Positions 1-64,000 of a stretch of DNA of 64,000 nucleotides are shown here, piece by piece; the first letter of the stretch is position 1; each line of letters opens with the position of its first letter. Below the pieces are notes generated by a model. That model did not search any database. It saw nothing but the letters and a program-made list of their open reading frames with translations, and had not been told where the DNA came from. Origin of the DNA: Oehlia diaphana (taxonomy: Eukaryota > Glomeromycota > Glomeromycetes > Glomerales > Glomeraceae); contig QZLH01000369.1 in NCBI GenBank assembly GCA_003833135.1, forward strand, positions 1-64,000. The letters are read 5' to 3'. Both the position numbers and the translations under genes were made by a program.

Positions 1-184
1 GACCTGGTTCAACCCCTTCGTAACCCCAATCACCAAAGGTTAAAAAATCCAATTTATCGGATTTATATTTTTCAACATAAGGTTTATCACGGGGTTCAAC
101 CAAATCACCTTTAAAAGCATTCGTGTTTGTCGTTAATAAGGCGACGCATAATATAGCAAGGGTAACATATAAGTATGAACGCAT
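1..184 (-). CDS. purple acid phosphatase-like secreted phosphoesterase, 5' part
   Basis: The minus strand from the ATG at 184 reads 61 residues without a stop and runs off the window edge. The first ~23 residues are a clear signal peptide (MRSYLYVTLAILCVALL then TTNTNA). After a short Lys/Asp-rich stretch comes DFLTFGDWGYEG, which matches the first metal-binding block (GDWG) of tartrate-resistant/purple acid phosphatases. From family knowledge these are secreted or vacuolar di-iron metallophosphoesterases that release phosphate from organic esters. Only the N-terminus is present, so the remaining metal ligands cannot be checked. A different metallophosphoesterase is the main alternative. Confidence 0.7.
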   Translation of the reverse strand, partial: MRSYLYVTLAILCVALLTTNTNAFKGDLVEPRDKPYVEKYKSDKLDFLTFGDWGYEGVEPG

Positions 185-1709
185 TATAATTCAATGTGAA
201 ATAGGCTAATTAACAATTGAATCAAAATCGAGTATCCTTTTATACTTTTTACATTCATTGAAAGTTAACTTATACATTTGTAGATATTAAAATAGGTAGA
301 ATTACTAATTTAAAGTTGAAAATGGAAAATTTATGTTAATGATTTTGCGATTAATAAAACATTTTGTAATCTTTTTTTGTACCATCAAATCAGAAACTAT
401 CCAACAGAATTTAATTACTAAGTTTTCATGAAAGAGCGACATTGAATTTTTTTAAGGTAATATAAATAACGTGTTGGTCCTTTAGAATGTAAATTGATTC
501 CTATATTCGGTTAATTTTATTTTTAAAATTTTTTATAATTAAAAATTTTCGGGTATATCGGGCATTACCAGCTAATGGACAATATCAGGTAATGGAATAT
601 TAGATAACAATGTAACCCTTATCGTTACGTTCAAAAATTTTGTAATCCGAGTTAGGGTTTAAGATAGTTTTAAGCTCATGTTGTTACATAAGTTTGAGCA
701 ACCATGCCAAGTAATTAAATCACGGTAATCATTTCCGTATAAGACTATATTAATCTTTTTTCCGGTAAATCGTTATATTTCATTTTCAAGTACAACAATG
801 AACTTTTAAAATGAAATAACGAAACAACGAAATTTAATTCTGAATTTTTTTTAGGTAATTAAATTTATTTTTTTTACAAAGACATATATATACTTTTGTT
901 CACTCTTCTCAAGAGATTTAGAAATATTGTGGATTCATAATATTCAAAACACCAACATCAGTTGTTGACAAAAGAAAATTACTATTTGAGAGATAATCTA
1001 CATAAATTTCTCGCCTCAAATGGGAATTAATCCCGTATCAAATATTTAACTTACCTTTTAAAGTGATTGTATCCGTAAAGGTTTCGTGATGGAAATGCTT
1101 TATTTGAGTTATTAGATGATCAATTAATAATTAATAATTAATATTATTTAGCGTGAAATCTGAACCAAGGATTTAATACGCGAGATTCTGATGTCGATGA
1201 AAATACACGAATAATGGTCTAGCTTTTATAAGATACGATTACCGAATTTTTTATAAGTATTACCAAATGAATATAGTGGATTAACCGAAGATAACCCATG
1301 GTTAGGACCATCCTTTAACCGAACTATAGATCACAAGGGACAATAGCATAAAGCTTTTGAAATACTGGTAACCGAAAATAGAAATCATTATACAAAGAAA
1401 TGATAAAGGTGTTGTAATAGGTAAATAATTTATTGTTATACGTGAAGATATGATTGCTTTATTATTTTACATCCTCCATTATCTAATTGTTCTATCTTTT
1501 CCTTGAATTAGAGAAAATATTAGAAAAATGAAAAAAAAAATTTCTAATAATAATATTTAAATGGAAATAAAAATTTTTTAAAAAAAAGAATGTTTATTAT
1601 ATATTACAATTACGAAATTATGTTTTTTTTTTATTTTATTTTTTTTTTTTTTTGCCACCCCCAAAAATTAATTCATGTAAATTATTACCTTATTATCACG
1701 AATATCTCA
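185..1709. other. intergenic, no gene seen
   Basis: AT-rich spacer between two minus-strand genes. It should contain the promoter of the phosphatase gene and the 3' end of the F-box gene. Long A/T runs occur at 1527-1670. I see no ORF with coding character. Confidence 0.6.
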
Positions 1710-3239
1710 TTACCAATTTCCCAAATCATATTTCGGAATAATAAAGACATTATAAATTTCTTTTAGTTCTTTGAACTTAAGACGATGATTATTTTTCAAA
1801 CAATTTAATCCCAAAAATCTTAAAGAATTCGTTTTCTTTGTATAATCGATAATATAATCGAAATCTGAATCGTTATATTCTACTGGTTGATTAATAATTA
1901 TAGTTTCCAGTGAGGCTTTACAATTTTTAAATAAATGTTGAAATTTGTCCGTACTAAAAGATCTTTTTGGCTTAAATAATTGACCGATATTAATATATTT
2001 TAACGAAAGAGGTAAATGTGAACCTAATGAATTATAAAATTGATCGATTTCACTATCTTTTAAAACCATATCCGTTAAAGTTAACTTTTCTAAAAAGTTT
2101 AAATGATCTAATAAATTAAATAAATTATTTGATTCATTATATTCTAATTCACTAAAATGAAATTCTACAATATTTGAACATCCTATTGAGATTGATCGAG
2201 GTGCAGCATTTTTTAACACATTAAGATAAAGATATTGTAAAGTGGTGTTATTTCCAAGTGTTTGAACAAGCGTTACTATATTTGAAGAAGATCTTGATGT
2301 TTCTAAATGTAATTTCTTTAAACGGAATTTTGATTTTAAAGAACTTCCAAAAGTGGAACATCTGCAATCTAAAAATTTGAGACTTTCTAAATTAACACAT
2401 TCTGATAAAATATCAAAAATATGATCATTAATAAAGACTCTACAAAGGAAAAGAGAGGTTAAACTATTTATTTGTGATTTCAAAGCTGGTAAAATAATTT
2501 CTTCCCTATAAATCATATCATTAGGTCCATAATATTTGAAATCTTGAAGATTTGGTATAGCGAAAATTATATCTTTCATCGCTTTATTAACAGCCGTTGA
2601 ATCACATTGTCTAAAATCTAAAGATTTAATATCTTTACAAACTGCTGGAAGGAATTTTAAAAGATCCAAAGTATTATTATTACTTTCTTTGATTCGATAA
2701 GAACATTCGTCAAAGAATAAACATGAAAATTTGATAATTCTTGATAAATGAGGAGATTGAGAAAAAATTGTATAATCTGGCATATTTTTTGAAATAATAG
2801 AAAGAGCTTCTAATCTTGAACATTTTCTCATTAAAAGATTACACAAGGCCTTTGTTATCCCATATACCTTCGGATTATTAGGTGAAGAAGTAGATAACTG
2901 ATCTTTAATTTTAATCCATAATTCTACAGCTGACTTTAATCGATTATATTTAAATTCTGTTAAATAACTAGCATAATCGAAAAAAGGTTTTGGTAAATCA
3001 GGAAGAATAATATCTTCTTCTATTAAAGACTTGTCTTCATCCTCTAAACATGAAATATAAGTTTTAATAAGTTTTGCTTCTTTGGATGCCGTGCTAAAAG
3101 GTCGAGCCCATAAATAAGGTATAGCATTTCTGCACCAAGAACGACTCACAAGAATACAAGAATGCAAACATTGTATATCATTTGCTATATTTTGAAATAT
3201 CATGAGAAGACATTCTGTCGGTATGAGAACTGGTGGCAT
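1710..3239 (-). CDS. F-box protein with leucine-rich C-terminal region
   Basis: Single-exon reading frame of 509 residues if it starts at the ATG at 3239 (MPPVLIPTECLLMIF). The frame is open 50 residues further upstream, but that part is translated poly-T/A and is unlikely to be used. Residues ~5-48 look like an F-box (IPTECLLMIFQNI, then LHSCILVSRSWCRNAIPYLW), the segment that binds Skp1 in SCF ubiquitin ligases. The rest has irregular leucine-rich repeats of the type LESLKFLDC and LKKLHLETS, a likely substrate-binding surface. Such F-box/LRR genes form large expanded families in Rhizophagus-like fungi (family knowledge). The target is unknown. Confidence 0.85.
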   Translation of the reverse strand: MPPVLIPTECLLMIFQNIANDIQCLHSCILVSRSWCRNAIPYLWARPFSTASKEAKLIKTYISCLEDEDKSLIEEDIILPDLPKPFFDYASYLTEFKYNRLKSAVELWIKIKDQLSTSSPNNPKVYGITKALCNLLMRKCSRLEALSIISKNMPDYTIFSQSPHLSRIIKFSCLFFDECSYRIKESNNNTLDLLKFLPAVCKDIKSLDFRQCDSTAVNKAMKDIIFAIPNLQDFKYYGPNDMIYREEIILPALKSQINSLTSLFLCRVFINDHIFDILSECVNLESLKFLDCRCSTFGSSLKSKFRLKKLHLETSRSSSNIVTLVQTLGNNTTLQYLYLNVLKNAAPRSISIGCSNIVEFHFSELEYNESNNLFNLLDHLNFLEKLTLTDMVLKDSEIDQFYNSLGSHLPLSLKYINIGQLFKPKRSFSTDKFQHLFKNCKASLETIIINQPVEYNDSDFDYIIDYTKKTNSLRFLGLNCLKNNHRLKFKELKEIYNVFIIPKYDLGNW

Positions 3240-4760
3240 TTTTTTTTGGAAAAAAAAAAAATTTTTTTTTTTTTTGTACGGAGACAAGGGGTATATATAC
3301 TGTATATATACATATATTTTGCTCCAAATATGGAAATTATATACAGTAAGTATTTTTGGATTCCGCGATTCCGGGAGTAAATAAGCCACGCCTAACCTAA
3401 AAAATTTTTTTTTCCCGAACGTATTGTCTACATTATTTGCATTTTGTATTTGTTCATTTTTTTGTTACATCGGTAGCAGTTTAAATTCCGAACTTTTTTT
3501 GGGCTGAAAATATAATTAGCCATTAGACCCATCGGACGCAGTAAATTTATACTAAAACGTCATCAAGTTGCCAAATCTGTGGGCTCTGTGTACCTATTAT
3601 TATTATTTAATATTATTTAATTTTTTTTAAGAATTATCATTATTAAACAATGTGGTGTAATTAAATAAATTCAATTCATTATTCAAAAAATTTCATGATA
3701 TTTTCATCGATGAAAACAATCCCTATTTATTTTATAATATTAAAATTCTGAATAATAATAAATTTGGTAGAAGGAATCATCCTAAGAATTCCGGAATTAA
3801 ACCCGGATTAATCCGATTTGGAAAAAAAATCGGATTTAATTCCGAATTTATTAAACAATTCCAAATTTCAGATCAGGTTTAGAGAAAGTCTGGAAGAATC
3901 CGGATTCATGCCTTACTAAAACGATAAAAACAAGAACAGAAAGGTAAGATTATATATTTGTATATATAACATACTAGTTTTTTTTAACGGTAAATCTGTA
4001 ATAGTAAGCAATTAATGAAATTTGTAAATCATCATATATATCGTATGATTATTTTTCTCGTAATACACGAGCCAAAAACTTCACGTATCTTTGGTGGGCT
4101 CTAGCCTTAAATGGAGTTTAAATCTTACAATCGTATTACCCTTCCATTGATAATAATTTTCTTCTTAAGAAATCTCATAATAATCTATTAACAATTTTGA
4201 TGTCACTTTTTGACTTTTTGACTTTTTGTGGTGTGAAAATATAAGTTTCGCAATGACCATTTAGAATGAATCTTTTTATAATTTTTTTGATATTTTTTTA
4301 ATGATATATTTTCACTCATTATTATTAAATCACGGAATATGTATTTTTAAAAGGTATACCATTTGATAAATATAAACGAATCTAAGTTTCTTAATTTATA
4401 CTCCTCAATGAAAATTATTGGTTAGAATTTTACTTTAGCTTGTGATAAAATGCATAAGATGTTTAACTTTATTTTTTTTTATGTATACTGTATATAGTTT
4501 ATAATCACCAGTTGACTTGCAGTATTACAGTAATTGTCCATTACAAATAGCGTAGTTTTTTTTTTCAAAAGTGATTTTTTTTATTTATTTTTATTTATTA
4601 TTTATTAATTATTTACTTATTGTGTGATACTAATCATACTATATCTTTTAAACTCAAGTCACGTGATTTCGGATCCAGTCCCAATCCCCATGTCCCCATA
4701 AAGCTGTAAAAGCGTAACATTATTTATAGTTTTAGACAATAATAAGATATTTCTCGTCTT

Positions 4761-4812
4761 GGGGAAGCCGTTTGACTTAGGGAAGCCATTTGACTTTAGG
4801 GAAGCCAGTTGA
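4761..4812. repeat. three imperfect direct repeats, GGGAAGCCRTTTGACTT
   Basis: Three consecutive near-identical units of about 18 bp (GGGAAGCCGTTTGACTTA, GGGAAGCCATTTGACTTTA, GGGAAGCCAGTTGA). Their GC content is above that of the surroundings. No function can be assigned. Confidence 0.8.
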
Positions 4813-5749
4813 ATAAATAAAAATAAAATGTCGCATCTTGTCTACGTTGATTATGTAAAGTTTGAACTGAAGGGGTACCATATTTTAATGGATAAGTTGG
4901 AAATACGTACTTTTAACCAGATCGAGTTCTACACTTCTACGGTGAATAAGGAAACTAGCTATATTATTATATATATCGGCACTTCGTATTAATCCTCGCC
5001 GATTCATGAAGACAAATAACTTTTTAATTTGGAAACTTATTGATTGAACACTTCGCTCACATTCGAACGACGTCAATAATGAACAAAGCCGAAAAAAAAT
5101 TTTATTAAGAAAAATTTTAGGTAACTAGAGTATATATTATTTTTTGAAAGGGGATGAATATTATTAATTATTTGAAATATTTATAGCTCATAAGTCGTTT
5201 GATTTACTCTTCTTAAACAGCTTGATAGTAAATTATCATTTAAAATTTTGATGAATATAGTGAAAATTGTTTAATGCATTGTGTTCGTGGGCTTCAATCA
5301 TAATTTATTATCGGCAAGTATAGTCATTGTGATCGAAAATTAGTCGAAAAATTAGTCAAAATATTTTTTTGTGTTAATTGTGAGTGCGACGTGGTGACGT
5401 GGTCCAAGATCTACGAATAATGCTTTATACAAGAATGAGGCATGATAAAATCTTAACAGTCTAAGGAAAAGAACTATTACGTAAGAGGTTGTGACATCAT
5501 TATTTTAAAAGGTGAGAGTTATGACACTGACATGACGAATTTTTTCAAATCATTACGAACGTTTGATACTAAGATTATTAAGAATTTGTTATGAAGAATG
5601 TTCTGGTCTTGGAATATAGAAATGTATCATCATCTCCCGTTAACGTCTTTGAGTAACCATATATTACGCAAAATTTGGACATTACTTAAAAAATATGATG
5701 AAAATGACATTTCTCCGATCTTCTGGAGATTAGGTGTTCAAATTACATC

Positions 5750-5784
5750 ATGATTATGATATGATTATGATATGATTATGATAT
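5750..5784. repeat. 11-bp tandem repeat TGATTATGATA
   Basis: Three head-to-tail copies of TGATTATGATA inside intergenic DNA. Simple minisatellite. Confidence 0.8.
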
Positions 5785-7489
5785 ATATGTATGCAAGTGT
5801 ACGAAATTTGGCTGCACGATTTTAATATTTTTACTATCTAGATCTCTATGCTTTCGCATACTTTAAACAATATACCAGGTAATCGCATGTGCGTGTCTCC
5901 GAACCGCATTATGAATGATGTATAATCGAAATTTTAATTATACATTTTCTTAATTTGTTTGTATTGTTCTTCTTTGGACTCCTTGAAGTGTTTAATGGTA
6001 TAATACTTACTATATATAACAAAACGTAATAACCGAGAATTTTTATGGAAATAATTATAATAATTACCAATCGCTATTATTAGATAGCGATATTCCTATG
6101 GTGTGTTTCATCTTTCGGTCATTAGGAATACTGCGGTGACCAATAAGAATTAATGTTTATTAATTATTACAATATTAAAAATTATTGTTTCACCTCCTGA
6201 CCTCCTGAACGAATAATATTAAAACATTACTGCGTAGCGGCCGAGGATAATAAGCAGGCGTAAATCCTCTTTCAACCGAAAGGATTATTATTAGGATAAT
6301 TACATTAGTAAACATTATTTATTTTGTTAATAATTGGTAGAATGATTGTTTTAATTTTTTTTTTTTTTACAATATTAAATATATATTAATAAATAAATTA
6401 ATTATATGGTAATAATAATAATAATAATAATAGTAACAATTATTATTACTTTTACTGCGTGGTTACACACTAAGTACTTATTGAGTACTATTGACTTACT
6501 TTGTATGGGTTAACTTTTGGTGGATTGCAGATCAAAAATTAAAAATAATACAAACTCTTCTTTTGATTACCTAAAATTGAATAAAACCTGAGACTCGGCG
6601 TTTTTTTGATTGTGGCTTTGCCCCGAGGCTTTAACATTTGGTTTATAAAAATATAAAAATCAATAATTAAAAAAAAATGAAAATTTTACCTTTAACGTAA
6701 ATTAAAGATTCCCGAAAATATTAATATTGATCAAAACTTAATTTCTTAATAAGTAAAGTACATTCAGGATAAACGTTGTACAAATCAATTTGAATGAAAC
6801 CAAGATTATATTTTCCAAACAAGTTTAAAATGAAATTTGAATGAAAATATCGTAAAGGCAAAGTTAGGAACAAATGAAACGCCATACATTTTAAAAATCG
6901 TGTAACATTGTAACATCCCTTTTACATTGTTTCTTTTCTTTTCCTTAAAGATTCATTTTGATTTACCATCATTTAACAAGAAACATTACCTGAAAACGGA
7001 AAGTTATAATTGAAATAATTTTTTTTTTTCAATATGTTGTGTACAATATATTAAATTTGATATATTATTTTAACATAACACATGGATATTTAACTATCCA
7101 ATCCTTATAATTCTCTTTTCATAATAAAAAAATATATTCAATTATGTGTTACTATAAAATGTTTCTAAGAATTTTTTTACTGGTACACTTTTGTTTTTGT
7201 ACGATTAGATTACGTGATAAAAATATATATATAATGAATAAAAATAAAAAAAAATTTTTTTTCAGCTGACCTTTATAAAATTATAAATCCAAAAGAAATT
7301 TCTTTCTTTATTTTTTTTTAAAAATAAAAAAAAAAAAGAGAGAGAAAAAAATCTGAATTTATTTAATCGAATATTTCAAAAGAAAATATATATATGTAAT
7401 ATATTTATATATATTTATTTATACACATTCTCTTATATTATTTCTTCGAACAACTCACAGCTAATGGTTGCTTTATACAAAAAACGTTG

Positions 7490-8070
7490 ATGGAACTATA
7501 TACTCGTCCATTAATCTTTCGCTCTTTAAAGGGTTTACAACTTTTATTCGCTCTTGCATGTCTATCTCTAGGTAATTTAATTCTTTTCAAATCTTTTCAA
7601 TCATTTAAAAGTTTTTAAAATTTTAAAAATTTTAATTTTATTTCGATAAAAAAATATGTAGAAATAACACAAATTGTTGAATCTTCGAAATATACGACGA
7701 TACCATTTAAATACTTTGGAGATTTTAAGTAAGTTGATAAAAAAAATCTTTGGCTTCATAATTATAAAAAATCAATTCATTAAATAAGTCATTTTTTTTA
7801 AAATTTATTAGTAATCTCGGAATGAAGATATTCTTTTATGTTATAATTCCGATAACAATACTTACTGTTGGTAACTATTGTTTTTTTTCAAAGAATTTAA
7901 TATTTTTTTTTTCTATTTGATTCATATTTTAATTATACAAATTTTTTTTCAAATTAAATGATAGGATGGTATTTAATAAATTTTGATTCTTATTGGAGAA
8001 ATCCGTCAGCTTATAGAAATGTAGGAATTGATAGGTAACGATAAATGATAACCATTAAAAAATTTCTTTC

Positions 8071-8101
<31 letters not shown>

Positions 8102-8113
8102 ATTATTTTTAAA

Positions 8114-8151
<38 letters not shown>

Positions 8152-8586
8152 ATTATTACTAAAATTTTTTTAATTTTTTTTAAACAAAATTCATTTAGTT
8201 TTTTAACAATATTATGGGTAGTTTCAGGTATATAAAAAATATAATTCAACAATATATATATATCATTAACTAAAATTAAATGTTCTTCCCTTTTTTTTTT
8301 AGGATTAACAAATATAATTCCAATATATTACGGAATTATGTTAATATGTCCAACGACAATGACATCACTTGATCATATTTATGAAAGACGATTAGTATGT
8401 CAAACATATATAGCGAGTATGTCAATTGGATGGGCTAATGCAGCATTATTTATGGTATCGACATTATTTTCATGGAGATTATCAAAAGAATTAGAATGGA
8501 GAGGTGCAATAACTTCATTTAATAGACAATCTTCTATTAGTCAATTTAGTAGGAGAAACAGTAATCGAACATCATCAATTCCATAA
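7490..8586 (+). CDS. four-TM cluster protein 1 (divergent member)
   Basis: Six exons assembled by hand: 7490-7571, 7662-7728, 7812-7870, 7965-8034, 8199-8227, 8303-8586; phases 1-2-1-2-1; 196 residues. An upstream ATG at ~7463 gives a nine-codon frame ending just before this start. TM1 is residues ~9-27. The loop opens with EITQIVESSKY in place of the usual E-x-x-K-x-x-L-F. TM2 (KIFFYVIIPITILTVG) is in an exon of 59 nt instead of the usual 26-29. TM3 is SFLTILWVVSG. The second loop has C118 and C135 (C-x16-C). TM4 is followed by a Ser/Arg-rich tail. It lacks the INEL-type motif of its neighbours and is the most diverged copy. Function is unknown to me. Intron 4 carries a large T/A palindrome. 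Confidence 0.8.
8070..8153. repeat. tandem T(n)A(n) palindromes in intron 4 of cluster gene 1
   Basis: Two successive blocks, about T12-A20 and T18-A20, each followed by ATTATT-type sequence. Each block is a perfect T-A inverted repeat able to form a hairpin. The second block looks like a duplicate of the first. Confidence 0.8.
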
Positions 8587-9554
8587 TATTAATTGCATAA
8601 ATTCTTTTGATCTAGAAAAATGAACAATCTATAAACGTTTAATTATTATAAATCCGGCATAATATAAAATATATATTTACATATACAGTATATATACATA
8701 TACATATATATATACATATAATATTAGTCGTTACTATTTTTTTTTTTATAATTGTAAATAATAAATCCTTAAATGTATTTCTTGCTTATATTACGTAATA
8801 TGTAATATTAAAAAAAAAAATCATTTTTAAATAAGTTTTTCCATATGTAAGAAATTAGAAGGGAAGGATGTAATACCATTCTTCATACATATTGCATTTT
8901 ACGTCCTACAAATAAAATCAATTTTTTTTTTGTTGTTATCTAATCTACGAGGTAATAACTGAATATATTCTTTGTTTAAAAAAGATGAGAAATTTGAACG
9001 CCCCTGTGTTACATACATATTATATATATATATATATATAAACATTACACTAAAATAACAACATACGATATGTGTTAGATGATAAAAAAAAAAAAGAGTT
9101 TGAATTGAATAAGATAGATAATAAAAAAGGGGGTTATCCAGCGGTTATACTCTTTTATATAAATATCGTTATTTTCATGAATGTATATATTTTTATTTTT
9201 ACAATAAAGTTTTAATTCTAATAATCTTCTAAAATTCCAAATGCATCATAGAAAACTTACTGTGCTATTATCGTTAAGAAATGCATAAAATGCATAATGG
9301 CGCATATACATTTATGACTCACGTGATAACCCATTTTGTTTTTTTTAAAAAGAAAAATTAATTTTTTAATAATTTTTTAATTACGTTCAATATAGTCATA
9401 ATAGCATAAGTGCATAAACACCTTCTAATATATATGCACTCTTCCCCCTTTTAGAATGCACGCCATGTACAATATAGTACCCGAGTTTCTTTTTTACTCC
9501 CTTAATTTTTATTGTATGTACATAAATAGTATTTGATACTATATAGAACGTTTT
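8587..9554. other. intergenic between convergent cluster genes 1 and 2
   Basis: Holds (TA)n tracts near 8680-8720 and 9018-9040 and poly-A runs. It should contain both 3' UTRs. No gene seen. Confidence 0.6.
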
Positions 9555-10723
9555 TTACGGTTCTGTAAAAATTTTACTTTCATTTTCCTGACCATTGTTT
9601 TCACCTTTTTCATCTATTATGATACTTTTCAAAATTTGTCGTACGAAACAACAAGCGCAAATCATAGTTAATAATGAACAAATACCTAAAATCCATAAAC
9701 TAATTAAATTTATAGTATTAATTTTACAAATATTATAAAGTACTGGATATTTATAAGGAAAATTTGATGGGCACATGAATGGTATTTCAACCTACAATAA
9801 ATAAAATGAAAAATTACTCGTTATAAACAGTACGGTATATATATAAAATAAATAATAAAATTCATTTATATTATTATTACCTGCGAATATTATCCAGCAA
9901 AAAGAAAAAAAACTATAAAAGAAAAGAAATGAATTACTTAACTGTTAATATATACAAAATGTATACGAATATTTATTATATTTACATATACAAATATTTA
10001 TTATATTATACGAATATTTATTATATACGTATACAAATATTTATTATATGCATATACAGTCAACTCTCTATAAATGCACCCCCTTGGGACTGGATAAAAG
10101 CGTGCGATTACAAAGGGTATGCATTTATAAAGAGTAAATAATTAGAGGTCATATATACTTGGGACTGAATCAAAGTGTGCATTTAAGAAGGGAATGCACT
10201 TATAATTAGTGCATTTATAGAGAGTTGATTGTACAAATATTTATTTTTTACCTTATTCCCAGAATATACGATTGTAATGATCTTTTATTTACCATAGAAT
10301 AACATACACGTCCAGAAAATACTATAAGATAAGATTCATTTAAGATATTCGTTTGTTATTTTATCGAAAAATAAAATTTTAATATTTACCGATATTTAAA
10401 AATCCAAGAAGAAAATAACTGTTTTACGAAAAAAATCGTTATTAACTAATGAGAAGAATAACGAGAAATAACGAGAATAACTTTTTCTAACATGCGATAA
10501 CTCACGCGAATTCCAAATTAAGATTCTTTAATTGGATATTATACATATTAAATTCAATTAATTTCCATAATCCTAAAAAAAAAACGGAAATTTATCGTAA
10601 AAGTGAACTCGTAAACAATATATCATTATAGGTTAGGTATTTACCAATAATAAAGCATATAATTGTTACAGGGAATTGGATCGAAATCATTAAATTCAAT
10701 ACGGGAGAAAATTTCGAATCCAT
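9555..10723 (-). CDS. four-TM cluster protein 2, last junction irregular
   Basis: Exons by homology to the other copies: 10645-10723, 10506-10572, 10390-10418, 10261-region exon from 10320 down to 10251, 9881-9912, and a last exon ending at 9555. Exons 1-5 join in frame with the family phases and encode TM1 (MISIQFPVTIICFIIG), the loop GLWKLIEFNMY, TM2 and SFFSFCWIIFAG. The last exon encodes VEIPFMCPSNFPYKYP, C-x14-C, TM4 and an acidic tail. Splicing exon 5 to the obvious acceptor (9791) gives an immediate TGA. A read-through of exon 5 with a 42-nt phase-0 intron (donor near 9833, acceptor 9792) would restore the frame. So this is either an altered gene or a recent pseudogene. Intron 4 holds a MITE. 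Confidence 0.6.
10057..10231. mobile_element. 175-bp MITE, pogo/mariner-like ends
   Basis: Terminal inverted repeats of about 23 bp starting CAGTCAACTCTCTATAAATG, with the far end reading as CAATCAACTCTCTATAAATG on the other strand (one mismatch). TA dinucleotides flank both ends (10055-10056, 10232-10233), the target duplication of Tc1/mariner/pogo elements. The interior repeats degraded TIR-like segments (GCATTTATAAAGAG). It has no coding capacity and sits in intron 4 of cluster gene 2. A related copy lies at 15502. Confidence 0.85.
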
Positions 10724-11191
10724 CGTAAATAATAGTGTAATAATTTTACAGAATATTGGATGAAAGAAAAAAAAGAAAAAATTTGTAAACAGTAGAAGAA
10801 ATTTTAAACGATTCCATTTATATCATTCTCAATCAAATGTTTCAAGTTCTTTTTTAGAGTTTGAAGACTTGTTGACTTTTTTTAATATAATAAGTAAAAT
10901 ACAATATCCATAGTTGAACACAAACCGATGATAATGCTTATCTAGGTACGACAAGCGTGGTACAAATGAAAAACATTCAGATACGCGTATCGTAAGTTTC
11001 GGTAATTTAGTGTTTAAGGCTTTGAAATTATAAAATATGTGATAATATGGGATATGGGATCTCCAAGTGATCTCCACAACCTGCCTTCTAAAATTGTCAA
11101 TTATTAATTTATTATTATCTAATATATACAATACAATATATGTTACATATTATGAAAAATTAATCTATTGTTCGCAAAATAATATGATTTG
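10724..11191. other. intergenic, start region of cluster gene 2
   Basis: Spacer between the first exon of gene 2 and the 3' end of gene 3, both minus. A 100-codon open frame at 10829-11131 (-) has no TM or family motif and overlaps the expected promoter, so I do not call it. Confidence 0.55.
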
Positions 11192-12182
11192 TTACTTTTT
11201 TATATTTTTCGATTCTTTATCCACCTTTTCACTTTTTTCTGAATCGTTATCCTCAATACCAAACCCAAACCATTCGTTATATTTAGATTCAGGAATATGC
11301 ATTGCAAAAGTTGCAAGTATAGTACTAATAAACATTAACCACATACAAATTAAATTTGATATTCGTATTTGACATATAAATTGAAGTCTTGGAAATGAAT
11401 ATTTATAATTAGATGGACAAAAAATGGGCACATCTCCTAATTCACCAATTGTTTTATATGTATAAACAACTTTTTTTTTTAATAAATGATGAGTAAATTA
11501 ATTAATAATTTCAATCTTTTTTTTTTTTGATATAAAAAATATAAAATTTATAATCCTTACTTGGAACAATTATCCATAATGATGTTGCTACACTGCGAAA
11601 AGAGATAATTAAGTTAGAAATAATGAAAGTAAAATAAAATAAAATAAATCAAGTAATTACCTAAATTTCCAATTTAATTGTTTTACATTATTGCAACAAC
11701 AACGAAAACCTAAAGTTATCGTCAAAGCTAGATTTTATTGAATTTATTAAATTAATTGAAAATTACAATTATATAATATGCTTTGTTAATAATTATACTT
11801 ACAAATTTGAAAGAGTAAAAGGACAAAATACCTTGTTTTAAATAAATAAAAAAATAAAAAATCAGATGAATTTAATAATAATAAAAATAATAATAATATC
11901 AAATATCTGATTCTACTTACGAATATTCTACCTTTTCATTAATTGGTAAATTATATTCTTTAAATAATATGATTTTCTTGTATTCTATAATAATATCGTG
12001 TAATTTCAATTAGATTTAATTATTTGGTTAAAATAAGAAAGTGTTAATCATATATTCATACCAAGAGCTGGAGTAATAAAAATTAATGGAAATTGAATCA
12101 TTATGATAAAACACACGAAACATATTGTAAAGGCCATTGCTAAATAATTTGGTTGTTTACGTGCGGTTGTATGAGTGGCCAT
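11192..12182 (-). CDS. four-TM cluster protein 3
   Basis: Six exons: 12062-12182, 11921-11984, 11803-11831, 11661-11727, 11561-11592, 11192-11469; sum 591 nt, 196 residues, all GT-AG, phases 1-2-1-2-1. The N-tail MATHTTARKQPNY is cytosolic by prediction. TM1 ~14-39 ends in PALG; the loop is EYKKIILFKEY; TM2 spans exons 3-4 (YFVLLLFQISLTITLG); then a CCC motif and NNVKQLNWKF. TM3 is SVATSLWIIVPIVYTY. The second loop is TIGELGDVPIFCPSNYKY with C122 and C137 (C-x14-C), then RISNLICMW opens TM4, and an acidic/Lys tail follows. Intact by every check I could make. Best reference copy for the family. Confidence 0.85.
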
Positions 12183-13323
12183 AATGATTGTTTTCTTGTT
12201 GTAATTCTTCAATTATCTTTGTTTAATCAGATCGTTATTAAAATTAAAAAGAATATCTTCTTTCACATATTATATTTTTTTTTTTGATTTCTCTTTTTTT
12301 TTTATCGTAAAAGAAGCCACTTTCTTGTATGTAGCCCTTTATATCAAGCCACATATCTCATTTATAATTTAAAGGCTTTTTTTTTTTTGATAATCAGTGA
12401 TGAAAGTTTCTTAACCAATTATTGCGTTTTTTAAATTACATATTTACTATATAATGTTATAATTATTATTTTCTTTTCTTTGTGCGTAAAAAAATTGAAT
12501 TTACTTAAGATGTCGTGTCAGAAAATCAGAATAATCGGATGTCGTGCATCAATTAACTTGGGGATCTTCGTCACTTTCAGGTTTGGACTTTCAACTGTTG
12601 AAAAAGTCAAGGAAAAAGTGATATTATTAAGAGACAATAAACTATTTGTAATATATATTTTAAATCAATCTAACTAATTTTAACTATTTTATCATATATA
12701 TATATATATATATACGCCCGATTTCATGCTATTTCAGAATTTAGTTAGTATATATGCATATTCGATGTTCTTATTTACCATATAAATCTAGATAGTATCA
12801 TAGAATTTGCCGGACCTATAAGTGATACGAAATAATATGAATACACTTTCTACTAAAAAGGTACCTAAGTCGACACAAAGCGCAGCATACAACTTAGCAT
12901 AAATTAATTAAAGTCTTTGAAGTTCAAAAAAAAAGTATTTCGACTTTTCTTTTCTTTTTTAGTTACAAAGAAAAGATTTGAGACAAGATTCGTGGCAAAA
13001 AAAATATATATATAAATATATTATATATGTTTTTCCTAATAATTATAATAACTTTACCTACGTGTCATTTGACAAGCCTTATTTATAGATTATCTCTAAA
13101 TTGGTTATGTGTTTCCACATAATTGAGGAATATGTCTAGTTTTTATAGAATGTTCGTTCCAAGGACGGTATTAAAAATTATATATATATCTAAACCAAAT
13201 CGATTTTTAAATTTTTAAACCTTTTTTTTTTTTTTCTTTTTTTTTTTCTCAAAAAAGAAAATTCATTCTATAACTTCTATTACTTTTCGGTTTCTTGATA
13301 ATCTTTAGCATTTAATCGATCAC
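12183..13323. other. intergenic between cluster genes 3 and 4
   Basis: AT-rich; a (TA)n tract near 12692-12712 and a poly-T/pyrimidine block near 13220-13250. A 65-codon frame at 12480-12677 (+) has no supporting feature. No gene called. Confidence 0.6.
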
Positions 13324-14245
13324 CTACACTTTTATTCCTTTATAAATTTTGTCAGGAATATACGTTGTAATTGTTACGAGTGAATTGGATAAAAACAATA
13401 ACCACATACAAATTAAATTTGCTGCTCTAACTTGACATACAAAGCGTGCTGCTTTAGATGAATATCCATAATCAGACGAACATAAAAATGGAGTTTCTCC
13501 TAATTCTTTTCCAGCAAAGTAAGTGTATACGGCTTGATTATCGTGAACATTAACCGTTAAATGAGATTATTTTTTTTACAACGATAAAGAAAAAAGAGTT
13601 TGATTAGAAAATTGCATTCATTTATCTTCTTACTTGCAGTGATGAGCCATAAAATTGTCGCAAAACTTTAACGGACAAAAAAAATCACTTTCCGATATTA
13701 ATATGAGTCGATATAAGAAAAAAAAAGGAATTGTTATAAAATAACATTCATACATGAATTCCTTAATCAACCGTTTATTTTTAGTAAAACAGTAACCACA
13801 AAGAAGAATGTACGAGACTAAAATAAAATAATAAAAAATTATTAAATGTTAAAAAAAAAAAATCGATAATTCCATTTACTTACCTAAATGAATCAAATTA
13901 ATGCCTAAATACCTGTTATAATTTAAGTAAAAAATTACCGATTAATTGAAATCAAAAAAAGAAATCAAATTTAGCAACATAAAATAATACTTTACGTGTA
14001 TTCTACAGGTTTATTTAAATAAAGATCACGTCTTTTAAAGAGTTGAATTTTCCAATATTCTTTTATATTACACAATCCAAGCATAAAATATTATTAAATT
14101 TATAATTGAAAGTACCGAATCGATATCTCAAAACAAATTATATATTTATATACTAGCCGAGTAAAGGACAAATGATTACTAAAAGGATAGTAATAAGACA
14201 TACACAAAATATGAAACAACCATACAAAAAGTTTTTTATTGACAT
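13324..14245 (-). CDS. four-TM cluster protein 4, GC splice donor
   Basis: Exons 14158-14245, 13996-14059, 13884-13912, 13754-13817, 13634-13665, 13324-13532; sum 486 nt, 161 residues. TM1 ends in CPLLG; loop EYWKIQLFKRRDLY; TM2 YLGINLIHL plus SYILLCGYC; TM3 FATILWLITATVYTY. Second loop ELGETPFLCSSDYGY with C110 and C125, then RAANLICMW and TM4. The C-tail is very short (PDKIYKGIKV). The only way to keep the conserved phase at the first junction is a GC donor (CTCG|GCTAGT); the nearby GT would create a stop. All other introns are GT-AG. Confidence 0.75.
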
Positions 14246-15252
14246 TTTTATATTTAAACCTTGATAATTTTAAATTTTACGCGGAAAAGATAAACGCGAT
14301 AAATTCGAATAACTACAGTATATAAATTTGATAAACTATAAATTTTACAAGCTTTACATATTGTTAAATGACGTTCGATAAAATACATAGATACACAAAT
14401 TGCACTTTGAATACTTTGGATAAATTGTCAAAATACGCGCCACTTTTTATGAAAATTGATTTATATTAAGCCTTAAAATGTTGCACGATATTAATCTTGA
14501 GATATAAATGTTTGTGGCGCTAATAAAATTTATTACAGACCACTAAAGTAAAGTCCTTGAAAAAAAATATATAATGAAAGATTCGAAGGATTTATATATT
14601 TAAAACGATTTCGATAAAGACAAGCCATCGTTATTGTTGAAAAACTTGATTGTCAATTCTTCAAATGTTCCTGTTTTTATTGATTTTTATGTTATTACAA
14701 AAATATAATTGATATTAAAAAAAAAAAAAGTGTTTTTTAGGTATAATAATCTTTACGAAACCTTTACTTTCTAACAACATTTAGAAAGAATTCAAAGATG
14801 ATTAATTAATACACCCGCAGCGATTTGAATCGCGAAATATCACGTGAGCAAGAGAGAGAATACCAGTTTTGCGACACAGCCGTAAACTTTGCCACATTTA
14901 TAATAAATTAAGACAATAAAAAGGCTGGCTATTTTAACTATTTTAAACAGAAAATTTTATGTCAGAATCGCATTAAACTGTATTTTATGTATAATCAGCC
15001 TTTATAGGCTTAGGCGCTTAGCAAATGAAAATGAATTACATTCAAATATAATTTATATATTAAACACAACGAATAATAAACATGTGATGATTTATAGCTT
15101 TTTTAAGTTTCCTACAAAAGAAAAATAAATGTTGTAAAAAAAAAATTACTTAATCTCTTTCACTTTTTTTTTTTTTTTTTTTTGCATGAATATCGGTTAA
15201 GAAATTTAAGGAGTTTTTTTTTTTTTTTTTTTTTAAGAAAAATACCATCACT
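14246..15252. other. divergent promoter region of cluster genes 4 and 5
   Basis: Genes 4 (-) and 5 (+) start at its two ends, so it should hold both promoters. It includes one TCACGTGA palindrome (14840) and long poly-T runs at 15162-15234 just before the start of gene 5. No ORF of note. Confidence 0.6.
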
Positions 15253-16326
15253 ATGTCATTTAAGTCATTTGTTAGTTTGATCTTCGGTATACCGTTTACG
15301 ATACTTATTTTCGTTTGCCCAATTTTAGGTACGATAAAAAATTCTTGACAAATAATTTTCTTTCTTTCAATAATAAAAATTTCTTTTTTTTTTTATAAAT
15401 TTATTAGAAATTGGAAAAATTGAATTATTTAGCAGAACAGATGGAATACTTACATATGATACGAACGTTGAATATACGTAGGTTTATTATCTTTTTCGAT
15501 ACAGTCAACTCTCTATAAATGCACACCCTTTGTAATTGCACAGTCCCAGGGGAGTGCATTTATAGAGAATTGACTAATATATATATATATATATATTTAT
15601 ATGTATGTATATTTATATGTATGTATATTTATTTGTATGTTTACAAGATTTTTTCAGATTGTATACTTAAAAAAAGAATCTTTTTTCGTATTAAATTCAG
15701 CTACTTGGTTCTCTCATTAATTGCACCTAGTAAGTGTAAAAATAATTTTCGCGTTTATTTAATTTATTAACCAATCACGTGTCATGATGTTTTTTGCAGG
15801 TGTGCTGATATTGGTGTATTTTTTTAAATGTCATTGGGATAATGTTTCACCTATGACCGCAAAAATACTTTTAGTTGCTTATCTATTTGGTTGTATAGGA
15901 ATTTCTAGTAAGTTATTTCAAATTTAATATTTCATTTAAAAAAAATAGCATATTTTTATTAGAGTACTCACAATTAATAATAAATATATCGTAGTCGCAT
16001 ACACAATTTTCACAATTAATGAATTAAGGGGAATACCATTTGGATGTCCAGATAGTTACCATTATGTGTTACCACAAGTTCAAACAGCATGCCAAGCACG
16101 TGCAGCAAATTTTGTATCAATGTGGGCTTTCGTGTTCTTCTTAATATTGAATGTCATATTATTAGTATTTGGAATGGGTCCATTAGAAAGTGAATTATTC
16201 GCTGATATTGGTAAGCGAAAACTACCAAAGTCTGACACTTCCACACAGCCTCGTGACAGTGGTAGTGAACCATTTAGTCAGATCGAATCTGGACAACAAC
16301 AACAACAGAAAGACGAAAAAGAATAA
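15253..16326 (+). CDS. four-TM cluster protein 5, intron 4 missing
   Basis: Five exons: 15253-15328, 15408-15477, 15701-15729, 15800-15907, 15995-16326; 615 nt, 204 residues. The fourth exon (108 nt) equals exons 4 plus 5 of the paralogues, so one intron was lost here or gained in the others. TM1 IPFTILIFVCPILG; loop EIGKIELFSRTD; TM2 YLVLSLIAPSVLILVYFF; TM3 ILLVAYLFGCIGISIAYTIF. Second loop INELRGIPFGCPDSYHY with C112 and C127, then RAANFVSMW and TM4. The longest tail of the family: Ser/Asp/Gln-rich and ending in QQQQQKDEKE. Intron 2 carries a 74-bp MITE. Confidence 0.85.
15502..15575. mobile_element. 74-bp MITE related to the one at 10057
   Basis: Starts TA|CAGTCAACTCTCTATAAATG and ends with the inverted GTGCATTTATAGAGAATTGAC. 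The interior (ACCCTTTGTAATTGCACAGT) is the reverse of part of the 10057 element, so they belong to one family. The right-hand terminal base differs, so the TA flank is less clean there. Lies in intron 2 of cluster gene 5. Confidence 0.8.
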
Positions 16327-16955
16327 AAAATACTTGAATTGTAAATTTGTGCATTAAGACTAGAATTTTTGTGATTGATCCAATTAGGAATATATTTAAT
16401 TCTCCGCGTGGGTAACCGTAGAAATAGGTTGAATGTTGGGGAAAGGGAAGCTAATAATAGTGATGAACGATTTTAATATTTTTATTTTTATTTTTACTTT
16501 ATTATTTTTTTTTGGTTTATTTTATCTTTTGCATAATTGTAACTTATTTAATCATTTAATTATCACGTGATCAGTTAAGTTACGTGAAACTTTTTATTTT
16601 TTTTTTGAATCCGTTTAATAAATCAATGTAGTTAATTATTATACAGCAATTTTCCCAGTTTAACTCGAATTGGTTTATTGAGAGATAACGTGTGAAAGAC
16701 ACGATGTAAATTTAATGGTGGCTGAGGTCGCTAAGCCGATTGACAAAAAAAATTAAGCCTGAATTTCATGTGGCTATGTAATATTTTTTTTTTATAAAGC
16801 AAGTTTCGCTTTGAAATTAAAATTTATCAATTCGTGAAACAAATTTGTTAATTTGATTATAAAACATTATGATAATTACACAAAAATAAATTTTTTTTTT
16901 AAGTTCACCTTATTTCTCATCAAAAATTGGGAATTAAGAGGTAACGAAAACGAAG
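16327..16955. other. intergenic between tandem cluster genes 5 and 6
   Basis: Poly-T rich, with one ATCACGTGAT palindrome (16562). No gene seen. Confidence 0.6.
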
Positions 16956-18455
16956 ATGGGAAGTTTTATAAGATATATATTAGGTGGATTAGTTGCAATA
17001 TGGTTATTATTGGTTATATTGGCTCCAATAACAGGTACTGTATACCACCATTATGAATAATATATATTATTAAATCTTTTTTATGTATTTTATTTTTATT
17101 TTTTAATTTAAAAAATTTTTAGAAATTGGGAAAATCTTAATATTTAGGATGATTAGTAAAGAAAATCAAGTAGAATTAAATCGCGTTATTGAATATGTGT
17201 GAGTAATATGATTAATTAATTAATAATTAATAATTTCTAAAATTTCTAAAATCAATTTTATTTATTTATTTTTTATGATAAGTTATTTCTTAATTTCATT
17301 TTTTGTGCCATGTAAGTATTTTGGTTTTTTAAATGATTTTTTTTTTAGTTTTTTTTTAATCATATTATTATATATATATATATTTATTTATATCTATAGG
17401 GTGGATAGTTGTTACAAACTGTTGCGTATGTTTTGCACAAAAAGGAATATTAACTCCTAAAGAATTAATACGAAAATTAATGTAAGTATTGAAAAAAATT
17501 AAATTTATATATTATATATATATATAATTATATAATTATATACTAATTATTCTAATTGATTCTTATAAAATTTTTTCTAGTTTCATGGTTATAGTTTGGA
17601 TAGCTATTTCAGGTACGAATAATTAAAAATTAATTCATATCAAAAAAGTTGATTTATAATTTACAAGTTGATTGATTTTTTTTTATACATTCTTCACATT
17701 CTTCACATACTTCGCATACTTAATATACTTCATATATACTTCACATACTTCGTATACTTCGTATACTTCACATATACTTCACATACTTCGTATACTTCAT
17801 ATATACTTCATATATACTTCATGTACTTCATACACTTCGTATACTTCATATATACTTCATGTATACTTCACATACTTCATATACTTCATATACTTCACAT
17901 ACTTCACATACTTCGTATACTTCGTATACTTCATATACTTCACATTCTTCGTATACTTCATATACTTCAATATACTTCACATACTTCACATACTTCGTAT
18001 ATTTCATATACTTCATATACTTCATACACTTCGTATACTTCACATACTTCATACACTTCGTATACTTCACATACTTCATACACTTCGTATACTTCACATA
18101 CTTCATACACTTCGTATACTTCACATACTTCATACACTTCGTATATTTCGTATATTTCATATACTTCACGTACTTCACATACTTACTTCGTATAATAAAA
18201 GTTGTTTACACATATTTTACAAAAAATGATATTGGAAATATTCCATCTAATTGTCCACCAGATTATCCATATTCAGAACCAAAACTTCGATTAGCATGTA
18301 TTATAAGAACAGCAAATTATGCTATTATGTGGACGTATACAAGTTTATTAATTATATTTTTAATTTCTGTTTTGAGTGGGGTTTTACCACAAGAAGATGA
18401 GATGAAAAAGAAGGGAAAAGATTTTAATATTAAAACTGTTGTTGAAGGTGTATAA
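16956..18455 (+). CDS. four-TM cluster protein 6, minisatellite in intron 5
   Basis: Exons 16956-17034, 17123-17198, 17283-17311, 17400-17481, 17581-17612, 18202-18455; 552 nt, 183 residues; phases 1-2-1-2-1. TM1 GGLVAIWLLLVILAPITG; loop EIGKILIFRMISKENQ; TM2 YFLISFFVPWWIVVTNCCV; TM3 IFMVIVWIAISGVVYTYF. Second loop NDIGNIPSNCPPDYPY with C117 and C132, then RTANYAIMW and TM4. Tail with KKKGK. Intron 5 (589 nt) is enlarged by a 500-bp minisatellite that lies close to the acceptor. The final exon is also open upstream through the repeat, which makes a misleading 198-codon ORF; homology places the exon start at 18202. Confidence 0.85.
17684..18187. repeat. minisatellite, 9-bp unit TTCRYATAC
   Basis: About 500 bp of head-to-tail TTCATATAC / TTCACATAC / TTCGTATAC units, most of 9 bp and some extended to 11 bp (TTCATATATAC). 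The repeat has no stop codons in several frames, so it produces long spurious ORFs of YTS/HTS or YFI/YFT type on + and KYVKYMKYT on -. It lies wholly in intron 5 of cluster gene 6. Confidence 0.9.
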
Positions 18456-19811
18456 ATAAGAAGGATTTTAAAAAAAGGTAATTACGAGATAGAAGAGTAA
18501 TAATAATTTATTAATAGAGTTAAATCATTTTTTTTTTTTAAAAAAAAAAAAGAAACATTTTTAATTTATATATATATGTTTATACTGTATATGGTTTTAA
18601 TAAACTTTTTTTTTTATTTATAATGAGCTTTTAATTCCGGAGATGCATTTTTCGACGTGACCATCACATAACTACGTGACTTTATGGCGTAATAACCTAT
18701 AAATAGGACTGGCCTGTTCGTAATGTCGTAATGAGAATTTGAGAGAATTATTTATAAGGATTTTTGATGGCTTATGTTTATTATAAACGTGTGTACGGCG
18801 TGTACGGCGTGTACGTAAACATATCGTTAAGCCATAATAAATGGCTTGTATTTTGAAAAGTATATGATTATGTTATAATCCGACATCCGACGTAAACTAA
18901 ATTTTGAACGATATTATTTTGATTTCATTCTTTGATTGGTAGAATCGAACGTAATGAACGTAATCTTATACTGTACTTTTCATTCGACAGATAAATAAAT
19001 AAAAAAATATTTTGCTTAATTTTTTAAGTATGGTCAAAGTTTTTTCTACGGTTTAGCAAGAAATATGAATTAGGAATTGTCAACAAATATGTGATGCTAC
19101 ATGATGAACATGAATTCAAAAGATTCTTTTAAAGAAACTTTTAAAAATGAATTCAGGATTGCCCAATACGACTTGACCAAATTAAGATTTTGTATCCTAA
19201 ATCCTAAACCTAAACCAAAAAATGAAACATTGTAAATCATTGTATTCATTGATTATCGATTCGGATAGATTTTGTCATCTGACATTCATTCAACGGATAT
19301 CTTTCAATCTGGCAATAAATTTTGTTCGAATAATATAAATATATAAATAATAAGTAATATTTTTCTTTTATAAACCAGAAAATAAAGTTTACTAAATTTA
19401 TTTGACTACATTAATAACAGAAATATTTAAAACTGCATGTTATTTATGTTATATACAATCCAAACAGAAATTATCCGTAACGGATAGCGCCCTTATATTC
19501 ATTCTATCGGATGGCCGGATTGGATCTTTACGATCTGTTATGAAATTGACGCAGTAATTTAAAGGGCTTATCTATCTATAGATGTGAATTTACATAATAA
19601 GTCGAACTTTTTTAGTGGCGTTCTCTTTTCTATTTATTGGCCAATTGAACTTTGCCATATTTGTTCTAGTTTAATAGATTTTTTTTTTCTTTACCGTAAT
19701 TTCCGTAATTTGAACAAAAATTTAATACTCTTACCTTTTTTAAAGATAACGGATAATTACATTTAACTAAATTATTGTTTAATAATAAAACACATGTATT
19801 GATTAATTTGC

Positions 19812-19842
<31 letters not shown>

Positions 19843-19905
19843 AATTTTTTTTAAAAAAAAAATTTTTTTTTAAAAAAAAAAAAAAATAAAGGGTTTTAAT
19901 TTCTA

Positions 19906-19952
<47 letters not shown>

Positions 19953-19995
19953 AATTTCTTTTACAAAAATAATTTTTTTTGTAAAATAAAAAAAA
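18456..19995. other. intergenic between cluster genes 6 and 7
   Basis: AT-rich; contains TGTACGGCGTGTACGGCGTG (18790-18810), a small GC-richer repeat. The last 190 bp before gene 7 are stacked T/A palindromes. A 60-codon frame at 19584 has no support. Confidence 0.6.
19811..19988. repeat. stacked T(n)A(n) palindromes upstream of cluster gene 7
   Basis: At least four alternating T and A runs of 8-28 nt, directly followed by the ATG of gene 7 at 19996. Same design as the block at 8070 and those near 29215-29795. Confidence 0.8.
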
Positions 19996-20993
19996 ATGAC
20001 AGGTTTTATAGTCTCAATTTTATTTATTGTTTTTATTATTATTCATATTCTCTTATTATTTGTTTGTCCGTTTTTAGGTGTGTTTGATTTTATATATTAT
20101 ATTGAGAAATTTTTTTCAGTCTTAATTCCCATGTTTTACATATTTATTTTATTATTATTATTATTTTTTTGAATAGAAATTTGGAAACTAAAATTATTCA
20201 GTGACAATCAACTTTCTACTAATTTATTAGAATATATGTAAGTATATTTAAAGTATATTTTATTAATAAAACTTAATAAACAAATTCCTTTAATGAATAT
20301 CTTTATGTAATTACAGTTATTTAGCTCTTATTTCATATCAGATTGGTAAGTATAAATTTATATCATGATTCATTCGTTCTATCATATTTGCCATATTTGT
20401 CATATTTAACATTTTGTTAACATTTCTCTCTCTTTTTTTAGTTATGCATATTATTATCTGCTGTTTTTTTAATTGGCTTAGTTCTAATGGAGTGAAATTG
20501 ATTTTTATGTAAGAATGTTTAAAAATAATTATATGAATTATATTTTATAATTACTTTATTAAATTTTTATTTTTTTGTTTGATTAAAAAAGCTTGTCAGG
20601 GATACTTTGGTCAATCATTCCAGGTAAAAAATATTATAAATATATATATATATGTATAATGTATCATAATTTTTTATTAATTATATATCTTTTCATTTTA
20701 AAGCCATCTACACATATTTTACCATTAATGAATTAGGAAATGTTCCATTTCTTTGTTCACAACTTATTTGTAAGATTAGAGCAACAAATTTGATTATAAT
20801 GTGGATTGGATTTATTACGATATTTTTTATGACAATTTGTATCGTTTTTTTTGAAAATGAGAAATTAAATTTATTAATGGGTAAAAAGAGAAAAATTAAT
20901 AGTAATAAAAAACAAAAGAGACCAAGAAAAAATAGTAAATGTAGTGAAGTAGGAGCAAAATTGGTAAGTTTGGATAATGATGTTGAAAGTTAA
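19996..20993 (+). CDS. four-TM cluster protein 7, shortened cysteine loop
   Basis: Exons 19996-20077, 20177-20237, 20317-20345, 20442-20508, 20592-20623, 20704-20993; 561 nt, 186 residues; all GT-AG, phases 1-2-1-2-1. TM1 ends in FVCPFLG; loop EIWKLKLFSDNQL; TM2 YLALISYQIVMHIIICC; TM3 LSGILWSIIPAIYTYF. Second loop INELGNVPFLCSQLICK: the two cysteines are only four residues apart (C108, C113) instead of 14, because the YPY segment is missing. TM4 follows RATNLIIMW. The tail is strongly basic (GKKRKINSNKKQKRPRKN), probably cytosolic. Confidence 0.85.
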
Positions 20994-21020
20994 AAAGTTA
21001 AGTATTATTATTATTAATTA

Positions 21021-21142
21021 TATCACGTAAAATTCACGTAAAAATTCACGTAAAATATCGTAAAATTCACGTAAATTCACGTAAATTCACGTAAAATATC
21101 ACGTAAAATACCAACGTAAAATATCATGTAAAATACACGTAC
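21021..21142. repeat. degenerate tandem repeat of (AT)TCACGTAAA
   Basis: About ten imperfect copies of TTCACGTAAA / ATCACGTAAA in 120 bp, 30 bp after the stop of cluster gene 7 in the 3' region shared with convergent gene 8. Confidence 0.85.
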
Positions 21143-21261
21143 TTGTCATTACTTGTCGTATTGTATAGTGTATAAACTTGTATATATTATAATATATGTA
21201 TATATTTAATATCATATATATCTATTTATTTAATTCTTTTTGAAATAACTGTAAATATATT

Positions 21262-21346
21262 TTTCTTTCCTTCTTCCTTCCTTCCTTCCTTCCTTCTTTC
21301 TTTTTTCTTTTCATTCTTTTTATTATTTATATATTTTTTTTATTTT

Positions 21347-21426
<80 letters not shown>
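21262..21426. repeat. pyrimidine tract ending in a 74-nt poly-T run
   Basis: CTTC repeats (CTTCCTTCCTTCCTTCC) at 21268-21296 followed by T-rich DNA and an uninterrupted run of 74 T at 21353-21426. The exact length is probably unreliable in any assembly. Confidence 0.85.
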
Positions 21427-21428
<2 letters not shown>

Positions 21429-21657
21429 CTTTATTATTATTATTATACGGTATTATTGTTAATTAAATTTATAAAAAATTATCAATTTAAATTACAAAAT
21501 TACATTTCATTATAGCAGAGCTTTTTCCCCACGAATTGCAAAGATTTCCTTTTCCTTTACTTCCTTTACTTTAATACTTGGTTCATCTCTAGTTATCCCT
21601 TCCTCTTATCCTTCGCGATCGGGTTTGAATTTTTAAATGTTAAGAATGAAAAAAAAA

Positions 21658-22631
21658 TTAATCCTTACCATCATTATCAATTCCAACCATATCTTTATAA
21701 GTTTTTTCAGGAACGCACATTATTATAGTAGCTAATAATGTAATTACAAACATTATCCACATACAAATTAAGTTCGCTATTCTTATTTGACATAAATGTA
21801 AAAGTTTTGAATTTTTATAAGGATAATTTGATGGACAAAATAATGGAATGTCTCCTAATTCATCAATTGTATAATAAGTATAAATACCTAAAAAAAAAAA
21901 GAGAATATTAAAAATTTTTTAAATATGAAAAAGAAAAATATTATATATATATATATATATTATTATTACATATATTTACTTGGAATAACAAACCACAAAA
22001 TTGTTGCGATACTAAATATAAAGAAAGAAATATTTAATATTTTATATATTTTTTTTTAAATAAAAAATCAAATTATTTTTTAGAGATGTTTTTTTTTGTT
22101 TTATTAAAAAATATTACCTAAATTCCAGATCAAGTTGTTTTCTTTCGAAAAAACAGCAAAAAATAATCAATAATAAATGTAAAGCTAAATGAATAAATAA
22201 TATTCATTAATACTTTAAATGTTAATTATCATATATACATATATTTCTTACCAATATGAAAGAACGTTAACATCAAATACCTTTTATGTTATAATTAAAA
22301 AAAGAAATATGGTGTGAGAGGTGTAAGATTAAATAAGAAATTGAATAAAATTTTTTAGTACTTACATATATTCTATAGGTTTTCTAATTGGAATTTCATT
22401 CTTTTCGAAAAATTGTAATTTAAAAAATTCTTTTAAAAAAAAAAGAAAGAAATATAAAAGAATTTACTCTTCGATTAATTAATTAATTAATAAAAAAAAA
22501 AATCAATTTATTTATGATTTTTTACCAAGAATTGGACATATAAATATCAAAGAAAATTGAATTATGCATATAAAACAAAAAATTATTGAAATTGTATATA
22601 TCATGGCATAATTTGGTCGAGTCGCCGCCAT
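21658..22631 (-). CDS. four-TM cluster protein 8
   Basis: Exons 22526-22631, 22366-22429, 22252-22280, 22118-22184, 21980-22011, 21658-21887; 528 nt, 175 residues; all GT-AG, phases 1-2-1-2-1. N-tail MAATRPNY, similar to that of copy 3. TM1 ends in FICPILG; loop EFFKLQFFEKNEI; TM2 YLMLTFFHIALHLLLIIFCCFF; TM3 IATILWFVIPSIYTYY. Second loop IDELGDIPLFCPSNYPY with C117 and C132, then RIANLICMW and TM4; acidic tail ending GIDNDGKD. Copies 3 and 8 are the closest pair I see by eye. Convergent with gene 7. Confidence 0.85.
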
Positions 22632-23884
22632 AAGTATATCTTCAACATTTAATAAAAGATTTTTGTAAAAAAAAAAAAAAAAAAAAAAAATTTTTTTTTT
22701 TCTATAATCCCTTTATTTTAAAAAAAATTCTTGTTTAAATTCTAGCTAAAATAAATAAAGAAATTTCCGAAAAAAAAAAAAATATATATATAAACCATTT
22801 TCACACCGTCTTTATTATTGCGCCAATAAATAAATAAAGATAAATTTCTAATATCTTGAGATATTTATTTATTTATTAATTAAGGCTTAAATTAATTAAT
22901 CATATTAGGGATTATTTCATATGGTAAATAGTCAAAATAAAACTTCTTGTGTTTAACAAGTTTTTAAGAAAATCCTTGAAATATTGATAAAATTACACCC
23001 CTTGGGTTTTTGTCATCATTATCACCTGATCGGCGCAAATGTAAGTTAATACCTATTGGAATTTTATATGTATTTACAGTATTTATCCGTTCCTAGAAGA
23101 TTTTGCGGTAAAAATTAACTATTGATTATACTATAATGGACGGATTTGAAAATTTGAGTAATTCAGAAAGATTTACATTTTCCAAATGAGAAAAACTTTC
23201 ATTCGTAATCTCATTATTATTTTTCAAGTATAATAGTGATAGTTCCAAAGCTTTTTAAAATTTAATCATTTTTTTAAAAATCTTTTTAAAAAAAACTAAG
23301 CGAAAGAAAATAAGATTCGACAATAAAATACACTATATTTTTTATTTTTACTCAAACACTTACTATTGTGTAAATGGCAGGGGATAAACCAGTTATAGAC
23401 CGGATTCTAAAGTAAATTTACTATTCCAATTAGCCAGGATATAACTAATACTTATACATGAAATGAATATATGCCCGAACTATGGGCGAAACTTTATTAA
23501 TATTTATATTTCAAGCAAAGAACTACAAGAATTGCTATGATATCGCATACAACGTCATATGACTCGTAGCGCAGTAAATATTAATTCTGGCCCGAACAAA
23601 TTATAAACCAGATCTTATAATTACATATGCATATAAATGCACGCTTGCCCAAAGTGAAGAATTCTTAATGCAAAAGAAACATAACCTAAACTACAATATC
23701 ACCAACGCGTCGCGTAATAATGGTATACTTTTTGGAGTCATTTGATTCGAAATTAGTTTGAGAATAAAATCGATTGTACAGAATAAATAATGTTTTAAAG
23801 TACAAATATTCTTATTCTTAATTGCATACATAATCATTTGATATTCACATTAAGAACTTAAAATTTGAACCCAAACCTATCACA
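22632..23884. other. intergenic, promoter side of cluster gene 8
   Basis: Starts with a poly-A/poly-T block (22667-22702). Otherwise AT-rich with no gene recognised. Also holds the 3' end of the SAM/NYN gene. Confidence 0.6.
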
Positions 23885-25225
23885 TTACGAAAATAACAAC
23901 GAACTATACCTGCCTTTTTGGAATTCATGAACTTCAGGATATATTTTCTTTACCCAACACTTTGCTTCCCTCCATTGCTCGAGATTATCAAAATACATGT
24001 GAAAAGAATGACCATCGGGCTTGTACCACCAACAAAACGTGTTCAAGTTCATATAACATTCCATCACCTGTTCGTTACCCCAGGTTTCAACCGCGTCTCC
24101 ATTGATTTCAAGAAACTTTTTGTCTCTAGAGTTTTCGCGTCCACAAGCATACATAAAAAGTGTATAATAAGAATCTAAATACGTAATTCTTGTTTGTAAA
24201 TCAGGGCGATAAGGCACATTTATCCATTTAAGACGTTGAGAAATTCCTAAAAGGTAGATTACTTTTAAGCACATAAATTTTAATAACCCATGATTACATA
24301 TTTATTACCATGATCCCAGAACCATATTTCGACGATCCAGTCTCTCAACAGAGCTCGTCTTAATACAGGACGATAATCGCCATCACCACTAACAATTACA
24401 ATTATGCCGGGTCTTTTATGTTCTTGAATTGCGTCACTAATAGAAGCCCCTAGCTCATTCTGATCAAAGACTGTTACTTGACATCCAAGATTTTCAAGTT
24501 CCCTCCATATCGAATCGTTCGTCGGTGGACACGACCCAACAATAACTGGGTTATCACCTATTTGTCGTCCGTTCAGAACCGTTTTCAGAAGCCGACCGTA
24601 ATCGATATAAAGTTGATCCTCATAAACATTTTCAAGGTTGCTAATTAATTGCTTTCCCTCGATTTCAATATTAGGATTATCAATAAAAATGTGTACTAGT
24701 CCGGTGGGTTCTCTTGAAAAATCTACAAAGAAAATATTTACATAAATCCTGCGAAACAACGGTTATCAAAAAGTTAACTATTCACTTACCGGTTGCACCG
24801 GATTGCTCTACAATGTGTTTTTTTCGGGCGGGTTGACGATAAGATACAGGAAAGAAAAGCACAAGATTAGTAAGTATTCGGTGTTATATAACAGACAGCC
24901 AAATCATATAGAACGAGTAAGAAATACTACGAAAACAATTAAATAACATGTGAGGTGTACAAACGATAAACTATATTTAGAACTTACTTTGACTATTTAA
25001 CTTATTAATTAAGTTGACAAGCTTAGCTCTTGGCCCCATTCGAATGTTACATTCTTTAAACCTTTCTTCGTTTAACATAAGAAAGCTTTCACCATCAATC
25101 CCTTGATCACGAAAAATTCCAAGTTCATTTTCGTTAAGGCCAAATTTTCCATTCATGAAAGTGATAAGAGCTTCCATGTCATATTTTTTAACATCTTCAT
25201 ACGTAACACTTAGAGTTGTAGACAT
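23885..25225 (-). CDS. SAM domain + NYN (PIN-like) nuclease-type protein
   Basis: Four exons: 24988-25225, 24790-24807 (an 18-nt micro-exon), 24309-24722, 23885-24246; 1032 nt, 343 residues, phase 1 throughout. Residues ~8-78 are a SAM domain (YDMEALITFMNGKFGL, then FRDQGIDGESFLMLNEE). After a short KQSGAT linker, residues ~93-250 form an NYN fold: HIFIDNPNI (D100) and IVIVSGDGDYRPVL (D199, D201) match the metal-binding acidic positions. The central V-D of many NYN domains reads A-S here (GASISDAI), so activity is uncertain. NYN proteins act on RNA and SAM domains mediate oligomerisation (family knowledge). The C-terminal ~90 residues include a Cys/Trp-rich part (NTFCWWYKPDGHS) that I do not recognise. 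Confidence 0.8.
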
Positions 25226-28200
25226 TACTATAGTGTGACAAAGTGCAGTCTGCGTTGCACAGTCTAGAAAAAAAGAAAATTTGTTGAAAAAGAGTGGAAA
25301 AAAAAACTTTTTTAAATTTATTTATGAGAAATTGGTGATTAATTGATGATTAGTTAGTTAATCAGTTACTTCTGTGACGCAGCAGCCGGCGTATGATTTT
25401 TATCCGAAATGCTATTGGAAGAAGTGTGACGAGGCTTCGTGATTGGACTTTACAACATGATAAAAATGAAAGAAATCATTAAATCCCAAGACAATGTTCT
25501 TTTAAAAATATCATTTGGAAAGAATACAACCGTAAAAAATTTAACTTTACGTAATCATGAAAGTTTTCGCTCACGAAAATAGAATCGGTGGAATTGATGA
25601 GGTACTGTACGTTTATCGTTAAAAAGTTTTTATGGTATAAACTATCGTAATTAAAATATCTCTTTCTCATTTTTTAGTGGTTAATCGAGTACTACTTGAA
25701 ATTAAATAATTAAAACTTTGATACATAAGATCTAATATCATCTTATAGTCATACGTGCAACCTTAGCCAATCTATTATTGTTAAATAGAAAAAAAATATC
25801 TTATCTAATGAAAAGTTATGATTTATACGTGCAATTTTATTGGTGGAAAAAAAAAAATATTTTTAGTAAAAAAGTATGTATTTTGCATCAGTAGATACAG
25901 TGAATAGAGTCAAATTTAGTACAGTTAGTACAGGAGTTACGGTCACGCTGTATCACGCCAATTCGAAAATTTGCGTTATTTTTTTTTATTATTTTAAGTT
26001 TTTTAGGTGATTCAGAACTTTATCGTATTTCCTTATAGAAAATTACATTTGATAAAGATTACGCTACTATTGATACTCATGACTTTATAATAATTTCTTG
26101 GAAATATAACTATCATACTTCTTATAAAAGGAGATAAATCTCTATCTGGGAACACAGAAGACAATTAAATATTCCAGTAATTTATTAAGAATGACATTAT
26201 TACTCTTAATATTAAGAATGAAATATGATATGAGTTTCACATGGTCATGATTTTCAAGTCAATGTTGGTGAAAGTCATTTGTCATAATAAAGGAATAGGA
26301 GTAAATGACAATGATTATACAGTATGTAATTTATCAAATTACTAATTATATTCGTTTTATTTCCATGATGTTTTAAAATTATATAATCGTGTTTCACTCA
26401 GTCCTAAAATTTCATTGGCCATTACACGTAATGTGGCAGAGAATTAAAACATTTTACGTAAGTATTGTTATATACCTTCCTTATGTTAAGGATCTTTCTC
26501 ACAATCTTTCCTACAGAGCTCCAAGAAACGAAATCTTCCGTTTGTAAATGTCTCATTTTTCGTTTTTTCTACCATATTTGCCAATAATATCAGATACCTA
26601 ATTTTAGAAATATATATATTAAGGTTGGTTGCCGCAAGTAACGATTATTATATATGGTTGTAATATTATAAACGTAAGCTGTAAATTGCTGTAAATACTA
26701 CACTATTGTGGTTAGCTAAAAGATGGTAATTCATAATTATATTTACTTGACTTTTGGATTTACGGAGACCAACACTAATATATATATATAAGAAATATAT
26801 CGGGATAGAATATTTTATAATAAATATATTTCTCAAAGTTCAAGATACGAAGAAAAATTTTATAAATAAATAAATAATTCGTTATCAGGATTTAGGTTGA
26901 ACTTGCTTCGAAAAAAAATGGCAAGGAAAATTCACTAATTATTTGTTAAACAATCATGATTTCATCGTGACACGTTAATCTACATAAATCGAGTTTTTTA
27001 AAGCAATACCATTTTCGAATATGTGATTACGACGCTCAACAAGAATATTACTAAAACAGGAGTTATTTTCCTTTCCTTTCTCCCTCCCTCACCCTACTTT
27101 TCCCTTGCTACTACTACATTCGTCTTTTCCCTCCTGGTCGATTTTACTGCACCGTGATCAAGTGACAAATTTTTAAAGACAGTAACGAAATATTTAAGTA
27201 TTTTATAATAATAAATATATTGTATAAACTTTAATTTATTAAACTACTTATCATAACGAAATCTTTTTTTACGTATCCCTGTAAAAAAAAGTCGATCCGG
27301 TTTTAATATTCCATCTTTTTTCCGTAAAAGGTTCATATTTCCGGAATTAATAACCTTATATCACGGAATTTATACATTTTCCGTGAATGGATCCCTTTAA
27401 TTAGAAGGTACATGGTTCAAAAATTAATATTAAAATATTATAATATTGTCTATATTTTTTTAATTTGAGATTATCGAAAAGAAAATTCAGTAAAAAGTGA
27501 AAAAATAATTATATACATCAAAAGTACAATTTCCATTTAGAAAAATTATCACCCATTTCTCATGATTTCTTTGAAAGTCTTGTGAATGATTTAATTATGG
27601 GAAGAATTAATATTCCATTAGAATCCCATGATAAAAATGTTGATGAAAATCTCATTTTTTTATAAATCATTTTACAATTGAATACTGAATTCTTATTTTT
27701 ATGCAAAATACAAAAATCTACAATTGAGCGGTAAGAAATTTTGTACAATACTTAAAAGAATTAAATGTAAATTTTTTTACAATTCACTTTTATGTTTAGA
27801 GCATTGTCAGATATTACCTAATATCACTGCTTACCCCTCAGGTAAGATATATAATATATATAATTCCTTATATAGTATTATATGTAACCTAGGATCTTTA
27901 GTTGCCCCCAAAATATTAGGTAATATCTGACAGCATACTTATAGTAAAAAAAGTAATGATGGGTATGTCCGTGAAAACATTTTGGGATCATTTTTTTAAT
28001 GACCGCTTTTATAGCATTCATAGACAATAATGATTTGTCCGATAGGCACCATGGAATTTTTTTTTTACATATAATTTTTGAATAAATGTAATGCATAATC
28101 ACGTGACTTAACATATAAAAATGCCACTTGCGTCCGAAATTGCAGTATTAAAATATACTACTAATGAGTGATGATTATGTTATATTCGAGTAAAATTTTA

Positions 28201-29215
28201 TCAGTTATTATCTGATCGCATAAATTATTGTTTAAAATAAATAATTTTGGGGCTACTAAAAGATGATTAGGCAATGGATCGGAATACCATATTCCATATG
28301 TTCATAGAACTTCGATCATCAACGACTCATCAAATGAGTGGAAAAATAAAAATAGAAATACGTCCTTACCCGACCCGTTACCCCTATAAAAAAATTTATA
28401 AAAATTTTTTTTGTGCTTAAAAATATGCTGAAATTAAAAAGTTATGTATAATATAATTATAATATAATTATAATATAAGTATATGATAATATACTTAAAA
28501 TATTCTTAAATATATGTTATAAATTAAATATAGTTATCACTGGAATATCATGATTTTCACTGCTGCTGATTTATCCTACGGTATCCGTACCATAAAGCCC
28601 TTATTTTGACTAATAATGATAGACTTTTTTTTTCCAATATCCCATCTTTTTAAATAAACACTACCCGTGAGAATTTCACAAATTTTAACTAGGAACCGTG
28701 GAATAAAATTTCAAAAGTATATATTAATTAAACATAAAAATTTGATTTTCAGGTTCAAGTATAAAATAAGAAAATTAAGTATATTTTTTAAGCCTATCTG
28801 CTATATTAATTATATTAATTAAATATATTTTTAAGAATAAATATTTTTTATTAAGGAGATTGATCAACAAAATTTTTATTACGTAATTTTATTATCTGAA
28901 TGAAATTCTCCGGATTGGCAAGGTGTAACGTGACGTGAATCGGAGTTTTTGAAAATGTGTCGCCATATGAAGTTAACGTCACCGCCAAGAATGAGTGTCC
29001 TTAAGGGTCCCTTAAATAAATTAGTACATAATTGTATATAAATGTAGTTTTATTGAATAAGCCAAGATACCTAAAAAGAGAATCTGATACAGGTGAAGGT
29101 GAATGCAGCGCGGAATCACGGGCTACATGAAAAAGTAAATATTTATATTAAAAGGTAATACCAGAGTTTTTTATTGTTTAAAAAAAAAAAAATTATAATA
29201 CTCTCTATCTTGAAA

Positions 29216-29257
<42 letters not shown>

Positions 29258-29276
29258 CAAAAAAAAAAACAAAAAA
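25226..29276. other. 4-kb intergenic spacer up to the gap
   Basis: No gene called. Small frames at 25479-25670, 27560-27748, 27724-27930 and 27878-28114 lack support, and the latter two are made partly of an inverted repeat. Contains a pyrimidine-rich block (27068-27140) and AT microsatellites (28443-28490). Confidence 0.55.
27805..27932. mobile_element. 128-bp MITE-like inverted repeat
   Basis: 20-bp perfect terminal inverted repeats: TGTCAGATATTACCTAATAT at 27805-27824 and its complement at 27913-27932. The 4-mer GCAT flanks both ends, a possible target-site duplication. No coding capacity. The superfamily is not recognised. Confidence 0.65.
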
Positions 29277-29618
29277 NNNNNNNNNNNNNNNNNNNNNNNN
29301 NNNNNNNNNNNNNNNNNNNNNNNNNNNNNNNNNNNNNNNNNNNNNNNNNNNNNNNNNNNNNNNNNNNNNNNNNNNNNNNNNNNNNNNNNNNNNNNNNNNN
29401 NNNNNNNNNNNNNNNNNNNNNNNNNNNNNNNNNNNNNNNNNNNNNNNNNNNNNNNNNNNNNNNNNNNNNNNNNNNNNNNNNNNNNNNNNNNNNNNNNNNN
29501 NNNNNNNNNNNNNNNNNNNNNNNNNNNNNNNNNNNNNNNNNNNNNNNNNNNNNNNNNNNNNNNNNNNNNNNNNNNNNNNNNNNNNNNNNNNNNNNNNNNN
29601 NNNNNNNNNNNNNNNNNN
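29277..29618. other. assembly gap (342 N)
   Basis: Run of N flanked on both sides by poly-A/poly-T blocks. The block before it (29178-29262) and one after it (29724-29793) resemble each other, which suggests a repeat that could not be assembled. Confidence 0.98.
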
Positions 29619-29720
29619 GAATGAATGGTTTCTACGCAGTACTTTTTTCCGATAAGATGAAATTTTTTCAATTTTTAATTCAATTTTTAAGTTTGAGAAA
29701 AAAAAAAAAAATTTTTTTTT
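29619..29720. repeat. ~100-bp sequence duplicated at 40201-40303
   Basis: Begins GAATGAATGGTTTCTACGCA exactly at the gap edge and is identical, up to the length of homopolymers, to 40201-40303. Either a dispersed repeat or a misplaced contig end. Confidence 0.85.
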
Positions 29721-29813
29721 TAAAAAAAAAAAAAAAAAAAAAATTATATATCCCTCTTTTTTGAAATTTTTTTTTTTTTTTTAAAAAAAAAAAAACTGCA
29801 AAAAAAAACCGCA

Positions 29814-31105
29814 ATGGATATCCCAAAATATATTGGAGATGTACACCCAGAAGATTATATCAAAGAAATGAGAATATATTGTAATTTTAAACAAATTACA
29901 AATGAAGATGATGTTTTAAAGTTTAGTAAATTGATGGTAGATTCAACCATTGATTTTCCTTCTAAAAACATAGAATCGTGTGAAGATCTTATCAAAGAGT
30001 TAAAAGAACATATTACATTTTTGATTTTTAAAAATTCTAGTATAAGAAAATTACATTTATTAAAGTATCAACTTGAACGAGATGGTGGTGATACGCCAAA
30101 ATTTATTGCTAACTTTCGTTCACTTTGTCGTAATGCTGAGATTAGTGATATCGATAGACAAAAACATCATTTATATTACACACTTCCAAATGATTTTTTT
30201 AGAAATGAATTTATCAAACATTATGATGATATTAAAACTATGAATGATTTGGTTATTTGTTTTGAAAGTACTTTAAATGAATATTCTAGATTTATTCTAA
30301 ATGGTTCTGTTGTAGCGTTAAAACATGTTGCTACTGGAAAATATCTTACTAGTAGTATTAAACATTACGAGACAGGTTCAAAAAATCAAGTGGTTTGTAT
30401 TATTTCTTTACTGATTTTTGATTTTTTTTTTGTAATAATATACATATATTTATAATTGTTTATAATTTAGGTTTTTTGTGGGAAGTCGTTACGTGATTCA
30501 AACTCTGCTTGGACTATCAAGTGCCTTCAGAGTCCTGAATTTCTTCCTTATGAAAGCATAATCTATTTACAACATAATAATACCAACAATTTTCTTGAAA
30601 TCTGTTCTGACCGTCATAATCTATCTCCTGTCTCTAAACTTACTGAAGGTAAACAACTTAATTTTACATTTCTCAAACGTAATATTTAAAGATTTATCAA
30701 GCTGCTTACAATATATATATATATATATATTTTTTTTTGTTACATATACAGTGAGCTGTGGATCTAATAATAATTATAGCGATTATACATGGATTCTTGA
30801 TCGTAGTAAACCCGAAAGTAAAGATGAATATTTAAAAACACAAGATATTATTCTTCTTAGGAATAAATATCCCGATTATCTTACTAATAAGCAAAAAGAA
30901 GAGGTTTTGGGTTGTAAAGATATTATGTTTACCATTGGCGAAGATGAATATCAAGAAGTTTATGCTCATTCTAAAGACAATATTGACGAATATGATGAGG
31001 TAATTATAATTTTTTTTAGTAACTTTTATTCTTGTAAAGAATTTAATCAAATTAATTAATAAATTATCTATTTTCATACAGTGGTGCATTGAACTTATCG
31101 AATAA
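29814..31105 (+). CDS. Gag-like N-terminus fused to a MIR-like domain
   Basis: Four exons: 29814-30392, 30471-30648, 30752-30999, 31082-31105; 1029 nt, 342 residues. Residues ~1-160 (PEDYIKEMRIYCNFK, then FIANFRSLCRNAEI and HHLYYTLPNDFF) look like the capsid part of Ty3/Gypsy-type Gag proteins. From ~165 the protein reads GSVVALKHVATGKYL, VFCGKS, W-x-I and LQHNNTNNFLEI, the beta-trefoil pattern of MIR domains (protein mannosyltransferases, IP3 and ryanodine receptors). It ends in WCIELIE. No protease or reverse transcriptase follows. I recall similar proteins from Rhizophagus, so a domesticated, multiplied family is likely. The last exon encodes eight codons including the stop. Confidence 0.8.
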
Positions 31106-32506
31106 TTGTTGTAATTGCAAAAATTACTTTTTAATTTATCATCTACTTTCTACCCGAGATTGATGTTTTTTTGTAATCTATGTTTAGAAATTATTAAATT
31201 TGTCATCATTTGGTAATGATTTTTATATTATATGCGTGTATTTAGTAGTCCAACTTAAATTTTGATTAAATCTAAGAAAAGTTGTATCCATGATCCTTTA
31301 CTTATTGTTACGTTAACAATTTAATAAAGAATAAATGTAGATAAAGTTAAGCCACCTTATTGTTTAAAGACAAAGTAGCTTGTACAATTGTTATGTTGGT
31401 ACATAAAAAAAAATCACATGTATAAATAAAGTAAATAATAAAACTTTGTACAACTTCTCTAGTACCAAAAGTATCTTAGGGACCGCCTCTTATTGTTGAT
31501 AATAAACGGTTAAAATCATAACTCGGACAGATTCACGTGGGTCTAAAATAATGCAAGATAAGCCAACTCTAACCAGTTATAAACCGGTTAAATTTAACTG
31601 GTTAAATTTATAAACTTATTCGGCAAAATTACTGACAAACGGTATTATAGTTATTGTAGTTCTTTGTTTGAATAGATTCATTAGATGGTAAAAAGGGCCC
31701 ATCTCGATTTTTGATAAAAATCTGGAACATGACATGTGTCGATTGTATACTGTTGTTACTGCACGTGCAACGTGGTATTAATTCAGATGATTTTATTGAG
31801 AGTTGTGACCATTATCCAATCATAATTAATCAGTCAATCATACGATTTTTGGTTTTTCGATGACGAATCGAACAATGTTTTTTAGAAAAAAAATAAAAAT
31901 GCCAAAGTATTTGGATAAAGAAAAATAATTATCCCCTCCCAATAATCCGTCTTTTCATTTCTTATTGCTTCTCGTCAATTTTCTCGTCAATTTTCGGGAT
32001 TAATCCATTCTTTCTAGATAAAAGATTTTAGATACGCCCTGTAAATACATAATCCAAAAAAAAAATATCCTAATATATATTTCCATAATTCAATTTTAAT
32101 CACTTTGACGATAAGGATCAAGCCCACTACCAAGAAAGTGTTTAATTATCAACTTCATCATGTAAATCAATATCAATAGAAATATAGAAATATAGAATCA
32201 TTTTCAAAATTTCACTTACCCTTGAAAAGAACTTGATAATCCGCTTTCAATATTTTTTTTTGTTGAAAAGGAAAAAATTAGAGAATTATAGTATAAAAGT
32301 TCAGAATAATATTAAAAAAATTTATTAATGATTTTTTTTTCAAGGAAAGTGTGAATTAAATTGGTTCTAAATACATTTAATATTAAGTAATTAAAAAAAA
32401 AAACTAAACTATATGTAACGCGGGTGCTGAAATTTTTTAAAGTTAACCCAGTCTAAATGTTAATTAGTAGTATATATTATTTTTGAGAAGGGGGATTTTT
32501 TTTTTT
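31106..32506. other. intergenic, no gene seen
   Basis: Spacer between convergent genes. A short palindromic stretch built from AACCAGTT/AACCGGTT/AACTGGTT occurs at 31575-31610. Nothing else of note. Confidence 0.6.
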
Positions 32507-33548
32507 TCATTTGTAAATTAAAAATTTAGCAAGAATATAATCATTTTGAACAAAAATATACTCGCTCTTTAATTCTCTACTTATTTTAGATATTTCATCA
32601 ATACTTATTTTCATATGTTTACCTCTTCGAGATAATCTAGATTGATGTCGTGGAGCAAAACAATGCCGTAAATATGGTTTAACTTCACTAGAAAAGTCCT
32701 CACTTGAAATATTACCAAATCTAATTAATTCGACATAATCTTTTAAAATTTCCCATAATTCATTAAAGTCCTTCTCCTCCCATTCGTTAACGTCCCTTTC
32801 ACTATTAGAACACTTATGAATCCCCCATTTAACAACATATTTCCATATTTCAACTTCGTCCATCTCTATATCATCTCTTTTCAACAGGTCAATCAATAAA
32901 TCTCCACTTAAATTAATAAAATCACTAGACTTAAATATTAATTCGGGATTCTCACTCATCTTTTGAATGCAAAATTCTTGAAGATTTTTACATTCAACAA
33001 ATCGATGAGCATGATATTGAACTTTGATAAAATCTGTTTTAATCCAAGTATCAGCGAGAGATAATAAATGAGATTCTGCAAAATTCATTAATTCCGTTAA
33101 CATAAATTCATCAGTAGCGCATAATAAGTCTAGTATTTCACAAGGCGTAAGCTCATCGAGAGACACAAAACCACTATACAAATGTCTATTAAAAAAAAAA
33201 GATTAAAAATGAATAATCAAATAAATTTAAATAAATAAAAAAAAAATAAAAAATAAATGAATAAAATTTTTTTTCTTACTTGAGGATAATTTCAAAATTT
33301 TTTGGTGAAATATTTGGTTTTTCAAAAACTATTTTATCTCCCTCCTTTTTAATCCAATCGCTCGATAAAGCGATTCTAAAATAAGTTGATTGTGAAGTTA
33401 AAATTAAAGAATGAGCGAAAAATGTTTTACTATTTGAACCATTTCCAACTTTAATTATCGTATCATAATTAATATTTGGGTTTTGAAATAAATAATCGAA
33501 ATTTTTTATTAATCTATTTACTAAGATTTCAGCTGACTTAGATGACAT
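32507..33548 (-). CDS. BTB/POZ + BACK protein 1
   Basis: Two exons, 33280-33548 and 32507-33185, joined in phase 2; 948 nt, 315 residues. The BTB domain covers ~20-125 (DTIIKVGNGSNSKTFFAHSL, then YFRIALSSDWIKK, and Y-S-G after the splice). BACK covers ~130-240 (FCIQKMSENPELIF, WKYVVKWGIHKC). From family knowledge such proteins are Cul3 adaptors. In Rhizophagus-like fungi most have a further TLDc domain; here the protein stops after BACK with an unrelated basic tail (APRHQSRLSRRGKHMKIS), so it is either a short form or truncated. Paralogue of the gene at 36212 with the same intron position. Confidence 0.85.
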
Positions 33549-36211
33549 TTTTTTATAATGTTTGTATTTTTTTTTTTTTGTTTTTTGTTTTCTTTTTTTC
33601 TTTGTTTTTTATGCTTTTTATGTTCGGGAGTAAAAGATTTTTTTTTTTTACAAAATGAGTATATTTAACAATTTATTTGTCCTGCATTACCCACATTAGC
33701 CGAATTCAATTTTCCCAAAATAATCAATCAATCATGTGATACGGGCTGAACAACGCTTTTCGTCACCGGTCGGTACCGTTTTGTTGATTGATGAACAAAA
33801 ACTTTCTATTTTGAGAATCTAAATGAGGTTGTGCCTTTTTGATTTTTACTTTTTTGAAAATTATATATTAGCTTCTTTTTGGCTTAGGATAATTATTATC
33901 ACTTCGTTTTAGTAAATTAGAGATCCGAAATTTATTTTTTTTTTGTCCTTAATATTTCATAAGTCTTGTGATCTTATTTCTCGCATTTTAATCATGAGAA
34001 CTTGGGGTAAAAGAATTTATTAATAGTTTGCATTACCCCGTGTAGCAAGATATGATTTAATTGATTAACAAATTTGTCTGTTAATCGATCCTTCGATAAT
34101 CCATTTTTTTTTTTTTTTCGAAACCGTCCGTCTGAAACAAATCCATTACGAATCTTTTAAATGCTTTTTTTTTTTTTTACAGATCTTTATTTATAATATC
34201 TTATTTGAGGTTTTTATCTCCGGTGAATATTCATCATATAAAATTACTTTTTATAGCGCCCAATTAAGAATTAAGGTTAAATGAAATTATTATTTGTAAA
34301 TGTCTTGTCTTCCTTCTATAAGGATTTTTACGGTTTAAACTTCTCATGCATTCGTAGTTGTGCAAACAACCTACTTAACTATATAAATACATTTTATTTT
34401 CGGCATCAAAAAAGTAACTAATTGTGATTGAACGAACTAAACAGATCTTATGTTTATGCGATTATCTTTGACGGAATAACATTGTCAAATGTTTATACTA
34501 AAGTTTTTTTTATCATTTTAATCATGTGGTCTACTACTGGCGATAAATATGGTAATTATTAACAAAATATTACAGTATCATATGTTTGGCCACATGATTA
34601 TTTTGATTTATTTCATGTAACACAGATAAACGGCGTGATAATTCATGTGACAATATAATAATGGATTTTCAAAGTCATAAGATTAATGATATATGCATAA
34701 ATGTATAACCAATTTTAAAGATAGAGATGTATTAGTTTCCAGACATTAACCTAAGGACCTAAGGAGTAAGGAATTACATAGTAATATAGTTTGTTCTCCT
34801 GACCTGGTCTTTTGATCTCTTTGAATATAAAGTTAATCCGTGTTTTATGTTCCATATTATTCGACTCGCTTAGAATTTTGCCGATTATGTAAAAAAAATG
34901 AAGAAAATATGGAAATATAATAAATATAAGGGAATTAATTATCCGGATAAAAACAAAGCTAGCCATTCATGATAGTTTGTCTCGGACCAGAACCGATATA
35001 TTTATATTTAAGTCACATGATAATATCAAATTTCGGAGGGGAATTAAAAAACTAATTATAGTACTGACGACACTTTATCGTGATAAGTCATGTGAATTTT
35101 GCTTTATTATATTTAAATCACGTGTGTAGGATAAGAAGTGTCCTTTAAATAGACCGCATATAGGGGTTTACTTGACCCCGGTTCGGGATAAATTTATCCA
35201 TAAATTATATAGACGAAGCTTTCAATTACTTTTCTTTGGAATTAGACGCTTCCAAATTCAATAAAAGGCTTCCAAAATTTTCATTGGAATTGGCAATGAA
35301 CATCACTGCATAAATAATTACACGAAATATTTTTTTTCACTTCTTGATTATCAGAACAATGCACTAGTGTAAGTTTTGGATTGAAACATTGTACAATTGA
35401 ATTAGATGTGCTGTATTGTACTGTACATCCGATTGGAAAAAGTTCAACATTGGTTGTACGATATTGTAAACGCGGAACTTTATTGTAGTTATTTATTAAA
35501 ACGTAATTACGGTACGGTCGCGAAATTATATACAGCATATACCGAATGGCAAAATTTTTCATGGCGAATGACGTAATCGTAAAAAACTTATTATTCAAAA
35601 TGTCAACTTCGTAATTGCGTGCTCAAAAGCACCTATAGGCTTTATTCACTTATTTATAATAGTTTTATGTATACTAGAGAATGGAACTTTCGCAATTCTG
35701 GAACGGACTATGTGGAACTAGAATAGGTTTCTTTATTTACTAGAAACTGAATGTATATAAATAATATTTCCCAAAAACTTTTCATATTAATATAAGGTAA
35801 ATTCACTGAATTTTTATTTGATTATGATTGTAAAAATTGATAATTATAACATTATGCTAATTATACTAACTTCATTAAATAGGCCCCAAATCTTTTTTAT
35901 TCATATAAACGAGAAGATTGGAATCTTTCAAATGTATAATGCTAGTCAATATTTAATAAAAGTTTAAACTCTTGTTGACTACGATAGGATAAAAATAGCA
36001 ACAATGGGCATTTTATAATAGATCACATTAAGTTTTTTTTTTTAAAAAAAAAAAGTCCTTTTCACGAATAACTCAAAAAATTTAAATTATTTTTTTTTTT
36101 ACGATTTTTAAATTAAGAAACTGAAAGATACAAGACATTTGATCATAAAAGGATATTAAACCAAAACTCATCACTAATAAGCGTAGTAGTTTAAAGCCGA
36201 AACTAAATTGT
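33549..36211. other. 2.7-kb spacer between the BTB genes
   Basis: Poly-T/pyrimidine tract just upstream of BTB gene 1 (33560-33650). A weak minus ORF at 35281-35598 is listed separately. Frames at 34751-34966 and 36082-36306 (-) look like chance. Confidence 0.55.
35281..35598 (-). CDS. unrecognised 105-residue ORF, doubtful
   Basis: Single frame with a somewhat protein-like second half (VELFPIGCTVQYSTSNSIV, then several Cys). No signal peptide, TM segment or known domain, and no clear introns. It could be a fragment of a larger gene or chance. Included only because the composition is less homopolymeric than its surroundings. Confidence 0.2.
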   Translation of the reverse strand: MNNKFFTITSFAMKNFAIRYMLYIISRPYRNYVLINNYNKVPRLQYRTTNVELFPIGCTVQYSTSNSIVQCFNPKLTLVHCSDNQEVKKNISCNYLCSDVHCQFQ

Positions 36212-37212
36212 TCAAAACCCACCAACACCAGGCTGATGAAGTTTCTTATTTCTTGGGGACTTATTAGTTTGTTGTGGCTTAATATAATTCCAAAGTAGGT
36301 TTTCATACATCTCTCTAGGAAACATTAATGAATATGGTCTAACTGCATTAGAAAAACTCTCGCTTGAAATTTCATTAAATCTGATTAATTCAACAAGATT
36401 TTTTACAATTTCCCACAACTCATCGAAATTCTCTTTCTTCCATTCGTTAACATTTTTTTTACATAAATTATTAGAACATTTATGAGTTCCCCAATTAATA
36501 ACATATTCCCATATTTTAACTTCTTCCATTTCTATATAATCCCTTTTCAAGAAATTAATCAATATTTCTTCACTTAAATTAATAAAATCATCAGAGTTAA
36601 ATAATGTTTCAGGATTTTCACAGATTTTTTCGACGCAAAATTCTTGGAGATTTTTACATTCTAAAAATTTTCGAACAAATAGATAAATTTTAATTAAATC
36701 ACTTTTAATCCAAGAATTAGCAATAGATAACAAATGAGATTCTGTAAAATTCATTAATTCAGGTAACATAAATTCATCTGTAGAAGACAATAAATCTAAT
36801 AATTCCGACGTAGTAAGTTCGTTAAGTGACACCGTACCACAATACAAGTGTCTAAGGTATTGAAATATTGAAAAAAAAATTTGAATTTTTTTTAACGATT
36901 TTTATTACTTTTTATTTTTTTTTTTTTTTTTTATAAATAATTTACGTACTTGAGTATGATATCAAAATTTATTGGTGAAACATTTGGTTTGTCAAAAATA
37001 ATTTTATCTCCATCTTTTTTAATCCAATCACTTGATAGAGCAGCTTGAAAATATTCTGATTGTGTACTTAAAATTAATGAATGTGCGTAAAATGTTTTAT
37101 AATTTGATTCGTTTCCAACATTTATTATCATATCATGATTTTTATCCGAATTTGTAAGTAAATTTTCAAAATTTTTGCTTAATCTAGCTAATAACAAAAT
37201 TTCTGATGACAT
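36212..37212 (-). CDS. BTB/POZ + BACK protein 2
   Basis: Two exons, 36950-37212 and 36212-36851, phase 2; 903 nt, 300 residues. BTB ~18-120 (DMIINVGNESNYKTFYAHSL, YFQAALSSDWIKKDG), BACK ~125-240 (WEYVINWGTHKCSNN). After BACK the protein reaches FPREMYENLLWNYIK, the usual entry into the hinge before TLDc, then ends with a short basic tail (SPRNKKLHQPGVGGF). The TLDc domain is missing. Roughly two thirds of residues match BTB gene 1 over the shared part by eye, so they are tandem duplicates about 2.7 kb apart. Confidence 0.85.
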
Positions 37213-40200
37213 AAATTTTATTTCAGGTCAAAGAAAAAAAAGATGCTTTATAACAACAAAAGTGCGATGAAAATTTGTGAAAATTTTTTTTTTATTCTCC
37301 GAACGAGTAAATTGAGCCCGATTTAACTATATTTAGGATATTTACGCCTTATGTTACAAAATACAGTTAACGAATGTCAAATATATCATTTCTAATGAAA
37401 AAAAAAAAACTAGATTAGATTTAATTGATGTATTGATGTATTGATGTTACAAATATTTATAAGTCTATAAATCTTAATTAGTAAAATTCGAGTTATTTAA
37501 CCACGTGAATTTTTGTCACTGCTATATGCTATATGGTTGATGCTGGCTAAGTAATAATGTTGGTAGAGAATTCATAATGCCGGCCAAACAGATTTAACTC
37601 ACTGCAGTGATGTAAATTGTTCACGCAGTAGGCACAGCGTACATTACTTTTATTTCCCGCGTATTTCGTTGAAAATATTAGGCGGTATTTTCTTAGTAGC
37701 GCCCATCATTATTATAATTTAATATATAAAGCGCATAGGTTGCGCATATGAATTTTATTAATGTTATCAGATATATGCTTTGCACGTATAAGAATTTTTT
37801 ATAACACTGGTCTTATACTTTTAAAATTTCAATAATTTCATCAAGATAAAAGGCTTTTTCTAAATTCATTTCTATTCCTTCTATTGTATGGGAACAATTA
37901 ACTAATATTGATTAAGATGGAATTTTTGAAGGAAAATGCACCTGTACAAAATAATTTAATACAGTATATGAAGAAAAGCATTTGAACGGCATTTAATATT
38001 AGCTGAAAATAAGCTAAGAATACAGATTTTTACCAAGGCAAGTTACATATAAATCAATGCATTTGAATTATGAAATGAAGATGCAGCGGCACAAAGTAGT
38101 CTGAAAAATTATTATAAAGATGTGATAATAATTGCGCGTGATGTTTTCTCTTCGCCTCTTTCTTTTTTTTTTTTTAACCAGTAACTGTTAAAATAATGAT
38201 AAAGGAAGTTAAATAAAACAAGGAACACAAATGGAACCAAGAACTTGTGCGTGTACCTAAAACGAGCGACTCGACTTCTTCGGTACTAACCTATTGTTTC
38301 TTGACGTTTTATTCTTTCCTTTTTATATATACTTTTCACTTACAAATGTAACTACTTCTTTACCTCATGTATATTATTCTTTTAATGGTTTTGCAGCCAA
38401 AATTTACCTGAATTCTACGTATATATAAATTAACTAATTATTAAAAAAACCTCGAAATACCGAATCTTCTCCCCGCATAATCTTTAATTTGATGTTACGA
38501 GCGAGAATCTACTTGTAAAAAAAATTATTTTTCCAGATTAAAATTTTAAAAATATTCATTCGATAACATATATTTATTTTATACAGTCAAATCGCTCCCT
38601 TCCGTAATTTCTGTAAAAACTTCGTGAAATATAACGAAATAAATTTTTATAGGGCACTTTATAACGTACAATAGAAAAGAATAATTTTTTATCTGATACG
38701 TTTACGGAAAAATAATTAAAAATTTGAGTAACTTGGATAATTTCCATGTTTGAGGCTATAATGTGTGAATGTGATACATTTGCGAAAATAACATGGAAAT
38801 AAAAATACACGAAATAAATTTTTTGGCGTTTTATGACGAATAGTCACAAAATTGGATATAACAAACGATAAATTGAACAGATCACAAATAATAATAATTA
38901 TTTTATTAACTTGATGACGTCTTGTAAAAAAAAAAAGATTTTTCTATAAATTAAATTTACTGTAATAAAAACGCGTAATTAGTAATTGACGTAATAAAAT
39001 TAATGTTTTACTATACAGTACGTCGCAACACAGACAAAAACCAAAACACACGGTGAAATCGGTGAAATATTATTTGACACAAAAAGAAAAATTAAAAACA
39101 CCCATTTATTAAAGAAATATTTATTATATGAAAAGTTATTTTAATACATACTTTTAAAACCCAATTTATCATAAAAAATTGCACAAAATTTCCGAATTTT
39201 AATATATTTATTCCTATGACTTTAAATTAAGTAATGTAATAAATAGATAATTTAAATAATTTAAGGTTACATGTGAGAAAAACGTCATTTTTCGCGAAAT
39301 CGGAACATTATATCGGGTCACAGGCGGGACGGGATCGGAATACCCGATTGGAAGAAAAAAAGGAAATAATGGAAATTTTATTGGCAAATATTTATGACGT
39401 CTTATGACTTGGTTTTGTACATTTTGAATTACATGCATCATTTTTGAGACTTTTTTTAGTATTTCGGTAAATACAACTGTAAAATTAACATTATATTAAA
39501 TTTAAATATTTAACATTCGGAAAATTAGATTGTTACATAATCATTTTATAACATTAAGTGTGATACAGCATTATCGGGTAAATCCCGCGAACCCAAATGC
39601 ATTATTAATTAGTAAGTATTTAATATTTTTTACAATAGAATATACAGTATATATATATATTATTAAGATTTTTTTTTAAGAAAAATAAATATTTTATGGA
39701 TTCCAAATCGAGAATTCATAGCCTTCAAGATTACTAAAGTAATAAACGGGAGTAACAATAACAAAAGCGCAAATTATGGATTAAAAATTATTAAAATTAT
39801 TATTATTCGTTACATTTTAATACGGAGTATTTGTAAAAAAAAAAGGGAGTAAATAAGAAGGGTCCTATTCAACTAGAAAAAAGACATTGTGTAAAATCGT
39901 TTGTTACCGTCAACCAATTTCATTTCTCCCGTCATTACTCAAGTAAATTAAAGATATGAGATATCATTGGTCCATCTTTCCAAATTGTTTAACGCAGTAG
40001 ACACAAAACCTTGAACATAAGATTGCATTTTTATTTATAACAAACATACGCCGCATTTAGTTTGTAAATACAAAGTTTGCGAAATTTATATTAGACTAGT
40101 ATTAATTTAGGATCATTCAAGTCGATTTATTTTATTTGTAAACCACTTCGATTGGCATAACTTAAAGAACCATGATCAGTGTAAGAATTTTAGATTGCAT

Positions 40201-41366
40201 GAATGAATGGTTTCTACGCAGTACTTTTTTCCGATAAGATGAAATTTTTTCAATTTTTAATTCAATTTTTAAGTTTGAGAAAAAAAAAAAAAATTTTTTT
40301 TTTAAAAAAAAAAAAATAATAAAAAAAAAAAATAATAAAATAATTAGAGAGAAACCCGATTTATTAATAATAAAAAATAAATAATAACAAAAATAAAAAA
40401 TAAATATACTGCGAGAAAACAAATTTATGTAAAAAAAAATCTTTAGTGCGTGGAAATGAATCATTGTATCAAGTTAAAAAAGGTTAAAGGGTTAGGAGTA
40501 AATGGAGTAAATAATTATTATATTGGTGTAAATTGCTAAAATTTCGATGGAACCTTTACAAAATTTTGTTTGTTACATTTTTTTACAATTTATTATTATG
40601 AGGTATGTAATAAATATATATGCATTGACATGCACATCAATTGGGATGGTCTTCATTTTAAATTTGTGTAAATCATATTATGTGATTTATTTATATTATT
40701 TGAACCTATATTAAAAGACCGTGAAAATCCGAACTCAAATATCAAATGCTCTTTTTTTTTAAAAAAAAATTTGTCACCAATCGACTCACATAAAAATTCT
40801 CATTTAGTATCATTAAACCATGTGTTTTTATTATTTGCCGATACCGTATCAATGGTATCCAAGGTTTTGGCAACTTTTTATTGAAAATTTCCATTTATGT
40901 CAATTAACTATAGGTTAAATAATATATTACACAACATAAACCGCATAAAACGAGAAGTGCAATTGTTTATTTGGTCGTATATATAATAAGATATTTATTG
41001 TTATTCAAGTATTTTTTTTTTTTTTATCACTTTTTCTCTTTTTTTTTTACACATACACATATATTCCGTTATATATACTCAATTCAATCATTTTTATCAT
41101 ATCAAGCATAAAGGCATCAGGCATCCTTCCATTCTTTTCATTTTCTTTCATTTTTTTTTTTATTTATTTATCATAATATTACATGTAATATAATGTTGTA
41201 ATAATTTTTTTAAAATTTTGAATTGGAGCAACTGTTTGTTTTCGCTCCATAATTTGTCATTCTTTATTTTCAATATTATACTAAACAAATCTTCCTTTTA
41301 CCCTTTAGAATTAAAGTATTAATTCTTTTTCCTTATCCATTAAATACAATTAATAACTAATTAGTT
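37213..41366. other. 4.1-kb intergenic spacer
   Basis: No gene called. Contains weak frames (38574-38810, 39214-39441, 40162-40464, all minus; the last is translated poly-A/T), a second copy of the gap-edge repeat (40201-40303) and pyrimidine-rich DNA upstream of the 7-TM gene (41005-41160). Confidence 0.55.
40201..40303. repeat. second copy of the gap-edge repeat at 29619
   Basis: Same sequence and orientation as 29619-29720. Flanking sequence differs on the 3' side after the poly-A block. Confidence 0.85.
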
Positions 41367-44330
41367 ATGCAATTTTTCACGCCGACGCGAAACAAGTCAA
41401 TATCTTTCTTCCTTATAGTACTATTATTTTTAAAATTAAGTACTGCTAAGTTAATTACATATGACTCATTAAATAATGAATTAACATCACATGATAATGT
41501 AGACTTTATGGGAATAGATAAAGCAAGTTATGGAACAATTGTGGGAAAATTGCTCATAGCTTCCTTCTCAAAACCTATTGACGTTAAAGACGACCCTTGT
41601 AAAATAAAAAATTTACCCACAGACGTGACAATTGATATTGTGGTCATACCATTCCAAGATGCTTACGATATTGGTTGCAAATCATATTCACAAATTATAA
41701 TCGCTAATAATTGGAGGCTTAATAAAAATGGAGAGGTGGCTAATAATATACCTTATCCACCTAATAAGACTCCAGAAGAAGGAGGTAATAATAATAATAA
41801 TGATCCGCCTAATTATAATAACAACGATAACAACAACAATGACAACAACGACAACAATGACAATAATAATGAAGTGGAGAATCCTCAACCACAGCAGCCA
41901 CTCGCAGAAAATCAGGATGAGAATCCAAAAGGTATTAATAATGATGATAACATAAATAACATCCCGAATGGCAAAGGTGTCGATAATGCAAATCCTAAAA
42001 ATAATGATGCTAAAAATAACGATGCTAACAATAATGATGCTAAAAATAATGATGCTAAAAATAATGATATCCCTAATAATGATATCCCTAATGATGATAT
42101 CCCCAATAATGATATCCCTAATGATGATATCCCTAATAATGATATCCCTAATGATGATATCCCTAATAATGATAACGCTATCCCCAATAATAATGCTAAT
42201 GACAATGGTAACGCTAAAGTTAACGGTATCCCCAATAACAATAATAATGATGATGCTAAGAATAATGATAATCCTAAGAATCCAGATCCAGTTAATAATG
42301 ATCTGGATGTACCTATAACAGTTCCGGATGTTACAACTTTATCAGATACTCCAGATGATTCACAATCTAGTTCAATTAAAACCATACCGAGTAATTCAGA
42401 CGATCAAAGTAATTCAAACGATCAGACTAATGATCAGACTAATGATCAGAGTGATTCAAATGATTCAAATGATCAAGGAACTAGTTCAACTAATTCAATA
42501 CCACCTAAAAACGACAACAACGATACCGGCGATTTTGATGTACCAATATCAGTTGATAAACCTACCATATTGGCAGATACTCCGACAGCTACCACAGGTC
42601 CACAATCAACCCAGGATTCACAACCACAACCAACCGAAAATTCACAACCAACCGAAAATTCACAATCAACCGAAAATTCACAATCAACTGAAAATTCACA
42701 ATCAACTGAAAATTCACAATCAACCGAAAATTCACAATCAGCCGAAAATTCACAATCAGCAGATTCACCACAACCGACCTCAGATACTGCAAAACCGACA
42801 GCTACAGATACTACAGATACTCCTATTGGATTAAGAAAACGGCAACAACAAGAGCATGAATATGTTTATGTTCCTAAAGTTGTTATATTTTCTTCAATGA
42901 ACGGCGGAGAACCTGGTATAAAGGAACTTTACAATGGAGACAGAAATGTATTAAAAGAATCTATACCTGGTTTAACGTTATTAAAATTTGAGGACGTTAC
43001 TAGGTTAAAAAATGAAAATGATAAGATTGACCATGCAGAGATTTCTTCAGAAGATGGTAAATGGTATAGTTTGATTACAAGCCCATCTTGGGTTGCATGG
43101 AGCATAATAATGAGTATAATATATGGTATCATCATTATAGTAGCAACTTATTTATTAGTAGTACATTATAATAAATGCGGTTTTACCAAAAGTCATGTCC
43201 AATATTACTGTTATCCTGGGATAGCATTCATTTGCATATGTGGAATCATACTCTTATTGGTTGATCCTGGAGACGTCTACGAGGATCGATTGTCATTATT
43301 TAGCAGGACAATAATCACCAATTTAAAAGTATTATTGTTAATGGTATTTTTTACCATTTTGGAAATTCAGTGGAAAAATGCAGCGTCCATGATATGTGAA
43401 ACTCACAACCATCATTATAAATGGATTTTAACTTATTTAAATAGATTTTTTTCATACGTTCTCGGCATTTGTAGTTTCATTTTTATAATATGTTTTCTTA
43501 TAAAAACTTTACTAGTTTTAGATACTACAGCAAGTTGGTTTAGTCTAATATTTAAGTTAACTTACATATTTGAATCGATTTCCTTTGGCCTTATTGGTAT
43601 CGAATTTGTATTATATGGTAGCTTTATAATTAGCGCCATAAAAAGGAGGAGCCGAGAACAAAGATTAAGATATAGAAAGAGGAGGACAGCCGTAAAAACG
43701 TTAATTATGAACATTTCTCTTATATCAGCTGTTGTTTTTCTTATATTATCTGGTGCAGTACAATTTTTATTACCAACACTAGTAAATTTTTGGGTTCAAT
43801 TGGTGTTGGGAAACGTAGCCACCGCTACCGCATGTATAATCATAATCGTGGTTCTACAAGATAAGACGATTAGAGAGCATATCCAATGGGCAAAAAATTT
43901 ACAAATAAATATTAGAGAGATCGATCAGAGGACCACCGTAAACATTCCACCCACTCCGCCGACTCCACAAACTCCACAAACTCCGCAGACGCTAACATCC
44001 ATGACCTCTTTAATAAGAAATCTGACTACGATCAATGAACTACCAACAAGAAATGATATGCCTAATAGGCCATCTACCGAATATAGAGGATCTAACGGAT
44101 TTAGCGGTGCCAACTATCCAAATAGATTTAGCGGTGCCAATAATTATTATAGATATAGCGGTAACTATTCTAATAGGTTTAGCAGTGCTGGTAACTCGAA
44201 TAGATTTAGTAGTATTAATAGTAATAATTCAAATAGAAGATTTAGTAGTGCAAGAGAATCGATGTATAGCATATATACTAGCGTTAACGACATGAACTAT
44301 TCGAATCAATATTTTTTAGATACTTTATAA
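41367..44330 (+). CDS. seven-TM receptor-like protein with long Asn/Ser-rich ectodomain
   Basis: Single exon, 987 residues. Signal peptide ~11-28 (SISFFLIVLLFLKLSTA). Residues ~29-125 and ~498-560 look like two halves of one globular ectodomain, possibly PA-like (IDIVVIPFQDAYDIGCKSYS; PKVVIFSSMNGGEPG), separated by ~370 residues of low-complexity sequence. That insert holds N/D tracts, PNNDIPNDDI repeats (~233-270) and SQSTEN repeats (~412-465). A dibasic site (GLRKRQ, 488-493) ends the insert and could be cut by a kexin-type protease. Seven TM helices span ~575-832, starting WVAWSIIMSIIYGIIIIVA. The C-tail has TPPTPQTPQT and repeated SNRFS motifs rich in Ser. GPCR-like by topology only; I could not assign a known class. 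Confidence 0.8.
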   Translation: MQFFTPTRNKSISFFLIVLLFLKLSTAKLITYDSLNNELTSHDNVDFMGIDKASYGTIVGKLLIASFSKPIDVKDDPCKIKNLPTDVTIDIVVIPFQDAYDIGCKSYSQIIIANNWRLNKNGEVANNIPYPPNKTPEEGGNNNNNDPPNYNNNDNNNNDNNDNNDNNNEVENPQPQQPLAENQDENPKGINNDDNINNIPNGKGVDNANPKNNDAKNNDANNNDAKNNDAKNNDIPNNDIPNDDIPNNDIPNDDIPNNDIPNDDIPNNDNAIPNNNANDNGNAKVNGIPNNNNNDDAKNNDNPKNPDPVNNDLDVPITVPDVTTLSDTPDDSQSSSIKTIPSNSDDQSNSNDQTNDQTNDQSDSNDSNDQGTSSTNSIPPKNDNNDTGDFDVPISVDKPTILADTPTATTGPQSTQDSQPQPTENSQPTENSQSTENSQSTENSQSTENSQSTENSQSAENSQSADSPQPTSDTAKPTATDTTDTPIGLRKRQQQEHEYVYVPKVVIFSSMNGGEPGIKELYNGDRNVLKESIPGLTLLKFEDVTRLKNENDKIDHAEISSEDGKWYSLITSPSWVAWSIIMSIIYGIIIIVATYLLVVHYNKCGFTKSHVQYYCYPGIAFICICGIILLLVDPGDVYEDRLSLFSRTIITNLKVLLLMVFFTILEIQWKNAASMICETHNHHYKWILTYLNRFFSYVLGICSFIFIICFLIKTLLVLDTTASWFSLIFKLTYIFESISFGLIGIEFVLYGSFIISAIKRRSREQRLRYRKRRTAVKTLIMNISLISAVVFLILSGAVQFLLPTLVNFWVQLVLGNVATATACIIIIVVLQDKTIREHIQWAKNLQINIREIDQRTTVNIPPTPPTPQTPQTPQTLTSMTSLIRNLTTINELPTRNDMPNRPSTEYRGSNGFSGANYPNRFSGANNYYRYSGNYSNRFSSAGNSNRFSSINSNNSNRRFSSARESMYSIYTSVNDMNYSNQYFLDTL
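42060..42190. repeat. in-frame coding repeat (AATGATATCCCT)n
   Basis: Alternating AATAATGATATCCC and AATGATGATATCCC units encode NNDIP and NDDIP. Part of a larger AAT/GAT-rich region (41789-42300) of the 7-TM gene. A second repeat, TCAACYGAAAATTCACAA, lies at ~42600-42750. Confidence 0.9.
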
Positions 44331-45762
44331 CAAAAAAAAACATTTTAAAAAAAATTTTTTCTTAAAAAAAAAAAAAAAATAAAAATTAGTTTTTTAGTTT
44401 CCTTTTTTTTTGTATTCTTTTATTTTTTGAAATTTTCAAAAAAAAAAAGAAAAAAAATCTTTGAAATTTCAAAAAAAGTAATTGAAGAACTAAGATTCTT
44501 ACAAAATTAATTTTATTCTTTTGTACAAATGTTAAATATGAAAAATAAATACTGTGTTTTTTTTTTTAATTTTTTTTTTTTGGTAAATTCTTTGGAGGAA
44601 TTAAAAATATTAATCAACAATCATGTCATTAAAAAAAAACTCTCGTGATGTCTATCAAAGAAATTTCAAATGTTTTTCTAAGTTATTTACGTAATTTATG
44701 GCATTCTTAAAAAATATTGACGCGTCCAACGAGTCACTTTTTAGTCGATAGAAACTACTAATGTCATTAATAAGTTTGTTTAGTAAGCTATGTAGATACA
44801 ATTAATGGTTGCGCAAATAACCAGAACGATCAATACCTCATCCATGATTCTCTTCTCAACGGATTGTATTTGGACCATAACTATATGGTCTATTATCGTC
44901 AAAGTTAAGGGTTTCTGATTTTTATTGTTGATATTGTCCTTATTAATTTTCGCCCGAGCAAAAAGACCAATGATTAATTAATAATATATTGCTCTAGTCC
45001 TATCACGGAAATACGATGAGCCAGGGCGCAAAGCACGTTAAAATTATTTTTCCATTGTCCGATCGATAAATATTTTACAATTTAGCCGTCAACGACTAAT
45101 ACAGGACGTCTATATTTTTTTGTCATAATATTATCTCAACATATCCCATTTAACATACCACAAACTCATTGCAGCGTTTCTAAATTTCTTTGAGATCCGA
45201 AAATTTAATTAAAAAAGCCGATTAACATACATATATTAACGATAAAATGTATTCAAATGCACAGATAAAAAGACTAACCTGTTAAGCCGCCTAGTCTCAC
45301 ATACGGGAGTGTTGATTCGAAAATACAAAACTAAGAGACGAGAAAAACGTTATGCATATTGCAAACCCTTTTCGTATGAAGATACCACTCTGAAGTTAAT
45401 TACATGTCATTATAATAGTTTGAACTAACAAATTCTGTAATTTATTAATTCGTTTCATATATTTATTTTTATATACCATGTCTGAAAGATATTCTAAGAT
45501 GTAATGAATTAGAATCAGAACCAATCAGCGCTTTTATCAACTAATGAGGTGTGGATTTTGGACATACTATAAAATATCAATATAATAAATGCTATGGTTG
45601 TTTATTTAACGAATATACATAAAATATAATAATTATATAAATATAAATATGAATACTAAAAGATTGATAATAATATATACATAAAGATATAATAAATATA
45701 TAAATATAAAAATATAAAAATTACATAGTCCCATATATGATATTTAAAGCAGTACATAATTG
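44331..45762. other. intergenic, no gene seen
   Basis: Begins with A/T homopolymer blocks (44333-44580), then ordinary AT-rich DNA holding the 3' ends of two convergent genes. Confidence 0.6.
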
Positions 45763-46884
45763 TTATTCGAATTTTTTCAAAGGATATAAGTTTTTCAAAA
45801 GATAGGGTTTCAGTACTTCGTTAGGAAGAATGGAGCGGACATAATTGAAGATTTTTCCCGACACGCAGGCCTTGTGCAAATCCCGTGGATCAAACTGAGG
45901 ATGTTTGATTAACTTCGTATACATTTGTCTAAGTTGTCTTTTCTCATCTTCTGTACGACAATTCATAAAACCGTAATCAGCCCATATAGGAGGGCTGAGA
46001 CGTACGGAATCGCCCAACGCATATTGCTTAAGGGAATAGACGCTAGGTCTAAATTGCTTGTATCCAAAAACCTCTATCCCGCACTTTGATAGCCAACTGC
46101 AGTCGCTACATTTTCTCTTTAACAAGTCCACTACTGACCCAGACACATAAGCATCATTGAATTCATCAATCGTGCAACCCTTTTGAACAATAAGTTCCTG
46201 GTACAGTTCACCCAACCTTTTTTCTTCTTCCTCTCCTAAGTGGTCTTGACTAACTTTACAAGTACAAAATCCAAAATCGATCCAAATGTCTTGTTCAATA
46301 TTCGGAATACATCCCGTGAGTATGATTAAGTAAAGAGCAAAAATTTTATGCTTCGATTCTGGAAGAGACTCAATGGGAACTGTTTGATCTTGTTCGGAAA
46401 GATATGGTTTAACAATTGCATAATATCTATCTGCAATAGATTTAGTAGATTTTTCACCTTCATATTTATGCAAACCCTGCAATACATGCTCATTTTTTAA
46501 AAACCATTTGTAGTATCCGCTAGTGAAACCTCCATCATCATATGTCTCTTTGATTTTAATTGATAATTCGCCATTTTCCCACCATGAATGGATTTGTGAC
46601 GCACTACAACCTATAATTGTTATAAGGCCAATGTACAAGCCTAGAAGCATCGTTTTATCCTGTTTTTGCATACAGTTGATAAAGCCGTATTCATATAGCA
46701 CCGCAATATTCGTGGGCATCAAATTTTCGTTAGCATTCTTAACAAGAATATCTGCAGATCTCGGGGGACAGTCAATCTTATGATTTGTGTAGTCTTTCTT
46801 TTGACAAAACGCGCTACAGTAATACCTTTTTTGGCATCTTGAACAATATTTAGTTGTAGGTTTTTTGCATATACTACATTCCAT
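45763..46884 (-). CDS. MYND zinc-finger protein with a triplicated module
   Basis: Single exon, 373 residues. The MYND finger is complete: C3, C6, C14, C17, C23, C27, H35, C39 (CSICKKPTTKYC, then CQKKDYTNHKIDC). MYND fingers bind proline-rich partner proteins (family knowledge). The rest contains three copies of a module: 61-110 (YEYGFINCMQ), 199-256 (WIDFGFCTCKVS) and 299-350 (WADYGFMNCRTE). Each has an aromatic/Asp-GF-x-x-C start, a helical LYxxLI stretch and, in copies 2 and 3, an A-x-V-S-G motif. I do not recognise the module. There is no SET domain. Confidence 0.85.
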   Translation of the reverse strand: MECSICKKPTTKYCSRCQKRYYCSAFCQKKDYTNHKIDCPPRSADILVKNANENLMPTNIAVLYEYGFINCMQKQDKTMLLGLYIGLITIIGCSASQIHSWWENGELSIKIKETYDDGGFTSGYYKWFLKNEHVLQGLHKYEGEKSTKSIADRYYAIVKPYLSEQDQTVPIESLPESKHKIFALYLIILTGCIPNIEQDIWIDFGFCTCKVSQDHLGEEEEKRLGELYQELIVQKGCTIDEFNDAYVSGSVVDLLKRKCSDCSWLSKCGIEVFGYKQFRPSVYSLKQYALGDSVRLSPPIWADYGFMNCRTEDEKRQLRQMYTKLIKHPQFDPRDLHKACVSGKIFNYVRSILPNEVLKPYLLKNLYPLKKFE

Positions 46885-47439
46885 TTTACAATATTCAGAA
46901 TTTAAAAAAAGGAAATGTTTTGGGAAGAAATTGTGCCTTGCTATATATATGTGAGAAAATTGTTATGTTGTGCTAAGTTACACAAATTGTGATTCAGATC
47001 ATGTGCTAATGAAGGCTAAAGACTGAAATTTTACTAACTGATCTGCCTCTAAATCTCATATTGAAAGATCAAATTTCTGAATTTTCGATTTTCGAACAGG
47101 TGTGATAAAAGGATTAAGATTCTCCACTAATTGTTTCGCGAAATAATGGTAGAATCACGTGATTTGAAGTAGGATGATGTCGTATACGAGGATGTCGTCA
47201 TTATTACCTAACCAAAAACTCCACCTAGAGACCTAGACGCAAAAATTAAATTAAATTTCCAAAGATAATTATCAATAGTATAGTCCAAATCAATAAACAT
47301 TTAGCATTCGTTTTACTTAAAACCCAAGATATATTTACAAGATTTTTGGAATCCCTAGGATCCGCGCCCAAAAAATTTACTGGTGAATAAAATAATGTCC
47401 AACTATTTTTATTTAAATAGGTTTAATTATCAATACAAA
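46885..47439. other. intergenic before the hAT remnant
   Basis: Promoter side of the MYND gene. Includes one TCACGTGATT palindrome (47156). Nothing coding seen. Confidence 0.6.
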
Positions 47440-48635
47440 GAAAGGAAATTATTGATAAACTTCAGCAAGTTACAGGGAAGTTCTCGTTAATGACTGATAT
47501 GTGGACTTCTACTGTAAATTGAGAAGCTTTTTTGGGACTGACTATTCACTACGTAGATTCTGATTGGAAACTGTAATTTCTTCTCGATATTATTCCTTTT
47601 GCAATTAGGCATTCTGGTGTGAATATCGCCCAAGAAATCATATGCGTCTTAGGAAAATTCACTATTTTTGACAGAATTATTGCACTCACGAATGATAACG
47701 ATTCTGCAATGCTAGCTTGTGGAAGAGAAATTGTGCTTTTGATGCCGATTTTTCTTTGATGACTTTTTCGCACTACCATTGTGCGGCACATGTACTAAAT
47801 CTAGGAGTGATAAAAGGGTTGGAAACAGTCAATAAATCCGTTATAAAAGCATGCAAAATAACAAGTATTATTAAGAATTCAACTCATTCACTTCGTGCCT
47901 TTTGTAATTTAAAAAATATCAAATACCTCAAGCCTATCTTGGATATTGAGACACGCTGGAATTCAAGTTATTATATGCTGAAATGCTTACTCTTTGTCCT
48001 GACGATGATGATCAATTGGATTGCAATTAATGTAAGTTAATGAAACGTATAGTTGTTTTTTGTTATTTTATAATATTGCTTTCCAATAGGACACTTTACT
48101 TCTCATTGAGCTTCTGGACAGAGCCACCAAATTATCTGCGACTTCATACCCAACATTTACCTAGAAATTCGGCTCCACTTACTCCAATTACTAAAAGAAA
48201 TCGACAATATTTCACATTACTTCAAAATAATGCAGTACCCATGGACGAAATGAAATTTTAACTTCAGAACTGGAAATGGAAATAGAAACAGAGTTAAGTC
48301 ATTATTTTGAACAATCAGTTGATGAAGAAGCTGAGCCTCTTTTGTGGTGGTAAGCTCATTTAAATGAGTTTCCAGTTTTAAGTAAGATGGCTCGAGACTA
48401 TCTAACAATACAAGCAATGGGCATTGCATCAGAGCAAGCATTTTCGATCACCAGAAATGTGATTATAAAGACTCAGAATCATTTATTACCAGAGCGAGAC
48501 GGCGAGGGCAAGTTTGCGTGCGAAAAGCTGGAAGAGGAAATGTACATACTCATTGAATATACAATTCCAGGGATTCTCACTTCCCGATCATATGTCTGGG
48601 CATTGGGATTTCCGTCTTGGATCAACTGTGGATAA
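47440..48635 (+). pseudogene. hAT-family transposase, broken
   Basis: Translation in shifting frames gives recognisable hAT blocks in order: LMTDMWTSTVN, FLGLTIHYVDSDW, DNDSAMLACGREI, HCAAHVLNLGVIKGL, DIETRWNSSYYMLKCL and the C-terminal dimerisation region (LLWW, then HLNEFPVLSKMARDYL and IASEQAFS). There are stops after STVN and DSDWKL, a frameshift near 47750, and further shifts between 48020 and 48360. The BED finger expected at the N-terminus is absent. Terminal inverted repeats were not found. Inactive. Confidence 0.85.
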
Positions 48636-49547
48636 GGGTTTGGTAAAAGTTCCTTAATTATGAAAATTTTATCCTTTAGCTATAAATAATTGAACGGTAA
48701 AATAAAACTTAATAATGGTACTATAAATAGCGAACAATTAACAGTAACAATAACAATAACTGATAACAATAACATTGTAAATAGCGAATATTAATAAATT
48801 TCATTCTTTAACTGTATATAGGTCAAATTGGGGTTCTGGGACAAAATTTCTGAATAGGTATACAAAAGTGTGTGACCTTCTGACCACTTTCTCAATATAT
48901 GAATTTTTGAAAACTTTATTAAACCTCAAATTAATTTACAAGACCAGGAAACATATCGAAATCCAATATTGAATTCAAGCTTAAAATCGAGCTAGGCTTA
49001 AATCCTGTTAACATACCTCCTTATCCAAATTTTAAATTTCCAAGATCATGATGTACACCATCTTTGTTAACGTGCTGGCCTCTTTTAATTCCAAATAATA
49101 TAACGAAAAAAGTATGCTATACTGCTTGTACTTGAAAAGAACCCTGAGCACTGAGAATTGAAGTGTCTGAGTGTGCTCGTGGTTTGACCAATCAAGCATA
49201 ATTAGCATACCATTTTTTTATGTTATCCTAGAGTTAATTCTAAAGCTAATTCATTAATATTATCAAAGAGAAAAATTTACACCTAAGGTGTAAAGTTTTC
49301 CTGTATTCGAAATCAAAGTTAAAAAGATATAGATCATGTTTTAGCTTACCATTAATTTCTTGATATACAGGAAACCATTTCTAGTGCCATTTTCATTTAC
49401 ACAAACATTAGGACAAAGGAGTCTCACCTCAGGTGTAAAAAATTTGGGCTAGGTGTAAATTTTTTAGTATACAAGATATATATGTTCCACTTCTAAGTCT
49501 CACCCTCTAAGTCTTCTAACCTATAAAGTCTAACCCTAATATGTCTT
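48636..49547. other. intergenic, no gene seen
   Basis: Spacer between the hAT remnant and the Cys/His ORFs. Two near-copies of a phrase built on TTACACC(T)AAGGTGTAAA occur (49275-49300, 49435-49462), perhaps an old inverted repeat. No ORF called. Confidence 0.5.
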
Positions 49548-49880
49548 CTAAATGATACCCAAAGCCTTATCCCAAAGCCTATCAACATACTGGGTCACAT
49601 AATAACTATTAGCATGCTTTCTACAAAGGCCGAGTTCAAAGCTAGTCAGCTTGCAACATACACTACAAAGAAAACGCTTTCTAGCTTTCCAATGTTCATG
49701 ACACCCTTCAGGCCGATGGCAGGTCCGTTCACAGACACCTTCAGTTCTGAGTAAATAGTTGTAAGAATATTCGCCTATCATAGTAACAAGAAATAAATAT
49801 TTTATTTTAAACAAAAGATTTAGTAATATTAATACAAGCACCAGGATAGCAACACTTTCACAATGAGTATACAAATTCAA
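49548..49880 (-). CDS. Cys/His-rich small protein, module copy 1
   Basis: The frame is 110 residues from the ATG at 49880. A hydrophobic N-terminal part (ILVLVLILLNLLFKIKYLFL) may be intron rather than protein, and a start at MIGEYSYN is possible. The C-terminal 70 residues carry an ordered Cys/His pattern: VCERTCHRPEGCHEHWK, LCSVC, GLCRKHA. It could bind two zinc ions. The same pattern recurs at 50468-50686. I do not recognise the module; small zinc-binding proteins of this style occur in large DNA viruses and transposons (inference). Confidence 0.5.
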   Translation of the reverse strand: MNLYTHCESVAILVLVLILLNLLFKIKYLFLVTMIGEYSYNYLLRTEGVCERTCHRPEGCHEHWKARKRFLCSVCCKLTSFELGLCRKHANSYYVTQYVDRLWDKALGII

Positions 49881-50297
49881 TTAGCTGAAACAAAGCCCAT
49901 CTTCTAGAAAATTGAGGAGGCATTAATAAACATAATCAAGGCAGAACTCTATTATAGAAGGCCAAAGGATGGCAAATTCATGCAAAATTATAAAGAGAGA
50001 GTTAAGAAATTACGCCAAGCAGAAGATCCTGAAGAATACGTATTAAAGTTAGCCCAAACTATATTCCCTAATAAAGATAAATATCATCAAATTATGGATG
50101 ACTACAAATCATATTATGGAAAAGATCCAAAGATTCTTAATTCCATTATGGAACTATATAAGTTATATTATAAATTAGCTAAGAATTATTTCGTTACAGA
50201 AGCCAAAATTAATGAGGAAGCAGAAGATTTCCTTAATTTGTTAATTGGTAAGCACCCACTGGGGAGGCAATTCTGTATCAAAGGGAATAACCATTAA
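49863..50297 (+). pseudogene. unrecognised charged ORF with an in-frame stop
   Basis: From the ATG at 49863 the frame reads MSIQIQLAETKPIF, a TAG, then continues in the same frame (KIEEALINIIKAELYY, YRRPKDGKF) to 50297. The uninterrupted part from 49980 is 105 residues and predicted mostly helical, rich in Lys/Glu/Tyr. No known domain. It overlaps the 5' end of the minus-strand Cys/His ORF, so at most one of the two is likely to be intact here. Confidence 0.45.
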
Positions 50298-50467
50298 TTC
50301 TTCTTGAACAAAGATCTTTCAGGACGTTTGAGCATATAATCATTATTATCAATTAGCCCAAAGGGGGCTGGGGCCTCCGGCTGAAATTTGCCAAAAAAAT
50401 TTTTATTAATATGGGTTTATTAAAGTAAATGACCATCATACAAGTAGGCATCACCATTATGACAAAC

Positions 50468-50686
50468 TTATTTGTTGTTTATCTCTTTTGAGATGACGAT
50501 AAATTTTTTTGGCATGCTTGGAGCAATAGCCCTTATAAGATAATGTTTATCGCATATTCTACATAGAGATTTTAGCATATTATTTGCATCCGATTTCCAG
50601 TGGAGCGAACATCCTGCCAAGTGGGTGCAGACTCGGCCACAAGCGCTCCCATTCCTTTTGATATGGGGACAGGTTATACAATCCAT
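50468..50686 (-). pseudogene. Cys/His-rich module copy 2, frameshifted
   Basis: 72-codon frame with CGRVCTHLAGCSLHWK and LCRIC, closely matching 49548-49880. After CDKHYL the open frame goes astray; the matching end (GYCSKHAKKIYRHLK) is in a neighbouring frame, so a frameshift is likely near 50530. An additional N-terminal pair (CITCPHIKRNGSAC) may belong to the same finger. Confidence 0.5.
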
Positions 50687-50829
50687 CTAAAGTATTTAGA
50701 TTATATTCTTTCTTCACCTCCATTATAAAAATCTGATTTCAAATTATGAAAAAATCCGAATTGAACTGTGGTGGAAAAAGTATATCATAAACGATCAATC
50801 ATATACAACAGCATACTACTTACATTACT

Positions 50830-51333
50830 ATGGATACACAAAAAACAGTACTCAATATTTTGTCAGACCGATGGATCAACCCAAAAGGAAAGCTATTCCG
50901 GAAGTTGATTCGTGAAGGTTATAAATATGCTGATAGACTTTCGGATTATTTAGAAGATATTGGGACTATGTATGTTGGTGAATTCGAATTGGACCCTTTA
51001 GTAGACTTCTACCACCCAGCTTTAATTCCACCTCTATCTATTTTAACGAGTAGAGCGGATATTCGTAAAAATTTTCCTATTAGTGTAGAATCTGCTGTTG
51101 TAGGAGGAATGAGTTTATTTACCCTGGAAAAAAATAAACGATCCTCACTTCAAAATCTAACCCGAATGAATCATTCCAGTGATAACTTGTTCACACTAAT
51201 AGGATTAACTTGGGAGCAAGAAGAGATGAAAACTTGGAGGAATGACGCGCTCATGAAATTCCCCCATCACCCAGATTTAGTCCTTTCAAAGCACAAACCA
51301 GGTGCTTTATACTCACCAAGACGAATGTTTTAG
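50830..51333 (+). CDS. unrecognised 167-residue ORF
   Basis: MDTQKTVLNILSDRWINPKG start, rich in hydrophobic and charged residues with good coding texture, no TM segment and no motif I can name. The frame stops at 51333, and the following DNA in other frames (MFIKMLLDTDEFVYSLGMA) looks like a continuation, so the gene may be frameshifted at its 3' end. It sits inside the island of transposon and virus-like remnants. Confidence 0.5.
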   Translation: MDTQKTVLNILSDRWINPKGKLFRKLIREGYKYADRLSDYLEDIGTMYVGEFELDPLVDFYHPALIPPLSILTSRADIRKNFPISVESAVVGGMSLFTLEKNKRSSLQNLTRMNHSSDNLFTLIGLTWEQEEMKTWRNDALMKFPHHPDLVLSKHKPGALYSPRRMF

Positions 51334-51567
51334 GGCCAGGACAAATACTAGCTCTAGCACGAATGTTTATTAAAATGTTATTAGATACAGATGAATTTGT
51401 TTATAGCCTTGGAATGGCAGTTCCATGACTATATATTTTTTTCGCTAATCATATATACCTGCAAAATTCAATTTTTTTTTATTAATACAAGATAAAAATA
51501 AATACAAAAGTTAGGGATATTACTCATGATACATGACGTCTAGGCTAATATACATGCAAATAGCCGA

Positions 51568-52646
51568 TTATTTTTTCGTTAGATACCCCTCTACTCTCGC
51601 CCTCTTCCTATCAGGTTCTTCCTCCGCACATGCCCTATCCTTTATTATCCCTACCACCACACTTAAAACCCTTTTCACACCATTACACAGCGTTTGATAT
51701 TCCGCTGACTTTTTATCCAAAGCATCTTCGGAAAATTCGATGCTTAACGGAAGCTTGCTTCCTTGTGAAATTCTTCCGGGAGTATAGAGCAGGAAGTGCC
51801 AGTCTCGAGCTGTTGTCACTATACCATAGAGATAATCGTAGTCATCCCCATCATCATTCCGCTTTCGCTTTCTCTTGTTCGTTTCATACGAACTCTCGAG
51901 CTGTTTGATATTCTGAGCGAAGCCTTCGATTACATTCCGCTGTGGTTTGTCCTCCGTAATGCAAATAAGGTTCTCGGCATCCTGACCGGAGGAAGAATAA
52001 AGTATGGCGTTAGTATGGCTAATATAACATATAAAAAAGTGCGAACATGCATCACTCACCTTGATCGAATAATCAACCCGCCCAGAGCTTTCTTCACCTA
52101 TTATTTCGTATTCAGGCCTCATACTTAATTCTTTCCCTGTGACATCCCTGGTTATATTTATTGCGGAATGAAGAATGGCCACAACGTACTCATTGCGCAT
52201 GGCTTCCAAGCTATCCACAACCAAAGTTCCGTGATTTTTCAGCCTGACTATTATTTCCGCCATACATTGCTTGAAATGCTCGTTAGTATACTCTATCTCA
52301 TACGACTGCAGTGAAAAAAGCGGGATAGTGCCGTACCATTGGAGTCAATACCGTATTTTGTTAACACCTCACTCAAACTCTTGTACGAGGAGAACGCACG
52401 CTTCGGCTTTTCTTTGAGGGTCTGGACCTCTTTTGCGAGAAGCGTTGCTGGACCACCTTTAAATCCATAACGCTCAAAGTCTTCTCTAGTCAAGTCGAGA
52501 AAGGAGAGACCGTTAATTTCTTCTTCCCGAAGAATGTCGAAGTGCTTTTTCTCGAGCTTTAGGTTCTGCTCTTTTAAAAAATCGATAAGGGTTTCTGTAT
52601 CCCAGTTCTCAACTAAGTAAGAGTCGTGTTCAGCTGTTGAGGTCAT
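51568..52646 (-). pseudogene. SAM domain + PD-(D/E)XK nuclease-like protein, probable frameshift
   Basis: The first part, 52337-52646, encodes a SAM domain (WDTETLIDFLKEQNLKL, then EEEINGLSFLDL). The second part continues with SYEIEYTNEHFKQCM and runs to 51568. An intron at 51982-52059 (GTGAGT..TCAG, 78 nt, no in-frame stop) separates GRVDYSIK from DAENLICITEDK. Together these give the D...(E)xK signature of PD-(D/E)XK nucleases (inference). Two basic stretches (NKRKRKR; DRKRARVEGY) look like nuclear signals. The join near 52310-52336 needs a one-base frame correction (IPLFSLQ is in the downstream frame), because splicing at GTACGG..TGCAG also gives a stop. The family is abundant in Rhizophagus (recalled). 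Confidence 0.7.
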
Positions 52647-52861
52647 AGCGCTTTTATATGGTTATTAGGCTCGGACAAAAAAATAGTGTTACTTTCCGGG
52701 TTTTTATGTAGCACAGGCATTGCATCATTACACGTGACCCGTTTCTCATGTACCGATAAAATAATAATACTTTATTTATGAAAAAAAAAAACGTTGGCCT
52801 ACAATACATAAAATTGCGACTATATCGCTACATGATAATGAAATATAGATAAAAAATCTAA

Positions 52862-53156
52862 CTACTGGGGGACCCCTTTGGGCTTTGGGACCGGGTATAT
52901 GTAGATGAGACCCTCTTCAATATGATCGATATTAAAATGCTTAGAAATCATATCATCTTGTTTCAACTCTTTTCCCGGCCCTTTTGGGTTATCCACGTAA
53001 AAGCTTAATCTCATCAGGAACCTGCTCATAAAGTGTTGCCATTCCTTTTTTAATAGTGGGTATGGCGTCTTTGACCAATGTTTGCCAGGCTATTTTGAAG
53101 ATTTCATCATCTGATTTATCATGAACTTTAAACCTGAAGTCAATAATATTGGCCAT
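52862..53156 (-). pseudogene. unrecognised ORF with one frameshift
   Basis: Starts MANIIDFRFKVHDKSDDEIF and reads to a stop after EIKLLRG. The next frame continues without a start as DNPKGPGKELKQDDM and FNIDHIEEGLIYIYPVP to 52862. A single-base change near 53000 would join them. About 98 residues in total. No known domain. The base composition is clearly richer in G+C than the flanks. Confidence 0.4.
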
Positions 53157-53252
53157 TTTTTTCGTTTCCTAAATACAGAGCCCATAGTGAGAAACTCGCT
53201 CGGTCTCAGAGGGACCCTCCCATACATACATAACTTCTGGCATATACATACC

Positions 53253-53426
53253 TTATTTTGCGTTATTTTCTCTGAGAAAGTTTTTTGCAGAAAGTTGGCA
53301 GAACTTCCACATACCTCTACATGCTTTATATCTTGCTGGGAAAAAGATAAGGAGGTATGAGGCGTAATTAGTATTATCGTCTGATGCCAAGAGTTCTTTG
53401 AAAGCACATGCAAATGGAATCTTCAT
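53253..53426 (-). CDS. unrecognised 57-residue ORF
   Basis: MKIPFACAFKELLASDDN start, ends LRENNAK. An alternative frame here is also open (53090-53413), so the choice is uncertain. Upstream of the ORF at 52862 on the same strand and probably part of the same decayed element. Confidence 0.25.
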   Translation of the reverse strand: MKIPFACAFKELLASDDNTNYASYLLIFFPARYKACRGMWKFCQLSAKNFLRENNAK

Positions 53427-53449
53427 ACCTTAGATCTACCTTGCAAGAC

Positions 53450-53990
53450 ATATAGTTGGCTTTACGCCTGGCGATCTCGAAAATGCGAGTCCCTCAGCCT
53501 TTCATAACATATGCTTTTGTCGGCACTATTAACTTATAGGGTAGGTCCTGTGTTGAAACTAGACCTTCTTTCACATTTTTTTCATGTTTGTTTGGGGAAA
53601 AAAATAAGAAAAGTAATTTCTTTTTCACTTGATATGTGAGAAATTTCCCTGTCGCACAGACCTGCCCGTGTGATCATTTATTTTGTCGCACAATTTGGCC
53701 GAAGGCGCAGTGCATGTCTCAGCAATTCTTCCGAGATGATGATCATTTCTCTGGACTAGCATTAATCGATCTGCTGGGATCGGAAATATCAAACATTTTA
53801 CTAACATCGCTTTTAAACAATTTTACAAGGTTTTCTAGTCCCTCCAATTTTTTCTCAAATACTTTGGTTAGCTCCTCCGGATCGCTAGGTAAATTATTGG
53901 ATAAAATCTTTTTCGCTTGGTCCCTCTGGGATCCTTTCGGCTTGGCGCTCGCTTTCCATTCTTACCTTCGGTACTGCGGAAGTTAGTCTA
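53450..53990 (-). pseudogene. decayed minus-strand coding remnants
   Basis: Short protein-like stretches in changing frames: PSDPEELTKVFEKKLEGL and LVKLFKSDVSKMFDI (coiled-coil-like) around 53780-53900, and KLIVPTKAYVMKG, FEIARRKANYMSC around 53445-53540. They are separated by stops. No family recognised. Confidence 0.3.
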
Positions 53991-54269
53991 ACTATTGGGA
54001 AGAAAAAATAAAATTGTGCAATATTTAGTTGATCACTGCTCCGGACTGGTTCGGGTTCCCAGATATTCGCACAGTTCGGGATAATCAAACACGCTATTCC
54101 TTTATATTCTTGACAGTGATAAAGCCAGTTGCCTTATCATATATGTGCTCATATTTGGCCGGATTGCATAATGGCAAATACTGCGTGGGATTATTAGTAG
54201 CCGATTATTTCTAGAAAAAAATATCCGGTTCAATTTTTCTCGGATCAGTATTAAAAATAAATATTAATA

Positions 54270-54860
54270 ATGAATATGCATCATACCCTAGAAATACCCG
54301 AGCTACTTGAAATTATTTTTGCCTTTCTTAGTACGTAGGAAAGATCTTTATAGGAGTTGCACCAGAGTGAACTGCCAATGGAAGACCGTGTCCTTGTATA
54401 TTATTCTGGAAAAAGAAAAGCAGAATTTATTAAGATTCCTGGCATTCGTGATAATATTATTTTTCACATATATGATAATCACCTCAATATTACTGAAATT
54501 GTTAACTATTGCAAGGTGAGTGAGATATGGAGAAATATTCTTAATCGATTATATGCAAAGACTATTTCTCTTTCTATGCTATATAATCATAAAGGTTTCT
54601 TAAATTCTTCTCGCTATGGTAGAAGACAACTACTTCATAATAAAAAACGACTTATATGTTATTTTACAAGTCGTCGTACACAATATTATTTAAAATATAA
54701 CCATGAAGTAAATGGGTACTATCAGGATATCTTATCCCAATATGATATAAGGGATGAATTTCTTAGACTGGCCAGGGTTTGCCGGTCCTATAACTTTATG
54801 TCAAATACTGAGAATGAATTTTGTAGACTAGCCAAGTCCTTCCGCTCTATTAGCTACTAA
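54270..54860 (+). pseudogene. F-box-like ORF broken by frameshifts
   Basis: Opens MNMHHTLEIPELLEIIFAFLS, the first half of an F-box, then hits a stop. The second half (KDLYRSCTRVNCQW) is in the +1 frame, and a third frame carries the body (VYYSGKRKAEFIKIPGI) to 54860. The body has a repeated C-terminal phrase (DEFLRLARVCRSYNF, NEFCRLAKSFRSI). At least two frameshifts. Probably a dead F-box gene. Confidence 0.5.
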
Positions 54861-54916
54861 CTGAATATTTATTGCGCTAGAAAAAAACTCGTAAGAAATA
54901 ACTGATTAATTATTTT

Positions 54917-55125
54917 TCACGAAGATTGTATTTCTTTTTCTGAATGAATATGAGAAATAAGGGACATTTCGTCTATATCACTTCTTAACATTTTTTCGAA
55001 ATCTTCGGGTGGCATAGCTTTATATAAATAATAGATTTCTCGGCAATTGTTTTAAGATTTTGATGTATTTTAGTTACATCACGTTCCAATGCTATAATAG
55101 ACTCTTTGATATTCACAATAGACTA
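54917..55125 (-). pseudogene. small coiled-coil-like ORF, frameshifted
   Basis: IVNIKESIIALERDVTKIHQ continues after a frame change as REIYYLYKAMPPEDFEKMLR to the stop at 54917. It lies directly downstream of the polymerase remnant on the same strand and may belong to the same element. Confidence 0.35.
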
Positions 55126-55268
55126 TTTCTTTTTTTTTTTCGAATCTGTGTAATGATTTTTAGAAACATTTTCTATATCCCAGGAAAAAATAACTGAATA
55201 TTTATTTCATCGGATAAAAAATCTAATAATAATTATGTAAACTCTGTAACTTGGCTGGTCCAAATCGC

Positions 55269-57075
55269 TCACAAGTCTAGCTTATTGCTGGTAACTGGAT
55301 ATGTTAGACATATATTCGTTTTGATATTTCTCTGGGAGCTTGCCCTTATAGCTCTTTTTTTGGCCTCTTTATGGGATATACCATCTTTGACCATATTCTT
55401 ATAAATCATATTGCGCCAATGATTATATGGTAAAGTTGATATTCCATTTGATAATATCCAGCACTTAGTATCTATAGGACAGAGTACCTTTTTCTCAGAC
55501 TTGACTAGAGATAATATGTGATCCTTTGATCGGATACCTACATTTTTTGCATAGAATACTTCCTTACCAAAGAGACAGTCCTGATATACTAATGTCATAG
55601 GATCTGCCTCAGATCGCATAGCCAAGTCTCTAGCCTCTTGTTCTGTCATTGATGACATATCTACCGGTTCATCTAGCAAGGACCCTTCTAAAGCTGACAT
55701 ATATGAATCCATAGCCATATCAGCCATACCCTTTTTGCTAACTCCTTTATTTCTAGAATTCTTGGTCTTATCTGCTAAGACATAGTGGTAAGACTTGGCT
55801 CGGATATGATAAGATTCTATGATAACATTGTTTGGGGTCTCATCCTTGAAAAGCCCAATAGTCTTAGAATCATTAAGGTCAAAAAGGTTGGGTCACTCAG
55901 CCATGTCTCTATAGATATCTTCAGTCTCTACGTGGTATATGAAGGAGTCGGTGTCCATATATCCTAGCCTAGCCTTACTCCCATATTTTCCTTTCACATA
56001 GCTGTACCAGAAGCGGTACATCAAGAGCTTGCTGAGTCCTAGGACAGATGCACCAATATGATGGGCTTGTTGAGAGTTACGCTGGCCTTTCCCATATGTG
56101 CACCTACTAATGTAGGTCCAAGCAGTCTAGCATACTTGAAAGATGGCTTGCGAACCTTTTTCAAGTAAGCCTTTTTCATCCCGCTCATTATTCTTCATAA
56201 TCTTGACATCCTGGTATTTGCAAACATTTTCTATAGTCTTGCCATATACTGAGTTATTCATAAGCTTGAAGAAGTCTTTTTTGAAGGCATTCTTAACCCC
56301 CTGACGTTTCTCAGTATTAAATGTAATATATGGCGCAAGCCAGTTAGTCTGGTCAAATGAAAGGATATTAGAAACTTCATCCACCACCATGCCTAATTTT
56401 ACATAGTATTGGAGCTCTTGGTAGTGGATAACATAATCTTTTCGTAGACCAAGGTGGGAACTAACTTTTCTATTGCAGAGAAGTGCCCACCATCTAATTG
56501 TTCCACAAGTTTTGCGTTATAAGGACTTAGCCAATCTTTTCTACTGTGACATTTTCAACAGCTGGAGGCAAGTCTCTCAAATAGTCATGGGTCTTTAGGG
56601 GAAATGTGCCTTAATATTTGGGAAATACCCACGCCTAACATCTGATCTGGTATTGAGAATATATTCAAGATATTACTTTTGCTTATCGGGATTCTTAAGT
56701 AAATATTCCCGACTAGTGAGCCATTCATATCCTCCAATAGGTAAGAATTAGCTATAAAGATTGTTCACATCGACATATAAGATCCAGGTTGTGGGGTTGG
56801 ATGGGTTAAATTTCTTACCCATCTTGAGATTATTGGCCTTAAAATATCGTTGACAATCTATAGATATACCCACACGCTTAGCTTTTTTGATGAAATCATG
56901 CATAGCCATTTCTGTGAATAGCTTGATCTTAACTCCTGTCATCTTAAGCATAACATCCCAGGATAAGAATGGGCAGAGACATAATGACTGGGATCAAGCT
57001 CATAATATTGCATACATATCTCTTGGAATTTAGTTCACATCTGCTAGACTAAGTACGTCAGTCTTAAGATAGAGA
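55269..57075 (-). pseudogene. protein-primed family B DNA polymerase, decayed
   Basis: Motifs in order along the minus strand: TDVLSLADV, YYELDPSHYVSAHSYPGM, LKMTGVKIKLFTE, YVDVNNLYS (position of motif A, D-x-N-N-L-Y), FKKDFFKLMNNSVYGKT (motif B, K-x3-N-S-x-Y-G), GYMDTDSFIYHVE (motif C, DTD), then an open C-terminal part 55269-55727. These belong to pPolB enzymes of Maverick/Polinton elements, virophage-like elements and fungal linear plasmids. Numerous frameshifts and stops (for example after NNLYS and in MAE*PN) show it is dead. I cannot tell which of these element types it came from; no capsid, ATPase or integrase was recognised nearby. Confidence 0.8.
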
Positions 57076-57436
57076 TCATGATACTCACCTAAATATATAC
57101 TTTATTATCTAATAGATAAGTATATCACTAGTGGTAGAAAATACTCAATAGTTATAAAATAAAAATGTACTAAAGCTACATTAAAGTAAAATAAATAATA
57201 ACTAACTTATTGATCTAAAACCTACTTAGAATTTCTTTACAATTTTAGATTAGTGGAGAACCTCGATAATTGGACTTCATCTATCAACACGGAATATAAA
57301 CTATATAGTACAGTAATAAAAATCATAATTATATTAATCAAGTTTGGCATGTTTATTAATAATTTTTTAGAAATGTAAAAGAAAAATATATTTTGTCACT
57401 ACAATTTAGGATAGTATATGATCACAAATTAAGAAA
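57076..57436. other. spacer between polymerase and DIRS remnants
   Basis: AT-rich, no coding signal. Confidence 0.6.
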
Positions 57437-59882
57437 TTAATCTCATAACTGTGGGACAATAGAATCACATGCTAACGGCCTGATCTTTATTGCAGCAAGA
57501 TTTCATAGGTAATAATTACATCATAATAAACTATTTTGTACAACATAATAAACTATTTATACTATACAATCCATTATAAGCCACTTTAGGCCGTAACTTA
57601 AACAATAGGATGGGTAATGTTAATACAACTACATGGGGGGCACAACGTGATTCTATTGTCCCTTGTTATTCATTAATTTACAAATGTATTTCATAAACTC
57701 GTACATTCGATAAAATTAATCTCATAACTGTGGGACAATAGAATCACATGCTACTGCAGAGAAAACCTTAATCATTAGTAGCTTTGTCTAAAATTAAAGA
57801 TGAAGTACGATTCCTTTCTAATAACATCAGTTTAATTCCTCTTTGGTAAAACCGCTGGTAAGTCGAATTGCTGGACCAATTTCCTAAGGCTAAGATGGAG
57901 GCTAAGTCAGCTCCAGAATTCTGCAAAAAAAAGGCAGAAAGAGTCCGTATATCTCTTGCCGACGAGGTGGGTGAAGATTTCTGTAAACAGTCTTAATCCA
58001 ACCAGCGATCGTATCCGTAGCAGCAGGTGAGTAAGGTTCTCTGGTAATTAAAAACAATGATTTCTTTTTATCTTCAGTATCACGCCACTGTCGTGTCCTG
58101 TCAATCAAAGTGATAAAAGCACTATATGGACATAGACATTCATCATTATAATTCCCAATGTAAAACTTTTGCACGGAGATTTTGTAGATGATAAAGAATG
58201 AGCTTTTGCTATGTTATATTCTTTTGGTTTAATACATTCCAAAGTAATAGAATTACGTGTTATCTTGAGCGTGAACAGATCAATCCTTTTTAAATCTAAA
58301 GGTCTAGAAGCAGTAACTAGTGCTATTAAAAATGAAGTTTTAACGGTCAAATTCCGTATTAACATTGTACTGTTATCTTCCAGACTTCTTATATAATCTA
58401 GTGATGGTATTATATCTATCAGGTCATCTGATTTCACAGGAGGAGGATTCTCCGAATGTATGGCATGCATCGTCCACGATATATCGGGATGAGTGCCAAC
58501 CAATACACCATCAACTAATTCATGTGCCTCGGAAATTGCTATTCTGTATCCTGCGATCATGTTGAAAGATTTTTCACGTGTTAATATATCTACCAGGAAA
58601 TCACAAATCTTTTCTACAGGGCAAGTAACGGGATCGCAGTTGTTGAGTTGACACCAAGAAATCCATGTTCTGAGATTTGAGGACATCGTTCTTGAAGAGT
58701 TTTTATCCAATGCTGATATGAATAAGTTGATAGCTTTCTTTGAAAAGCCTTTGTCTTCATATCATATCTGGATAAGTTGCACACGAGTATTTTCCATTTC
58801 GGATTCCTCAGTGGGTATGATTGATCTGGTTGTGTCGGTAGAAATAGATCCTGTCCTGTGAGTATTACTGGAGGGGCTATAAGAAGATCGATCAATAGTG
58901 GAAACCATAGGGCTGATTTCCAATATGGGACTAGAAGAGTTAGAGAAGTCTTTTCCCGTATCAATTTCACTAGGACGCGCAGAATAAAAATCCAGGGCAA
59001 ATTGGCTCATAGACCCGTTGTCTTTCATGCCTGTCGAAATGCATCCACTACTTCTGCAAATGGATCTGGTGTCCATGCGTAATACCACGGTAACTGAGTG
59101 TTCGTCCTGTTCGCGAACAGATCTACTCAAAACGGACCCCATAAATCATTTATCCATAAAAATATTTTCGGGTGTAGCATCCAATCATTCCTGTCTTTCT
59201 TCATCTGAGATACCTGATCCGCTTCCACATTCTGGATTCTGGGTATATGTTCTGCTTGCAGGTTTATGTTTCGTGCTAAGCATAAATTCTACAACTCCTT
59301 TGTGCTCTTTGATAAGTCTGCTGACATTGTGCCCCCTTGGTGGTTTATATACGCTACACATGTGATATTGTCTGTTCGTATAAGAACAGCTTGATTCATG
59401 ATCTGTTTGAATGAGCGAAGAGCAAAGTGTATTGCTTTCATTTTAAGATGGTTGATGTGCAGCTGACATTCTGCCTGATTCCAGTTGCTGTGGATTATAA
59501 TGTTATTCTGTGTTGCACCTTAACCGCTCATCGAAGCGTTGATGTATATTATTAATACTGGTTCAAAATCTTCCAAGGTATCTTCTTGAACATTATCAAC
59601 ATTATGGTTACCGGTTTTATTATTATTTAAGTTGTCCTGATTATCAGGTATGTTAGAGTCATTTGAATCTCAAGTGTGGACTGCTGCAAGAAAGAAATGG
59701 CCTAAAGTGGCTTATAATGGATTGTATAGTATAAATAGTTTATTATGTTGTACAAAATAGTTTATTATGATGTAATTATTACCTATGAAATCTTGCTGCA
59801 GGCTGTTAGCACGTGATTCTATTGTCCCTTGTTATTCATTAATTTACGAATGTATTTCGTAAACTCGTACATTCGATAAAAT
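57437..59882. mobile_element. DIRS-type retrotransposon remnant with inverted ends
   Basis: A ~140-bp segment at 57449-57590 (GGACAATAGAATCACATGCT to ACTTTAGGCC) is present inverted at 59699-59838. A further 70-bp phrase (GTGATTCTATTGTCCC to TTCGATAAAATTA) occurs as a direct repeat at 57648-57721 and 59811-59882. A 35-bp phrase (ATTAATCTCATAACTG...) is repeated at 57437 and 57716. Inverted termini plus internal complementary copies are typical of DIRS elements, as is the gene content (RNase H then tyrosine recombinase). The Gag and reverse transcriptase regions are missing, so the element is internally deleted. Confidence 0.75.
57770..59670 (-). pseudogene. RNase H + tyrosine recombinase of a DIRS element
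   Basis: Minus strand: RNase H-like blocks at 59570-59040 (LHINHLKMKAIHFALRSF, VLIRTDNITCVAYINHQGG, LQAEHIPRIQNVEAD, DLFANRTNTQLPWYYAWTPD). The first catalytic Asp region reads YINAS instead of an expected D-A-S. Then the tyrosine recombinase at 58710-57770: the N-terminal SAM-like core (LRTWISWCQLNNCDP), R1 block ASRPLDLKRIDL, R2 block ARDIRTLSAFFLQ and the tyrosine block NWSSNSTYQRFY. The recombinase is split over three frames (shifts near 58140-58175 and ~57950), and the RNase H part has stops (ASMSG*, KEL*, RQA*). Dead. Confidence 0.8.
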
Positions 59883-60058
59883 TACTAGATTACTTCACGT
59901 GAATCACTGGTCACGTTAATCAGTTTAACATAATTCCGGTCAAGAACCGAGATTAAAGATAATTTCCTAAATAATTCTGACCAGAATTAAGATAATTAAA
60001 AAAGTGGGCAGGAAAAAAATTAATAAAATATTTAATTGAGTCGGGATTCCTTAATATA

Positions 60059-60185
60059 CAGTGGGGGTGTACGATATTAATGTACAGTACGAGTTAACGG
60101 TAACGCTATCACGTGCAAGTGCATAACTCCTAAACTCGGGCCAGTTTGTATTTTAATATTGTACAACTATTGTACACCCCTACTG
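60059..60185. mobile_element. 127-bp MITE with TA flanks
   Basis: Starts TA|CAGTGGGGGTGTACGATA and ends with the inverted TATTGTACACCCCTACTG|TA: about 18 of 20 terminal bases pair. CAGT...ACTG ends and TA target duplication point to the Tc1/mariner-pogo group. Non-coding. Confidence 0.75.
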
Positions 60186-60669
60186 TACGTTTAGGATGCT
60201 CCCAGAGTAACCATAAAAATTTAACGAAATGGCCGGCATTACACATTTTGGCTGGAATTAGGTTGTGAGAAAATAATATTTTAGCTACTGTCCTCCCCTT
60301 ATGAAAGTGAGGGATGTGGGCTCGGGTCATTTGTCATTTGAGAAGTGGAATGACCCGTCATTTGCCATTTCAAGTAAGAATATTTAAAATTGTTCAAGTG
60401 ACTTGTTTGATTGGCCTAAATTGGACATAAAGTTCATAACATAAATCATGCAACTAAATCACACGACTAAATCACGCGTTTACCTATGTATGGGCTCGCT
60501 TGTTGGGCACTTGGGCTACGAAATTGTTTCATACTAAATCCTTTATTACCTTATTTAAATATCTAACTAATTCGGAATAGGTTAGAACTTTGAATTGTTA
60601 GAATTGTTAAGCGAAGAGTATAAGTACAAATTGGGAAAAAAAAATTTTTTTTCGAGTTGTCAAACTTTA

Positions 60670-61050
60670 TGCATTTCATGCATGCAAATAACAAAGAAAA
60701 AGTGAGGAAATGCAGGTAAATATTCAAATAGCGTAAATAGCGTAAGAATTATTTTCAAATAACAAAGAAAGTCTTATAATGGTTTGTTTGGAACAATACG
60801 TCATAAATATTTTATATGGAAATATGTTGATCGGCGTAAATTTGTAAAATACATATGAATTTGGACTAGTTATAAGTATTAAAAAAGAAAAATTTTAACT
60901 TTTTACCGATTTTTATTTTATTATGGCCGATATAAAGGATATAAAAAGAAAATAATCATATCATGCAAAAAAGGAGATCTTTATTTGTATTATTTTTTAA
61001 AACAATACAATATAATTTTTTTAGAATAATCATTCGTTAACCAATTAAGA
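60670..61050. repeat. diverged duplicate of the promoter region at 62510-62980
   Basis: Shared phrases in the same order and strand: ATGCATGCAAATAA, GGCGTAAATTTG with ATATGAATTTGGA / ATATGACTTTGGA, TTTTAACTTT, GATATAAAAAGAAAA, TATGCAA, a T-run followed by AACAATACAA, and ATTCGTTAA. The copy at 62510 lies 220 bp upstream of the ninth cluster gene; no family gene follows the copy at 60670. Confidence 0.6.
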
Positions 61051-63199
61051 AAACGCGGAATTTTAATGATCGATATTTTTAGACATTAGTAGCTATTGAT
61101 CGCCGCAGTATTCCTTATGACTGGCTTGGGTGGGATTGGATCGAAAATCGAATCTTTTTCAAGATTTTTCTTTATAGACGACCAACCTGACTTTAAATCA
61201 GTTTCTAATTTCAGCAAAAATAATCAGCACTTGACCGGCATGGAAAATTACTTTGGAGTCAGGTTTAACTTAACTTATATGTAAAAAATTGCTGAAAATC
61301 GGTTCTCGATAATCGATTTTACTATGTTTTGTCAATTTTCGATTAATCGATTCCAGTCCCTGTCTGACTGTATAACATTGTCCATTTACCATAAACTGAA
61401 GAAGGTTCTTTATCGTTCTTTTCGTGTATTTACACCTATTAAACATATCGCATAACTATATTTATTACACGTGCACAGTGCATTCGTGTTGTTTTAATTT
61501 CTTGTAATTAATTAAATAATAGGGCAATTAACAACTAAATAATTTGAATAATAATTTGTGTTCAAAATTGCTTATAGAAGCAAGATACTCATTTTTGAAG
61601 AATATTTCCAACGTTCACAAAAACAATTCTGCTTTAATTTAATATTATTCTTATAAAAATATTGATTTGTCAAATTTACATTTTTAAATACAATTACAAA
61701 TAATAGCTAAAAGCTAACAAATATTAATATTACTGAACTAGTAGAGTAAGTCAAATATGAGTGTGAGAAATTTCCTTCAATTTTATTCTAATCATTCTTG
61801 ATTACAAGTAATTTCTTCATTTTCTTCCTCAATAATACTTTGCTTTGCTTTCTTTGTACTTTAGTTGGCTGTATACTATAAAATTAATACGAAAAAAATA
61901 ATTGATCTCAATACATATAGATGTTGGTCGATTGTTTGCTGCGAGATCAATATCAACTTGATATAACGTTCGATTGATAGCATCTTTGAGCTCTTAGATG
62001 ATCCGTCTCAAACATATCCGCAAGAGATAATGCAGCAAACATCATTTCGTGACCTTTAATCCCAGAATATAACGCATCAATTTTCTCTACAATAATATCA
62101 AAACATCTGTGATTACGTTGTAAGCATCGAAAGATTTTTTCTATCTTGCTCTTACTTATCTTGGCTGATAAACGGAAGTTTCTGAATAACCATAGTTAGC
62201 AAAATTACTAAAATAAGTCCTTTTTAGGAGACATAATAGGACATAATGATGCGGACAATAATCAACTCGTATTTTTACGAATAGAGTTATTTATCGCTAC
62301 ACAGGAGTTTTTGATACAAAAAGTAAAATCATGTGAAAGGAAATACAGTACATTTGAAGGATAATTACAGTATATACTGTATAAGGGTTAATTTCGGTTC
62401 TTTAATTACTTAATTATATTTTTCAGCTAATACAAAACAGGTTAGATATTTATATGAGAAAAACGGATATAAATACTCTGTTATTGAGAAAAAGACTTTT
62501 TTTTTGTTTTTTTAATGCATGCAAATAATAACAAAGAAGGATTAAAGTTCAAAACTTGGACTATTATAAACTTTTTCTTTGTAATTATTACGCTATTTTA
62601 AATAATTACAAAATTGTCCATCACTTTATTACGTCATAGACATATTTTAAATTATAACTCGTTAAAATTATTCTCCTTATATTTTATTTAATTTGGGCGT
62701 AAATTTGCATATGACTTTGGATTAAATGGATTAAATTGTCAATCAATCAATCATTAATCAGGAATATTTTAACTTTGCCAATTTTCTTTTTTAAATATAA
62801 ATCAGGTATAATGACTTGAATTATTATGTGCGGTTAATTATTACGAAAATCCATGGTTTAAAAGTCAGTAGATATAAAAAGAAAAAATAACTTTATGCAA
62901 CAAGGACCGTATTATTTTTTTTTTAACAATACAAATTTTTCTTTAAATACCGAATTTATTCGTTAATCATTATTTTTTAAAATAATTGTTGATCATATCA
63001 TGTGATATATATATACATGTTGACCATTAACTGATTCTACTTTTTTGGTCATCCTCGCCGTTTTTTTTATTCGTGCATTATTTCCATATACAATTTTCAT
63101 ACAAAGAACAAAAGAAAAACGATTATTTAAAGGAAAGGACTTTACAAACGGATAAAAAATTACAAAAATTTTTTTTAAAAAAAAATAATATTTTCCGAT

Positions 63200-64000
63200 A
63201 TGAATTTTTTTGCAAAACTTGGCGTTTGTTTCTTAGCAATAATTTTACTTATCTTATCCTTCGCTAGTCTAGCTTCTTTTTCACTAGGTGAGTACTCATT
63301 GATAAAACGTTTCTTTTCAGCGGAAAAAAATATCTATTTGATCGGTATGGTTCGATAAAATATTCATAATTTTTTTTTTTAAAAAAAAAAAATCAGAGGT
63401 TGCGAAAATCGCCCTTTTTAACCAGACAAATGGCGAATTAAAACTACATCCTATGGATTATGTGTAAGTAATAAAATATATTATATGTATTTTATAATTT
63501 GAAATGATTTATTTATTGAAGTTATCGATCTTATAAAAAACAGATATCTAACCGCGCTCGTCTTAGGCAGTAAGTTATTAATTTAAATAAAATAACATTT
63601 TTTGAAATTTTAATAATTGTTTACTAATTTTTCGTAGTGAGTGGTTTCTACTGCTGTCATTCTACTAAAAGTGATGAAAATAATAATAATTATCATTATG
63701 GAATAAGGTATTTATATTAATTATATATTTTTGATCTAAAAAGCGATAAATATAATTAACCTACCTATTTGAATTATACTTATTTAAGTGGAACTCTAGT
63801 TTCCTTAGCAATCATGAGTAAGTTAATATGACAGTTATTTATATGTATACAGTATCTTGATCTTGGTAATTTATTAACTTAATTTTTTTTTTTAGTTTTA
63901 TATACTATTTTTACAAAAGATGAAATGGGAGATATTCCATTTTTTTGTCCTGCAAATTATCCTTATACATCACCTTTAATTCGTACCGCATGTCAAGTAA
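63200..64000 (+). CDS. four-TM cluster protein 9, cut by window end
   Basis: Exons 63200-63287, 63397-63463, 63544-63569 (26 nt), 63638-63707, 63789-63817, 63896 to beyond 64000; phases 1-2-1-2-1. TM1 VCFLAIILLILSFASLASFSLG; loop EVAKIALFNQTNG; TM2 YLTALVLGMSGFYCC; Asn-rich short loop; TM3 GTLVSLAIMILYTIF. Second loop KDEMGDIPFFCPANYPY with the C-x14-C spacing, ending at ...RTACQV at the window edge, so TM4 and the tail are outside. Forty kb from the main cluster but clearly the same family, and probably the start of another group. Confidence 0.85.

What the first reader, a model, noticed from the sequence alone, without database searches (positions are those of the whole stretch)
7490..22631. 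Cluster of eight (plus one at 63200) paralogous four-TM genes of an unrecognised family
Hand assembly gives nine genes with one shared plan: TM1 ending C/A-P-x-x-G, a loop starting E-x-x-K-x-x-(L/F)-F and ending E-Y, TM2, TM3 followed by Y-T-x-(F/Y), a second loop with (N/D)-E-L-G-x-x-P and two cysteines, then (R)-x-x-N-x-x-x-M-W into TM4. The topology suggests both loops are on one face of the membrane, with a disulfide-closed second loop, like claudin, MARVEL or tetraspanin designs. That similarity is in layout only. The copies differ strongly in their tails (acidic, Gln-rich, Lys-rich), which suggests diversified partners.
Basis: partly seen in the sequence, partly recalled or inferred. Interest (0 to 1): 0.8.

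Follow-up and report, generated by a model that had tools for sequence, protein, structure and literature searches.

The report
Divergent MARVEL-like fungal membrane-protein cluster
What is probably a mycorrhizal fungus carries an old cluster of four-pass membrane-protein genes that look like a distant branch of the widespread MARVEL membrane-organising proteins rather than a wholly new family.

Summary
The genes are real. I rebuilt nine (g1-g9): six exons each (g5 lost one intron), intron phases 1,2,1,2,1. A spliced profile scan of the window found these loci at 76-410 bits and nothing else above 41; one shuffled window reached 36. g6 is letter for letter a Rhizophagus diaphanus record, and g1, g5 and g8 have 95-97% identical R. 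irregularis records, which supports their exon joins.

The g1 clan lists Pfam MARVEL in 7 of 9 members at E <= 0.1, best 4e-7; the rows whose scores I saw are under the curated cut-off. The g2-g9 clan has no MARVEL match (0 of 15). The clans are tied by profile-profile comparison (94.8%, E 4.9e-8; 0 of 120 block-shuffles as good) and by introns: intron 1 splits the same glutamate codon in 15 of 15 models compared. UniRef already names several orthologues MARVEL.

Best reading: a divergent MARVEL-related lineage organising membrane domains or vesicles. 'Unrecognised' and 'layout only' are not upheld. Function is inferred; structure searches were inconclusive.

The parts
7490..8586 (+). g1: MARVEL-type four-TM gene (clan B), exons 7490-7571, 7662-7728, 7812-7870, 7965-8034, 8199-8227, 8303-8586; 196 aa
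   Evidence: Gene model; Pfam MARVEL E 0.0073, residues 13-158 on profile 9-135; R. irregularis P0010 97%, F. mosseae P0012 with precomputed PF01284
9555..10723 (-). g2: clan A copy, broken: exons 1-5 readable, exon 6 out of frame; likely pseudogene
   Evidence: 76.5 bits, stop inside the scan's reading
11192..12182 (-). g3: clan A gene, six exons, 196 aa; tail with 9 D/E and 7 K/R in 32
13324..14245 (-). g4: clan A gene, six exons, 161 aa; intron 1 begins GC instead of GT
15253..16326 (+). g5: clan A gene, five exons (intron 4 lost), 204 aa, tail with 7 Q in 49
   Evidence: R. irregularis P0014 97%, R. clarus P0016, G. cerebriforme P0018, F. caledonium P0019
16956..18455 (+). g6: clan A gene, six exons, 183 aa; intron 5 holds a 9-bp minisatellite
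   Evidence: identical to R. diaphanus C1646_684450 (P0013); minisatellite
19996..20993 (+). g7: clan A gene, six exons, 186 aa, tail with 12 K/R in 41, short loop 2
21658..22631 (-). g8: clan A gene, six exons, 175 aa
   Evidence: R. irregularis P0001 95%, R. clarus P0002, G. cerebriforme P0004
63200..64000 (+). g9: clan A gene, six exons, last exon cut by the window end; 167 aa when completed from L007

Best explanation
The cluster holds one MARVEL-type gene (g1, clan B) and eight copies, one of them broken, of a sister clan (g2-g9, clan A). The two clans share an ancestral six-exon gene with intron phases 1,2,1,2,1. Clan A is a divergent MARVEL-related lineage, found in the searches made here only in Rhizophagus, Glomus cerebriforme, Funneliformis and metagenome records. 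The proteins are four-helix membrane proteins. Helices 1-2 and 3-4 are joined by two short loops, presumably on one face, and the 3-4 loop has two conserved cysteines (disulfide inferred). The tails, presumed cytosolic, differ between paralogues. By analogy with fungal and animal MARVEL proteins they most likely pack into sterol/sphingolipid-rich membrane patches or secretory vesicles, organise or sort other components there, and use the unlike tails for different partners or sorting. Shown: gene structure, four predicted long helices, shared descent of the clans (by profile and introns), MARVEL likeness of clan B. Inferred: sidedness, disulfide, location, function.
For: Pfam MARVEL in 7 of 9 clan B members at E <= 0.1, best 4e-7; P0012 29.2 bits over profile 8-135 of 135. 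Clan A against clan B: hhalign 94.8%, E 4.9e-8 for this single comparison, 142 columns. Trimmed repeat: score 42.6, against at most 38.9 in 120 block-shuffles and 19.6 reversed. Intron 1 at the same column, phase and split Glu in 15 of 15 models; intron 4 at the same column in 13 and the same phase in 14 of the 14 that have it (models chosen as told in the full report). Shared loop-2 cysteines and TM4 Trp invariant in both alignments; the loop-1 Glu invariant in B and nearly so in A. UniRef MARVEL names on clan A and B proteins. Four long helices in the AlphaFold model of P0001, pLDDT 80.6. Conserved orthologues in R. irregularis, R. clarus, G. cerebriforme and Funneliformis. MARVEL roles in fungi and oomycetes: PMC9431316, PMC7343537, PMC12457093 (passages).
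Confidence: 0.68

Rival explanations
1. Clan A is a family of its own, unrelated by descent to MARVEL; its likeness to g1 comes from general four-TM composition and chance.
For: No Pfam MARVEL match for clan A; weak single-sequence scores between the clans; no significant PDB fold match.
Against: Profile-profile score above all 120 block-shuffles; the same five intron phases in the same order, with introns 1 and 4 at the same aligned codons; g1 lies in the same cluster; UniRef MARVEL names for clan A orthologues.
Confidence: 0.17
2. The clans belong to another four-TM type with paired loops (MS4A/CD20, sarcospan, tetraspanin, claudin/PMP22 or connexin-like), perhaps channel-like or junction-like.
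Confidence: 0.1
3. The copies are mostly decaying duplicates with little function.
For: g2 is broken; the C535 copy gives a poor model and several stops; GC donor in g4.
Against: g1, g5, g6 and g8 are kept at 91-97% identity in R. irregularis and 54-81% in more distant species; paralogues are old and separate on the tree.
Confidence: 0.05

Closest known systems
MARVEL domain proteins (Pfam PF01284; Nce102, MAL, synaptophysin, occludin)
   Same: Four TM helices with short 1-2 and 3-4 loops; clan B matches the Pfam profile nearly end to end at sub-cut-off scores
   Different: Clan A is not detected by the Pfam model; it has its own signature (E-x-x-K...F, E-Y-x-Y, Y-T, E-L-G-x-x-P, C-P..C, R-x-x-N-x-x-x-M-W) and a six-exon gene plan; the best own-genome MARVEL match (L004) lies in one open frame of 302 aa
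Candida albicans Mrv8 and its eight-member MARVEL family (PMC7343537, passages)
   Same: A lineage-restricted four-pass MARVEL gene in one fungal group
   Different: No sequence comparison made here; Mrv8 acts in biofilm and epithelial damage, no such data here
Phytophthora infestans PiMDP1/2 (PMC12457093, passages)
   Same: MARVEL proteins of a plant-colonising filamentous organism, in vesicles and at the host interface
   Different: Two MARVEL domains (eight TM) each, oomycete; relation to a host interface is untested here
Claudin / SUR7 / tetraspanin
   Same: Four TM layout
   Different: No family match in 8 proteins; loop 1 about 20 residues with no strands in the model; loop 2 about 28 residues without the tetraspanin CCG motif (motif recalled)

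Membership tests
MARVEL (PF01284), clan B / g1 | Profile match over the whole domain | tested here: inconclusive
   7 of 9 members match at E <= 0.1, best 4e-7; P0012 29.2 bits at profile 8-135 of 135, P0011 23.0, P0010 16.6, under the cut-off of 32.8; P0012 has a precomputed PF01284
MARVEL (PF01284), clan A / g2-g9 | Direct profile match | tested here: not met
   0 of 15 members list MARVEL at E up to 1; 0 of 9 further records at E up to 10. So clan A is filed here as MARVEL-related through clan B, not as a Pfam MARVEL member; UniRef names of P0015-P0018 do say MARVEL
MARVEL | Four TM helices with short 1-2 and 3-4 loops | tested here: met
   Model of P0001: helices 8-46, 52-78, 81-110, 126-156 plus a short 160-167, pLDDT 80.6
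MARVEL | N and C termini in the cytosol | not testable with these tools
   Charge counts by segment are not decisive
MARVEL | Fold of solved MARVEL proteins | tested here: inconclusive
MARVEL | Location in sterol-rich membrane domains or vesicles | not testable with these tools
   Needs microscopy or fractionation
Claudin / PMP22 | Pfam match; loop 1 with beta-sheet | tested here: not met
Tetraspanin | Pfam match; loop 2 with CCG motif | tested here: not met
SUR7 | Pfam match | tested here: not met
   No match in 8 proteins

The most novel reading that the evidence does not exclude
Clan A is an arbuscular-mycorrhiza-specific MARVEL-derived family whose paralogues mark or build distinct membrane domains or vesicle classes, possibly at the arbuscule interface, with the varied tails choosing cargo or partners.
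Probability: 0.15. Interest if true: 0.6.

Novelty: new variant of a known kind. Interest (0 to 1): 0.33.

Why it matters
It moves a set of 'hypothetical proteins' of mycorrhizal fungi into reach of MARVEL biology (membrane patches, vesicle traffic) and gives a cluster of old paralogues, four of them with orthologues in other species, whose location during symbiosis can be tested. It also shows a MARVEL-related lineage that the Pfam model misses and that intron positions help to place.

Tried and rejected
Structure as proof of MARVEL: rejected. Foldseek had no hit at E <= 0.001 for either model. The clan B model was poor (pLDDT 55.4), so its matches mean nothing. VIA-align put many other bundles above synaptogyrin.

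Solved-structure sequence search at E up to 10: clan B found none; clan A found 7 sequences, viral polyprotein or protease chains at E 1.3-1.4 over 29 positions, taken as chance.

Weak Pfam names were judged chance TM matches: DUF2569 (g6 type, E 0.0074), DUF6688 (P0018, E 0.0035), DUF996 (E 0.36), and SLC3A2_N, which 7 of 15 clan A members list (best E 0.011) but only over about 26 residues of TM4. All are below their cut-offs.

Idea of a recent expansion: rejected. Paralogue branches are long, and g1-, g5-, g6- and g8-type orthologues sit in other species (the tool warns that long branches are of unsure place).

Motif-level unity of all nine: rejected for g1.

Profile-to-sequence search between the clans as proof of kinship: too weak by itself.

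Literature: 'MARVEL domain' with 'Rhizophagus irregularis' gave 0 papers; 'MARVEL' with 'Glomeromycotina' gave 0; a mix of locus tags, 'MARVEL domain-containing protein' and 'Rhizophagus', at least two of six, gave 0; 'MARVEL' with 'arbuscular mycorrhizal' and 'transmembrane' gave three off-topic papers, seen as a listing; R. diaphanus gene-family expansion gave one off-topic paper, seen as a listing. Most subscription papers are not held. (a GPCR family) served only to learn the genome's size and contig numbers.

Rows dropped: from the 9 hits, P0003, P0006, P0008 and P0009 (shorter variants or fragments) were left out of the alignments. From the 17, P0003, P0006, P0008, P0009, P0020 and P0021 were left out. 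g2, the second C886 gene and the C33 and C535 copies were left out of A2; L040 and L043 out of A3. My second notebook checkpoint says that all clan B models share the phases; that was too strong (see full report).
Full report
What is there. The window (20-40% GC in 2-kb steps) lies in contig C368 of a 108.8 Mb genome. g6 equals Rhizophagus diaphanus protein C1646_684450 letter for letter (P0013), so the source is very probably that arbuscular mycorrhizal fungus. I read the sequence and rebuilt nine genes. All but g5 have six exons with intron phases 1,2,1,2,1; g5 lacks intron 4. Splice sites are GT-AG except g4 intron 1, which begins GC. g2 is out of frame from exon 6. g9 is cut by the window end and closes in the next stretch of the contig.

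More than chance. A spliced profile aligner that lets introns fall in any phase was run over the whole window and one dinucleotide-shuffled copy. The window gave the nine loci at 76-410 bits and nothing else above 40.8; the shuffle reached 33 (profile A) and 36 (profile B). The profiles were built partly from these genes, so this tests number and place, not independence. Eight loci came up as models of their own; g6 appeared only as exons 3-6 of a chain that began with g5 exons 1-2, and g9 exon 3 was read differently, so the tool is not error-free. Independent support for the joins comes from public gene records: P0013 for g6 (100%), P0014 for g5 (97%), P0001 for g8 (95%) and P0010 for g1 (97%), over full length. 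Whether those records rest on RNA is not known to me. g3, g4, g7 and g9 have no such record among the hits.

Two clans. Genome searches and spliced models show clan A (g2-g9 type) also on C886 (two genes), C371, C144, C33 (partial) and C535 (poor model); further matching pieces on C913, C170 and C1284 were not examined. Clan B (g1 type) has 11 further match places on C170, C141, C33, C194, C734 and C178 at E <= 1, four of them above 0.01; neighbouring places may be exons of one gene. In one search, 6 of 8 clan B genes modelled gave full models with phases 1,2,1,2,1; one was partial but consistent (1,2,1; L043) and one was not (L040, a reading that spans two match places). For clan A outside the contig one model showed the plain pattern (L035), two showed it inside longer, partly spurious chains (L036, L037), and three did not (second gene of L035, L038, L039). 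The comparison kept only plain-pattern models plus the eight whole genes of the window's contig (15 in all), so agreement of phase there is partly by selection; agreement of place is not. Intron 1 falls in the codon of the same glutamate in 15 of 15. Intron 4 is at the same column in 13 of the 14 that have it (g9 is two columns off). Introns 3 and 5 lie 2-3 columns apart between the clans. Intron 2 lies 9-17 columns apart, beside a stretch where clan B has extra loop residues.

Link to MARVEL. Pfam lists MARVEL for 7 of 9 clan B members at E <= 0.1, best 4e-7. For single members: P0012 1.1e-6, P0011 8.8e-5, P0010 0.0085 and g1 0.0073, each spanning nearly the whole profile and each below the curated cut-off. 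P0012 carries a precomputed PF01284. For clan A, 0 of 15 members list MARVEL at E <= 1, nor do 9 further records at E <= 10. Clan A (15 rows) against clan B (9 rows) by hhalign gave 94.8% and E 4.9e-8, for that one comparison, over 142 columns. On trimmed alignments the score was 42.6 (87.5%), with 0 of 120 block-shuffled controls as good; the best was 38.9 (79%), so the margin is real but not huge. Plain profile-to-sequence scores are weak: 19.8 bits against 16.0 for the best of 1500 shuffles one way, and 10.5 against 11.1 the other. UniRef names of clan A orthologues P0015-P0018 and clan B P0010-P0011 read 'MARVEL domain-containing protein' (names as listed). Which signature gave those names was not seen.

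Structure. P0001, folded with an alignment of 12 clan A records returned by the searches, gave four long helices and a short fifth, pLDDT 80.6, pTM 0.72, and no strands. Foldseek had no significant PDB match. VIA-align listed designed bundles (to 11.5), chains of the dystrophin-glycoprotein complex (10.8), connexins (about 10), a chain of the Fc-epsilon receptor (9.6) and CD81 (7.5) above synaptogyrin (7.2), and claudin-4 below (6.0); all are in the range the tool calls common for helical bundles. This neither supports nor excludes MARVEL.

Age. A tree of 32 rows separates the clans with 100/100 support and groups g1, g5, g6 and g8 with records of R. irregularis and others, for g1 and g5 as far as Funneliformis; paralogue branches are long, and the tool warns that such rows are of unsure place. 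Several of these proteins seem to share contigs, judged by equal contig length, or have neighbouring locus tags: P0014 and P0015 (997,104 bases); P0004, P0011 and P0018 (191,481 bases); RclHR1_00720042 and _00720043. So the cluster looks old. Tails are about as conserved as the core between R. diaphanus and R. irregularis and fall to 34-44% in the farthest g5 and g8 orthologues, while the g1 tail stays at 69-91% in the more distant two.

How it may work. MARVEL proteins of fungi sit in plasma-membrane patches and vesicles: Nce102 is proposed as a sphingolipid sensor in eisosome patches and needs its C-terminal region to gather there (PMC9431316, passages); C. albicans has eight MARVEL members, one of them tied to biofilm and epithelial damage (PMC7343537, passages); P. 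infestans PiMDP2 gathers at the haustorial membrane and marks vesicles (PMC12457093, passages). Animal papers tie the domain to sterol-rich membrane apposition and fusion (PMC2805614, PMC8145151, passages). By analogy I take the g1-g9 proteins to be organisers of membrane patches or vesicle membranes, with the paired cysteines bracing loop 2 and the tails giving specificity. The C886 copy has Y-x-x-hydrophobic tail motifs, and P0005 and P0007 have similar ones (read), which would fit sorting; the motif's meaning is recalled, and short motifs occur by chance. All of this paragraph beyond the cited papers is inference.

Verdict. A real, old gene cluster; one member is MARVEL-type and the rest form a divergent sister clan. 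Of modest interest.

Noticed in passing
10060-10228 and 15505-15573: Short element with inverted ends TCAACTCTCTATAAATGCA (up to 1 mismatch), once in g2 intron 4 and once in g5 intron 2; 4 end matches, 0 expected. Looks like a MITE.
   Followed up: partly
17692-18184: 9-bp minisatellite (CTTCATATA, about 53 copies) filling most of g6 intron 5.
   Followed up: no
24280-24759: NYN-domain ORF on the minus strand upstream of g8. R. irregularis record P0020 fuses a NYN part with the last exon of the g8 orthologue, probably a merged gene model.
   Followed up: partly
14158 (end of g4 exon 1): g4 intron 1 begins GC; models on C886, C371 and C734 also hold GC-AG introns, so such donors may recur in these clans.
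   Followed up: no
1710-3389, 32507-33181, 36212-36847, 45763-46884: F-box-like, two BACK and one MYND-finger ORFs, all minus strand.
   Followed up: no
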